64,000 bases of DNA, taken from positions 12,448,374 to 12,512,373 of the forward strand of contig NC_037274.1 in NCBI RefSeq assembly GCF_000002425.4, written 5' to 3'. This DNA is from Physcomitrium patens (lineage: Eukaryota > Streptophyta > Bryopsida > Funariales > Funariaceae). The translations under genes and the position numbers were made by a program. Below, piece by piece: positions 1-64,000 of the stretch; the first letter of the stretch is position 1, and each line of letters begins with the position of its first letter. The notes beneath the pieces are model-generated. The model did not search any database and was not told where the DNA came from. It saw only the letters and a list, made by a program, of their open reading frames with translations.

Positions 1-387
1 CTATTATTTGATCACTGTTGAGGCCTTCATAACTTCCTTCAAATAATACATTTGAAACACCATCAGGAGTCGTTCCTATCTCCAATAATATCACCAAACA
101 TCGAGAATCTCTTCCAAGGTCGTGATACCAAACGCGTTGTATCTCACCATCTATTCGAGGAAGAACATGTCGTTCTTGAGGGTCTTCATTTCGGTTGCGT
201 CGTCTTGAAGGTTGTGACAAACGCAATGTTTCATCCGGTAAGTCAGCAAACGAAGGTTCTTGAGTTGAATCCGCTGGTTGTTGGCTCTCCATCTAATTAG
301 CGTCACAAAATGCAAAGAAGTTACAAACAAGGATAGGAAATTGAATGTTATCTTGCCTCAATCTTGTCTCTTTTATAAGAGAGGTTT
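1..387 (-). other. 3' untranslated tail of the family A element
   Basis: Non-coding sequence between the pol stop and the off-window 3' LTR. Recognisable diverged copies lie at 11888-12188 plus 14298-14512, and at 6785-7150. In the 11.9-kb copy this tail reaches an LTR-adjacent purine tract on the minus strand, so the full tail would be roughly 0.55 kb. No credible protein is encoded. Confidence 0.7.
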
Positions 388-2361
388 TCATCTTGGTTTT
401 GATGGATGTCGTTGATGAAAAACTTTGACTTTACCTGATGCATTTGCTAGATTCCTGGATGGCTCCCATGTGCGCTCACTAATATCATATCCGCACCAAT
501 GAACAAGATATTCCAGCTTATTTCGGCGCCGCCTTGAGTCTAATATCTCTTCCACCTCAAATTCTTCATTATTATCTACTTCTATAGGAGGCGGTGGCAT
601 TTGTCTTCTTCCTTGTATATCCACTGTCTTATATGGTTCAAGAAGAGACACGTGGAATACAGGATGGATCTTCATTGACTCCGGTAGATGTAACCGATAT
701 GCAACTGGGTTGATCTGTTCAGAAACAGAAAAGGGGCCAAGCCTACGATAGTCCAATTTGTCACAAGGTCGAGTGGTCTTGATATTGCGACGAAGTAGCC
801 ATACCTTATCACCCACGTTGAGTTGTGGTTGCTCTTTACGATATACATTTGCATTTATCTTTTGTCGTTCTTGAGCTTTCTTCAACTGCGCCTTCATTAT
901 TGCATGTAACTCTGACAACCGATTTGCCATATCTTCTGCTGCAGGATTATCAACTTTTGAAAAATCAAAAGTATCAAGTCGTGGATGATAGCCATAATTG
1001 GCAAAGAAAGGTGTTTGTTGCGTGGAAGAATGTACCGTATTATTATAAGCAAACTCTGCCAATGGCAGAAGGTTTGTCCAATCATCTTGTTGGTAGTTGA
1101 TGGTACACCTTAAATACTGTTCCAAGACTTGGTTTACGCGCTCTGTTTGTCCATCAGTTTGAGGATGGAAAGCTGAAGATAGCTTTATGTCCACTTTTAA
1201 AATCTTGAAAAGAGTCCTCCAGAATCTCGACACAAATTGAGTTCCCCTATCCGATATGATATCTTTAGGTAATCCATGATAGCGATAGATATTATCAATG
1301 AAAAGCTTAGCTGTTTCTTCACCTGTGATAGATTTTGTACATGGCATAAAATGTGCCATCTTGGTGAAACGATCTACTATCACAAATATAGAATCATAAG
1401 ATCTTGAGTTTGGAAGATCTGTGATGAAATCCATAGAAACAGAAGACCATGGTTGTTCTGGTATAGGTAATGGCTGAAGAAGTCCGTAAGGTCGATGTCG
1501 AGGAATTTTTGATCTTGAACAAATATCACATGATTGTACAAAGTCTTTGACTGACTTCCACATTTGTGGCCACCAAAAATCTCTTGATATGAGTTCCAGA
1601 GTCTTATTATATCCAAAGTGCCCTGCTGCTGGAAAGTCATGACGTGCTTGAAGAACACGCAAACGTGCTTTTCCTTCTGGAACATATAGGCGTCCTTCAA
1701 AATATAATAGATTATTCTTGAACTCGAACTTAGAAGAATCATGAGACTTGGAAGAATTATTCTCGGTATCATGAACAAGAGGGTCTAAGGACATACTGGA
1801 CTGGATTTGCTTGAGAAAAGTTGAATCAACAGTCAATGTTGATTTCACTGCTCGGAGATGAAATTGCTCCGGTTTCAAGAGGACCGTTCTTTGTTGCTCA
1901 AAAGCTGCATCTCCTTCTTTTGGTGCAAAATAAGAATGTCTAGACAGGGCATCGGACAAACCTTGTTGTTTTCCTGGCCGATAAGTGATAATGAAGTCGA
2001 ATCTTGACAAAGACATACTCCAACGAGCTTGACGACGATTCAACACGCGTGCTGACATGAAATACTCGAGGTTCTTGTGATCTGTATACACAGTGACTGG
2101 ACTAGAAGCACCTTCTAGATAATGACGCCATTCTTGAAAGGAATCCACGATTGCAAGAAGTTCTTTATCGTGGATTTCATAATTGATCTCGGCTGCTGAG
2201 AATTTTCTTGAATGAAAAGCTATCGGATGAAGTTTGTCATCTGTTCCCATTTGTGATAAAACTGCACCCAAGGCAAAATCCGATGCGACTGTTTCCATAA
2301 AAAATGCCTTGGAAAAGTCAACACGATATAAAACTGGTGCAGAGACAAACCATGTCTTCAA
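388..2361 (-). pseudogene. Pol, C-terminal part: RNase H, integrase, chromodomain
   Basis: This is the downstream half of the family A polyprotein, in the same frame as the RT half and separated from it only by a TAA at 2395-2397. RNase H occupies about residues 15-130, with acidic residues D28, E67 and D94. Integrase follows with an HHCC zinc site (H241, H248, C278, C281) and a D311-D371-E407 triad; the last two residues have the usual D35E spacing. A GPF motif lies at 541-544. Residues about 600-645 form a chromodomain, with F601, W622 and Y625 at the three positions that form the methyl-lysine cage in HP1. That is the classical (group I) form, expected to read methylated histone H3 and guide integration into heterochromatin. 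It would be translated only by read-through of the stop. Confidence 0.93.
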
Positions 2362-2394
2362 GGCTTCAAATGCTGCTTCCGCTTCTTGATTCCA

Positions 2395-3951
2395 TTAGAA
2401 TTTATCTTTACTAGTCAAGCGTGTAAGTGGAGCTGCAACTCGTGAGAAGTCTTTGATGAAGATCCGATAGTAATTGGCAAATCCCAAGAAACATTGGACA
2501 TCTCTCACAGTCTTTGGAATCTTCCAATCCATGATTGTTTGGACTTTCTTAGAATCCATCATAAGACCATCATTTGAAATGATGTATCCTAAAAAGTCAA
2601 CTTGAGTAGTGTGAAATACACACTTTTCCATCTTGGCGTACAATCCTGCATCTCTGAGTTTTTGTAATACTTGACGAACATGTATTTCATGTTCTTCAAC
2701 ATTCTTAGAATAAATCAGGATATCGTCTAGGTAGCAGACGACAAAATTGTCTAAGAATTCACGAAATACATCATTCATGAGATGTTGAAAAGCAGCTAGT
2801 GCATTCGTGAGTCCAAAAGGCATGACATTATATTCAAAATGCCCGTACCTGGTTCGAAACGCAGTCTTCCATTCATCTCCTTCTTTGATCCGTACTAGAT
2901 TATATGCTCCTCTTAGATCTATTTTTGTATAGATCTTAGCTTGATTTAACTGGTCAAGGAGTCCTGATATCAAAGGTAATGGATACCTGTTCTTGATTGT
3001 GATCTTGTTGATTCCTCGATAGTCAACACACATTCGTAAAGATCCATCTTTTTTCTTTACGAATAAAATTGGAGCTCCTGCTGGAGATTTTGAATGGCGT
3101 ATGAAATTCTTCGCTAAATTCTCGTCAATATATGTCTTGAGTTCAGCCAACTCATCTTGCGATAAACTGTAAATTGGTCCAAATGGTGGCTGAGTTCCTT
3201 CCTTGAGATCGATTGAACAATCGTATGGGCGATGCTCAGGAAGAATATCTGCATTCTTTTTCTCAAAAACGTCTTGATAATCCTGATATTGACTTGGAAT
3301 GCCACTTGAAGTCTTTACGCTTTCAGAAATAGGTGCAGCATAAATAGCAAAAGTTGATCCTTCTTTTGCTGCGTGTATAAATGCTTTTGCACCTATAGGT
3401 GTGAGTTTTACTATACTAGACTCATGGTTTTTTACTTGGTTAATAGAACTGTTACTAATGCTCTGAGAAAAATCAAGTTTACGAGAAATCCAATCTATTC
3501 GAGGATTATACTTTTCTAACCATGATAAGCCTAAAATTACTGGATTAGAGGGAGATCTAATTATATTAAAAATTACGCAACTACTATGACCATTTATTAC
3601 TACATCTACAGGAAGTGTTTCGTGAGTTACATCTCCAGAAGACAACGGACGACCATCTATGACTTCTACGTGTACAGGTTTAGTTTTTTGTATTAATGAT
3701 ATTCTATGACATCTAGCAAATTCTTCATCTAAAAAACAAGATGAGGCTCCTGAATCTACCAAGGCAGAGGCTTTGTAATTATTAGGTCCTAAACGCACAT
3801 CTATTATAAAACAAGGAGATGGTTTTGAGGAGAGGATAGGACCTTTATTAGAAGTTGTACAAGATTCCAGCCGCACGGTCCCTATTGTAGCTGGACGTAC
3901 TCGTTTTCCGACATACTGTCTTCTTTGACAGCCGTACTCCTCATTTTGTAG
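2395..3951 (-). pseudogene. Pol, N-terminal part: aspartic protease and reverse transcriptase
   Basis: The frame is open from about 3951 to a TAA at 2395-2397. No ATG is needed: the frame overlaps the end of gag by about 70 nt in the -1 frame, pointing to frameshift expression. Counting from a GTG at 3876, the protease active site DSGA is at residues 41-44 and the flap-like ILGLSWL near 114-120. Reverse transcriptase spans about 225-450: the VDYRGINK block at 284-291, the TKIDLRGAYN block near 317-326, PFGLTNA near 353, and the catalytic YLDD at 382-385. All catalytic motifs are present. The single stop falls in the linker between RT and RNase H, cutting the polyprotein in two. Everything else is typical of plant and fungal chromoviruses. 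Confidence 0.93.
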
Positions 3952-4922
3952 TTACGTCGCTTCTTTGGACAATGTTGAGCAGTGTGCTTAGGTTCTCCAC
4001 AATATAAGCACAATCCTTCTTGTTGACGACAAGACTTTTCTTGCTCAGTAAGAGGTTTGAAACGTACCGCATCAATTTGCATATCCTCTACTTCCGAAGG
4101 TATGTGTTGAGGAGACGTCGGTGTTGCCATTGAATTATAGTAACGTTGAGGCCCACTTGTGTGACTCTCGGATCGAAATTCAAAAAGTCGATTGTCGCAC
4201 TTCACAGCAAAGTCAATTGCTTGACTCAATGTTTGAGGATCAGGTAAATTAAGCATCAATTTCTTTACCTCATATTGTAATCCGTAGAGAAATTGACTCA
4301 CAAGTGCAGCATCATTCCACTTGATATCAGTTGCAAGTTGTCAAAATTGCGAAGCATATAATGTTACTGATCGATTGCCTTGTCGCAAAATACGGATCTT
4401 GTTGGTTGCAACATGAATTGCATCATGTTCTCCAAACATGGATCGAAACTCCGCCAAAAAAGCCTCCAGATTATCCAATATTGGATCTCGTCGTTCAAGA
4501 AAAGATGAAAACCATGACAATGCTGAACCTGAAAGAAGTGTACCAATGAATCTTACTTGTGACCCTGGAGTTGGATAGCTCTGGGGTTGAAGTTCAATCA
4601 CTAGTTGGACCTGATTGATGAATCCTCGAAACTTGGATCTGGTACCATCAAACTTCTCGGGCAAGGCAACTCTCGGTTCTCTAACACTCGAAGGGTGTTC
4701 CATTCTGGGAGAAGGGACATGGTTTGGTGCAGATGTTGAAGCAGCCCCAATCATCTCTATATCTTCACTTCCTACCATTCTTGTTGCTCCTTGTGGTGGT
4801 AAATTGAGTTGATGCATCGCAAGCATTAACTCCCTCAATTGTTCTTGCATCTGTGCCATTGCACTCTTCATTTCAACAAGCTCTGCCATAGTAGCACTTA
4901 GAAAAGAGAAGATGTCTAACAA
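3882..4922 (-). pseudogene. Gag (capsid/nucleocapsid) with one in-frame TGA
   Basis: Gag runs from an ATG at 4922 (or the second ATG at 4889, which starts the stretch shared with decayed copies) to a TAG at 3882-3884. The N-terminal part has a Gln/Met-rich helical segment, then a retrotransposon gag domain with the ALPEKFDG block and a downstream SALSWF motif. A TGA at 4341-4343 breaks the frame once, near residue 194. The C-terminal part carries one CCHC zinc knuckle (C-X2-C-X4-H-X4-C, plus-strand positions about 3966-4012) for RNA binding. Two diverged plus-strand gag relics (10741-11330 and 40115-40900) align to its N-terminal half, supporting the start region. Confidence 0.9.
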
Positions 4923-5069
4923 CGCTCAAAACAAATAGAAGAGAGGAATTGATAACAAAGAAAATACTAAGAACAATATCAGTTTAAAAGAGGGTAATCC
5001 GCAACTTCTAATGCGCTTATGTCTTATCAAGAAAAAGGGGTAATCCACTCTTAATCAAGAAAAGACAAA

Positions 5070-5079
5070 GCTCTGATAT
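5070..5079 (-). other. Primer-binding site, initiator tRNA-Met type (degenerate)
   Basis: Directly inside the 5' LTR, the minus strand reads ATATCAGAGC. The last nine bases match the tail of the usual plant site TGGTATCAGAGC, which pairs with the 3' end of initiator tRNA-Met. The first bases are altered. Its position next to the LTR end fixes the LTR boundary and the orientation. Confidence 0.75.
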
Positions 5080-5631
5080 TGTAAGTGTACTCTTGTCAAT
5101 CTGTCAGGGACAAGAACTCGATGAAAGCTAAAGAGTAAGTGAGACTTTTCTCAAAAAGAAATAGGACAAAATAGAAATATGTATATTAAGAAAGAAACTG
5201 GAATGGCTATTGCCAAAATACAAGAAAACTAGAGACCCTTGAAACTAGACTAGAAGCAAGAAAGGAGTTGACAAGAGTGAAGAAGGCTTCACTCTTGCCT
5301 CTATATATACTATCTAACTAGAAGCCACGTGGCGATGTTCTATAAGACCTCCAATATATGTTGACTTTCTAGGCCACATGCCTTTGCTTGCAAGGCAAGT
5401 TTTCTATGGATAGACCACGTAGTTAGCTTGTTCTTTAAGCTTCCAACATGCGTGGCACATGGCTAACTTGTTGACCAAGTTTTTAACCTAAAAGTCAACT
5501 ATAGACTCCTATAAAGTCAAAGCAGCGTCTATAAAGCTTCTAAGAAGCTTCTCTAGAAGATATTACACAATTAACCTACTTTTACATACTTTTATCTATT
5601 CATATAGGTAATTATATGTATGTCCGTGACA
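5080..5631 (-). repeat. 5' LTR of the family A element (552 bp)
   Basis: The LTR begins on the minus strand with TGTCACGGACATA and ends with TACACTTACA, giving the expected TGT...ACA ends. It is bounded by the primer-binding site on one side and AT-rich family C sequence on the other. It contains a TATA box at 5301-5310 and a perfect short hairpin just downstream. A decayed copy is at about 11420-11887, and a plus-strand fragment at 39640-39900. The partner LTR is off-window, so LTR divergence and the target duplication cannot be read. Confidence 0.88.
5272..5312 (-). promoter_or_regulatory. LTR TATA box and transcript-leader hairpin
   Basis: A TATATATA box lies at 5301-5310. About 4 bp downstream in the sense direction is a perfect 10-bp inverted repeat (5272-5281 with 5288-5297) around a 6-base loop. 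The arrangement suggests that the transcript begins within or just before the hairpin. The box and the paired arms are seen; the transcription start is inferred. Confidence 0.6.
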
Positions 5632-6784
5632 TATAGGATCTTCAATAAAATTTAAATAAATCTTAATAATCCTAATAAAATTTTGACCAATTCAATATAA
5701 ATTTAAAAGTAGTTATAAAAGAAATACAAAAAGTCCTAAATATATTTCATAGAAAAATATTAAGAATCTTAAAGAAATATAAATAAATCTTTAAAATAAT
5801 AATAATCTTAAAGAAAATTTAAAAAAATATTTTTTTTACAGAAAAAATAAATAATCCAAAAGAAATATTAAAAATAAAATATCTAAATAAATCCTAATCA
5901 AATCCTAATTTAATCTTAGCTAAAATTTTAATGAATCTAAATCAAATCCTAAATTAAATCCTAATTAAAATCCTAATTAAATCTTAATCAAATCCTAGGT
6001 CAAATTCTAATTGAAATCCTTATAAAATCCTAAATCTTAGACAAATCCTAAACCAAATCCTAAGAAAATACTAATTAAATTCTAAATCTTAAACAAATTC
6101 TTAAGAAATCATATAGTAGATTGAAACCTCAACAACTAATGATCAAATAATTGATATCAATTCAAATTTTATATAATTTTTAATAACTTAATTAGAAACA
6201 AGTACAAAAAAGATGAAATCAATCACACTTATAAATTTGCTACAAAACTTAAAAAAATCTCAAATTCGTAAACATATTTTTATTTTTCAAACCTTCATTC
6301 TACTAAAAACATCACTAATTTTTAAAATTCCTTAAAATCTCAATATTAATTCAAATAATATAAAATTAAAACTTAAAAGTTTTTCTTTAAGTTTGCTCTC
6401 AAATTCCATTCTTTAATTTCCAAAAGAACCTTGGAGTCGCCATATGGATATAATTTTGTGCCTTGGAGTTTGATTTTGAACAAAGTTGACAACTGGTCCT
6501 CTTTAGGTATCAATTTTTAGTAATTTATGATAAATTTTATTTTAACCTATTTTTAATTTTCTTCTAAATATATTTACATAAATTTCTTGTTTCATTTACT
6601 TTGATTTGGATCATTTATGCATCTAGAAAATAAATAGAAGTTCCTTCTATAAAAGAAAATATTAAGAATAAATCTTTTATTACCTTTTTATTATTTATTT
6701 TTATTTTCTATTATATTTTTTTACTAGATTCTTTTATAATAACATCCATATTTTTATTTTTTATTATATAGTTGTATTACTATA
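5632..6784 (+). repeat. Family C AT-rich repeat, copy 1, with CCTAAAT-type minisatellite
   Basis: Non-coding, very AT-rich repeat. Positions about 5880-6115 are a degenerate minisatellite built on units such as AAATCCTAAT/C. Downstream sequence (about 6360-6540) recurs at 51740-51900 and 53870-54000 in the same orientation and near 49020-49170 inverted. The left end is cut by the family A element. No open frame worth calling. Confidence 0.7.
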
Positions 6785-7300
6785 TGCCAATAAAAAGACC
6801 ACTCCTATGTTTAATCATTTTTGAGGCTTTCATAACTTTCTTCAAAGAAAATATTTGATAAACTATCAAGAATGGTTTCTATCTCTAATAATATTGCCAA
6901 CCATTAGGAGTTTTCTCTTAAGTTGTAATATTAAATGCACTATATCTCACCATCTATTTGAAGAAGAATATGTTGTTTATGAAAAAATTTATTTTTATTT
7001 TATTATCAATTGTAACAATTGGAATGTCTTTTCTTGTAATTCAACAAATGATAGTCTTAAAGTCGAATCTACTGGTTGATGATTCTTTATCTTATCAATG
7101 CCACAAATACAAAAAAACCACAATTAAGTATAGAAGATAGAATTTTATCTTTATCAAACCTTATTTTTTTTATAGCAAGAAATTTCTTAATTCTCCTTGA
7201 TTATTGATTAAAAAAAATAACCTTTTTCAATGCAATTTCAAGATTTTTGGCTAGCTTTCATGTGCATTCATTAATAATGAAAAAAGCATAGATAGGATAT
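6785..7300 (-). mobile_element. Decayed family A fragment (3' tail and pol end)
   Basis: This segment aligns in order with positions 1-510 of the intact family A copy: the untranslated tail, then the region where pol ends. Differences are dominated by C/T and G/A changes plus small indels, and no reading frame survives. It stops where a plus-strand family D element begins. Confidence 0.75.
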
Positions 7301-7890
7301 TTGTATTATTTGTACATAGAAATATGTAATTGGAGTCATTATTGAGAAGTTTCTAGAATTGAAATTAGGATGGTGATTCATATAGGATCTACTATAGAAC
7401 CTTCTAGAAAGGCTTAAGGTTATTATCATGGTAGGACCTATCTTTAAAATCCTCTAAAAAAGCGGTTATCTTGGTGGAGCCCATTATTAAGAAAATTCTA
7501 AGAAGTTTCAAGATAGTTGGTCAAAGTATAAATAGAACTAGCTGAGGTCATTTGGGGCATTCGATCATGTATTTCTTTAGACTCTTTCTCTTAGTAAAGT
7601 TTGGTTTTTTTTTCCATTCTATTTAATTTTGTTTGATTTTGTTTGATTCTATTTTCTTTTATTCAATCTTGTCTTTCATATTCTATTCCATTTAATTATT
7701 TTCAATTTTGTTTTAGTCTGCTTGGTCTTATATTATGTCAAAATCTTTATTGTTATGGATTTGATAATATTTTAGACCTTAGAGAATTTTGTCCTATTTC
7801 ATTGATATCAAAGAAAGTGTTAGTCTATTCTTTGATAGTGTATTGATAGCTACTATTTAATTCAAAGTGAATTGTTGTGATAACATCAAG
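7300..7890 (+). repeat. Probable 5' LTR of family D
   Basis: Begins TGTATTATTTG at 7302 (or TGTACATAG at 7311). It contains heat-shock-element-like blocks near 7346-7409 and a TATAAATA box at 7527-7534, followed by gag about 450 bp later. The right boundary and primer-binding site are not clear, so the extent is approximate. Confidence 0.5.
7346..7409 (+). promoter_or_regulatory. Two perfect three-unit heat-shock elements in the family D LTR
   Basis: GAA-TTC-GAA triplets with exact 2-bp spacing occur at 7346-7358 and 7397-7409. This is the trimeric binding site consensus of heat-shock transcription factors. They lie 120-180 bp upstream of the TATA box. Function is inferred from the consensus only. 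Confidence 0.55.
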
Positions 7891-7979
7891 TATTATTTTG
7901 GGTCTACAATAAGCTACTTTAAGAAGCTAGTTAGAAAGAGAGAAGGTATTATAATAGCAAAATTCAACAAGAAAATTGC

Positions 7980-8900
7980 GGCATGGGAGATATAGTAGAG
8001 CAATTCCAAATGGAAACTCAAATACAAGGACAAATAGAAGCTCCTAAGATAAGGGAGTTGACATTTGCTAGGCTGAAATTGAGCAAGCTCAATACATATT
8101 CAGGGACCTTAAGGCAAGAAGATGTATGCCAATGTCTCTTTAGTATATAACAATATTTCTAATTATCTAAGGTAAATACTAGTAAAGAAATTACATATAC
8201 TTATAAGTATTTGAGAGATGCAACAAGCATTTGGGGGTGACATCGGGTTCAAAATTATGGAGCTCAGGCAAATTTGGTGACTAGGAGGAGTTTAAGACCA
8301 AGCTTAGGAATCAATTTCTAGTTTCTAATAATCTAAGGTAAATATCCATCAATGAAAGGAAGTTAACATGTAATTAGTTAGCTAATCTTATAGAATCCAG
8401 GTTAGAGTAAAATTATGTCTCTTGATTTCAGTCCTTATATCTCTAAATTGACAATATTTTAGAGATAAAGATGATCGATTGATTTATACAAAGGTTGAAA
8501 CCTATGGTCTAACAAGAAGTGGAATTAAAGGATCTATAAACATTTAAAGAAGCAATTAGGATTGAAGAGAAGGTCAATACTATAAATTTTAAAAATTATG
8601 GAGTACAATCTATAGCATGGAGTCCTATGCTATTAGCTAATACTATGGCATAGCAACCAATAGCGATGGAGATTGATGCTTTGTAAGAATCATTAACACC
8701 ATAGGGACAACAAATATTGGTGCAAAAATAATTGTGCTTTTATTATTAGGAGGCAGACCATCGAATCAAAGACTATCCAAAACATCAAAGTTCAAGCACC
8801 AACAAATCACAGTGGATTCATAATCTTGAGGGCCACCAACTTGATGAAGAAATAAAGCAAGAAAATGGAGCTCCCTAATAAAGGCATTGAAGGCCAATGC
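7980..8900 (+). pseudogene. Family D gag relic
   Basis: Conceptual translation shows pieces of a retrotransposon gag: an FKTKLRNQFL block near 8290-8325 (the capsid helix that follows the conserved Trp) and, near 8735-8800, a broken zinc knuckle whose second cysteine reads as tyrosine. Several stops and frameshifts make it non-functional. It is followed by the protease relic at 9080. Confidence 0.55.
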
Positions 8901-9080
8901 TGGGAATATTTGCTATTTTTTAGAAAAAAATGGCAAAGCCTTAGTTAATTATTAAAAAGATTGATTGATGTATCTAATAGATTGACTAAGAGGACAACCA
9001 TGTTAAGCGCTTATGGATTGCAACTCTAAAAAAAATTACATCTTGATGGCAATTGCTAATCAATTTGGAATTAAAACAAA

Positions 9081-10100
9081 GTGAATATATACCTAACATA
9101 TGACATAGGAAATATGTTGAGTAAGACAAGTGAAGAAGAAATCCTAAGATTAAGTGACACCTATGTCTTGAGGGAGAAGTTTAAAGTAATAAAGCTTAGA
9201 TATAATATTATCTTTGGTATGCCATATCTAAACATGGAGAATAAATATGTCAATTGGCTACCAATAATAAAATTTCTTTGAAAGATAGAAGATACACCAT
9301 GATTCTTTATGCCTTTATATCAAATAGAATAGTAAAATGATTTGCAGCTAAGACCTTACTTGTAAAAATGACCTTTATGAAGAAGCAAATATGGCATAAA
9401 TAGCCGGTATATGTGGTAGTTTCAAATCTTATATCAGTGGTAGAAAAGACAATCAAAAGACCAGAAGGGATAGAACAACTCATATGTAAAGATCAATATG
9501 TCTTTCCAATCAACTTACCTTATAGTATGCTACCTCATCAAGGTGTATCTTTTCAAATAGAACTAGTGCGTGGAACCAAACTAATAAGTTGGCCAATTTG
9601 TTGCTAAGCACCAAATGAATTTGAAGAATTACAAAAGTTATTAGATGAACTCTTAGTGAAAGGCTTCACTCAAGAAAGTATTCTTTACATTCAAAAAATA
9701 CGATGGACTTCAACTTAGTATTAATTGTTGGAGCCTCAATAAGCAAATTTTTAAGAATATATTTCCACTTTTATATGTAGATGATCTTCTTGATCAACTT
9801 CGAGGTGCAACCATCTTTAACAAATTGGACCTTTAGAGTGATTATTGGCAAATTCCTATTGCTAAAGAGAATATAAAAAAGATAATATTTTGTATACGCT
9901 ATGAATATTTTGGGTGGTGTGTATTATCTTTCGGCTTGACTAATACTTGAGCATCTTTTATGGATTACATGAGTGGATTATTTTGGAATCTTTTAGATAA
10001 GTATATGGTTTTCATTGATGACATCTTGGTCTATAATAAAAATTCTAATAAGTATAAGCAATATCTACAAAAAAATACTACGTTAGCTATATAATAGTCG
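9081..10100 (+). pseudogene. Family D protease and reverse transcriptase relic
   Basis: The segment 9081-9281 ends with the IIFGMPYLN-type motif of Ty3 aspartic proteases. At 9520-9660 lies the pre-RT block (LPHQGV, then ELQKLLDELLVKGF). At about 9925-10045 the RT core reads FGLT, then an intact catalytic IDDILVYNKN. Stops and frameshifts separate these pieces. The left end of the RT palm domain near 9690-9800 is frameshifted. It breaks off just before the A' LTR at 10319. Confidence 0.7.
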
Positions 10101-10339
10101 CCTCTATTGCAAGCAATCAAAATATGAATTTTAGAAGTTAAAAGTTGTGTTTTTGGAGATAGTAGTGTCTTCTAAAGGCATGTGCATGGAGTAAAACAAG
10201 ATCAAAATAGTGGAAGATTGGTCAACTTCTTAGGATGCTTTTGAAGTCCACTCATTCTTGCTAGATATTATTGCCATGTAATTCAATGATTTATACAAAC
10301 TACTACTTCACTAATAAGTGTTATGGACATACAAGTAAA

Positions 10340-10357
10340 GAAGGTTCAAGAAGATTC
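10340..10357 (+). promoter_or_regulatory. Perfect four-unit heat-shock element
   Basis: GAA, TTC, GAA and TTC alternate with exact 2-bp gaps. Further GAA/TTC pairs, partly out of phase, continue to about 10465. The site is about 230 bp upstream of the TATA box. A better-preserved version is in the LTR at 26561. Confidence 0.55.
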
Positions 10358-10582
10358 TAAGAAGATTCTTATAGATTCTAGAAGGTTTCAAAAGATTTCA
10401 ATAGGTTCTAAGAAGGTTCTAAAAGATTCTAATAGATTCTAAGAAAATTCTAGAAGATCATAGGAGATTTTGAAAGATTTTAAGAAGCTTTAGATGATTT
10501 AGGAAGTTATTGAAGAAGGATTGTAGGCTTTCTTTGTTCCCAAGCCTCATAAAAACTTCTCAAGAAGCTTTTTAGGACCTAG

Positions 10583-10620
10583 TATATATAGGAGTCAAGG
10601 CTAAAGAGATCTTTAGACTC
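10583..10620 (+). promoter_or_regulatory. TATA box and downstream hairpin of the A' LTR
   Basis: TATATATA at 10583-10590 is followed by a 7-bp perfect stem (CTAAAGA 10601-10607 with TCTTTAG 10610-10616) and an outer GAGT/ACTC pairing. The copy at 26863-26902 keeps the stem with a paired substitution. Confidence 0.6.
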
Positions 10621-10740
10621 GACAACTTACTTCTTATGATTTAGACAAGACCTTCTTAGCTTGTATCCAATTATTATTCATATATCTAGTTAACTCCATT
10701 TTTTGATCTTGAATCCTTGTCTTATATATAGTCCTTAACA

Positions 10741-11330
10741 ATTTGTCAAGTCTACTATAAAATAATATAAGAAGTTCGATCTTTCTTGAAAAAAAATAGA
10801 TTATTCCTCTTTTTGGAAGTACTAAGCATTCTAGAGGTTGTAAATTATCTTTTTTTAGACTAATATTATTCTATTTTTAATATTATCTTAGTTTTTTTTC
10901 TTTATACCATAAATTAGGTTTTTTTTTCCTTTGAATAGATGTATTTTTTTGATTTTCTATAGTAGAAGGTAGAAAAGTCAATATAATAGATTCAAAAAAG
11001 ATAAAATTAGATTCTATTATTATTATTCTTAAAGCATTGAGGATCAAAACAAAGACTTTGTTGAAGCAGAATAATGTACTATATATGACCATACATAATG
11101 GTGAAGGAGTCGGAGTGCCTCAACCAACACATCAAATAGCAATAGTAGTTCCAAATTTTTAAATAACTATATTTGCTTCAACAAACATTAGAAGTGCATC
11201 CACTCAAGGCAATAATCTGACACCAATAATGACAAAACAACTAAGGATTAGCTTTTTAAAAAAGTTCAATAGTATTTGCTCAAAATTTTATAGTTTTATA
11301 AATTAAGTACAACTAATCACCATGCTTCAA
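10741..11330 (+). pseudogene. A' leader and N-terminal gag relic
   Basis: The first ~150 bp align with the leader of the intact family A element (reverse complement of about 4930-5079). The following translated pieces align with family A gag: the FASTN segment near 11170, LRISFLKKFNS near 11245 matching ALPEKFDG, and FYSFIN near 11290. Stops are frequent and no start codon is convincing. The relic ends before the old minus-strand LTR at about 11420, so the element was truncated. Confidence 0.65.
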
Positions 11331-11419
11331 CTTCTATGATGTATCAGAGATATGAATCTCAAAGAAAGAGAATCCTTGATACATTCTTGTGTCACTGTAG
11401 AGAATTAAAAAGTCACTCA

Positions 11420-11887
11420 AAATGTAATGTAATATTAATTAGAATGGTTATTGGCAAAAAACAAAAAGACTAGAAAGTCTTGAAACAAGACTAAGGACTA
11501 AGATAGCATTGATAAGAATGAAGAAGGCTTCACTCTTACCTCCATATATACTCTTAACTAGGAGCTACGTGGCGATGTCTTATAGGACCTCCAAAACATA
11601 TTGACTTTACTAGCCACATGTCTTAATTTATAAGGTAAGTTATCTATGTATGCACCACATGGTTAGCTTGTTATACAAGCTATTGTATGGAGTTAACTTG
11701 TTCTACAAGCTACCAACATGTGGTTAACTTGTTGGTCAAGTTTCCAACCTATAAATACATCTAAAGTCAATACATCTATGAAGCTTCTAAGAGCTTCACT
11801 AAAAGACTTTATGAAATTAATCTATATATACCTACTTCTACCTTATCATATAAGTAATTATTGAAAGAAATGTATATGTTCGTGATA
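11420..11887 (-). repeat. Decayed 3' LTR of the old family A copy
   Basis: Aligns with about 5160-5631 of the intact LTR, including the remnant of the hairpin (about 11517-11542) and the terminus, which reads CGTGATA here instead of CGTGACA. The first ~80 bp of the LTR are not recognisable. Confidence 0.75.
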
Positions 11888-11900
11888 TTATCTCTCCTTC
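11888..11900 (-). other. Polypurine tract next to the 3' LTR
   Basis: On the minus strand GAAGGAGAGATAA abuts the LTR start. This is the expected place and composition for the plus-strand primer of Ty3 elements, and it fixes the LTR boundary at 11887. Confidence 0.6.
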
Positions 11901-12188
11901 TAAGGATGAGTTTTATAAAGAACAGTCTTCATATATTGAAGAAGTTCAAGATGTAGCAAATTATATTTGTCTTATACTTCAATCTTTGCTCTCTTTAAAG
12001 ATGGTTGATAGGCTCTCTCAACTATCAATAGTGTCCTATACTAGAACAAAAAGACCGCCATGTTATTTAATTATTGTTAAGGCTTTTGTAACTTCTTTCA
12101 AATAAAATATTTGGAACACTGTCAAGAGTTTTTCCTACCTCTAATAAAATCACCAAACAGCCTGAGTCTCTTCCAAGATCGTGATACC

Positions 12189-14297
12189 CATGAGCCCTAA
12201 ATTCACCACTCATTAAATTGACACCACACAATAGGTTCAAGGGATGGAATGGAGGGACTGCCAATTTTGAAATTATTGAGTTAATTTACATGTAGATATT
12301 TGTACTTCAATTCAAATTAATGCCTTCCAAGCAATGGTTAGCAACATTAAATTAAAATATTAAATGAAATTTATTATGCAAATATAGTAAAAATAATTAA
12401 TTAAGTTATTACTATTAATTGATCATAAGAATAAAAACTTAAATTTGAATTAAAAATTAAAGTTAAAAATTAAGTTAAAAAGTTAAGATTAAAACTTAAA
12501 GTTAAAAATTAAATTAAAAAAAGTTAATTTAGAATTAAAATTAAAATTTAAGTTTAAAAGTTAAAGTTGAAAGTTAAGTGAAAATATTAAAGGTTAAAAG
12601 TTAAAACTTAAATTTTATTAGCCAAAAGGTGAAATGTGGAGATTACAAGTCACTATGAAGGTAATAGTAAAAATAAAATAAGAGAGGTGAAAGCGAAGGT
12701 ACCTTGACAACATGCAAGGATTGAATGTAGCAATCCACTTATACTCCAAAAGTTGCCAAAATTTGTAATCAGCTTTGATTTAAAATTCTTAGCTTGTTGC
12801 AAGGCTAACTTAAAGATGCTCGAGATCCAACAATTTTAGTTGTAATCTAATAATCCAATTGTGAGAATTCCTCCTTTGAAGTTGAGTGATCTAAATTGTC
12901 ATGGCGACAAACCCTCTTCACTTTGAAATTCACTAAAAATTCAGATTGTCATAAAATCCAAAAAAACTTATGCCTCTCAGAGCTCAGCCTATAGATCTTG
13001 ATTCTCCTAAAATTTCAAATAAATTCAATTATCAGGCACTAAGAAATGCCTTTTCAAACTCGATTGATTCAAACTGCAAAGGCAGTCGATTCCCTCAAAT
13101 TCAAAAATTCACCAAAAATGCCTTCTTACTCCAAATCAAGCGAGTCTTATCTTGTCCGAAATCTGACAACAAAATCTACAATAATTTAAAATTTCACATT
13201 GAAAAAAAAGAAATTGAGTGATTGATTGAAAAAAATCCGAGGTCCTTGAATCCCTTGGGATATTTGGAAGGCCGAGGAGCTATCTACCTTGATGAAGCAT
13301 ATTTTATAACTTAATGATTATCCTTCACAATTCAAAATCCATGCACATACAATCACAAGGTTCAAAATGAGATTTAAAATCTAAATAAAATTAAGATTAG
13401 GATTTTAGCCAAATTTTGGCATGGCTTTGTCTTTCATCCAAAAGAAGAGAGAAAAGAATTGAAAAACCAAGCTTCTCTTATATAATTGAGTGGAGGCTCA
13501 TAGAAGGGTGGCTACATTTCCATCCTTGATTTTTAAGATCCCTAATCTAGATCTACAGCCTTCATTCATCCAAGAGCCAATTTCGTTACTAAAGTTGATG
13601 GATCTTATAAGTGGTCAAGAAAGAAATTTTTGGTAAATCTAACTTCACCATTGTGTTCAAAACACCTTTTTAATCTAAGGTCAACTACTGACATGCCTCA
13701 ATCTATGCTCAATTATAATTTTCATGGAAGTTTTTATTTACAAAGAACTTGATAAACTTTTTGTAATATTCTTCAAAATAAGAATTTCATTGCTTCACTT
13801 GTATTTTGAAGGAGAGGGTACTAATCTTATTTTCTTCACTCCACGGAGTAAATCCACTGCCATCATTGCGTTAAAAAGACTCCCATTAATTAGAAGAACC
13901 ACCATCCTATATAAATTTGTCAAATTTAGAAAAAAATTTAAAATTATCATTGCTAACTTCCCTAAATCTTTCAGAGAATTATAATTCCAACTCTTCAATC
14001 ATATGAATGATTATAATTACACCCATAGGCTTTTATTCAACCTTCATGGTTATAGCTAACAACCTTTAAATTATGAAACTAATTAAGTTATTATTCTTAT
14101 TTTTTAACTCTTATCACTTTAGTCCTAACTAATCTAATTTAAGGAATTAGACTATAATTTATACCAACGAGGATTTTAATCCTAAAAATCATATAAAACT
14201 AAATTCTACTTAAATAAATCTTAATCTAATACGTCTAATCATCATAAAATAGAAAAATAAAAAAAATTAGATTCTAAAGTGTAATTAAGAGCTCACA
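12189..14297. mobile_element. 2.1-kb non-coding insertion in the old family A tail
   Basis: The family A tail is interrupted between the parts matching about 126 and 127 of the intact copy. The insertion ends are CATGAGCCCTAAATT on the left and, reversed, TGTGAGCTCTTAATT on the right, i.e. a near inverted repeat in which the first two bases differ by transitions. The flanking ATACC and ATATC could be a 5-bp target duplication with one change. I see no protein motif. The segment contains a TTAAAGTTAAAAATTA-type minisatellite at 12420-12615. It may be a solo LTR or a non-autonomous element. Confidence 0.5.
12420..12615. repeat. AT-rich minisatellite (AAGTTAAAAATTA-type)
   Basis: Degenerate tandem repeats of about 12-14 bp built from AAAGTTAAAAATTAA. 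Entirely A, T and occasional G; non-coding. Confidence 0.7.
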
Positions 14298-14517
14298 ATA
14301 TCAACCATGTTGTATCTCGTCATGTATTTGAGGAAGAATATGTCGTTCTTAAGGATCTTCATCTTGATTCTATCATCTTGAAGGTTGTGACAATTACAAT
14401 GTCTCACTTGGTAAATCTGCAAATGGTAGTTCTTGAGTTGTGTCTGCTTGTTGTTGCTTCTCCATCTCCTTAACGTCACAAATACATACAAGCTACAAAA
14501 CAAAATAGAAGGTAGAA

Positions 14518-15381
14518 TGTGTGAGTGTAAATTTCACCCCTCTATCCAAATTACAAGTTGGCTTCAATTAAGAGTTGTTTGTAATGGATAGTGTGAAATA
14601 GAAGATGCAATGAACAAGAACAAAAGAAGAAAATAACACAAAGAAGTGAAAGAAATATATGCAAGCAAATACACACTCCAAAACTTAGTCACAGTTTGTT
14701 TACTGTATTATTTTCTAATAAAAGTAAAAGTAAAAAATAAAAAATATATTTTTATATAGGTAATTTTCTTATCTTTCCAATGGTATAAAAAACATGTATA
14801 TCCGAGTTACTATGAGTAAGTTATGAAGGTTTGAAACAACAAGTAAATAAACAAAATGCTAAGTAAAAATATTTTATCTCAAGGATAATTTGTTTATAGA
14901 TCAAGGATTCGAGCCTCACCAAGGCTCACATGTAGTATATAAGGGTGTCTAAGAAACGCCACGAGGCCTTAGTCTTATCCTCCTAACTACCTTCAAGGTG
15001 CTACAACCCATATGGGACTTGTACACCTCCCTTCCTACAAGAAGTAGACTAGCTGCTGGTCCTCCTATTTTCTCCTAGTAAAACTCATTTTTTTGTATTT
15101 TTGACTTCACCATGGTTTTTAAAAACACCCAATTAGCTTCGGGACTTAATATGGCCTTCAAATCTTACTCCCTTTCTTCATAATGGCTTCCGAAGTGGTA
15201 AAACTCATTTTTACCAAGATCTTAATTATTGCTCTAAAAATTCCTAAAAAAATATAAATAAATTCTAAATAAATTCTAAAAAATCCTATAATATTTTTAT
15301 AATTCTAATATCTATGTATGGATATATTTTCCTATCTTGGTTATTTTTGATAATAATAAAAATCAATTGCAATCTATTATA

Positions 15382-15412
<31 letters not shown>

Positions 15413-15742
15413 TAATACCAATAAATAAAATGACACGAGGTTCTTTCTCATGCTTCTTCTAACTACTAACATTTATAGTTTTTATAAGTAGTACATATAG
15501 ATAAAAGACCAATATAAATATTGGTCTTAATAAATAATTCTTATTATTCAACAATGAATAAAAATACTAAACCAATGTAGATAATTGCCTCTAAGACTTA
15601 TTAAGACTCCATTTCTACCACTAACATTATAATTTACTATTTTTCTAAGGATTTCTACACTACTTACTATATAATATGATTAAAAGCATTCTAAATGCAT
15701 ATTTTTATCCTAAAATAATAAGTGAGTCAATTTGATGACTCA
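14518..15742 (+). mobile_element. Solo LTR (1,225 bp) with perfect TAGAA target duplication
   Basis: The segment begins TGTGAGTGTAAATTTC and ends TTGATGACTCA. It is flanked by TAGAA at 14513-14517 and again at 15743-15747, and it interrupts family A sequence whose two halves continue each other exactly. There is no coding content. A possible TATA box (GTATATAAG) near 14936-14944 suggests plus orientation. It contains a TA microsatellite at about 15378-15402. TG...CA ends, 5-bp duplication and absence of an internal region together define a solo LTR left by recombination. Confidence 0.85.
15378..15405. repeat. (TA)n microsatellite
   Basis: About 12 uninterrupted TA units followed by a T run, inside the solo LTR. 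Confidence 0.9.
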
Positions 15743-15909
15743 TAGAATGTTATCTTCTTTTAATCTTGTTTCTTTTATAGGAAAGATTTGCTATCTTCAT
15801 CTTGATTTTGATAGATTTTGTTGATGAAAAGCTTTAACTTTCTTTGTTGCATTTATAAGATTCTTTGATGGCTCTTATGTGCATTCATTAATATTATACC
15901 TATACCTGT

Positions 15910-16700
15910 TGTAGAATAGATATTAATTTATTTTTGAAAGATATCTGTAAAATATATTAATAGTCCATATAATAGGAAATTCAAGAGGATGGATGAGTGA
16001 TTTAATTATTAAAAGTGATTAATTATAGAATTACAGTTAGAATCTGGAGAATCAAGGGAAAGTATATAGGAGTTGTAGAAGTTAATTAGAGTGCCACACT
16101 GTGAGAGTCATGAGCCGAGGGCCATCGCTGTGATAGTGTGAGCCAGGGTAAGCTTGGTGCTACTTCTTTTCTTTTGTTTGTTATTTTCTTTGAATAAGCG
16201 GATTGAGAGTTTCTGAATATTGTGAAGTGAATTATGGAATGGAAATATGATTGGTATTATTTGAGAAGAAGAAAGATTGAATGCTAAAATCTGATTATAG
16301 TTCAGTAGAGAGAATGAGTTTGTGTTTGTGTGAAACACTGTAATGTGAATGGCAGTTTTGTGTGAAGAATTCCATTGATTAGAATGAGGGTAATTGTGTA
16401 CTGAAAGCTATCACGGCACAGTATTACAATTAGAGATTATGAGGGTGAATATATTGGTGGAAATAGAAGTTATTGGTATGACTGAATTGCTGTAAGGAAG
16501 AGACCGATAAGATGAAGGAGGATATTATAGTTTTCTTATATGTTAAGATATTGGAAATAGAGATGATACATTTAGGAGGTAATTGATTGTGTGACCTTAA
16601 CATGAATGCTTAAGCAACTAGTCATTTTCCGTGTTCGAATCCCCTTATACGGATTTATTCTCATTAGATTAATTTGGAATAAGTAAAACGAGCAATCACA
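15910..16700 (+). repeat. Left LTR of the palindrome (791 bp)
   Basis: Starts TGTAGAATAGATATTAAT and ends AGCAATCACA, three bases before the primer-binding site. It matches the right LTR 22174-22964 in reverse orientation: the outermost ~180 bp differ at many sites, the rest is almost identical. It is the same LTR family as 42418-43184, 47728-48507 and 29509-30170. Confidence 0.88.
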
Positions 16701-16703
16701 TTT

Positions 16704-16721
16704 TGGCACCGTTGTCGAGGA
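16704..16721 (+). other. Primer-binding site, tRNA-Asp type
   Basis: TGGCACCGTTGTCGAGGA follows the LTR after three bases. It resembles the complement of plant tRNA-Asp 3' ends (TGGCGCCGTTGCCGGGGA) with three differences, all transitions. Confidence 0.75.
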
Positions 16722-16813
16722 GTGATAATAGCTTTGAATGTTAAGAATTAATTACCAAACCTGTGAAAAAATTGACAAAGGAAGACGATTTCAGTAGTGT
16801 TTGAAGCAAGATT

Positions 16814-18532
16814 ATGGTTAATAAGAATGAGAGCATTGCATCGAAGAAAATAAATCAGTTGAGAGAAAGACATGGAAGAGTGCAAGGAAAGAACTTGCTT
16901 AGAGAGGAGCAAGAACGTAATCTTAAAAAAAAGCATCGACAGAATTGGATTAAACCATGGTTGCAAGCTTGTCGGTGTATTCAAATATATCAAGAACTGG
17001 ACAGATTGTTAATTCTGCAGTCATATGTACCATTAGAAAAATTGCCAAGAACACTCGCGGGAAATTTTGTTAACATTCTAGTGGAAATCTAGAGGCCGTT
17101 AATTGAAAGAGAAGGAGGCGTAGAAGAATTTGGTACTCCATTGGAGATTTTTTCAGTAGGGGATATCGCTGAAACGAGCAATAGTAGCTCTTCAGATTGA
17201 CACAAATTGGTCGCCAATAAAGATAACTATATTGTATTTCAAAATCTGACATTTTTACCTGTAACTCAACCAATAAAACTAATTACAAAAAATAACAGTA
17301 AATCGAGGAGCATTGAAAGCTCGGAAATTAGAATAAGAAAAAGTAAAGATTATTTTAAAATGGAGTTTAGCAGAACAAGAAATTCAATGGCGTCAAGAGG
17401 ACCAGCCATTTCGATTGCAGTACAAATGGGTGTAGTAGGCGATCGTATGACTAGTGTCGTGCTACTACCTACTTTTTGGAGATTTATGGGTGCAGATCCC
17501 GATAAACATTTGTCTCAGTTTCTTACAACATGTGTAGCTAATAATGGCAGAACTAAAGATATTTGATTGCGATGGCTACCAACGACCTTAAAAGATACGG
17601 CATTTGAATGGTATAACTGCCAATCAATCGATCAATTTTCGAATTGGGAAGCATTGAAGAATACATTTTTATCTCATTTTTGGCCAATTGGTTTTGAGGA
17701 CCACCTTCGAGAGAGAATAATGAACAGCAAAATGATCCTAAGAGAGGCGGTGGAATCGTACTATGGCTGAGTGGCTGATATATTCAGTAAGTGGCCGAAT
17801 CACCAAATGTCAAAGACATTTATCTTATCCATATTAATCAATGGTTTGCACCTACCAGAGCTAAAAATGTTTGTAAAGGAAGCTCAACCCGTTACAGGGG
17901 CCGCATCACTTAATAGAGCCAAGGTTTGGGAGGAATACCATTATGATTAGTTTTTAATTACGGGAGCCACGATGATTCCAGTTCAAGGTAGATATCAAAA
18001 TCTGACTTGGAACAAATTAGTGGGTAGTTATCCACGGATGTTAGAAATAGGGGCCAATTCCAATACCAATATTTAGGGGCCAGTTAATGTCACCCCATTG
18101 CAAGCTATACCACCGAACATAACAACAACGTATGCTCCATATTTTTCATAACAACAATAAGCATTAACTATAGTAGAGATACCAATAATACCAGCTCTAA
18201 AAGATTCCAATGAAACCTTGTTATTGAATTTGACAAAGAAAATGGAGGAAATGGCCGTTAATATGGCCAAAGATAAAGAGAAGAGGCAAAAGCCTACCAA
18301 TACTAGGACCAATGTATGATGCAGTAATTGTAAGGGCCACGGTCATTCTATAACAGAATGCCCCTCACCCTCACAAATAATAGGTCAATGTATATTTTGC
18401 GGAGGAAAGCACCTAACAGTAAATTATTGGAATTGACAAAGACAACAACAACAATTTAGTAATCAGACCATGATCCCACCAACCCAGTGGGACAATCAAG
18501 TATACACAGGAAATACGTTTGGATAGAATAGA
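16814..18532 (+). pseudogene. Family B gag, left copy of the palindrome
   Basis: Pieces of one gag frame are separated by stops at 17090-17092, 17198-17200, 17564-17566, 17768-17770 and others; the right copy carries the same ones, so they predate the duplication or were homogenised. Recognisable blocks are PTFWRFMGADPDKHLSQF (17467-17520), LRWLPTTLKDTAFEWYN (17570-17620) and the WEALKNTFLSHFWPIGFED capsid segment (17647-17703). After 18310 come cysteine-rich zinc-knuckle remains (CSNCKGHGHS-like, then CIFCGGKHLT). It ends abruptly at 18532, where the sequence jumps to the protease-RT linker. Confidence 0.8.
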
Positions 18533-18632
18533 GTCAGCACATTAGAACCAGATTTGGGTGATTCTCATATGTCAGATAATACAATTATCCAACATATGAA
18601 AATCATCCATATCTGGTTACAACGTGCTGACT
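18533..18632. repeat. Inner inverted repeat at the fusion point of the palindrome
   Basis: About 39-47-bp arms (18533-18579 and 18586-18632) pair with roughly 85-90% identity around a very short centre. Both arms, each read outward-to-centre, encode the same VSTL-P-DHM-type linker that in the other family B element lies between protease and RT (about 33400-33450). The two element copies are therefore joined at the same point of the sequence. Confidence 0.75.
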
Positions 18633-20341
18633 CTTTTGACTACAAGATTGTTCATCCATTCGGCAATAGTATGATCCCAGTTAGTGGCATCCACGTGATG
18701 CAATATATATTCACCGGGACTTCCACATTGGTGGATTCCTACCTTTGCTGTTGAAGTGTTTTGCCCTACCTCAAATTACGATGAACCTATAGCATCGTCA
18801 TCTGTCTCAATCGATTGACTCTCGTCGTCCAATGTAAATTTTGAAGTATTTTTTTAATAGTACATAAATTTTGATTTTGGGAATTAAGATTCTCCATGAT
18901 ATTGTACTGGATACATCTGTAGAACAATTTGGTCATGGCCTTTTCTAATTGTCAATATACCTCGATCCCAATTGTTCTTAGCTTTGGCTTGATAAAGCCA
19001 AGGTCTGCCCAATAAAATGGGATATGATAATGTAGAACTCTATAATTGAAATACAATATAATCAATTTTGTATATCAATCCCGCGATTACAGTGGCAATA
19101 TTGCGTAAGATTCCCATTGGCTTTACCCGACTATGATCTGCCATTCCCAATATCAATATCATAGGTAGTAATTGCTTTAGATTCAAGTCCTCCATTCTAT
19201 ACGCATTCATTAAATTCACATTGGAGCTACCATCGACTTGTATCCCTGGAATTAAAACACCATCGATTGATACATCGATTGTTGATGCTCCTGGATCTAG
19301 ATTTAAGCTAACTTCATGAATTTCTATAGAGTGGGATCTTCGTCATATTAACGCTGAATTTAATGTAGATCGACATTCCGGTGCTACAGCCAAAAGTTGC
19401 TTCATTGTAATTGAAGGTTGAATAACATCTAAATCCTTCAGAATGTCATAGGGTTCTATATTAAGAGTAATTTCCAATGTTCTTTTGTATTTCATTGGTT
19501 TGAATTTTACTCCCTGAGGTAAGATAGTCTTCCGCCCTGGACTCAGAATTGAAACAGTAGCCAGGGCTTCCTTAGAATTTCCGCCCCCGAGAAGATCTTT
19601 CAATAGATAGGACGTTTCTCAAAACTACATAGAGATAAGAACTACTTGTAATGGAACTGAACCCTCCATAATTGGGACCTCATTGGGTTGTATCATCGAG
19701 TCAGGTCTCATATTGGATACGAAGCCTATAATAGGACCTGGATTGGATAGTCCGCTAATTGGGTCAAATTGGTCTTTTGCATCGGGATTACCCAAATGTT
19801 GAATTAATGCTTTTCCCTTTTGCTGACTTGGGATAAGAACAGCTTGGACACATTCCACCTAATTTATCAAAGAATCTTGAGGACCTCGATTTATCTCCTC
19901 AAATTTTCCTTGGCTTTGGATCTGCTGATCTCGATTATTAACATTGAACGGAGCATTACATTGCTGATACTTATGCCCCGATTGCTTGTAATTTCTACAA
20001 ACTGGTACATAATTGTCATTGGCTCTGGGATTGAGACATTCATTGGCATAATGAGCAATTTGTTTGCAACGAAAACAACAAAGTGGTCTTCTTGCACCTC
20101 CATCATGCATATTGGGTGCCTCCATCAATATATACCTACTAGGCTTGTTCCATGTAGGGTTAGAAAATGATCCTAGTTGTCACGTTGGTATTAAGAGAAC
20201 TTAGTTTGATGACGTTGGTGGAGCATATTACTGATACCTCTACTGCTTCTTACCGTAGTTCTAGGAGTTCGATGCAGATCCATGATTAAAATTAGAACTT
20301 TGAAAGTTATTAAATGCTCGATTTTGTCAATTAAATCGATT
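18633..20341 (-). pseudogene. Family B zinc knuckle and protease, present only in the right copy
   Basis: Continuation of the right-hand gag on the minus strand. From 20128 a double zinc-knuckle region reads CFRCKQIAHYANEC, then a second Cys-rich block with VPVCRNYKQSGH. The acidic linker follows (19858-19625), then a domain with TLEITLNIEPYDILKDL (19520-19450). The retroviral-type protease core is at about 19230-18980, with VDGSSNVNLM around the catalytic Asp and a terminal SYPILLG-like motif near 19010. Stops interrupt it in several places. The left copy lacks this 1.7 kb. Family B proteases at 32770-33050 and 44560-44900 align with it. Confidence 0.75.
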
Positions 20342-22060
20342 TCTATTCTATCCAAACGTATTTCCTGTGTATACTTGATTGTCCCACTGGGTTGGTGGGA
20401 TCATGGTCTGATTACTAAATTGTTGTTGTTGTCTTTGTCAATTCCAATAATTTACTGTTAGGTGCTTTCCTCCGCAAAATATACATTGACCTATTATTTG
20501 TGAGGGTGAGGGGCATTCTGTTATAGAATGACCGTGGCCCTTACAATTACTGCATCATACATTGGTCCTAGTATTGGTAGGCTTTTGCCTCTTCTCTTTA
20601 TCTTTGGCCATATTAACGGCCATTTCCTCCATTTTCTTTGTCAAATTCAATAACAAGGTTTCATTGGAATCTTTTAGAGCTGGTATTATTGGTATCTCTA
20701 CTATAGTTAATGCTTATTGTTGATATGAAAAATATGGAGCATACGTTGTTGTTATGTTCGGTGGTATAGCTTGCAATGGGGTGACATTAACTGGCCCCTA
20801 AATATTGGTATTGGAATTGGCCCCTATTTCTAACATCCGTGGATAACTACCCACTAATTTGTTCCAAGTCAGATTTTGATATCTACCTTGAACTGGAATC
20901 ATCGTGGCTCCCGTAATTAAAAACTAATCATAATGGTATTCCTCCCAAACCTTGGCTCTATTAAGTGATGCGGCCCCTGTAACGGGTTGAGCTTCCTTTA
21001 CAAACATTTTTAGCTCTGGTAGGTGCAAACCATTGATTAATATGGATAAGATAAATGTCTTTGACATTTGGTGATTCGGCCACTTACTGAATATATCAGC
21101 CACTCAGCCATAGTACGATTCCACCGCCTCTCTTAGGATCATTTTGCTGTTCATTATTCTCTCTCGAAGGTGGTCCTCAAAACCAATTGGCCAAAAATGA
21201 GATAAAAATGTATTCTTCAATGCTTCCCAATTCGAAAATTGATCGACTGATTGGCAGTTATACCATTCAAATGCCGTATCTTTTAAGGTCGTTGGTAGCC
21301 ATCGCAATCAAATATCTTTAGTTCTGCCATTATTAGCTACACATGTTGTAAGAAACTGAGACAAATGTTTATCGGGATCTGCACCCATAAATCTCCAAAA
21401 AGTAGGTAGTAGCACGACACTAGTCATATGATCGCCTACTACACCCATTTGTACTGCAATCGAAATGGCTGGTCCTCTTGACGCCATTGAATTTCTTGTT
21501 TTGCTAAACTCCATTTTAAAATAATCTTTATTTTTCCTTATTCTAATTTCCGAGCTTTCAATGCTCCTCGATTTACTGTTATTTTTTGTAATTAGTTTTA
21601 TTGGTTGAGTTACAGGTAAAAATGTCAGATTTTGAAATACAATATAGTTATCTTTATTGGCGACCAATTTGTGTCAATCTGAAGAGCTACTATTGCTCGT
21701 TTCAGCGATATCCCCTACTGAAAAAATCTCCAATGGAGTACCAAATTCTTCTACGCCTCCTTCTCTTTCAATTAACGGCCTCTAGATTTCCACTAGAATG
21801 TTAACAAAATTTCCCGCGAGTGTTCTTGGCAATTTTTCTAATGGTACATATGACTGCAGAATTAACAATCTGTCCAGTTCTTGATATATTTGAATACACC
21901 GACAAGCTTGCAACCATGGTTTAATCCAATTCTGTCGATGCTTTTTTTTAAGATTACGTTCTTGCTCCTCTCTAAGCAAGTTCTTTCCTTGCACTCTTCC
22001 ATGTCTTTCTCTCAACTGATTTATTTTCTTCGATGCAATGCTCTCATTTTTATTAACCAT
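20342..22060 (-). pseudogene. Family B gag, right copy of the palindrome
   Basis: Mirror image of the left gag (16814-18532), over 99% identical by eye. The few protein differences include Arg to Lys in the FSRTRN block, Ser to Asn just before it, Arg to His in GDRM and Ile to Val in CQSIDQ; the underlying base changes are transitions. It shares the left copy's stops. It continues without a break into the zinc-knuckle and protease region, so this is the more complete copy. Confidence 0.8.
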
Positions 22061-22152
22061 AATCTTGCTTCAAACACTACTGAAATCGTCTTCCTTTGTC
22101 AATTTTTTCACAGGTTTGGTAATTAATTCTTAACATTCAAAGCTATTATCAC

Positions 22153-22170
22153 TCCCCGACAACGGTGCCA
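22153..22170 (-). other. Primer-binding site of the right copy, tRNA-Asp type
   Basis: On the minus strand TGGCACCGTTGTCGGGGA, one base closer to the tRNA-Asp complement than the left copy. It is three bases inside the right LTR. Confidence 0.75.
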
Positions 22171-22173
22171 AAA

Positions 22174-22964
22174 TGTGATTGCTCGTTTTACTTATTCCAA
22201 ATTAATCTAATGAGAATAAATCCGTATAAGGGGATTCGAACACGGAAAATGACTAGTTGCTTAAGCATTCATGTTAAGGTCACACAATCAATTACCTCCT
22301 AAATGTATCATCTCTATTTCCAATATCTTAACATATAAGAAAACTATAATATCCTCCTTCATCTTATCGGTCTCTTCCTTACAGCAATTCAGTCATACCA
22401 ATAACTTCTATTTCCACCAATATATTCACCCTCATAATCTCTAATTGTAATACTGTGCCGTGATAGCTTTCAGTACACAATTACCCTCATTCTAATCAAT
22501 GGAATTCTTCACACAAAACTGCCATTCACATTACAGTGTTTCACACAAACACAAACTCATTCTCTCTACTGAACTATAATCAGATTTTAGCATTCAATCT
22601 TTCTTCTTCTCAAATAATACCAATCATATTTCCATTCCATAATTCACTTCACAATATTCAGAAACTCTCAATCCGCTTATTCAAAGAAAATAACAAACAA
22701 AAGAAAAGAAGTAGCACCAAGCTTACCCTGGCTCACACTATCACAGCGATGGCCCTCGGCTCATGACTCTCACAGTGTGGCACTCTAATTAACTTCTACA
22801 ACTCCTACATACTTTTTCTTGATTCTTCAAATTGTAATCGTAATTCTATAATTAGTTGTTTTTAATAACTAAATCACTCATCTGTCCTCTTGAATTTCCT
22901 ATTATATGGACTATTAGTATATTTTACCAATATCTTTCAAAAATGAATTAATATCTATTCTACA
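22174..22964 (-). repeat. Right LTR of the palindrome (791 bp)
   Basis: Reverse-oriented partner of 15910-16700. Its outer end reads, on the plus strand, ATATCTATTCTACA and is followed directly by family A sequence that continues the part left of 15910. Confidence 0.88.
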
Positions 22965-25900
22965 CTAATGAATAAGATATTTGAATTTATTTCGGCAATG
23001 CTATGTGTCTATGATTTCTTTCACCTCAAATTCTTGATTATTATCTAGTTCAATGGGAAGAGGTGGCATTTGTCTTTTTTCCAAAGTATTCACCATCTTA
23101 TATGACTCATAAAGGGATACTTGAAATACAGAGTAGATCTTTATAGACTTTGGTAGATGTAATTGATAAACAACAGGATTGATTTGTTCACAAATAGAAA
23201 AAAGTTTTAGTCTATGATAGTCTAACTTATCACAAAGATGAGTATTCTTGATATTGTGACAAAGTAATCATACCTTGTCACCTAAGTTGAAATATGGTTG
23301 TTCTTTGCAATGGGCATCTATATTCATCTTTTGCCATCTTTGAGCTTCTTTTAATTATATCTTCATTGTTGCATGTAGCTCTGAGAAATGATTTGCTAAA
23401 TCTTCCACCATAGAATTATCAATTTTTGAAAAGTCAAAAGTATCAAGTCGTGGATGATAACTATATTTAACAAAGAAAGGTGTTTATTAAGTAGAAGAAT
23501 GTACTGAGTTATTGTATGCAAACTCTTCTAATAGCAAAAGAGTTGTCCAATCATCTTGATGATAGTTGATGGTATACCTAAAATATTGCTCCAAAATTTA
23601 ATTCACTTGTTTTGTTTTTCCATCTTTATAAGGATAAAAAGCCGAAAAAATCTTTATATCCACCTTTAGAATCTTAAATAAGGTTCTTTAAAATCTTGAT
23701 ATAAATTGAGTCTCCTTATTTGATATAATATCCTTTGACAATCCATGATAGCGATAGATATTGTCAATAAAAAGCTTAGTTATTTCTTCACTTGAAATAA
23801 ATTTTGTACATAGTAAAAAATGTGCCATTTTGCTGAAGCGATCTACGATTATGAATATAGAATCATGTGAACCTCATACTGAAAGTTCTATAATAAAATC
23901 CATAGAAATAGAAGACTGTAGTTGTTTTAGAATATGTAATAGTTGAAGCAATCCATAAGGTCAATGGCGAGGAGTTTTGGATCTTAAACAAATATCACAT
24001 GATTGTACAAAGTTTTTGACTACCTTCCACATTTGAAGCTATCAAAAATCTCTTGATATTAGCTCCAAAGTCTTATTATATCCAAAAAGTCCAGTTTCTA
24101 AAAAATCATGATGAGCTTGAAGGACACGTAATTGTGCCTTAACTTTTGAAATATATCAGCAATCTTTGAAATATAGTAGGTTTTTCTTGAATTCAAACTT
24201 TGAAGTATCATAGGACTTAGAAGAAGTATTCTTGATATCATGAATAAGAGGTTCAGAAGACATACTTAATTGAATTTACTTGACAAAGGTTGAATCAACA
24301 GTCAATGTTGATTTTATTGCTTGAAGATGAAAATGCTCAAGCTTCAAGAGGATTATTCTTTGTTAATTAAAAGTTGCATCTTCTTCTTTTGATATAAGAT
24401 AAGGACATTTAGAAAGGACATCTAATAGACCTTTTTGTTTTTCGGATTGATAAGTGATCTTGAAATTGAATTTGAATATAGACATACTCCAATTGATTTG
24501 ACAATAATTCAAAACACGTGTTGACATGAAGTACTCGAGGTTCTTATGATCCTTATATATAATGACTAGACTTCAAGTGCCTTCTACATAATGACACCAT
24601 TCTTGAAATGAATCCACAATTGTAAGAAGCTCTTTGTTATGGATCTCATAATTAATCTTCGTTATTGAAATTTTTTGGAATAGAATGCTACTAGGTGGAG
24701 TTTGTCATTTGTTTTGATTTGTGACAACACAACATCGATAGGAAAGTCTGACGCACCTGTTTCCACAAAAAATACCTCAAAAAAGTTGACACAATACAAG
24801 ATTGGTGCACATATAAATTTCTTCTTTAAAGCATCAAATGATGCTTTTATTTCTTTATTCCACTGAAGTTTATCTTTACAAGTCAAATGTGTAAGTAGAG
24901 CTACAACTTGAAAAAAGTTCTTCATGAAGATTCGATAGTAATTAGTAAAGCCTAAAAAGTATTGAACATCTTATACGGTTCTTGGAATCTTTCAATCTAT
25001 GATAGTTTGGACCTTCTTGAGATCCATCATAAAGCCTTCCTTAGAAATAATGTACTTTAAAAAGTCAACTTGAGTAGAGTGGAATACGTACTTTTTCAAC
25101 TTGGCATATAATCCTACATCTCTAAGTTTTTGTAACATATGACAAACATGAAGTTCATGTGATTTTGTGTTCTTAGAATAGATTAGAATGTTGTCTAAAT
25201 AGCAAATGAAAAAATTATCTAGAAACTTACAAAAAACATCATTCCTAAGATATTAAAAAGTGCTTGATGTATTTGAGAGTCCAAAAGGCATGACATTATA
25301 TTCAAAATGTCCATACCTAATTCAAAAAATAATCTTCTATTCATCTCCTTCTTTGATATGAACTAAGTTCTATGCTCTTTGTAGATCTATTTTAGTATAG
25401 ATTTTTGCTTGATTGAGTTGGCCATAAAGTCGTGAAATCAAAGGCAAAGGGTACCTATTTTTTATGGTGATCTCATTGAGTCCTTGATAATCTACACACA
25501 TCCACAAAGATCTATCTTTCTTCTTTACAAATAAGATAGGAGCTTCGATCGGGGATTCAAAATGGCATTTACAGTTTTTTGCCAAGTTTTTATCAATATA
25601 TTCCTTTAATATAGCCAACTTATTTTGCAATAAGCTATAGATTGGTCCAAATGGTGGTTGAGCTCTTTCTTGCAAATCAATTGAAAAATCATAAGGTCAA
25701 TGCTATGAGAGAATATCTGCATTTTTCTTTTAAAAAAAGTCTTAAAATTCTTCATATTATCTAAGAATATCACTTGATATTTTTTTACCATTAGAAATAG
25801 GCATAGCATATAGAGCAAAAGATGATCTTTCTTTTGCAGCATGTATGAAAGCTCTCGAACCTATCAATAAAGGTTTGGAAGTACTAAACTATTGTACTTC

Positions 25901-26560
25901 TACTTCGCTAACTTGATCTTGGATTATACTACCAAAAAAGTTAAGGTTACAAGAAATCCAATCTATTTGAAGATTATATTTTTCTAGCCATAGATTCTAA
26001 AATAACTGGATTGCAGGAAGATCTTATTACATTAAATAATACTATACTTTTATGATCTTTAATTGTTACATTCAAAAAATAATTTCATAGATAATATTTC
26101 CAGAAGACAATGAACAACCATCTATGACTTCTACATATACGGATTTAGTTTTTTTAACTAAAAGTATTTTTTGATTTATGACAAAATCTTTGTCTGTAAA
26201 ATAGGCTGAGGCTCTTCAATCTAATAAGATAAGAACTTTGTGATTTTTACGTCCTAATCATACATCTATTATAAAACAAGCTCAAGGGTCTGAGGAGAGA
26301 ATAGAACCTTTGCTAGGTGGTGCACATGATTCTAGCCGCTTAGTCCTTATTGTAGCTAGAGAAACTTGTTTTCTGATAGATTATCTTCTTTGGTAATTGT
26401 GCTCTTCATTTTGTAATTGTGTTACTTCTCTGGATAATATTGAGTAGTGTACTTAGCTTCTCTTTAATATAAATACAAACCCTCTTAGCGACATTGAGTC
26501 TTTTCCTATTCTGTGATAGTTTTAAAACGTATCGTATCAATTTGCATTGATTTTGGCCTT
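22965..26560 (-). pseudogene. Decayed pol and gag end of the old family A copy
   Basis: Aligns collinearly with about 496-4080 of the intact family A copy: chromodomain region, integrase, RNase H (a surviving frame at 24662-24925 with the ETGASDF block), RT (25370-25675 with LWMCVDYQGLNEITIKN and TKIDLQ), protease and the start of the zinc-knuckle region. Stops and frameshifts occur roughly every 100-300 bp, and most CpG sites of the intact copy are TG or CA here. No part can be functional. Its left end abuts the palindrome and its right end the A' LTR at 26561. Confidence 0.88.
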
Positions 26561-26594
26561 TGTTAGGGACATATTCCTTAGAACTTTCTAGAGA

Positions 26595-26791
26595 GAAGTT
26601 TCTAGAACCTTCTAGAAAACAAGCCTCTGGAACCTTTTAGAGAGAAGTTTCTAGAAGCTTCTAGAAGGGAAGTCTCTGGAACCTTGTAGAAGAGAAGTTT
26701 CTAGAAGCTTCTAGATAGGAATCACCTGGAACTTTTTAGAAGCTTCCTAGTTAATAGAAGAAGCTCGAGAAGTTTCTAGAATCTTCTAGAA
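26595..26791 (+). promoter_or_regulatory. Four heat-shock-element arrays in U3 of the A' LTR
   Basis: Perfect alternating arrays of GAA and TTC with 2-bp spacing lie at 26595-26617 (five units), 26644-26666 (five units), 26694-26711 (four units, the fifth with one mismatch) and 26769-26791 (five units). The consensus for strong trimer-cooperative binding of heat-shock factors is three or more such units. All lie 70-270 bp upstream of the TATA box. Heat-driven transcription of this family is an inference, by analogy with the known heat-responsive copia element ONSEN of Arabidopsis. Confidence 0.7.
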
Positions 26792-26862
26792 AGGATGCCT
26801 CTAGAACCTTCTAAAAGCTTCTTAGTTAATAGAAGTAGCTCGAGAAGCTTCCTAAGTAGGAG

Positions 26863-26902
26863 TATATATAGGGATCGAGGCTGAAGAGTTCTTCAGTCTC
26901 GA
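26863..26902 (+). promoter_or_regulatory. TATA box and downstream hairpin
   Basis: TATATATA at 26863-26870 is followed by CTGAAGA (26881-26887) pairing with TCTTCAG (26890-26896), and an outer TCGAG/CTCGA pairing. Compared with the LTR at 10319 the inner stem has G-C in place of A-T at the same pair, on both arms. Confidence 0.65.
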
Positions 26903-27131
26903 CAACACATCTCTTGGAGTTCTAGCTCACCTTTCTGGTGTTGTTCTTGTACTCATCTGTTTAATCTAGTTCTGCCACTTCTTCTTGAACTTCTTATTAG
27001 AAACCATTCATGTGATTCTTCTACCATATACCAAGTTATTTTCTATCTCTCAAAGGATATCTCTTTTTACTTGATGAAGCTTTATCTTCTTTCACTCTAA
27101 GATTTTTTATAAGCTTCTTCTCTCTTAAAAC

Positions 27132-28500
27132 TTACTTTTTCACATTCAAAGATTGATACTCTTTATCATCATCATCATCATCTTCAACATCTTTATTTTC
27201 TTTATTACTAGTTTTAGCAATTATAAGTATACTATGTTCTATCTTCTTTAGCTCTTTATCTTCATTTGAATTTCCACCATCATCAATGTCATCATCTTCT
27301 TCTTCTTCTTTTATTGAAATTAAAGATGTGTCTACAAACACACCATTATAATGACTTGGACACATCTCTAAGTGCTCGTAAGCATATTTATGCTCCAAAA
27401 ACTCTACATTATGATTTTTGATGATTTTTTTGGTTTTTAAACACATAAGCCTATATACATTGGTATCTTCATAAAACCTGTTAAACACACATTTTATACC
27501 TTTTATAGGAAGTTTGGACCTCATACAATCTAAAACCTTTGCGTAGGCAATGCATCAAAAAATCTTCATAAATAAAACACAAGGTTTCTTGCCATTCTAA
27601 GCTTCTTTTAGAGTCATTGATGTGAATGCACTTGTTAGGTACCTATTCTTTATATATACTATATTTATCACTATTTCCACTAAATATTCATGCTCAAGAT
27701 TTTGTGCATAAAGTATACTCTTTGCCATCTCCATAATCGTATGATTTGTTCTTTCAGCAACTCCATTTTGTTGTGGAATGTAAGAAATAGAAGATTGTCT
27801 TGCAACACCTTGAATCTTTAAGAATTCATCAAAATATTTTGGCATCTATTCACTTCCATTATTCATGCACAACATTTTGAGCTTGTACTCATATTGTTTC
27901 TCTATAAGAGCCTTAAACTCCTTAAATATAAAAAATATTTAGTCTTTCCTTTAATGATGTAAATCCATATTTTTTTTGAAAAACCATTAATAAATGTGAC
28001 AAATGACCTTACTCCTATAATTAATGGTGTCTTTATTGGTCTACAAACATCACAATATATAACCTCTAACAATTTGGTAGCACATGTTGTAACTCTATTT
28101 GGAAATGAAGCCTTTTATTGTTTTTCTTATATACATCCTTCACAAGCAAGTGTCAAGGCATTGTGGCTAAATTGACCAAGATCTAAGTTACTTACCATAG
28201 ATTGCAGCTCATTCATGCTTTTGGTATTTAAATAGTTAAGTTATTGATGCCAAATTCCAAATTTGTCTAAATCTTGCCAAAAATCAGCAATTGCTGCTAC
28301 TTCTACTCCATTTACCTTCTTACAAATGATGAAGTAGAGATTGCCATTTCTAAGGCCTTTTGTAATATGTTGTCCATCAAATATCTTTACAAAATATCCA
28401 TTCTTATCAAATTAAATCTTACAACCATGTGATATAATTTTGTTCACCAAAAAGAAGTTCTTCTTCATCTTTGGCACGTATTGGACTTCCTTCAACCTGA
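27132..28500 (-). pseudogene. Copia integrase relic
   Basis: On the minus strand the core reads ISYIPQQNGVAERTN near 27800-27755, the hallmark around the third catalytic residue (Glu) of copia integrases. EMAKSILYAQNLEHEYLVE and ANVYIKNR-like blocks follow (to 27600). The C-terminal part (27524-27380) contains the GIKCVFNRF...YRLMCLKTKKII segment typical of the copia integrase tail. It then degenerates into an Asp/Glu-rich run (27340-27150). Upstream pieces (27850-28200) correspond to the catalytic-core start, with stops. Not functional. Confidence 0.8.
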
Positions 28501-28939
28501 TTCTCTTGATTTGGTTATTTACAATAATTTCTACAACAATGGATCTAATTTGAATGGCTTAAATTATGTCATTATCTTCCAACTAAACTTTGATTGCTAG
28601 AATTTCTTCATAAGTATTTAATAAATCTTCATATGGTATCATGTACTTAGTAGCATCCAAATCTATAATCTACTTAGACATAACAACCATGGAGGCTCTT
28701 TCACTTGCCAAGAAAGTATAGTCATCTCCATCAAAGTTATCACAAATATTGTTTGTATTCTCTCTATCTTCTTTTTTAGCTTTATTATAATTTTTAATAA
28801 ATAGACTTAATTTTTTATAAATATAGTAATTTTTTACGTTGCTTTTGGAATTATCATGTTAGTGAAAATAGCTACCTTTATCTTGGCTTGAAAATATAAA
28901 ATGAATCATCACTGTGAAGCTCTTTTTTTTCCTCTTAGT

Positions 28940-29491
28940 CACTTCATAAACAAGCCTTGATGTAACATAATTCAGGGTAAGTTCTTTTATGTCATAAGCA
29001 TGAATTACTTGTAGGACTCATGAATAATGTCAACATAATGTCCTTATCATTAACTGGCTTGTCAACAACTACTAGTTGATTTATAAGTACCTTTATCTTA
29101 TTGATATAAGTCATGAGGTCTTCTCCAACTTTTATCTTTATTGTTAAGAGCATCCTCTTTGTTTGTAGAATGTTGGCAAGATTTCTATTCATATAGATGT
29201 TATAAAAAGTCTTTCATACTTCCATTGATCCATTGTAAATAATTAGATGTGAAAAATTGGCATTATCCAAATTTCATGCAATCATACCAAAAGTCTTCTT
29301 TTTATAATATTTTTACTCCTCCTTTGCTTTAATATAAGCATCATGACTTGGAGGCTTATTACTTTCATCCACAATGTCTGAAAGCTCTAATAAAGCTAAT
29401 AAAAGTTCCATTTTCTTCTTTTGATAGTGGAAGTTTTTACCTCTAAACTTTTCAATGATTCTCAAACTTTTACCTTTACTTGAAGCCATGT
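28940..29491 (-). pseudogene. Copia gag relic (UBN2 type)
   Basis: Starts with an ATG at 29489-29491 (MASSKGKSLRIIEKFRG), followed by the FHYQKKKMELLL block that matches the N-terminus of UBN2-type copia gags. After one stop, ANILQTKRMLLTIKI and DLMTYINKIKVLINQL follow (29192-29050). There is no surviving zinc knuckle. The family B LTR sits 18 bp upstream of the start codon. Confidence 0.75.
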
Positions 29492-29508
29492 CTAAGAAAG
29501 TGGTGTGT

Positions 29509-30170
29509 TGTAGAATAGGTAAATAAACTTTGTAATAAGTTACTGGTTGGTTATTGATAACCTTGAGAATTAGACTGATGGATAGGCAATTTAGTTGGTA
29601 ATAGTAGGTTGTTAGTGGAATAAATGGTTAAGAATTCAAAGGGTCATAACCTTTGGAATCCGCTGGCCGATGGATCATCTTTTTTCGTAGGATAAATAGG
29701 TTGAGAAAAGAGAAATCAAAGCCAGATTGAGAGTCGTAAGTTGAGAGCCAGATTGAGAGTTGTAAGCTGAGAGCTGGATAAGGAGTCATAAGCCGAGAGC
29801 CAGACTGAGAGTCGTAAGCCCAGAACCAAATTTTGAGAGTCATAAGTCGAGAGCCAGACTTTGAGAGTCGTAAGCCAAGGTAAGCTTGGTGCTACTTCTT
29901 TATTTTCTTTATTATTTGCTTATGAAGAATGGTAATTGAAAGAAGTATTATTGAATTAATAATTATAGAATAGAATATGGGTTGAATCAAGACGGAAGTA
30001 GTAAGCCTCCATGTTTTGTAGTTTGATAATTGATTTCAGATAGCCAGAGTATAGTTAATTGTGATACTAACAGACTCAATTCATATAACCAGTCATTTCC
30101 CATGTTTAAATCCACTAATATTAGTTCAATTACTTTGGTCTACTGAAGCTTGAACGTAACAAAAATAACA
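29509..30170 (+). repeat. 5' LTR (662 bp) with six 26-28-bp tandem repeats
   Basis: Starts TGTAGAATAGG and ends AAAAATAACA before the primer-binding site. Six tandem copies of a GCCAGA-TGAGAGTCGTAAG-type unit lie at 29721-29880. The 3' LTR has only two, which accounts for most of the length difference (662 versus 553 bp). Confidence 0.85.
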
Positions 30171-30173
30171 TTT

Positions 30174-30191
30174 TGGCACCGCTGCCGGGGA
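30174..30191 (+). other. Primer-binding site, tRNA-Asp type
   Basis: TGGCACCGCTGCCGGGGA, two transitions away from the complement of plant tRNA-Asp 3' ends, three bases after the LTR. Confidence 0.78.
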
Positions 30192-30339
30192 AATGATAAC
30201 AATATAAAATGTTAGAAATTGATTGTATGAGAGATGAAATTATATATTGAATGAAAAAGTGAAAAAACTAGTTTTAGGATTAGAAACATGTGAGTTATAA
30301 TTCAAGGCAATATTGATTTTGTAAAGAAGAATGAAAGAT

Positions 30340-32100
30340 TATGAGTGATAATCACAGAGGGGAAGGATTATCAAAGATATAATCAACAAGAAAAAGAAAG
30401 ATAGGAGCGATTACGCATAAAAAATAGCCTACAGGAACCACAAAAAAGAATTGTAGGTCAAAGAAAAACCAAAGGAAAAAAAAACTAAAAATTCAAATAG
30501 TAAGGAAACCAGTGATAACACCAATGGCCGCGGGAGTGCCACAAGTACCAATTGTAGTACTAATGGGAGTAGTAAGAGACCGAACTACAAAAGTGGCACC
30601 ATTACCTATTTTTAGTGGTGGCCGGGCTCTGATCTCAATTACTATATATCTCAATTCTTGACAGCTTACATGGCAAAAAATTGTAGAACTGAAGATATTT
30701 GGTTGAGATGGTTGCCAGCAACTTTAAAAGATATAACTTTTGAATAGTATATTCGACAACCAATGGGTAGATTTCTTATTTGGGAGGCCTTAAGGAATGC
30801 CTTCTTAATCCATTTTAGACTAATTGGATTTGAAGATCGGCTTTGAGAAAGTTTTATGAATAGCAAGATGTTTGCGGAAGAATCTGTAGAGTCTTATCAT
30901 GGCCGGATCGTGGATATACTTTATACATGGTCAAATAATCAAATGTCAAATGCGTTTATATTGTCGATATTAATTAACGGTTTGCATCCACCAGAATTCA
31001 AAATGTTTGTAAAAGAGGCTCGACCAGCTATGGTAGAAGCATTGTTGGCACAAGTAAAGGTATGGAAAGAATGTCATTATGACCAATTATTAATAGTGGG
31101 AGCCACGATGATTCCAAGTTCAGAAAGCCAACAAATACAATCGAGAAATGTGTCGATGGATAATTATCTACGAATGGCTGCCTCCAATATGAAGAATGTT
31201 ATGTTGCAAGAACCAATTATTCCTACACCACTCCAAGCAATAGCGCCAATAACAATGACACCTTATTTTATATCGCCAACCTATCAAAAATTGGAGTTGT
31301 TTATAAATGTGACTATTAAAGATCTAAATGAAGCCTTGTTATTAAATCTAACAAAAAAAATAGAAGAATTGGCCATGAATTTGGCTAAAGATAAGGAGAA
31401 ATGACATAAGCTTTCTAATACGAGACCTAATATATGGTGTAATAATTGTAAGGGACAAGGTCATTTTGATACGGAATGTCTATCACCTAGATAAACGGGT
31501 ATTCAATGTACATTTTGTGGACGAAAGCACCCTACCCAAAATTGCTGGCATTTACAAAGGCAACAATAATTCAGTAATCAGACCATGATTCTACCGACTC
31601 AGTGGGAAGTCAGTGAAGTTAAAATGAAAAATATGTATGGATGGAATGGAAATCGATCTAATCGACAAAATCAAACATCCAATCACTTTCAAATTTCCAA
31701 TTTTAATCAAGGGTCTGCATCAAACTTCAAGAACTACGGGAAGGAGCAGCAGAGGTATCAGCAATATGCTCCACTGGCGTCATCGAACCAAGTATCCTCC
31801 GTACCAACGAGACAACTTGGATCATTTTCTAACCCTACATGGAACAAGCCTAGTAGATATATACCAGTGGAGACACCCAATATGCCAGATGGAGGTACAA
31901 GAAGACCACTTCATTGTTTTCGTTGTAGACAAAGTGGTCATTATACTAGTGAATGTTCCAATCCCAAAGCTAGTGATGATTATGCACCAGTATGTGCAAA
32001 TTGCAAGCAGTCATGATATACTTATCAGCAACGTAATGCTCTGTTCAATTTCAATAATCAAGATCAATAGATCCAAAGCCAAGGAACAATGGAGGAGATA
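30340..32100 (+). pseudogene. Family B gag
   Basis: The frame is broken early (about 30340-30850) but then open over 30856-31404. It contains EESVESYHGRIVDILYTWSNNQMSNAF-like capsid sequence, aligned with the gags of the palindrome and of the 42-48-kb element. The zinc-knuckle region is at 31430-32010: first C-NCKGQGHFDTEC-like, then CFRCRQSGHYTSEC (31915-31956), then VCANCKQS before a TGA. A linker frame with QRDSP and repeated DPI/DPN motifs follows (32089-32373). RNA-binding and capsid roles are as in other Ty3 gags; the stops make it inactive. Confidence 0.8.
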
Positions 32101-32539
32101 AATCAAGGTCCTCAAGATTCACCAGTTCATCAGGTAGAAGTAGTCCAAGCTGTCCATATAAGAAGTCAGCAAAAGGAAAAAGGACCAATTCAATATTTGG
32201 GTGATCTTGAAGCGAAGGACCAATTAGACCCAATTATGGGGACATCCAATCCAGATCCTAATATAGGCTCCTTACTCAGTATAAGACCAGAATCGGTTGT
32301 GCACTCCAATGAGGTACCAATTACGGAGGCTTTGGTTCCATGTCGAGTTGTTTCGTTCTCTACACAGTTTTGAAAAATGTCCTTTCCGTTGAAAGATCCT
32401 CTCAAAGGAGTGAATTCCAAAGAACCAATATCAGCCCAATTGGAAGGACAATCTTATTGTTGAAAGAACCGATTTTACAGGCTCCGTCAAATTCAGTTCC
32501 AAAGCTTTATCAGTTTCTAATATAGAGAAAATCAATTTA

Positions 32540-33420
32540 CTTGTGTCGGTGTCTAGGACTGTGAAGAAGAAATGGACATTGAAAATTACCACTAATATAG
32601 AACCATATAATATTCTAAAAGATTTGGGTACAATACAGCCCATGATCTCTATGAAGCAATTATTGGCGATAGCACCTGAGTGCCGAATTATCTTGAATTC
32701 TTCATTAATTTATTGTAGAACTCAAAATAAAGAAATCCAAGAAGTAAGTTTGAATCCTGATCCTGGTGCACATACAATTGATGTCTCAATTGATTGGATG
32801 TTATTATCAGGAGTGCAAGTAGATTGAAGATCTAGTGTAAATCTTATACATGATGCTACAATGGAGGAGTTGGGTTTGGATCAATTATTGCCTACTACAG
32901 TGGTTTTGAGAATGGCTGACTCCAGTCGAATTAAACCTATGGATGTTTTACGAAGTATTGATACAATAATTATGGAGATTACCTATAAAATTGATGATAT
33001 TATTTTTCGATTGCAAAGCTCTATATTGTCATATCCAATTTTATTGGGGTGACCATGGTTGTATCAAGCTAAAGCTCGAAATGACTAGGACCGTGGTACA
33101 TTGACAATTGAGAAAGGTAATTATAAAATTGTGCTTCAAATGTACTCTGTCTAATATCACGGAGAAACTCAAGTGGCCAGTTCAAAATTCATGTCGGATT
33201 GTAAAGATGAGTTTATAGAAGAAGAAATGGGTGCACGTGCCATAATTTATGTTGATACAAGACAAGTTGTCAAGCACACTAGAATGAGCTACCATTGTAG
33301 GGGACTGGGAGAGTATTTAGTTCTTCCAGCTGTTATTGACAATTCAGTTCATATGATTGGATATTGGATGAATAGATGAGATGTTAATCACGTTAGTACT
33401 ATGGAACTGGAGTTGAAAAG
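32540..33420 (+). pseudogene. Family B protease and pre-RT linker
   Basis: Begins with the TLKITTNIEPYNILKDLG domain (32573-32630) also seen in the other family B copies. The protease core follows: SGVQVD, one stop where Gly-Ser would be expected, SSVNLIHDATMEELGLDQLLP, then VVLRMADSSRIKPMDVLRSI and SYPILLG at 33030-33050. After two stops the linker MSYHCRGLGEYLVLP (33284-33330) and VSTMELELKSSHVSNFM (33395-33445) precede RT. The catalytic region carries a stop, so the enzyme is dead. Confidence 0.75.
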
Positions 33421-33599
33421 TTCTCATGTGTCAAATTTTATGAAAGATTTTGGAATTGAGTAGAACATTAGTCCAGGGACTCTTGAAATTCCATGATGTC
33501 AACTAATTAATTTAGGTACAAGGAAGGCTCTCCAAATCATTCAAATTTATGATGGTATAAAAGGCAAAGAAAAAGAAATTTGGATAGATTACTTTTTAA

Positions 33600-34488
33600 T
33601 GTATAAAACTGCTTTTGCATGGTCATATGCCGATTTGAAAGCAATTCCAGCTGAAGTTTGTGAGCATCGAATTATATTGGAAGAGAACGCTAGATCAGTG
33701 CGCCAAAGATAACAACGACTTAATCCAAAATACTCACTTCTGATAAAAGAAGAACTGGATAAACTCTTAGAAGTTAGATTTATCTATCCAATTCCTTTCA
33801 ATGAATGGATTTTAACAATTTTTATAGTACCGAAAAAGAATGAAAAAGTTTGCATGTGTCAAGATTTTTGAAAATTAAATGAGGCTACTAAGAAGGATTA
33901 TTTTTCTTTATCATTCACGGATAATATATTACATGCTGTAGCTACACATGAATGTTATTCATTTTTTGATGGATTCTCCAGTTATAATTAAGTTAAGATT
34001 GTAAAAGAAGACTAGTTAAAAACTACTTTTACTATGGATTGAGGGACCTTTGTCTATAAGATTATGTCATTTGGGCTTTGTAATACACCAACTACATTTC
34101 AAAGGATAATGATGCAAGCATTCCTAGATTATCTATGAATTTCAATAGAAATATTTCTAGATGATTTTTATATATTTAGTACAAGAGCGAGGCATTTAGA
34201 ATATCTCGGTCAATGTTTGAATCAATGTGCCAAATATGGAATTTCTTTAAATTTAAAAAATTACCAATTTGGTGTACCTTTTGATAAACTATTGGATCAT
34301 ATAGTTTCAATGGCAGGTATTACTACAGATCCAGATAAAATAAAGTTTATAGTAGAATTAAAGAAACCAGATACTATTATAGGTGTTTGAGTATTTTTCG
34401 GCCATGTCAGTTATTATCGGTGATTTATCTATCTATTCGCACTTATATACCTTTTCTTGATAAATCTCTTGAAGAAACCACTAACCGA
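33600..34488 (+). pseudogene. Family B reverse transcriptase
   Basis: RT blocks appear in order: FAWSYADLKAIPAEVCEH (about 33615-33668), a finger block VPKKNEKVCMCQDF (33829-33870), KLNEATKKDYFSL (33874-33912), FFDGFSSYN (33963-33990), IMSFGLCNTPTTFQRIM (34063-34113) and the catalytic FLDDF (34151-34165). Then SMAGITTDPDKIKFI and FFGHVSYYR follow, ending with LLKKPLT at 34470-34487. Several stops are present. The active-site Asp pair is kept. The sequence resumes in RNase H after the insertion, at 35635. Confidence 0.8.
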
Positions 34489-35628
34489 TGTCGTGTTGTA
34501 ACAAAAGTATACTGTGAAAATATAAAGAAAGGGGACTTTTATTAATGTTCAGTTACCTCGAATATTGGAAGCAACGACCGATTCCAGTGCCAATATTCAA
34601 GGACCAGTTCAGACACCCCATCACAATCGGTCAGGGCATACTTACCAGTAACGAAATGCTCCGTTTAAGTCTAATAGTGGGAGTCAATAGAATCGAAAGG
34701 ACTAAATTGATGACTAAGTGAGCCTGACGCGAAGGACCAATTTGACCCAATTACGGGAACATCCAAGTCTTACTACGGGCCTCTTAGCCAATATGAGACC
34801 TGATTTGGTCGGGCGACTCAATGTGGTCCCGATTACGGGGGTTTCGATTCTGTTTCAGCCTTTCCTGTTCTCTGTGCTGTTTCAGGGAACGTTGTTTCCA
34901 GAAAAAGAACCTTTTAAAAGGCAAAAAATGGAGGAGAAAGCTCTGACAACGGAGCCAATTTCGGATCCAAGACGGAAGATTGAAGAAATTCAGAGGCTAG
35001 GGTTTGAAAGAGGAGAGAATTAAGGTTAAAGGAGAAGATAGGTTAAGAAATAAAAGAGGATAGAATCAGGGTTTTAAAGGGGGGAGAGCTAGCTTCATGC
35101 TTCAGAGGGGGAAAAAAAAAGACAGAGAATTAGGGTTTTTTTTTTCATAGGGTTTTGAGAAGATTGAGGTAATCGTTGCTGAAAGTCAATGTTGTACTGA
35201 TGAATCGGGGTTTTAATGAAGTAGGTGTGATAACTCTTGGCTGTTTTATAAAATCGAAGTTATGTCTGTGATTGAAGAATTAAAAGGGTGTCTATAGGAT
35301 TGAATATGCGGAATGAATGAAAAGTTTTTGGGTTAATCTAACAAGACAATCAGTGGATACAAGGTTGTGAGTATAAAGTGGTATTGAAGATTAGCGGATT
35401 GGATTGTTCGGGGTTCTCTGTAACGTCTAGAGACCTACCGGCTAGGGCAAAAAGGATTTCGGCGAGCAGTCGAAGGACATCCGTATAGATTTATGGTATA
35501 TTCTTGTAATCGTTTATATTTCAACAGTCAAAAATTGATAAACTGCTTGAATATTAGCGAATCTCTATACTACCTCCTACAGCCAGATGTCAGGCACGTT
35601 CTCAAGCAAGATAGCACGTAATATGACA
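34489..35628. mobile_element. 1.1-kb composite insertion with a captured family B piece
   Basis: Splits the RT/RNase H junction; ACCGATG occurs at both edges (34484-34490 and 35628-35634). The ends are TGTCGTGTTG and, reversed, TGTCATATTACGTGC. The right end (35580-35628) closely resembles the outer end of the family C repeats (50283-50320 and 50427-50480). The left half (about 34560-34930) is a second copy of the family B gag-protease linker, with fewer transitions than the host element (open frame 34718-35023). The right half (35030-35580) is a GC-richer non-coding segment with several GGGTTTTAG/AGGGTTT motifs. This looks like a non-autonomous element that picked up retrotransposon sequence. 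Confidence 0.55.
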
Positions 35629-35634
35629 CCGATG

Positions 35635-35800
35635 GGACCAATCCATTTTGGATAAAGGAATGTATTATTGCATTTGAAACATTAAAACAAAAATTGGTTT
35701 TAGCACCAATATTGGTGGCATCTTATTGGACAAAACCATTCCAAGTTTATGTGGATGCATCTAACGCCATTGATTAAAGAAGCCAACGCTGCTACGTCTT
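35635..35800 (+). pseudogene. Start of family B RNase H, then deletion
   Basis: ECIIAFETLKQKLVLAPILVA (35660-35720) and FQVYVDASNAI (35740-35773) are the beginning of Ty3 RNase H, with its first catalytic Asp. The frame then stops, and the 3' end of the element follows within 90 bp. The rest of RNase H and all of integrase are missing. Confidence 0.75.
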
Positions 35801-35845
35801 TATAATTTAAGGCTAAATAATGTTTGTGAGGACGTTGCACAATTA

Positions 35846-35857
35846 GAAATGGGACTA
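35846..35857 (+). other. Polypurine tract of the family B element
   Basis: AGAAATGGGACTA directly precedes the 3' LTR start TGTAGAATATG, in the usual position of the plus-strand primer. Confidence 0.6.
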
Positions 35858-36410
35858 TGTAGAATATGTAAATAAATTTTGTGGTAAGTTACTGGTTGGT
35901 TATTAACAACCTTGAGAATTAGACTTATGGTTAGGCAGTTTAATTGATAACATTAGTTTGTTAGTGAAATAAATGGTTAAGAATTCAAAGGGTCATAATC
36001 TTTGGAATCCATTGGCTGATGAATCATCTTCTTGGTATGATAAAGAGGTTGAAGATAGAGAGACGAGGGCCAGACTATGAGAGTCGTAAGCCGAGAGCCA
36101 GACATTGAGAGTCGTAAGCCGGGATAAGCTGGTGCTACCTCTTTATTTTTTTTATTATTTGCTTATGAAGAATTGTGATTGAGAGAAGTATTGTTGATTT
36201 AATAATCATAGAATGGATTATGGGTTGAATTAAGATGGAAGTAGTAAGCCTCAATATTTTGTAGTTTGATAATTGATTTCAGATAGCCATAATATAGTCA
36301 ATTGTAACTCTAACAGATCCAATTTATATAACCAATCTTTCCTTGTGTTCGAACCCGTATCTATTAGTTCAATTGCTTTGGTCTACTGAAACTTGAATGC
36401 AGCGAGAACA
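35858..36410 (+). repeat. 3' LTR (553 bp) with two tandem repeats
   Basis: Aligned with 29509-30170 over its full length apart from the tandem-repeat block (36068-36120), which has two copies instead of six. Ends near AGCGAGAACA. Confidence 0.82.
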
Positions 36411-37590
36411 ATATGTATTAAAAAATATCAAGAAAAAAAAAGAAAAAACTCTCAAAATCAATATTAAAGATGTTCATGCTTTAAAAAATCTAAAATGCCC
36501 TCTTTGTGAATAAATAAGTGATTTCACTCTTTAATTACTTTCAACTTCACTTATAAGACTTCTTAAAAGTCTTATACTCTATCCTAACCTCTTATATAAG
36601 CTTTGTTATTCTAAAATCACCTCTCTTCTCTCATAAAATACTTCTAATCTCACAAAACACTTCTTATCATTTTAAAAGGATCTCAAGGAAAATTTATTAC
36701 ATAAAACTATAATATTAGATCACAAATAATATAAATCAGAAAAAAAACATAATACCAAAGTTTAAAAATATTATTTTAAGGTATCTAACAACAAATAAGA
36801 GCAAAATTACATCAACAATTAGATAGAACAATGGAGTTAGATGATATCAAATCCTAACATCAGCAACAACCAAAAGATCTTCTCCTCTCAAAAAGTAAGA
36901 CTTCAAAGAACTTCAAAATTCACAATTAAAGGTGAATGGATCCATAATCTATTGAAGAACAACAATATGAAATCACAATACTTAGCATCAACAAGGTTGC
37001 ATACAAAGAGAGTATGAAGTCAGATATCTCTCACTTCCAATACTTATTATTTATAAGTAGTAGTTCCTATCTTAATGGATAACTTCTATCTTTTAATGAA
37101 TACATCCATCCAACATACTATCAAGACTATCTATTATTATCTTATCTATTATAAAAGTATACTTTATAAGAAGCAATGATAGCTATTTACTATAGATCAT
37201 GGATGGACAAAACAAAAAATTAATAATATACAAGATAAATTATATGGAACTTGTTCACATATTAAAATCCGAATTGAAGATATTACAACAAAGCAGTATT
37301 TCTTTGTTTAAGATACATCGTCTTATTCAATGATTTTAAGACAATCATATATTATGACAGCACAGATAGAAACTAAAATACTTGATGATTCAATCTATGC
37401 ATAGATATGTTGTAAAGATAGAAAAAAAAAATATAATTTTTAACTATACTTTTTAATCATGAATAAAATTAAGATAGATTGAAAAAAAAGCCATTATAAA
37501 GCATTGTTAAAGAAGTACTACTATAAAGTAAGATTATAAAGATATAAAAAGAAAAGTATTCTTGTAGGATATAAGTACATTTGATTTAAG
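36411..37590. other. AT-rich stretch without recognisable gene
   Basis: No frame, repeat end or motif that I can name. It should contain whatever flanked the family B insertion, but no copia leader or LTR is recognisable here. It may simply be decayed transposon sequence. Confidence 0.5.
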
Positions 37591-37599
37591 TTTTATTGA

Positions 37600-39500
37600 A
37601 ATTTTTAAAAATAGAAGTATTATATACAAGAAAGTTAAGGATTAAAAAAACTTAAATAAAAAAATAAATAATATTGAAAAAATATTATACAGATTAAAGA
37701 CATTAAAAGATGATAAGAAGATTTTAGATATTTATGAAGTAAATGGATTAAAAGATTCTTTCAAATTATTTGCATCCATTAGATTAAAAAATAATAATAA
37801 GATTATAGAAACTCATTCAAGGGAGGTTTATTTTATACTTGAGTCTTTTCAAGGACCAAAAATTATTATAGAGATAAAATATAAAATAATAGACAAGAAG
37901 ATAAAATTCGTTGCTAGATCTTTTTTAGAAGATTTTATAGAATAAATAAGAGAAGCATCAAAAGAAGAAAGTTTAAAAGATCCAAAGAATATTGAACATT
38001 AATTTAGAAAAGAAACTTTTGAAGAATTGAAGATTGAATGTGATGGTTTCTTGTTATGAGCAAAAATTAAATATTTAAAAACAATTCTTGTAAAACAAGG
38101 TAGATCATTTGTCTTTGGACTTCATAAAATAAGATGTATGGATCCAAATATTATTGCTTTTGTGATTATCTTCATAATACCACATGTACCTTGGAACTTA
38201 AGGCTAATTCTTGTACCAAAGGTGCATTTGCCTAATTAGGTGGAATTATAGAAAGAAAAGATATAAATGAAGGTTTTAGAACCTTTTTTTGTTCTATATT
38301 CTAGTCATTGATTTACAATGCCCAAGAAAAATAGATCATTATATTTTATTCAAGATATACAGCTAGTGAATGTAGTAACTATTAAAAATGCAAGTATTGG
38401 ATTTGTAATAGATGAGTTTGCTAAAGTGTTTGCAAAAAGAGAAATTTATTGAATAGATAATTTATATTTAGGCTATAATCAATTTCAACTTGTAAATGAA
38501 ATTAGATATCTAACAATAAAAAGAATGATACTTGGATTATTTAAAATATATATTCTTTGACAAGGTATTACAAATTCAATTGCACATATGATAAATGACA
38601 TGAACAAGGTATTAAAAGTCTTCATTTTTAAAATAAATATACCTTTTTTAGATGATGTTCCTATCAAAGGATATAAAAAAGGATAAAAAGATGAAACATT
38701 AGATGAAAGAGGGTGTCACAAGTATGTTATTGATGATATGCAAGATTGTGAAAAGATTTTAACTTGACTTGAAGAAATTTATTTTACACTTTTGAGAGCA
38801 AAATCTACATTTGGAATATAAGAAATTATCATTGATAGGCATTTGTATGGATTTTATGGAAAAAAAAACTAGATTTAGGTAAAATTAATACAATTGGAAG
38901 GATGAAGGATATATGTGACTCTTTAATAAAAGTATGTAGGTTTTTAAGAGCTTGTATATTTTATTGTATATGGATTCCTCATTATGATTATATATTAGAT
39001 CTATTATATGGATTATTACATGAATGTTGTTAATTTAAATGAAAAAAAATATATTTAAGCAATGCAAAAATTAAAGGTGTTATTGTTGAGATCTCTAATT
39101 TTAAAAAGAATTGATTATGGATGTAATAGAAAAATTATACTTATTATAGGTATTAATCTTATTGCTATTAGGTGGGCTATAGATTAAGATGATTTAAGTA
39201 GAAATAGATCTATAGTTTGATTTGGAACTAAAATTTTAAATATTTGTCAATATACATATTTACAAGTCAAAAGAGAACTACGAAGAGTTGTTTTAACTAT
39301 GAAAGCTAAAAAAGATTATTTGATTGATACAATGGTAATAATTGAAATAGATTTCTTGAAATTTCTTAAAATGATTACTAAATATTCAATACTAGATATT
39401 TCAATAATAAGATGGATTTCTTATATTAAATCATTAAATCTAAAATTTAGATATATTGATGGAAAAGATAATTTTATGACAAATATGTTGTCTTGAATAA
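37600..39500 (+). pseudogene. Ty3-like pol relic with the FLDDVPIKG-type RT
   Basis: Plus-strand RT and RNase H pieces in one broken frame. The fingers read PKKNRSLYFIQDIQLVN (38320-38372), then FAKVFAKREIY and LYLGYNQFQLVNE (38412-38500), QGITNSIAHMINDMN (38561-38605) and the catalytic FLDDVPIKG (38646-38672). The RNase H end is near 39440-39496 (FRYIDGKDNFMTNMLS). About a dozen stops interrupt it. The catalytic motif differs from the YLDDILIYS and FLDDF types of the other elements here. I associate this form mainly with fungal Ty3 elements, so it is either a separate lineage or a host clue. Confidence 0.7.
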
Positions 39501-39639
39501 GATATGAAAGAGAAGGAAAAATGGTTGAAGACATTGATGATGTTAGATTGAAATTCTATTTAATATCAAATCTTAAGAAGGAAGACAAGTTATTTTTTGA
39601 AGAACTTTATGAAGAAAAATTATTAGATATTGGTATTTA

Positions 39640-39900
39640 TCTTATAAAATTTTGCCATATATCTTATAGTTAGATAGTATATATAAAAGTAAAAATGAGG
39701 CTTTTTTCACTCTTCTCAATTTTTTTCTTGTTTTTAGTCTAGTTTCAAGAATTTTTAGTTTTTTTGTCTTTTGATAATAACCATTATATTTCTTATTGAA
39801 TATTCATTTTTTTAATCATCTTTCTTTGAAAAATAACTCATTTATTTATTTATGTTCTTCAAGTTCTTGTCCTTGACATATTAATAAGTAAATTCTTATA
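39640..39900 (+). repeat. Family A-like LTR fragment, plus orientation
   Basis: Reverse complement of about 5090-5330 of the intact LTR: TATA region (AGTATATATAAAAG, 39675-39689), a weakened hairpin, a TCTAGTTTCAAG block and a TCTTGTCC block near its end. U3 is missing. Confidence 0.65.
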
Positions 39901-40114
39901 ATATTAAATCTTTGTTTTTTTATTAAAATCAGGTTATTTTTTCTTTTGATAAGATATAAGTATTTTAAAAGTTGTAAATTACTTACATCTAAATTAATAT
40001 TATTTTTAGAAATTTTTTGTTTTAAGTCTTTTTTTCTACTTATCTTAAGTAATAATAGACATCTTTTTTTTATATAATTATATAATTTTCTATATATAAG
40101 TATATAATTATATA

Positions 40115-40900
40115 ATGATAGAAAAGCTTCTTGAAATGATGAGAGCAATAACACAAAGGCAAGAAAAAATAAGAAAATTAATGCTTGGAATGTATTAACT
40201 TAATTTACCACCACAAGAAACAATAAGATTAGCAAGTTGTGAAGGTATAGAAATAATTAGATTTGCTTCAACATCTACATCAAATTATATTATTTTTTCT
40301 ATAATAAAATATCATTTAAGTATTAAAGAAGCAAGAATTGCCTTGCCTAAATAATTTGATAACATAAGATAAAGTTTTGAAGATTTATTAATCAAATATA
40401 ATTAATAAATGAACTTTAGCCTCAAAACTATGCAACTCCAAAATCACAAGTTAAGTTTATTAGAGCACTACTTTTCAATTTTACTTTATTATGATTTTTA
40501 TCTTTTTAAAATAATTTCATTCAATATTTGATAATTTGGAGGCATTTTTGGTAGGATTTAAATCTATGTATGAAAAACATGATAATAAATTTTTGGAAAA
40601 AAAATATGATTGCTCTTCTTGTGGCTTATTAGACTAATTGAACTTTGCACTACTTGATTACATACTCAATGGCAATAAGCATATTGCAATTGTGAGTATG
40701 AATGGTAGGTGGTGAGATTGAGTCAACAAAACTAATATTCTATTAATGAAAAGATTGTTTAATAAATAGGGATTAAAAATCATGCAAAAATAATTAAATA
40801 TTTTTTATAATATTATCAATCATCTTAATGGACCGCAAATTAAAATACATTGTAAGTTGTACATTTTTTTTGGATATGAAGAATCTTTCAAAATGGTCAT
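40115..40900 (+). pseudogene. Family A-like gag relic, plus strand
   Basis: Starts near an ATG at about 40116. The translated pieces LNLPPQETIRLASCEGIEII (40199-40258), FASTSTSN and ARIALPK (40333-40353) align with residues about 40-100 of the intact family A gag. Stops follow. It is preceded by the LTR fragment at 39640, so this is the 5' part of another degraded family A element, opposite in orientation to 1-5631. Confidence 0.7.
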
Positions 40901-40999
40901 TTAAAGGATCTATGTGGCATACTTTTAAAATAATGGAAACTTCTTCTAATGTGATATATTAAAAGATTATGTTATCAATGCCAAGATAATATAAGATTT

Positions 41000-42412
41000 T
41001 GTTGATCAGTGTGTATGTCGCAACAATATAATAGAAGGACTTAAGACAAGATCTGGAGATGTTGAGTTGAAGTTTCTTGATTTGGAGATAATACATGATT
41101 TAGTCAATGTAGTGATTGTAGGAAGTGGAGACAAAAAAAAAATAGCTACTAAAATTGGATTAATGGAAATTGAAGACAATAAAAAAGATCCCAATATAAG
41201 ACAAAAGGATCACATTACAACATGATTTCCTTGATTGATACTTTACAATAAAAAAAACTCTTAAAAGATAAGAATCCACGATATAAGCCATTTTCAAAAT
41301 GAGGATGTATTTAGCAAGAACTTCAAAGCTTTATGGTTGATATAGATAGTGAATTTGTCACCTATGAGGTAGTATTAAAAATTTTGTATAGCATAATCTA
41401 TGCCTATACATTTGCACTTCAATATAAAATTCTTACATTTGAAAGGATCAAGTTGTTATAAGGCATAGCGAATTAGGTAGTCTTTCATGTAGATATCAAA
41501 TTAAAAACTATCGCACTAATGGCATGGTTAGAAGCATCAATGTAGATGTGGAATACTTTCTTCTAATTTGGAGAAAAAAAATAGATGTAATAATAAGTAT
41601 TTTTTAAGCATTTTAAAATTTATTAATAGACTTCTATCTAGATAAACTTTGTATCAATATAAAAGAAGGCTATGAGTGGAAATGGACGAAATATGTATTT
41701 AAAGATAAATTAGTGGTACTAGTCTATGCATTCCAAAAAGTATCAAAGGTCATTAGTGTTTTCAGGTGGCAAAATACATTGAATAGCAACCATTTAATTG
41801 AAGTAGACTATGATGCTTTAGGAGCTAATAATATGGCCTAAGAATGGACCACATATTGCTTCAAAGAAAAAATTATTTAGATTTAAAGATATTTAGGTTT
41901 TTTTACATGCAAAGAAGACTTATTATAGACTCCTCATATAATCTTTAGAAGAACTATATACATACATATTGTTAAGATAGACCTCTACAATCTTATAGAA
42001 GTTTACAAAGATAAACATCATATATCATTAAAAAGTCATTAAGGTATTTTTGAGGTTCAAGGCTATTACTTTGAATACAAAAATATTGAGATTAGTAATA
42101 AAGGTTGTTTTCTATTGGTCTTTTGAAGCAATATTAATTTAGTTGTATTTAGAATATTTATTGAGAAGACATAAATTCTCTTTTTTTCAACTTAATTAAA
42201 GATTGTATCCATGAATGGCATGGAATAAGATTTTGAAAGCATGCATTGATTAAAATGCCTATAATCAATGAAAATAGAGATAGAAGTGTTATCTTTCTTA
42301 GGTAAAATTAAGTTAATAAAAGTTCATTCTAAATCTTCTTTGAGATAAATAAATCTATATTTGAGTATCTTTTAGAGTTATTTTTTGACTAATTTTACAT
42401 ACTTGGAGTTCA
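41000..42412 (-). pseudogene. Decayed Ty3 RT-RNase H relic, interrupted by the 42-48-kb element
   Basis: On the minus strand an RT block ILPKKD...IFIDYRHFNQCML (42310-42240) is followed by SMPFMDTIF, and near 41550-41520 an RNase H start YIDASNHAISAI. Weaker pieces of RNase H continue to about 41000. The relic is cut at 42417 by the family B element; the target sequence resumes at 48508 after the TGCAA duplication, where a short frame (48518-48793) may be the upstream part of the same relic. Confidence 0.65.
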
Positions 42413-42417
42413 TGCAA

Positions 42418-43184
42418 TGTGATTGTCCTTTTATTTATTCTACAATTTCTTTCAGAATAAACCTGTATAGGAGAATTCGAACACATGGAAAGACTAAGTG
42501 TACGAGTTTTACTTGTTAGGGTCACACAATTAACTGTATTCCAAACCACTAAAACACTAAGAAATACTACGATGCTTTCTCCTAGTAACAATACTCTTTC
42601 ATCAACTGATAACAACAATGTGCAACTCTACACTCTCAAAAGACTACTCATAACATAATAATTTCTATCCAATACCAAGAATAGTAGACTTCATTCTAAC
42701 AATCTGAATTCACATAATTTCCATAATTATAGACTTCTTTTGTCCAAAACACACACAGCTCTCAATAAACAACAATCATAATCCTCCAATAACTCCTCAT
42801 ATAATTCAATCACTTAGTGCTCCAATTACATAATCAATAACTCATAAATCAATCTCTGATTTATTCTACAGACTCACTTCTCAGTATTCAGAAACTATCC
42901 ATTACTTTTTAACAAAAAAAAAAAAAAAAAAAAAAACAAAGAGATAAAGAGACAAAGAGATAGCACCAAGCTTATCCCGGCTCATGACTATCACAGTCTC
43001 GCACTCCAACAAACTTATACAACTCCTATATAATTACTTTTGATTTCTAGATTCTAACTATAATCCTGTAATTAAACACTTTTAATAACTAAATCAATCA
43101 TCTGTCCTCTTAAACTGACTACTCTATGGACTATTAGTTTATTTTACCAATATCTTATAGAAACGAACTAATATCTATTCTATA
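42418..43184 (-). repeat. 3' LTR of the 42-48-kb element
   Basis: 767 bp, TGTGATTG at the left and ATTCTATA at the right on the plus strand (TATAGAAT...CAATCACA in sense; the canonical start in the palindrome copies is TGTAGAAT). Contains a 23-base A run at 42914-42936. Confidence 0.9.
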
Positions 43185-43640
43185 TAGTTCCACTCCTATT
43201 TGTGCAGTGTCTTTGCAAATACACAATTGATTCCTATCTAAAAACTACTTAACAAAATTCTACAAAGTTATTATTTCCTCTGGCCCACCCAATTGATCAT
43301 TTGGTGCATTATGGAATGTAGATTCCACTGAATTTGGTTCTAAATGCAAATCTTCTTCCTCATCCAATCCTTCCATTGACTCCTTTCTCAACTAGTTTGA
43401 TAGATCTTCATTATACTCTACCAATTCACTGACTTGAGCCTCTAGTTTCAAGATATGGACATCTCAAAGTTTCAATTGATGCTGCTCCTAACTCATCTAT
43501 TTTGAAACATCTTCAATTTACACTAGTGACTGATTCTTCACTGTTAACTCTTAACTGGAACTACTACTCTTGAATACACAAGAAACACAAGAAATGGCAC
43601 TCCAATCAACTCAAAACAGTACCACAGAATGACTATAACT
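43185..43640 (-). pseudogene. C-terminal acidic coiled-coil tail of family B pol
   Basis: Minus-strand translation gives a heptad-like segment VHILKLEAQVSELVEYNEDL (43430-43370) and, after one stop, MEGLDEEEDLHLEPNSV (43352-43300) and PNDQLGGPEE. It lies between the deletion point and the 3' LTR, where the post-integrase end of pol belongs. I know no name for this tail. It is seen only in this family B copy, since the others lack the region. Confidence 0.5.
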
Positions 43641-44060
43641 AATGCCCCACTCCTATTCTTTTACTACTTGGTGATAATGACAACATGTTACTTATACTAT
43701 CCGTAGAAGATAATAGGAAGTAATCTTTCTTTGTGGCCACATTAAGTTTTTGGAAATCTTGACAAATTCAGATTTTTCCGTTCTTTTTTGGCACCATAAC
43801 GATTGGAGAAACCCACTTACTATCCAGTATTGGGTAAATAAAACCAATTGCAAGAAGCTTGTCCAATTCTTCCTTCACCATGAGAGAATATTTATGATTA
43901 AGGCGATGTTGCATCTATCGTACTGGTTTAGCATTCTCCTCTAAAATGATATGATGCTCACAGACTTCAGCAGAGATACCTTTTAGATCATCATAAGTCC
44001 AAGTAAAAGCTGATTTATGATGCAAGAAAAATTTTGTCTAGCAGGTCAACTCCTATTCCT
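43640..44060 (-). pseudogene. N-terminal part of family B RT
   Basis: Minus-strand pieces read KSAFTWTYDDLKGISAEVCEH (about 44020-43955), then NHKYSLMVKEELDKLLAIGF, SPIVMVPKKNGK and DYFLLSS near 43690. This is the pre-RT and finger region only. The palm with the catalytic Asp pair is missing because of the deletion at about 43640. Confidence 0.7.
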
Positions 44061-45350
44061 TAATACCTTCATAGATCTTAATTGACCGAGGCTCTGCTGT
44101 GGTTGCCAAGTTGATAGTTAGACATAAAGATGCATCGACAATGTTCTGTTTCAACTCCCGTGTGGATTTTAAATCAGTCGATAAGTCCGACATATGTGAA
44201 GTACTGAATCTTGTGTCCAAGGTACTCACATGGTACACATCATACTCGGCCATCTAATAAATACTAAATTTAACATAGATTTCTAAATCCGATAGATATA
44301 TTAAATACTTCCCCTGATCGCCACATTGATACACTACTCTAGGGTGTTGAGCTGCTTCTACAGATGCCCCCATAATCGATGCTACTGCATCATTATCAGA
44401 GCTAAGCTTATCGTCCGATGTCAATTCAAATGCTGACAATTGAGATTCTTCGTAATAATATACTAGGTACATTTGTAATACCATTTTATCTCTATCCTTG
44501 CCAATTATCAAAGTACCCTGACTCCAATTATTCTTGGCCTTCGCTTGATAAAGCCAAAGTCATCCCAATAAAATTGGATACGATAAAGTCGAACGTTGTA
44601 ACCAAAAGACAATGTAGTAGATTTCATATGTAATATCGATAATTATAGTTTAAACACTGCGTAAAATATCCATTGGTTTAATCCAGCTATGATCTGCCAT
44701 CCTTAACACCAATGTTGTGGGTACTAAGTGTTCCAACTCTAAAGTATCCATTGTATCAGTATTCATTAAATTGGCGTTAGAACCACCATCCATCTAAATA
44801 CATAAGATCATAACATCGTCAATTGAAACATCGATGGTTGGTGCACCTAGGTTAGGATTCAAATTGACTTCACAAACTTTCTTATTGCATTGCCTATGTC
44901 GTGTTAACAATGAATTCAATATTAACGATACTCTGATGCAACCGTTAGAAGTTGCTTCATAGAAATAGAAGGTCGAATAGTCTCCACATCCTTCAAAATG
45001 TCATAGGATTCCATATTTAAGGTAATTCCCAATGCCCTCTTTTTTTTCATTGAGTTGAGTTTAATTTCGAGAGATAAGATATTCTTCCATCTTGGACTTG
45101 AAATTGGAACAATAGCCTGAGTTTCTTTGGAATTCGCACCCCCAAGAAGAACTTTCAACAGATAGGACATTTCCCAAAACTGCATAGAGAATGGAATTAC
45201 TCGAAACAGAATCGAAGCCTCCATAATCGGGACCTCATTGGGTTGCCCAACCAAGTCAGGTCTCATATTGGGTAAGAGGCCCGTAATAGGATCTGAATTG
45301 GATGTCCCCGTAATTAGGTCAAATTGGCCCTTCACAATAGGCTCATCCAA
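44061..45350 (-). pseudogene. Family B protease with linkers
   Basis: From 45350 the linker and LGITLNMESYDILKDVETI (45045-44985) lead to the aspartic protease core near 44870-44560: APTIDVSIDD, DGGSNANLM around the catalytic Asp (about 44800-44770), LVLRMADHSWIKPMDILRS and LSYPILLG (44590-44568). An acidic linker (44511-44254) and a pre-RT block follow. There are a few stops. It is the best preserved family B protease in the window. Confidence 0.75.
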
Positions 45351-45369
45351 ATGTTGAATTGGTCCTTTT

Positions 45370-47620
45370 TCCTTTTGCTAACTTTTAGTAAGAACAGCTT
45401 GGACACATTCCACCCAATTTATAGGAGAATCTTAAGGACCTTGATTTATCTCCTCTATTTTCTTTGGCTTTGGATTTACTGATCCTAATTATTGAAATTG
45501 AACGGAGCATTACATTCCTAATAAGTATGCCTCGGCTCCTTGCAATTCCCACACACTAGTGCATAATCATCACTTGCTTTAGGATTAAAACATTCACTGG
45601 TATAATGATCAATCTATGTGCAATAGAAACAACGAAGTGGTCTTCTTATACCTCCATTAGGCATAGTAGGTATCTCCACTGGTATATATCTACTAGGCTT
45701 GTTCTATGTAGGGTTAGAAAATGATCTTAGTTGTTCCGTTGGTACAAAGGGTACTTAATTCCATGACTCCGATGGAGCATATTGCTGATACCTCTGCTGC
45801 TCCTTACTATAGGTTTGGGAGTTTGATGCAGACCTTTGATTAAAATAAGAACTTTGAAAGTTATTGATCATTCAATTTTGTCGATTAGATCGATTTCCAT
45901 TCCATCCAAACATATTTCACATTTGAACTTGATTGACGTCCCATTGAGTCGATGAGATCATGGTCTGATTATTAAATTGTTGTTATCTTTGTCAATTCCA
46001 ACAATTAGCTATTAAGTGCTTTCATCCGTAAAATGTATATTGACTCATCATTTGTGAGAGTGAAGGGCATTCTGTTACCAAATGACCTTAGTCCATACAA
46101 TTATTGCACCATACATTGGTCCTAGTACATGTAGGCTTGTGTCTCTTCTCCATATCCTTGGTGATATTAACGGCCATTTCTTCTATTTTCTTTGTCAAGT
46201 TCAATAACAAGGTTTCATTAGAATCTTTTGGGGCTGGTATTAATAGTAACTCTGTCGTAGTTAATGCTTGTTGTTGATACAAAAAATATGGAACATATGC
46301 TGTTGTCACATTCAATGGTATAGCTTGCAATGGGATTATATTAACTGGTCCTTGAATATTGGTACTAGAATTGGCCACTATTTCTAATATCCGTGGATAA
46401 CTACCCAGTGATCCGTTCCAAGTCGAATTTTGATAGCTGCTTTGAACTGGAATCATCGTGGCACCCGCAATTAAAAACTGATCATAATGGCATTCCTCTC
46501 AAACTTTGGCTCTATTAAGAGATGCAATTACCGTATTTGGTTGAGTCTCTTTTATAAATATTTTTAGTTTGGCTAGGTGCAATCCATTGATTAATATGGA
46601 TAATACAAAAGCCTTTGGCATTTAGTGATTTGGCCACTTGTAGAGTATATCTACCACACGACCATAGTATGATTCTACTGCCTCTCTTAGATCCATTTTT
46701 TTAGTCATTAATCTTTCTCGAAGTCGATCTTCAAAACCAATTGGGTGAAAATGGATTGAAAATGTATTCTTCAATGCTTCCCATTTGGAAAATTGAGCCA
46801 CTAATTGACGGTTGTACCATTCAAACACCGTGTCCTATATGGTTGTTGGTAACCATCGTAACCAAATATCTTGAGTTCTTCAATTATTGGCTATACATGT
46901 TGTCAAAAATTGAGATAAATATTGATCGGGATCCGTACCCAAAAAACCCCTAAAATTAGGTAATGGAGCCATGTTCATTGTACGATTACTCAAGTCATCC
47001 ATTTGTACTGCTATTGAAACCACTGGACCACCTATTGCCATTGAAGAGAACAATGTTTCACTTAATCTTTTGACAAAATAATTGGTGCCTTTCCCAATTG
47101 ATTCTTGTGAATTTTCAAGTTTCCTCAATTTGTTATTATTGTCCCTTACAAAGTTAGTCGGTTGAATTGGGAGTGAAAACAATGGATTTTGAAATACACT
47201 GAATTGGCTCTTATTGACCCATAATTTATGCCACTCTACTAAATCAGTTTTGAAAAAATTAGAAACTTTTGTTATTGAAAACGTATTCAATGGAGTATCT
47301 AATTCTTCTGTAATTCCTCCACTCACAATTAACGGCCTCAAGAGAAACACTGGTCTATTGACCAAATTTTTTGTGAGTACTCTTAGCAATTTCTCTAACA
47401 GTATATACTTCTGAAATATTTGATGTCGATCAGCTTCTGGGTATACTCGGCTATGTCGACACGTATGCAACCATGGTTTAATCCAACTATGTTGATGATT
47501 CCTTTTTAACTTCCATTCTTACTCATTACGCAACAAATTTCTTGCTTGCAATCTTTCTATTATTTCTTTCGACTATTAAATTCTCTTTACTCTTAAGTTC
47601 TCATTGTTAATAACCATACT
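45370..47620 (-). pseudogene. Family B gag
   Basis: The N-terminal region (47470-46880) is one open piece that ends with LPNFRGFLGTDPDQYLSQF. The capsid piece 46828-46622 has FEWYNRQLVAQFSKWEALKN and SYYGRVVDILYKW. A proline/glutamine-rich region (46456-46088) follows, then zinc knuckles between 46100 and 45500, in which several cysteines are lost or mutated. It aligns throughout with the palindrome gag. Stops occur at about five places. Confidence 0.78.
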
Positions 47621-47706
47621 CTTTCATTATATTCTACTAAATTTGCTTCCTATCTCCCATCTAACTAAATTGGCAGTTAAGTCCTAATACTCAATGCTAT
47701 TGTCTA

Positions 47707-47724
47707 TCCCCAGCAGCGGCACCA
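47707..47724 (-). other. Primer-binding site, tRNA-Asp type
   Basis: Minus strand TGGTGCCGCTGCTGGGGA, three bases inside the 5' LTR. Three transitions separate it from the tRNA-Asp complement. Confidence 0.72.
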
Positions 47725-47727
47725 AAA

Positions 47728-48507
47728 TGTGATTGTCGTTTTATTTATTCTACAATTCTTTTTAGAATAAACTTGTATAGAAAAATTTGAACACATGGAA
47801 AGACTAAGTGCACGAGTTTTACTTATTAGGGTCACACAATTAACTGTATTCCAAACTACTAAAACACTAAGAAATACTACGATGCTTTCTCCCAGTAACA
47901 ATACTCTTTCATCAACTGATAACAATAATGTGCAACTCTGCACTCTCAAAAGACTACTCATAACATAATAATTTCTATCCAATACCAAGAATAACAGACT
48001 TCATTCTAACAATCTAAATTCACATAATTTCTGTAATTACAGACTTTTTTTGTCCAAAATACATACAACTCTCAATAAACAACAATCATAATCCTCCAAT
48101 AATTCTTCATATAATTCAATTACTCAGTGTTCCAATTACATAATCAATAACTCATAAATCAATCTCTGATTTATTCCACAGACTCACTTTTCAATATTCA
48201 AAAACTATCCATTACTTTTCAACAACCAAGGAAAAAAAAAAAAAAAAAAAAAAAAAAAACAAAGAGATAAAGAGACAAAGAGGTAGCACCAAGCTTATCC
48301 CGGCTCATGACTATCACAGTCTGGCACTCCAACAAACTTCTACAACTCCTATATAATTACTTCTAATTTCTAGATTCTAACCGTAATCCTGTAATTAACT
48401 GCTTTTAATAACTAAATCAATCATCCGTCCTCTTGAACTAACTATTCTATGGACTATTAGTCTATTTTACCAATATCTTACAGAAACAAACTAATATCTA
48501 TTCTATA
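47728..48507 (-). repeat. 5' LTR of the 42-48-kb element
   Basis: 780 bp. Matches 42418-43184 over its whole length, the main length difference being the A run (28 bases at 48232-48259 against 23). Confidence 0.9.
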
Positions 48508-48778
48508 TGCAATAAACTTAAGTTTGAATGAGAACAAAGTTGTTACATAGTTTGATAAAATAGTGACAATACTTGGAATTAAGTAGGAGTAGTTTAATAC
48601 AATTAAAGGCAAAGATATTGCCAAATTCACAAAAAGATTGGAGGTAAATTTTTTTGTTGTTGATCATGATAATAGAAAAAAGGTTGAAAAAGTAAGACTT
48701 TTCAAGGTCCATAGATATGTTAATTGACACAAATGTATCAATGACAATTAGATAGAGTAGTATGGTTTCATTCAGTAT

Positions 48779-50320
48779 TATATGATAACACAACTATGTA
48801 GTAAAAATTAAAAATATAGATATTGATATACAAGAACCTAATAGAAAGATGTAATAGAAAAATGAAGATAAATGATAGAATAGTCGTAAAAGATTTAGTC
48901 TTAATACTACTTTTTATAGAAAGAACTTTTATTTACTTAGTAGAAGCATAAATGAGCCAAATCAAAATAAATGAAATAAAAAATTCATATAGACATATTT
49001 AAGAAAGAATTAACAATAGGTTAAAGCAAAATTTACTTCAAATTACTAAAAATTGATATCCAAAGAGGACTAGTTGTCAACCAAGATTGAAATCAAAACT
49101 TTGGGCTTAAAACCATGCCTATATGGCAACTTTAAGGATTTTTTTTGTAAATCAAAGAGTGGAATTTGGAGTAGACTAGAGAAAAGATTTTTAAGCATTA
49201 GTTTCATGTCATTCAAATCAATATTGAAAATTTGAAGAAATTTTAAAGTTAATAATGTTTTTTTAAAGATGAGGGTTTAAGAAATAAAAATATATTTATA
49301 AATTTGAAAGTTTCTTGAGTTTTATAGTATATTTATAGATGAAATTTGGAAAACATATTGATATACTACTTATAAATATTTATACAAATTTTGTGATCAA
49401 TCTAATAATTTAATTGAAATAAATAAAGGTTTTGTGGATTGAGGTCTTAAAAATTAGAATTTAAGAGTTAATGAGTATTTTTAAGATCTTTAGCAATTTT
49501 TCAATTAGATTGAAGTAATTTTTTTTGAATAGATATTAGATTCAATTTTTAACATTTTGATGATATTTAAGAATAATTTAATGGTTTAAGAATAAGATAA
49601 TAGTACTAGAAATTTAATATTAAGGTTGGAATACGACGCCTCTCAATATGTGATTGGATTATCTTGCATTTCTTTCAATTAATAAGTGTAATCAATTTCA
49701 TCTTTCTTATGCTTCTTCTTAACCAAGATATTAAAAAGTGTGCAAATTTTGAATTGATATCAATAATTCAATCATTAATTATTGAGATTTCAATCTGCTA
49801 TAGGATTTGTTAAGAATTTGTTTAAGATTTAGAATTTAATTAGGATTTGACCTAAGGTTTGATTAAGGTTTAATTAGGATTTTAATTAAAATTTGATTTA
49901 GATTTTGATTAAGATTTATTATGATTTGAATTAAGATGAAATTAGGATTTAATTAGAATTTATTTAGAATTTTTATTTTTAATATTTTTTACTATTTTTT
50001 ATTATTTTATTATTATTTTATTATTTTTTATTTTTAATATTTATTTAAAATTATTATTATTTCTTTAATTTTTAATTTTTAATTTTTTTTGAAAAAATTA
50101 TCATTTTTCTTTGAAGTTAATTTAAGACTTCTTTGTATTTCTTTTATAACTTCTTTTAAACTTATGTTAAATTCATCAAAGTTTGATTAGCATTATTAAA
50201 TTTTATATAAAATTTATTTGATATTCTATTATATTTAGTAGGATTGTTGCTACATTTCTACTTATCTTCCATAGCTAGGTGTTCGGTACATTCTCAAGCA
50301 AGAACATACATAATACAACA
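48779..50320 (-). repeat. Family C repeat, copy 2 (inverted)
   Basis: Reverse-oriented relative of copies 1, 3 and 4. The outer end, read on the minus strand, is TGTTGTATTATGTATG followed by a CTTGCTTGAGAATG block shared with copy 3 and with the insertion end at 35628. A minisatellite of AGGATTT(A/G)-type units lies at about 49815-49960. Together with copy 3 it forms a large imperfect inverted repeat around a 106-bp spacer (50321-50426). No coding content. Confidence 0.7.
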
Positions 50321-50426
50321 CTAGTCCAGCTAATGTTGGATGGTAGAAAAGTATTTCTTATGTCTTGTCATTGTTTTATTATAGTGAGTTGATGGTTTAT
50401 CTTGTAAAAAATAGATATCAAGCCAT

Positions 50427-52140
50427 TGTCATAATACGTGAAGTCTTGCTTGAGAATGCTCTAGGCACCTAGCTGTGGAAGGTAGAATGGAAATTGTAAT
50501 AACAAAATTCTAACTATAATAGAATACTAAATAAAATCTAATTAGACCATAATAATGTTAAGCAAGCTTAGATCAAATTCAAAAAAATCTCAAAGAAATT
50601 TCAAAGAAACAATAAGAAATCTTAAAGAAATATTAGAATGATCACAAATATATCTCAAATACATCTCAATTCAATCTTAATTTAATCCTAGTTAAAATTT
50701 TATTGGACTTCATTCAAACTTTAGGCCGATAACTAACCAAATCTTAAATCCTAAACAAATCCTAAATCTTAAATCAAACCCTAACCAAATCCTAAATCCT
50801 AAATTAAATCCTAACCAACTTTAAACCAAATCCTAACTAAATCCTAAATCCTAAACCAAATCCTAATCCTAAATCAAATCCTAACCAATTCTAAACCAAA
50901 TCCTAAATCCTAAACCAAATCCTAACCAAATCCTAACCCTAAATCAAACCCTAATCAAATCCTAATCCTAAATCAAATCCTAATTAAACCTTAAATCTTA
51001 AACCAAATCCTAATCCTAAATCAAATCTTAACCAAACTCTAACTCTAAATCAAATCCTAACCAAATCCTAACCCTAAATCAAATCCTAACTAAATCCTAA
51101 TCCTAAATCAAATCCTAATAATTCCTACAAAAAATTTATACCTCAATTACTAATGAATGAGTTGTTGATCTTAATTCAAAATTTGCATGATTTTTAACAA
51201 TTAAGTTGATAATAAGCTCAAAAAAATTTGAAAATGATCGGAATTACCAAATAGACGATAGCCTCAAAAATGTGCTTGGATATTGATCGGCCTCCTTCTC
51301 TGACCTTGATGCCAATCTTCCAAAGCCAATATCTCTCTTTTTCACTATTTGATTGATCTCAAAATTCTCATACACATAAAAAAACAAGTCTAATATTTTT
51401 TCACATAAATTTTACTTCAATCCAACTAGTAGATTGCAAGAAATCTTAATAATCCTCACTAGACCTAAAATTCTACTTTTTGAAACCTTGACCTACTTAA
51501 ACCTCAATAACCTTCAATTCAACCATTAGATCGAACTTAGATTTATAACACATATTAAGCACAACTATAAACATTAACCTATAAAATTCTACCTATAGAT
51601 CTATTGCAAAATTCTTGAAATCACTAGAAACATCAACCCTATTTTATTTCACAAAATCCAAGTCATCCAAAAACAATCTTGACTTTGTAAAGCTCTTACA
51701 AAGTCATAACATTTTCAAATCATCTAAAATCAATGCTCATAGAAATCTTATCTAGTTTGCTATCAAATCCCACTCTCCAATCTGCAAAAGAACCCTAGAG
51801 TCATCGTCGAGACTCAATTTTGTGCCTCAAGGTCTGATTTCGACCCTTGTTCATACCTGGCCCTCTTCAGGTATCAATATCTAGTTTTTCTAAGTAAATT
51901 TTGTTAGAATTTACTCTTAACTTCCTTCTAAAGATGCCTATATCATTTATTTTTTTAAGTTTCTTTGTTTTGCCTTATTTATGGTCCTACAAAATAAGTA
52001 GAAGTCACCTGTCTAAAAAGGCAGCATTGGTAGCTTTTAGTTTTACTACCCTTTTGACTATTAACTATATTTCTAAGATAATTTGCTCTAATAATTTGAA
52101 CTAAGATCTCCTACATTATAATAATTTCCACACTCTTTCA
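50427..52140 (+). repeat. Family C repeat, copy 3
   Basis: Starts TGTCATAATACGTGAAG, and carries the best minisatellite of the family (50730-51120). Its downstream part (51740-51900) matches copy 1 at 6400-6530 and copy 4 at 53870-53990. TG-initiated ends and promoter-free, non-coding content suggest an LTR or a non-autonomous element; I cannot assign an internal region. Confidence 0.7.
50730..51120 (+). repeat. CCTAAATC/CCTAACC minisatellite
   Basis: About 30 degenerate units of 11-14 bp alternating AAATCCTAACC, AAATCCTAATC and AACCCTAAATC. The unit overlaps the plant telomere heptamer CCCTAAA in places but is not in register and is interspersed, so this is an element-internal minisatellite. 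Confidence 0.8.
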
Positions 52141-52699
52141 CCTATTAGTCGTATTACATCACCACACTATAACTTTGATAGTAATGGCAAGGAGTATAAA
52201 AAGATTTGGCATAGTAAGGATTAATGCCAATGGTGAAACCAAGGAATTAAATTGGTTGAGTGTATAAGTTGTGAGTGGCTCATTATAAGAAGAAGGTGAT
52301 GGAATTGAAGTAGAAAAGCAACTTATGCTTATTTTTTGGATTATTGTATTTGCTACAACTTGAATTGCATCCTTGTTTTGAAGGATGATGAAGAAATAAT
52401 TTACGAAGAAGGCACAAAGTTTGTCATTATAATTGTTATTTGAGATAAAAATTTAATAAGAAGGTGTACTTGCAGACTTGATGGATCAATATGAATCAGC
52501 TTGTCATTGTTTATAGTCAATTTATACATAGATATGGCAAACTAGAAATTATTATTAAAGAAAAGAATTTTCTTGTTCTACAAAGTTGTAACATCTATTT
52601 TTACAAGTAATGGAATATTGAAGAGAAGAAAGAACTTATGTATAAGAGAAGAAAAATCCATAATGATGTAGTCAATTATAAATTGTTGGGAGCTAATGA
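52141..52699. other. AT-rich stretch without recognisable gene
   Basis: No motif or long frame supported on either strand. Confidence 0.4.
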
Positions 52700-54250
52700 T
52701 GGTGGATAGTTATTAAGGATTATTTAGAATTGGCTAGTTTAGTCTAAATAATCCTTAACAACTCTGATGAAATGCTAATCAAGTCAAAAGAAATTTAAAA
52801 GAAGTTAAAAAATAAATAAATAAATAAATAAATAAAGAAGTCATGAATTAAACTTGATAAAAAATAATAAAAATCTTTAAAAATTACAAAATTAAAAACT
52901 TTTAAAAAAATAATAATAAATTCTTTAAAATATTAAAAATAAAAATTCTAAATAGATCTTAAGTAAATCTTAGGTAAATCTTTGTCAAATCCTAATTAAA
53001 TCCTAATTAAATCTTAATCAATTCTAAATCCTAAAAAAACCCAAATAAAATCCTAATAAATTCTAATCAAATCCTAGATCAAATCCTAAATCAAATCTTA
53101 ATCAAATCCTAATCAAATCTTAAATCCTAACTAAATCCTATGTAAATTCTAAAAAAATTCTAATAAAATCACAAGTATGCCAATCCTAATCAGATCCTAA
53201 ACCAATCCTAAATCTTAAACAAACTCTTAATAAATCCAATAGCAAATTGAAATCTCAATAATTAATAATTGAATCTTTGATTTTGAATTTAAATTTATAT
53301 AATTTTCAATAACTAAATTACCAATAAGCACAAATAATTTGAAGAAGATTGAACATACTAAATAGAAAATACTTCCTAAAAACTCTTTGGATGTTAGTTG
53401 GCCTTCTTCTCCAACCTTGGTACTAAAATTTTAGTGCCAAAATCTATTAATTTCACCATTCAATAGGTCTCAAAATTTTCAAAATTGTTAAAAATCAAGT
53501 TAATTACTTGTATAAAAAAAATTATTTCAATCCGACTAGCAAATTGATAAATATATTTGAAATCCTCACTAGTCCTTTAAATTCCAAATCTTAAGACCTT
53601 AATATATTTGAGCTTCAATAAACTTTGAATAAAAAATTAGATTAATATCAAATTTTATAAATAAAATAAATATAATAATTATCATTCAATCATAAAATTT
53701 TATCTATAGATTTCTTACAAATTTCACACAATTGTCTAAAATACTCACTCTTTGAATTTTTCAAAATCCAAAGTTACTTGAAAACAATTGAAACTTTGCA
53801 ATGCCTTTACAAAGTTGTTACACACTCAAATAACTTGAAATCAACACTTGAAGAATTTTTCTCTTGTCTACCTTCAAATTCTATTCTTAATCAACCAAAG
53901 AAGCTTCATATTATTGTAAGTGCGTAATTTTGTACCTTAAAGTTTGATTTCAAACTTGTTTCACAACTAGTCATCTTTAGGTATCAATTCTTCATATTAT
54001 ATGATAATTTTTATTAGAACCTATTCTTAATTTTTTCTTAAATATATCTATATCAATTACTTATTTTATTGATTTTGATTTAGCTCATTTAAGCTTCTAT
54101 AAAGTAAATAAAAATCTCTTCTATAAAAAAGCAACATTGAGATAAAAAAAATTATAATCTTTTTATTATTTATTCTATTTTTTATTATATTTTTATACTA
54201 GGTTCTTCTATTATAATTTTTTATTTTTATTTTTCATCATATAGATGTGT
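52700..54250 (+). repeat. Family C repeat, copy 4
   Basis: Same orientation and order as copies 1 and 3: an AT-rich segment with an (AAAT)n run at about 52808-52836, the TCCTAAT minisatellite at 52950-53230, then the shared downstream block ending ATCATATAGATGTGTTATGA. More diverged than copy 3. Confidence 0.65.
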
Positions 54251-54259
54251 TATGAGATA

Positions 54260-56680
54260 AAAACAATGTAAAATAAAAATTGAGACTCGGATTGATGTTA
54301 TTGTCTTCTTCTTTATAGTTAGATAAGCTAAGGTTTTTGGAATTAATATTGTTTGAAGATAATATGGCTATTTTAAGGGATCCATGTGTATGATCAATAT
54401 TGCTTTAATGAGGTGCTTTTAGAAGATGCAGATTGATATTATAATCTGCATTGTATTAAAGTTGTATTAGTAGTATCAATTAGCAGTAGGACTTAATTTA
54501 AGTTACAAAGGTGATTATTGTGACTTTCTAATATTACCTTATTAAATAGTGGTTCTATGCCAATCAAGAATATATATGGTTTGATATATTATATTAAATG
54601 AATTCGATACAAGTATCATTAGATGGCAACATAGTTGTTGATGCTACAAAAGCTTGGACAATAAAAATAAATTAGATGGTTAAATATATTATGATGTTTA
54701 AACTAAAAGAAAGTAATAAAATGCCTTACTTAGATATTAAGAAGCATAGTGATTTTTTCTACAAATGTAGCATCAAATATTTGGTGGTAGAAAGAATCAT
54801 CTTTGAGAACTTAATATTAGAACTTGGAGGTATTGGTTAAATCTTAGCAAAGCATGTTCCTAGATAAGATAGATATGAGCAATCAGCTTTATATTACAAA
54901 TGTATTATTGAAATTTGTATCAGATGACATGAATATGACAATAAAGTCCATACCATATACATTGCATAGCAAGTTTTGGATTGATACACATACTATTGGA
55001 TTGTTTGGTATCTTTGTAAATTGTACAAAATATGTTTAGTTGTAATATGGCCTTGAATGGTATTAGCATTGATTGATTGGTAATATGAATCCATTCAATC
55101 TTTAGTAATATATTTTTTATATACTTGATCATTTTTTGCAACCTCTCTTCTATGGAATTAGAATCCTTTTTCATATCATTTTATTTTTAATAACCAATCC
55201 ATATTTTTTTTTTAATTTATAAGTCATATTGTAAAGTTGTAGTAGAATAGTATCTTTACTAACTTTAGTTTGAGTTTGTTCCTTTCGCTAAGTAAGAAAA
55301 CTTTTACTCTCCTATTATCTCAAATGATTATTAAATTATTGCCCTAATTTTAGTTGAGCTTCACCTCAATCAACTAGGAACAATCTAGTAGCATACTATA
55401 TACCTCATTAACTCATTTTTTTTAGTCATGGTTATAGTGTTTAAATAAAAAATATCATGTATATGAATTTTTATATTCCAAATCATCTCAACTAATTCTA
55501 TCACAATCAAGTTGGTAATCTTCAATGTGTAAGAAGAATATTATTGATTCTTTAATTTTAATTTTATCCCTTCTTCTTTTATGATTAGATTAACATCCAA
55601 CTTACCATCTAATAGCACATTGTCAAAAGTCTTGTTGTCTATTTATACCAATAATACTACTAGTTCTCATTAGACATTTATTGCAAAGCTTGATATATTT
55701 TTTTTCAAGTAACTAGACTTAAGCTCCATAATTAACTTTGGATTCAAATCCAAAATTTTAAATCTTTTTAATTTTATAAATATATAGATCTTAAAAAATT
55801 TATAATGTTTGAAGTTATTTGCATCACTTATCCAAACGAGGTAGTAATAAAACTATTCGATATCTACCAATCTATTATTATTACAAATTTCTTTTTTTTT
55901 TCTTCACCTAAATTCTTTTCTAGAGATTACTTTTCTATTAGAAAGTCTACTTTGTTAGTATAGTCTAAAGCTTCTTAGTCAAAAAACCTTGTTTAGTCAT
56001 TTTCTATAAAAAAAAAATTAGATGTATTTCAATCCAAGAAAATTGCCCAATTCTAAGTCTCTTCTTCAACTTTTTATTCTTCTATTTTTTTAGTTGAATC
56101 TCTTTGAAGACTTCGACCATTGAATTTCTAATTTACTCTTCTTTCTCCTAATCTATTTTAATATGGACTTTAAAAGATTTTTATACTTTTCCTACTTTAT
56201 TGATAGAATCAATCCATTTTTTTTTGTTATGCACAAGTCATATAAGCTATATCTACCTCATTATCAAATACACTCATCCATTCAATCTCTATATTATTAA
56301 TTTAGAAATCTATTTTTTTATTCTTTTATTTTATATTTGTCATAAATTATTTTTACAAAATTTTTTTTAGACAATTTTAATATCTATGTTTTAATTTGTG
56401 ACATAAAAAAATACTCTTTGACTATAGATTTTAGCTAAATCCACTTTGTTAACTTATATATCTTCTTAAATTAGATTATATTAGATATCTATGGTTTTGA
56501 TTACTTTGTTTTACTATTGGATGAGGTTATATGAACACCTCATTCATAATTATTGCTTATTCTTCTTCTTTCTTCTTATAGAAGCTCTTTGGAATATTAG
56601 AATAGAATCAATAGTATTCATCATTATGTCTAGACTTCTTGTACATACTATAATATATTTTATATATCTTGTGTATACTA
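54260..56680. other. AT-rich stretch without recognisable gene
   Basis: Short frames only. I find no motif that survives scrutiny. Composition matches the decayed elements, so it is probably old transposon sequence. Confidence 0.4.
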
Positions 56681-56689
56681 ATCTGTTTT

Positions 56690-57400
56690 TTTGGCTATAG
56701 CTTTAGTTTTACTAAAGAATTTATTCTTTTGAATTTCACTTTTGGTCGGCTTTCTACTAGCGTTGGTATAATTCTCCTCACATTGTAATATAATATTGAC
56801 TAGTTTAGTCATCTTCTTTATTGATGCTATATTGGTTGTGAATTTAATGTATTTAAGTTATTCGGCTTAAAAATTGATTATTTAGAAATCTTCTCTGAGA
56901 TTTGAGTAAAGATATTTAATCAACATTATGAACTGGTCATAATAATCTTGGATCCTTTTTTTTTTTTTTTCCTACTTGAAAGATTATAGTTTATAATAGA
57001 TAGCCTCATTTGTGATTTTGTTCTTGTAACTTCTTCTAAAAATAATCTTTATGTCTTTTTAAGAATAGTAGAGATGATTCTTTAGGAAATTTTTATACCA
57101 TGCTCTTATCTTATCTATTATTGTTATGCCAAATAGATTAATAATTATTTATTCATTCACCTTTTAATTATTTTACACATTTCTTTTAAAGACTTTAGAA
57201 TTTAAGATTGAATAATATTTGGATTGTACCAAGTCAATGAAGCAGTCCAAATATTTTGAAAAAGTTCTTAATATAATTATCTAGTAGTCATTGTCATATA
57301 TTAATGGCAATTTTAGAATTACTTTGCAACAAACAAGAGCCATTATAAAATATGGGCTCGAAACTTTTTCACAAATGTTGTGTACTAAATAAGCCTGTTT
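56690..57400 (-). pseudogene. Possible retrotransposon gag relic
   Basis: Minus-strand translation gives KIRAWYKNFLKN (about 57115-57080), a possible Trp-containing capsid helix; QDYYDQFIML near 56955-56925; and LVNIILQCEENYTN near 56800-56760, in order but with several frameshifts. The spacing resembles Ty3 gag capsid domains. The evidence is weak, and no zinc knuckle or pol follows. Confidence 0.3.
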
Positions 57401-58662
57401 TAAGCCTTCGACCTTATTATACATTGAGTATACGCTTATTAAAAGTGATTATTTTTTCTATCAATAAATTCAAAAGAACTTATTTAGAAATGGCTCTATT
57501 AAATTATTTTTGGTAAATTAAATTTCTTTAATAGTTAATAGATTGGTATTTTTTTAAATGTTGATAATTTGATTCCAAATATTTTTGTCTAAATATCAAT
57601 TTAGTTAAATCTAAGTCTCTTGAATATAAAAACTCACTTCTAGATTCTTGCAAAATAAATAACATTTGTTATTGGCCAAAATATATAAAGAATTTTTAAA
57701 ATTATATCTCTTAATAATAATGAATTCATCTATATTGGATATATCAAGCAAATCCAAATTATGAAGACTTTTAATGACTAAGGATAAGATAAGCATCAAT
57801 TTTGTGCAAAAAGCCGTGACTTATTGAACTTTAATCTTATATATTATAAATAACTTAATAATACTTTACTTATAATATTTATTATTAAATTGGAAAGTTA
57901 GCTACTCTTGCCAAAAAATAACTTTAGAAAAAAAATCCTTGAAAAGTGGTTTGATCTCTTGCTTACAAACTTCAATCTTAAGTAGAGAAAAATCTTATTG
58001 AAGACTTAACCAAAAAAATATGTTACTTTTATTTGATCAATATAGCATCTCATCATTGTAATAATTAGATGGCTCTTTAAATTTTCTATGGTTCTTGTTA
58101 CATCTTATATATATTGCCTTCATAATGCCTTCTATACAATGATTTATTATTTTTTTAAATGTTCCATTATGTGTATTATTTAGGATTATATCTAATCAAT
58201 CTTGCATAAGTTGTTAGGGCATCAACATGCCATAGACTCCCATAGCCAACTTAATTAGGAGCAATGTCTATTTAAAAAAAACTTCTTCATTAGCTATACT
58301 AAATATTAAAACTTTGTTGACTACTCTATAGCTTAGACACTTAGTTGTGTTGGCCTACTAGGCTTGAAACTTCCTACAATAATATTTATTGGAATACAAC
58401 CCACCTTCACCAAATGTTATAGAAATCACTTCTAAATCATAGTTGTTTTGCCTTTGCTTAAGTTCTTCTCAACTCAAAATATAGTTTCCACTAGCATGTT
58501 TTATTTTTCTTTATATTTAATAGACCCTAGAACTCTTTGGCCTATGATAATTGTGGTGATGCTTAAATACATTGAAACTTCCTTCCACCTCCTTCTTGCT
58601 TGCTAGTTTGATTAGTTACTTATTATTTATTGATTATTTTTTTATGTTCTTTCTTACTTAAC

Positions 58663-58696
<34 letters not shown>

Positions 58697-59940
58697 GAAC
58701 AACTTTCTTTTATAATTTCTTAGTTTTTGTATATTTTTTTTATTCTAATAGAATAAAATCTTATTCCATTTTTTTAAAAAAAAAAAACAACAACAACAAT
58801 AACAATAATAACAATAGCAACAAAGAATTGTTGTTTAATGGACATAAGGTCCAAATTCTAATACTTTACATTTAAATAGGTATAGTATCTAGTAGGTAAG
58901 AAAATTCTTTTTGAACTTACTTTTAATTTTAAAAAATCTTATTGATTATCTTAAATCATTATTAGATTGATCTATTTTATATTGCATCTTGTTATACAAA
59001 TATAAATTCTATAAATTCTATCTCATAAACAATTCTTGTAATATCAAAGTTGAGAAGTTGTAGTCAAAATTTGAGTAAGAAGAATTTTGAATCAACTACT
59101 AATTTGAGCCAAATTGCATAAAATTTAACTTCAATTGAAAGATTATAAAGACTTAATTTAAATCAAATAATAAAAAAATTTAAGCTGATATTCAAAAAAT
59201 ATTTTGTAATTATATTTAATTTAATTAGATTTTAAATTCAATAAATATAAAAACATCAATAATAACATTTGTTTTTGGTACCTCCAACCATTCGCCTTGA
59301 TAGTTATACAAATTTAATTATTAATAATTAGTCATCTTCTTCTTAGTAATTACTTATTCATTTGACTTAATTTTTTTAATCTTAACTTTAAGATGTCTAA
59401 TTTTTATGTAGATTGGATATATCTAAAAATATTTACTATAATTTGAATCTTTTTTGTAAAGCTCTTACATGGATTAGATTTCTCCAAACTACCTTCTATT
59501 ATTTGGACATATTGGTCTAAGTCTCCAAACTAGATCAATTCTTCCAATCAGTCCTTATTTAATATATTTAATTAATTATTTTTAAAAAATAACCAATAAA
59601 TAAGTTAAGAATATATGTGCCACTTGAAAATATTAATTTGTGTTGTTTCTTGTTTAAATGTCTTTAAATATAGTCTAAAATTTTCTTTCAATTATAAGAT
59701 TTTTTCTAATGCAAATAATTAAACAACAATAAGATGATTGTAAATTATAATTTTAAGCATATCAAAACCTAAGTTTTTCTAAAACTTAATTTTTAATTAA
59801 ATAATCAAATCATTTTGATTACATTCTTTAAAACGAGAGTAAAACTTAAATTTTTACAATATTAAGAAAATTCTTCAAAATTTTATATTTTTAATATTAT
59901 TAAAATTAAAATATCATACTACTAAAATCATAAGCCCTAT
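57401..59940. other. AT-rich stretch with simple repeats
   Basis: No gene recognised. It contains a 29-base A run (58663-58691) and an AAC/AAT-rich microsatellite (about 58788-58822). Confidence 0.5.
58663..58691. repeat. Poly-A run (29 bases)
   Basis: Uninterrupted A run. There is no recognisable LINE, SINE or retrocopy immediately upstream. Confidence 0.9.
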
Positions 59941-59951
59941 CAAAAGTCAAC

Positions 59952-60085
59952 TATACTTTTCCTTTTCCTTTTCCTTTTACTATGACTTTTTACTTTTACC
60001 TTTACTGTGACTTTTACTTTTATATTTATTATGACTTTTACTTTTACTGTGGCTGTGACTTTTACTTTTACTTTTACTTTTGTTG
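59952..60085. repeat. (ACTTTT)n-type tandem repeat
   Basis: About 20 degenerate hexamer units (ACTTTT with CTTTAC and GTGACT variants). On the minus strand it reads as a Ser-Lys/His repeat, but this is a by-product of the repeat and not evidence of a protein. Confidence 0.85.
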
Positions 60086-60320
60086 ACTGCGCGGTTGACT
60101 GCTCCGTTTATTACTGTGCGGTTTTGAAATTTGAACGTTGAGTTTGTGGGTGTGTGCAATCCAAAGTGTGTGTTACAATTTGAGCTTACCCAAAACAAAT
60201 TTGAAACTCTTGATTACAAATTTGATGTTCAAAACATTTTTTGGATTGTGCACTTCAAGATTGAGTTGTAAATTGTGAGTTGTAAGTTGGAAGTTGTAAG
60301 TTGGAAGTTGTAAGTTGTGA

Positions 60321-60480
60321 AGTTGGAGTTGGAGTTGGTTGATGTGATCTTGGAAGTTTGAATACAAAGTTGGAGTTGGAGTTGGTTGATGTGATCTTGG
60401 AGGTTTGAATACAAAGTTGGAGTTGGAGTTGGTTGATGTGATCCTGGAGGTTTGAATACAAAGTTAGAGTTGGAGTTGGA
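60321..60480 (+). repeat. 47-bp tandem repeat, about three copies
   Basis: The anchor GGTTGATGTGATC recurs at 60337, 60384 and 60431, i.e. every 47 bp, with one or two differences between copies. A run of AGTTGTAAGTTGG-like short units (60260-60320) precedes it. Confidence 0.88.
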
Positions 60481-60798
60481 GTTACAAAGTTCAAGTTGTG
60501 GAGATTGTTCAAGAAATTTGAGGTGAGATTGCAATTTTTGCAAGATTGTGAAAGATTGAAAGGTTTTGAAAGATTGAAATTTTTGGTAATTTTTGATTTT
60601 GGGTAATCATAAAATCAAGTTTTCAAACATTAAACTTTCAAATCAAGTTGAAATTTAGTGGTTTTAGTTGCAAAAAACCAAACAAAAAACAAAAAACATC
60701 AAGGACTCAAATACGAGCAGCTGCTGTTCTGTGATGTGTACATCGCCGAAACTTTTACTTTTACTTTTTTAACTTTTTTTTTTTTTTGCCCAACAATT

Positions 60799-60905
60799 TT
60801 TCATCTGCTATGATTTTTCATCCGCTATGCGATTTTTCATCCACTATGTTTTTTCATCTACTGCATGGTTTTCATCTACTGTGCGATTCTTCATCCACTA
60901 TGGAT
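60799..60905 (+). repeat. TTCATC-CTATG tandem repeat (about 18-20 bp, six units)
   Basis: Units of the form TTTTCATCCGCTATGCGA, with variants, repeat about six times between a T run and the AT-rich leader of the Helitron. This may be part of the Helitron 5' region. Confidence 0.75.
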
Positions 60906-61379
60906 GAAACTATATTTTGGGCAGAATTCATTTAATAGTGAGTTAATATCTCCCAAAATACTAATTATTTTTGAATTCCGACTTCGGATTTGGACTTTTT
61001 AGGTGCATTTTCATTTAGTAGGAAAAAAAATGATTTGTGACAAAAGTTTTCAAAAATCGACATTTTTAAGTGTCTTCAAAAAAAAAAAATTAGAGTCTAA
61101 ACTTTGGAGGTAGAGTATGGCTTGAGAATATGTTCATCACATTTGTTTTCATGCATGTTTTTTGTATGTTAGATCAATACCTCTTGGCTACGAATGTGTT
61201 GCAAAGCAAGTGCCAACCTAATCTATTTTTTTTCTTTGAAGTGTAGTATATTGAACGTAAACTTTTTAGAGTGGAGTGAAATTTCATCAAAAGGTGTAAC
61301 TTTCTTGGAGCACAAGCTTACAAAGGTACTATCAAAAACCTTACTTTTGTGAGTTTTGAAATGGTTTGGGATTCACGTT

Positions 61380-61596
61380 AGGATTTTTGTTATCCTACAT
61401 TAAACTCTATTTTTTCTTATCAATTTTTTCAATCTTTGTGGAGTTTAAGATTTAGGGTAGGATTTCTTCTATCCTACACTAAATCCTATTTATTGATATA
61501 TCTTTTTATCTTTGTGGAGTTTAGAATTTATGATAGGGTCTTCATTCTCTTATCCTAAATTCCACTTTTTTTATTATATTGTCATCTTTCTAGAGA
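61380..61596 (+). other. Leader of the Helitron gene with ~80-bp repeats and hairpins
   Basis: Two to three diverged ~80-bp units (starting near 61396, 61471 and 61551) each carry a TATCCTACA block followed by CTTTGTGGAGTTTA. GTAGGAT (61457-61463) and ATCCTAC (61471-61477) form a perfect 7-bp hairpin across the unit boundary. The sequence ends 3-6 bases before the gene start. Confidence 0.55.
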
Positions 61597-64000
61597 ATGG
61601 CTCGTGCTTTGTCTACCATTGATAATTTTGTAGATGTCAATGTTGATAGTGTTGGATCAATGTGCATCCAATGTCCAAAATGTTTGGCTTTTCGTTTTAA
61701 AAAAGAAAAAAATACCATTTATTGTTACAATGGCAAAATTGCCAATGAACATGTTAATCACCCCATTGTCCATCCAATGCTCAATGAGCTTTATATGGGC
61801 ACAACATCTAAATCTCGAGAGTTCCTTAAATCCATTCGAAAGTATAATCAAGCTTTTGCATTTACAAGTATGCGTAGTAAGTTTCAGTCTGGCCAAGTTG
61901 AAGGTAGAGGGGTATATACTTTTCGTGTGAACGGAGAGTTATGCCATCACATTGGAAATTTACAACCTGATTTAGACGAAGGTGCTAGATTTGCACAAAT
62001 TTATTTCTTGGATGATGGTTTACAAACAAATCGTCGTATGGAGATTTTTGATGATCTTCATCGTGATGTTGTTAACAACATTCAAGAAGTTTTAGAATCC
62101 ATAAATGCGTTGGTTCGTGGTTTTAAGTCTTCGCGTGATGTTCTTCAAAGGGGACAAAACATGGGACTTCGTATCTCCGGTGAGGTTTCTTTTGGTGAAC
62201 ATCCCCGTCGATATAATCGCCAAGTAGTTCTAGAAGTTGCTGCTGTTGTTCTTGATGAACAATACATAAATTTTAGTAGAGATATTATTCTTCACCAACG
62301 TGGTGGAGATTTAATACAAATAAAAGTAATTCATCCAGCTTACGATGCTTTATCCTATCCTTTATTGTTTCCTGATGGGCAATGTGGGTGGTCACCAACT
62401 TTTAAAGTAGATACTAGAGTGACTTTAAAGTCATATGTCCAATATTTGCTTCAAAAGCTCCCAGAATCTAATGTATTACATAAGGTTGGTAGATTATTCT
62501 AGCAATATGTAGTGGATCAGTATTTACGTGTAGAACATGAAAATTTGCTTTTCATTAGGCAACATCAAACTGAACTTCGTGCAGAGTGCTATCAGGGGGT
62601 CGTAGATGCTTTGCAGGAAGACAATGGAGCACGCATTGGGCGTCGCATTGTCTTACCTGCAACATTCATTGGTTCCCCCCGATACATGCAAAAATTCTTT
62701 CATGATAGTATGGTTTTGGTTAGAGTTTTAGGAAAACCCGATTTGTTTGTGACAATGACATGTAATCCGACCTGGCCTGAGATTCTTGATGAGCTTGAGC
62801 CAAGTCAAAGTCCTCCTGATCGTCCAGATATTGTTGTGTGTGTTTTCGAGCTCAAGTTAAGAGCATTGATGGATGAGATTATGAAGAAGAATGTCATGGG
62901 AGAGACAATTACTTTTTGTTACACTATTGAGTTTCAAAAACGTGGTCTTCCTCATGCACACATTCTTCTTTGGTTGAAAGACAAGGTCAATGACTGTGAC
63001 CTTGTAGATAGGATAATATGTGCGGAGATTCTCGATTTAGATAGACAACCGCAATTGTATGCCGCGGTTGCCAAGCACATGATGCATGGACCATGTGGTT
63101 TGGACAATCCCAATTGTCCATGCATGGAAGACGATAGATGTACAAAGAACTATCCGATGCAAGCTCGAGATACTACCGAGGTGGATGGTGACGGACATGT
63201 TTTGTACCGTCGTCGAAATCAAGGTCGATATATCGAGAAACGTGTACGTGGACAAATTGTCCGTTTAGACAATCGATGGGTTGTGCCATACAATCCATAT
63301 TTGATAGGTCGGTTTAATTGTCACATTAATGTGGAAATTTGCAGTTTTGTAAAAACTGTCAAATACCTCCACAAGTATATTTTTAAAGGTCCAGATCGTG
63401 GTGTTGTAGAAACAGATGAAGTGGTAGATGAGATTAAGGATTTCTTGGAGGGTCGTTATGTGGCCGCCCAAGAAGCATGTTGGAGGCTCTTTGGTTTTGA
63501 AACTAATAATAAGAGCCATAATATTTGTCGTTTGCCTGTTCACCTTCCCGGTCAGCAATATGTTACTTTTAAGGAAGGAACAACTTTGCACTCGGTGATT
63601 GATCAAAATGCTGAGACTAAACTCATCAAGTTTTTTGAGCTTAATTGCCATATTCGTGCCTTAATTGCTTCTGGCAATCAAGGCAACCATATGCTTCTTC
63701 GTTACATGGATCTTCCACTCTATTACAAGTGGGATGTGAAGAATAACATGTGGAAAAGAAGAGTACGTAAGATAAAAGTTTTTGGTCGGATAAACATGGT
63801 TCCCATAGGTACCGAAGTATTTTACTTGCGTTTGTTGTTGACTCATGTCGAGGCACCAACTTCATTTGAGGACCTACTTTGTTTTCATGATATAGTGCAT
63901 CCAACGTACAAGGCCGCTTATATTGCAAGAGGACTTTTACAAGATGATTCTGAATGGGAAAATTGTCTGCAAGAGGCAACTGTCATTGCGTTGCCTAAAC
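61597..64000 (+). pseudogene. Helitron Rep/helicase protein, N-terminal and Rep part (runs off the window)
   Basis: Starts at the first ATG (61597). The N-terminus has four cysteines (C23, C26, C29, C43), the zinc-like region before the Helitron_like_N domain, which spans roughly residues 100-350 and includes a YPLLFPDGQ block. One amber codon (TAG, 62500-62502) interrupts the frame; it is otherwise open to the last base. After it comes the Rep nuclease: the FVTMTCNPTWPEI motif (about 62746-62784), the HUH metal-binding motif as His-Ala-His at 62953-62961 (residues 453-455), and the two catalytic tyrosines as YLHKY at 63364-63378 (residues 590 and 594). The protein nicks and joins one strand for rolling-circle transposition. 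The SF1 helicase part must lie to the right. Apart from the stop it looks recently active. Confidence 0.92.

What the first reader, a model, noticed from the sequence alone, without database searches (positions are those of the whole stretch)
15910..22964. Palindromic retrotransposon: two family B copies fused tail-to-tail with the same LTR terminus at both outer ends
A 7,055-bp unit carries LTR-PBS-gag on both strands as arms of 2,623 bp that pair with no net indel (paired positions always sum to 38874). A normal element has two direct LTRs; this has two inverted ones and no RT core, RNase H or integrase. The family A host sequence continues collinearly on either side, and both flanking 5-mers align with the same CCAAT of the intact copy. 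So the palindrome seems to have entered as one piece with TG...CA ends made from two U3 termini. A strand switch during reverse transcription, followed by integration of the hairpin-derived duplex, would explain this; two independent insertions would not explain the fusion at homologous positions.
Basis: partly seen in the sequence, partly recalled or inferred. Interest (0 to 1): 0.82.

Follow-up and report, generated by a model that had tools for sequence, protein, structure and literature searches.

The report
Old palindromic retrotransposon, arms recently recopied
A dead jumping gene here sits in the genome as a large mirror-image pair that seems to have jumped in as one piece long ago, and most of one half looks as if it was much more recently copied over from the other.

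Summary
The palindrome is real: 15910-18532 and 20342-22964 pair over 2623 bp without gaps, with 27 mismatches. But it is not evenly matched: 19 of 27 mismatches lie in the outermost 157 bp (12.1%), 8 in the other 2466 bp (0.32%). The true turnaround is at 18582, inside an 18%-diverged inner hairpin; the left copy lacks 1710 bp that the right copy has, with an AGA microhomology at the break. Outer and inner parts have aged like the two other family B insertions here (LTR pairs 6.6% and 14.6% different). The middle shares 10 of 11 in-frame stops between arms, so it was copied after decay. Best reading: a palindromic cDNA with a U3 terminus at each end inserted once into family A (exactly 5 extra host bases), aged, and later had most of its arms made alike by gene conversion, perhaps together with the 1.7-kb loss. 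The target-duplication letters agree at only 2 of 5 positions. Strand switch and conversion are inferred; the host genome could not be searched.

The parts
15905..15909 (.). left flank 5-mer CCTGT, putative target-site duplication (decayed)
   Evidence: exactly 5 extra bases against family A copy near 480; 2 of 5 letters agree with the right flank
15910..16700 (+). left LTR, starting at the U3 terminus TGTAGAATAG
   Evidence: inner end read
15910..16066 (+). left outer segment, 12.1% different from its partner 22808-22964
   Evidence: 19 mismatches in 157 bp
16067..18532 (+). left homogenised tract (most of LTR, PBS, gag-like frame), 0.32% different from 20342-22807
   Evidence: 8 mismatches in 2466 bp; 10 of 11 in-frame stops shared
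16704..16721 (+). left primer-binding site (tRNA-Asp type recalled, not tested)
   Evidence: differs from the right one at one base of 18
18533..18631 (.). inner mirror sequence, 9 mismatches in 49 pairs; turnaround at 18582 with a 3-base loop; BLAST-extended hairpin 18527-18637
   Evidence: fold -33.2 kcal/mol, z -11.8
18632..20341 (-). stretch present only in the right copy (1710 bp); its part 18882-20341 is 24.0% from the near-complete B copy
20342..22807 (-). right homogenised tract
22153..22170 (-). right primer-binding site
22174..22964 (-). right LTR, U3 terminus at the outer end
   Evidence: inner end by mirror sum 38874
22808..22964 (-). right outer segment, 12.1% different from its partner
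22965..22969 (.). right flank 5-mer CTAAT, putative target-site duplication (decayed)

Best explanation
A family B Ty3/gypsy-like cDNA was made as a palindrome: DNA synthesis ran from the U3 end through LTR, PBS and the gag- and protease-like part to about element position 4382, then turned back on itself at a short mirror sequence (GATAAT-NNN-ATTATC) and copied the same stretch the other way [inferred]. The duplex had a U3 terminus at each end and integrase inserted it into a family A element with a 5-base stagger [ends and 5-base excess shown; enzyme inferred]. Both arms then decayed separately to about 12-18% [shown for outer 157 bp and inner 49 pairs]. Much later (middle divergence is about 2% of that of those parts) the middle 2466 bp were made alike again by arm-to-arm gene conversion [inferred from shared decay]. 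The left arm also lost 1710 bp at an AGA microhomology [gap and AGA shown; loss from the left rather than gain in the right follows from the stretch being family B sequence]. One repair event could have done both: a break in the left arm, copying from the right arm, and rejoining at the microhomology [inferred; order not resolvable].
For: Three-zone divergence 12.1% / 0.32% / 18.4% (Fisher P 3e-18 for outer against middle, 4e-12 for inner against middle, 0.34 for outer against inner). The near-complete B copy's LTR pair differs evenly (2-10 per 100 columns, 51 of 770 in all), so the outer U3 is no hotspot of the needed size; another B copy's LTRs differ at 79 of 540. 14 of 19 outer mismatches can be polarised: 6 changed in the left arm, 8 in the right; the other 5 show both states in the reference LTR pair. 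At 15990/91, 16016/17 and 18573/74 one arm has TG where the other has CA (contexts), as expected if one methylated CpG decayed separately in each arm; the near-complete copy has CG at the first (one LTR) and third of these. 10 of 11 in-frame stops are common to both arms, in a frame with 11 stops against 46 in each other frame, so the copied template was already dead. The frame in the arms (25.1%) and the right-only stretch (24.0%) are equally far from the near-complete copy. Family B likeness continues at protein level up to the turnaround (by eye).
Against: The target-duplication letters agree at only 2 of 5 positions; at 13.6% divergence three or more differences in five has a chance of 0.02. 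The outer mismatches are ordered: left-derived at 36-96, right-derived from 106 on but for one left-derived at 148, which simple decay does not predict. The middle keeps more CpG (51 in 2466 bp of the left arm, observed/expected 0.64) than the outer ends (0 and 1 in 157 bp), as if less decayed; but the right-only stretch, which had no partner to be converted by, is at the same level (0.66), and counts in the outer ends are tiny. With no C/G bias, simulated decay of 8% gives 2-8 stops (5-95%), fewer than the 10 shared. No second assembly, read set or further genomic copy could be examined, so conversion rests on one sequence, and no donor direction can be shown.
Confidence: 0.7

Rival explanations
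1. Recent palindromic reverse-transcription product of an already dead element, with outer and inner parts taken from a second, diverged co-packaged RNA.
For: Reverse transcription can join different templates (PMC1950507, whole text in two parts). Shared stops would then be inherited from a dead template.
Against: Snap-back copying should make the sequence next to the turnaround identical, yet it is the most diverged part (9 of 49). Several switches at unrelated places are needed. Polarised changes are split 6 and 8 as for separate decay.
Confidence: 0.1
2. Two different cDNAs each joined one U3 end to opposite strands of one target, and their free inner ends were joined by end joining; conversion followed.
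For: Gives U3 at both ends and a 5-base stagger without snap-back; allows initial arm differences (inference).
Against: The mirror centre has only a 3-base loop between homologous positions, which end joining of two broken cDNAs would hit only by chance.
Confidence: 0.12
3. Assembly error: the left arm's middle was filled with right-arm sequence or with another allele, with a false join at AGA.
For: The young tract ends exactly where the 1710-bp gap begins; one assembled sequence only.
Against: The middles still differ at 8 places, one of which makes a private stop; the palindrome itself is supported independently by the diverged outer and inner parts.
Confidence: 0.08
4. Two independent family B insertions in opposite orientation followed by a deletion.
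For: Old, separately decayed ends; poor match of the two flanking 5-mers.
Against: Host family A is collinear with only 5 extra bases; two insertions within one 5-base site would be required, and the mirror centre would be chance.
Confidence: 0.03

Closest known systems
Template-switch complex LTR retrotransposon insertions in grasses (Sabot and Schulman 2007, PMC1950507; whole text read in two parts)
   Same: One insertion with a 5-bp target duplication explained by an abnormal reverse-transcription product with integrase-usable ends
   Different: Those carry three LTRs and two complete cores; the text read describes no inverted product. Here the copies are inverted and share U3 at both outer ends
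Arm-to-arm gene conversion in human Y palindrome P6 (PMC3723533, abstract and outline seen) and willow W palindromes (PMC7023750, passages seen)
   Same: Inverted arms far more alike than their age; P6 tract mean 2068 bp, willow tract 3 kb, comparable with 2466 bp here
   Different: Those are large chromosomal palindromes with genes; here the palindrome is one dead retrotransposon insertion. Willow evidence used a second species, which is lacking here
DIRS-1 elements (PMC5633606, passages seen)
   Same: LTRs in inverted orientation
   Different: DIRS-1 encodes a tyrosine recombinase; here the inversion arises from a whole duplicated arm in an otherwise direct-LTR family
[quoted passage not shown]
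   Same: Two instances of LTR pairs in opposite directions in one genome
   Different: They were removed by hand from the candidate list as not elements; the passage gives no structure, so likeness is untested
Mu killer of maize (PMC3440606, abstract start seen in search listing)
   Same: Inverted duplication of a transposable element that could be read into a long hairpin RNA
   Different: Different element; no transcription or silencing evidence here

Membership tests
Ty3/gypsy-like LTR retrotransposon (family B) | direct LTRs in the family | tested here: met
   near-complete copy with LTRs 47726-48508 and 42416-43185, 91.8% identical in the BLAST alignment
Ty3/gypsy-like LTR retrotransposon (family B) | 5-bp target duplication | tested here: met
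   near-complete copy flanked by TGCAA on both sides
Ty3/gypsy-like LTR retrotransposon (family B) | gypsy-type RT | tested here: met
   copy at 29.5-36.4 kb matches family A pol, 30% over 221 aa, E 9e-24; no such match in the palindrome or in the 42-48 kb copy, so met in 1 of 3 copies
Ty3/gypsy-like LTR retrotransposon (family B) | RNase H and integrase | tested here: inconclusive
   family A's second pol ORF matched none of the 3 B copies at E 0.01
Ty3/gypsy-like LTR retrotransposon (family B) | recognisable gag or protease Pfam domain | tested here: not met
   0 of 6 fragments matched Pfam at E 0.01; fragments are short and decayed, so this says little
Single-event integrase insertion | collinear host with one short target duplication | tested here: met
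   exactly 5 extra bases; length only
Single-event integrase insertion | identical duplication letters | tested here: not met
   CCTGT and CTAAT agree at 2 of 5; decay is a possible reason
Gene-converted palindrome | sharp drop of arm divergence in an internal tract | tested here: met
Gene-converted palindrome | concerted change against an orthologous palindrome in a relative | not testable with these tools
   genome searches unanswered
DIRS-like element | inverted LTRs family-wide | tested here: not met
   the near-complete B copy has direct LTRs and a 5-bp duplication
DIRS-like element | tyrosine recombinase | not tested
   no search made for one

The most novel reading that the evidence does not exclude
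An LTR-retrotransposon integrase inserted a cDNA with two U3 ends (no U5 end), giving a palindromic insertion that has been partly kept alike by arm-to-arm gene conversion, with homogenisation and a 1.7-kb loss in one repair event. If copies with other turnarounds exist, this would be an overlooked class of insertions that annotation requiring direct LTRs discards, and arm identity would mislead their dating.
Probability: 0.5. Interest if true: 0.65.

Novelty: new variant of a known kind. Interest (0 to 1): 0.5.

Why it matters
Annotation of LTR retrotransposons expects direct LTRs and would miss or discard such insertions (one paper removed two opposite-LTR cases by hand, PMC4600303, passage). 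If one U3-U3 palindrome integrated normally, integrase in the cell does not need one U3 and one U5 end. The contrast between old ends and a young middle gives a natural test of gene conversion between arms of a single transposon, and a warning that arm or LTR identity can be far younger than the insertion.

Tried and rejected
Mutation hotspot in outer U3: rejected, because the near-complete copy's LTRs differ evenly. Inner hairpin as a native family feature: not favoured; the inner hairpin matched nothing else in the window but the arms, and the other two B copies seem to continue past the homologous point in coding-like sequence (by eye). Fusion at 18532/20342: rejected, as these are the edges of a 1710-bp gap. 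DIRS-like element: rejected for the family's direct LTRs and 5-bp duplication. Pfam gave nothing for 6 fragments, 3 of them from the palindrome. Protein relatives of a family B gag-like piece: 0 of 66 candidates at E 0.001. Exact 33-base U3 pattern in viral contigs: 0. The Helitron-like ORF search, made partly to place the host, gave 28 hits from mixed sources and no host name. Hairpin-RNA silencing was considered; no expression data, so kept only as an analogy.
Full report
The observation. Self-comparison of the window gives an inverted pair 15910-18532 / 20342-22964, 2623 bp, 98.97% identical, no gaps, with 27 mismatches. Both outer ends are the U3 start of the family B LTR: TGTAGAATAG on the left and its complement on the right. 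The near-complete family B copy at 42.4-48.5 kb has direct LTRs and the 5-base duplication TGCAA on both sides. Family A's first pol ORF finds RT in the B copy at 29.5-36.4 kb and nothing in the palindrome; its second ORF matches only itself, so RNase H and integrase are weakly tested. The labels gag and protease rest on position and on reading by eye; Pfam matched 0 of 6 fragments.

The insertion. When the two host flanks are joined and aligned with the family A copy at 340-640, the host is collinear and the excess at the junction is exactly five bases. This is what a single integration with a 5-base stagger leaves. The letters are poor: CCTGT and CTAAT agree at 2 of 5 positions and match CCAAT at 3 and 4. 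At the divergence of the old parts (13.6%) that has a chance of 0.02, so the duplication rests on its length and position, not on its letters.

Three zones. 19 of 27 mismatches lie in the outermost 157 bp (12.1%), 8 in the other 2466 bp (0.32%). Inside the spacer lies a second, smaller mirror sequence (111 bp, 81%) centred on 18582 with a 3-base loop; it folds as single-stranded DNA at -33.2 kcal/mol against a mean of -7.8 for 200 shuffles. Beyond the arm ends its 49 pairs have 9 mismatches (18.4%). Outer and inner zones do not differ detectably from each other (Fisher P 0.34), while each differs from the middle (3e-18 and 4e-12). Read together, the left copy runs 15910-18532, skips 1710 bp, and runs on to 18582; the right copy runs 22964 to 18582 without a skip. 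Three bases, AGA, at the skip match both sides. Family B likeness at protein level continues to the turnaround (by eye).

Age. The LTR pair of the near-complete B copy differs at 51 of 770 aligned positions (6.6%), evenly along its length, and that of the 29.5-36.4 kb copy at 79 of 540 (14.6%). The old zones of the palindrome are of this order. Polarised on the near-complete copy's two LTRs, 6 outer changes are in the left arm, 8 in the right, and 5 sites show both states in the reference pair. At three places one arm reads TG and the other CA (15990, 16016, 18573), the pattern of one methylated CpG lost separately in each arm; the near-complete copy has CG at the first, in one of its LTRs, and at the third. 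That methylation is the cause is inference. Two results do not fit neatly. The left-derived changes lie at 36-96 and, but for one at 148, the right-derived ones at 106-157. And CpG is nearly absent from the outer ends (0 and 1) but observed/expected is 0.64 in the middle, as if the middle were less decayed; however the right-only stretch, which had no partner, has 0.66.

The middle is young and was copied when dead. In the gag-like frame (11 stops from element position 895 on, against 46 in each other frame) 10 of 11 stops are common to both arms. A simulation of random decay gives a mean of about 6-9 stops at 6-8% change per lineage if C and G change 3-6 times as often as A and T, and 4-5 (at 8%: 2-8 in the 5-95% range) with no such bias. 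So the shared stops fit an element that had already aged to about the extent of its outer ends, given a C/G bias that was assumed, not measured. The frame in the arms and the stretch found only in the right copy are equally far from the near-complete copy (25.1% and 24.0%). Hence, on this reading, the middle of one arm was replaced by a copy of the other after most of the decay: arm-to-arm gene conversion. The corrected divergence of the middle is 2% of that of the old zones.

Order of events. The young tract ends where the 1710-bp skip begins. Either the loss came first and limited conversion, or it came later and cut the tract, or one repair event made both. The data do not separate these; the single-event version is the most economical.

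Origin. A snap-back or strand switch in cDNA synthesis at GATAAT-NNN-ATTATC explains the mirror centre, the missing pol and U3 at both ends. Joining of two cDNAs explains the ends but not the tight centre. A palindrome made recently from two RNA templates cannot easily explain why the sequence next to the turnaround is the most diverged part.

Literature. Ten searches of the held library were made; four listings were capped (10 of 24, 20 of 116, 20 of 41, 12 of 19), and one search found nothing. Judged by titles and abstract starts, none of the listed papers describes an integrated palindromic LTR retrotransposon with U3 at both ends. [quoted passage not shown] The other ten were not opened, and most subscription papers are not held. 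Nearest are template-switch complexes (PMC1950507, whole text), gene-converted palindromes (PMC3723533 abstract; PMC7023750 passages), DIRS-1 (PMC5633606 passages) and Mu killer (PMC3440606, listing).

Limits. Family A's relatives carry RT, integrase and chromodomain Pfam accessions (names recalled); the closest come from unnamed sources (best 120 of 6091 listed). Everything about conversion rests on one assembled sequence.

Noticed in passing
window 1-4925: Family A copy with long ORFs (388-2394 and 2395-3951, minus strand) and a 99% identical relative, P0001, from an unnamed source; possibly recently active (inference).
   Followed up: partly
window 15929-16066 / 22808-22945: Outer mismatches are ordered along the U3: left-derived first, then right-derived but for one.
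   Followed up: no
window 48778-54260: Cluster of inverted and direct copies at about 66-82% identity, some also matching 5.6-6.8 kb.
   Followed up: no
window 61594-62502: ORF some of whose relatives carry PF14214 (Helitron-like, name recalled); closest full-length ones at 86-89% from unnamed sources.
   Followed up: partly
window 29509-36397: Third family B copy with LTRs 14.6% diverged and an RT-like stretch.
   Followed up: partly
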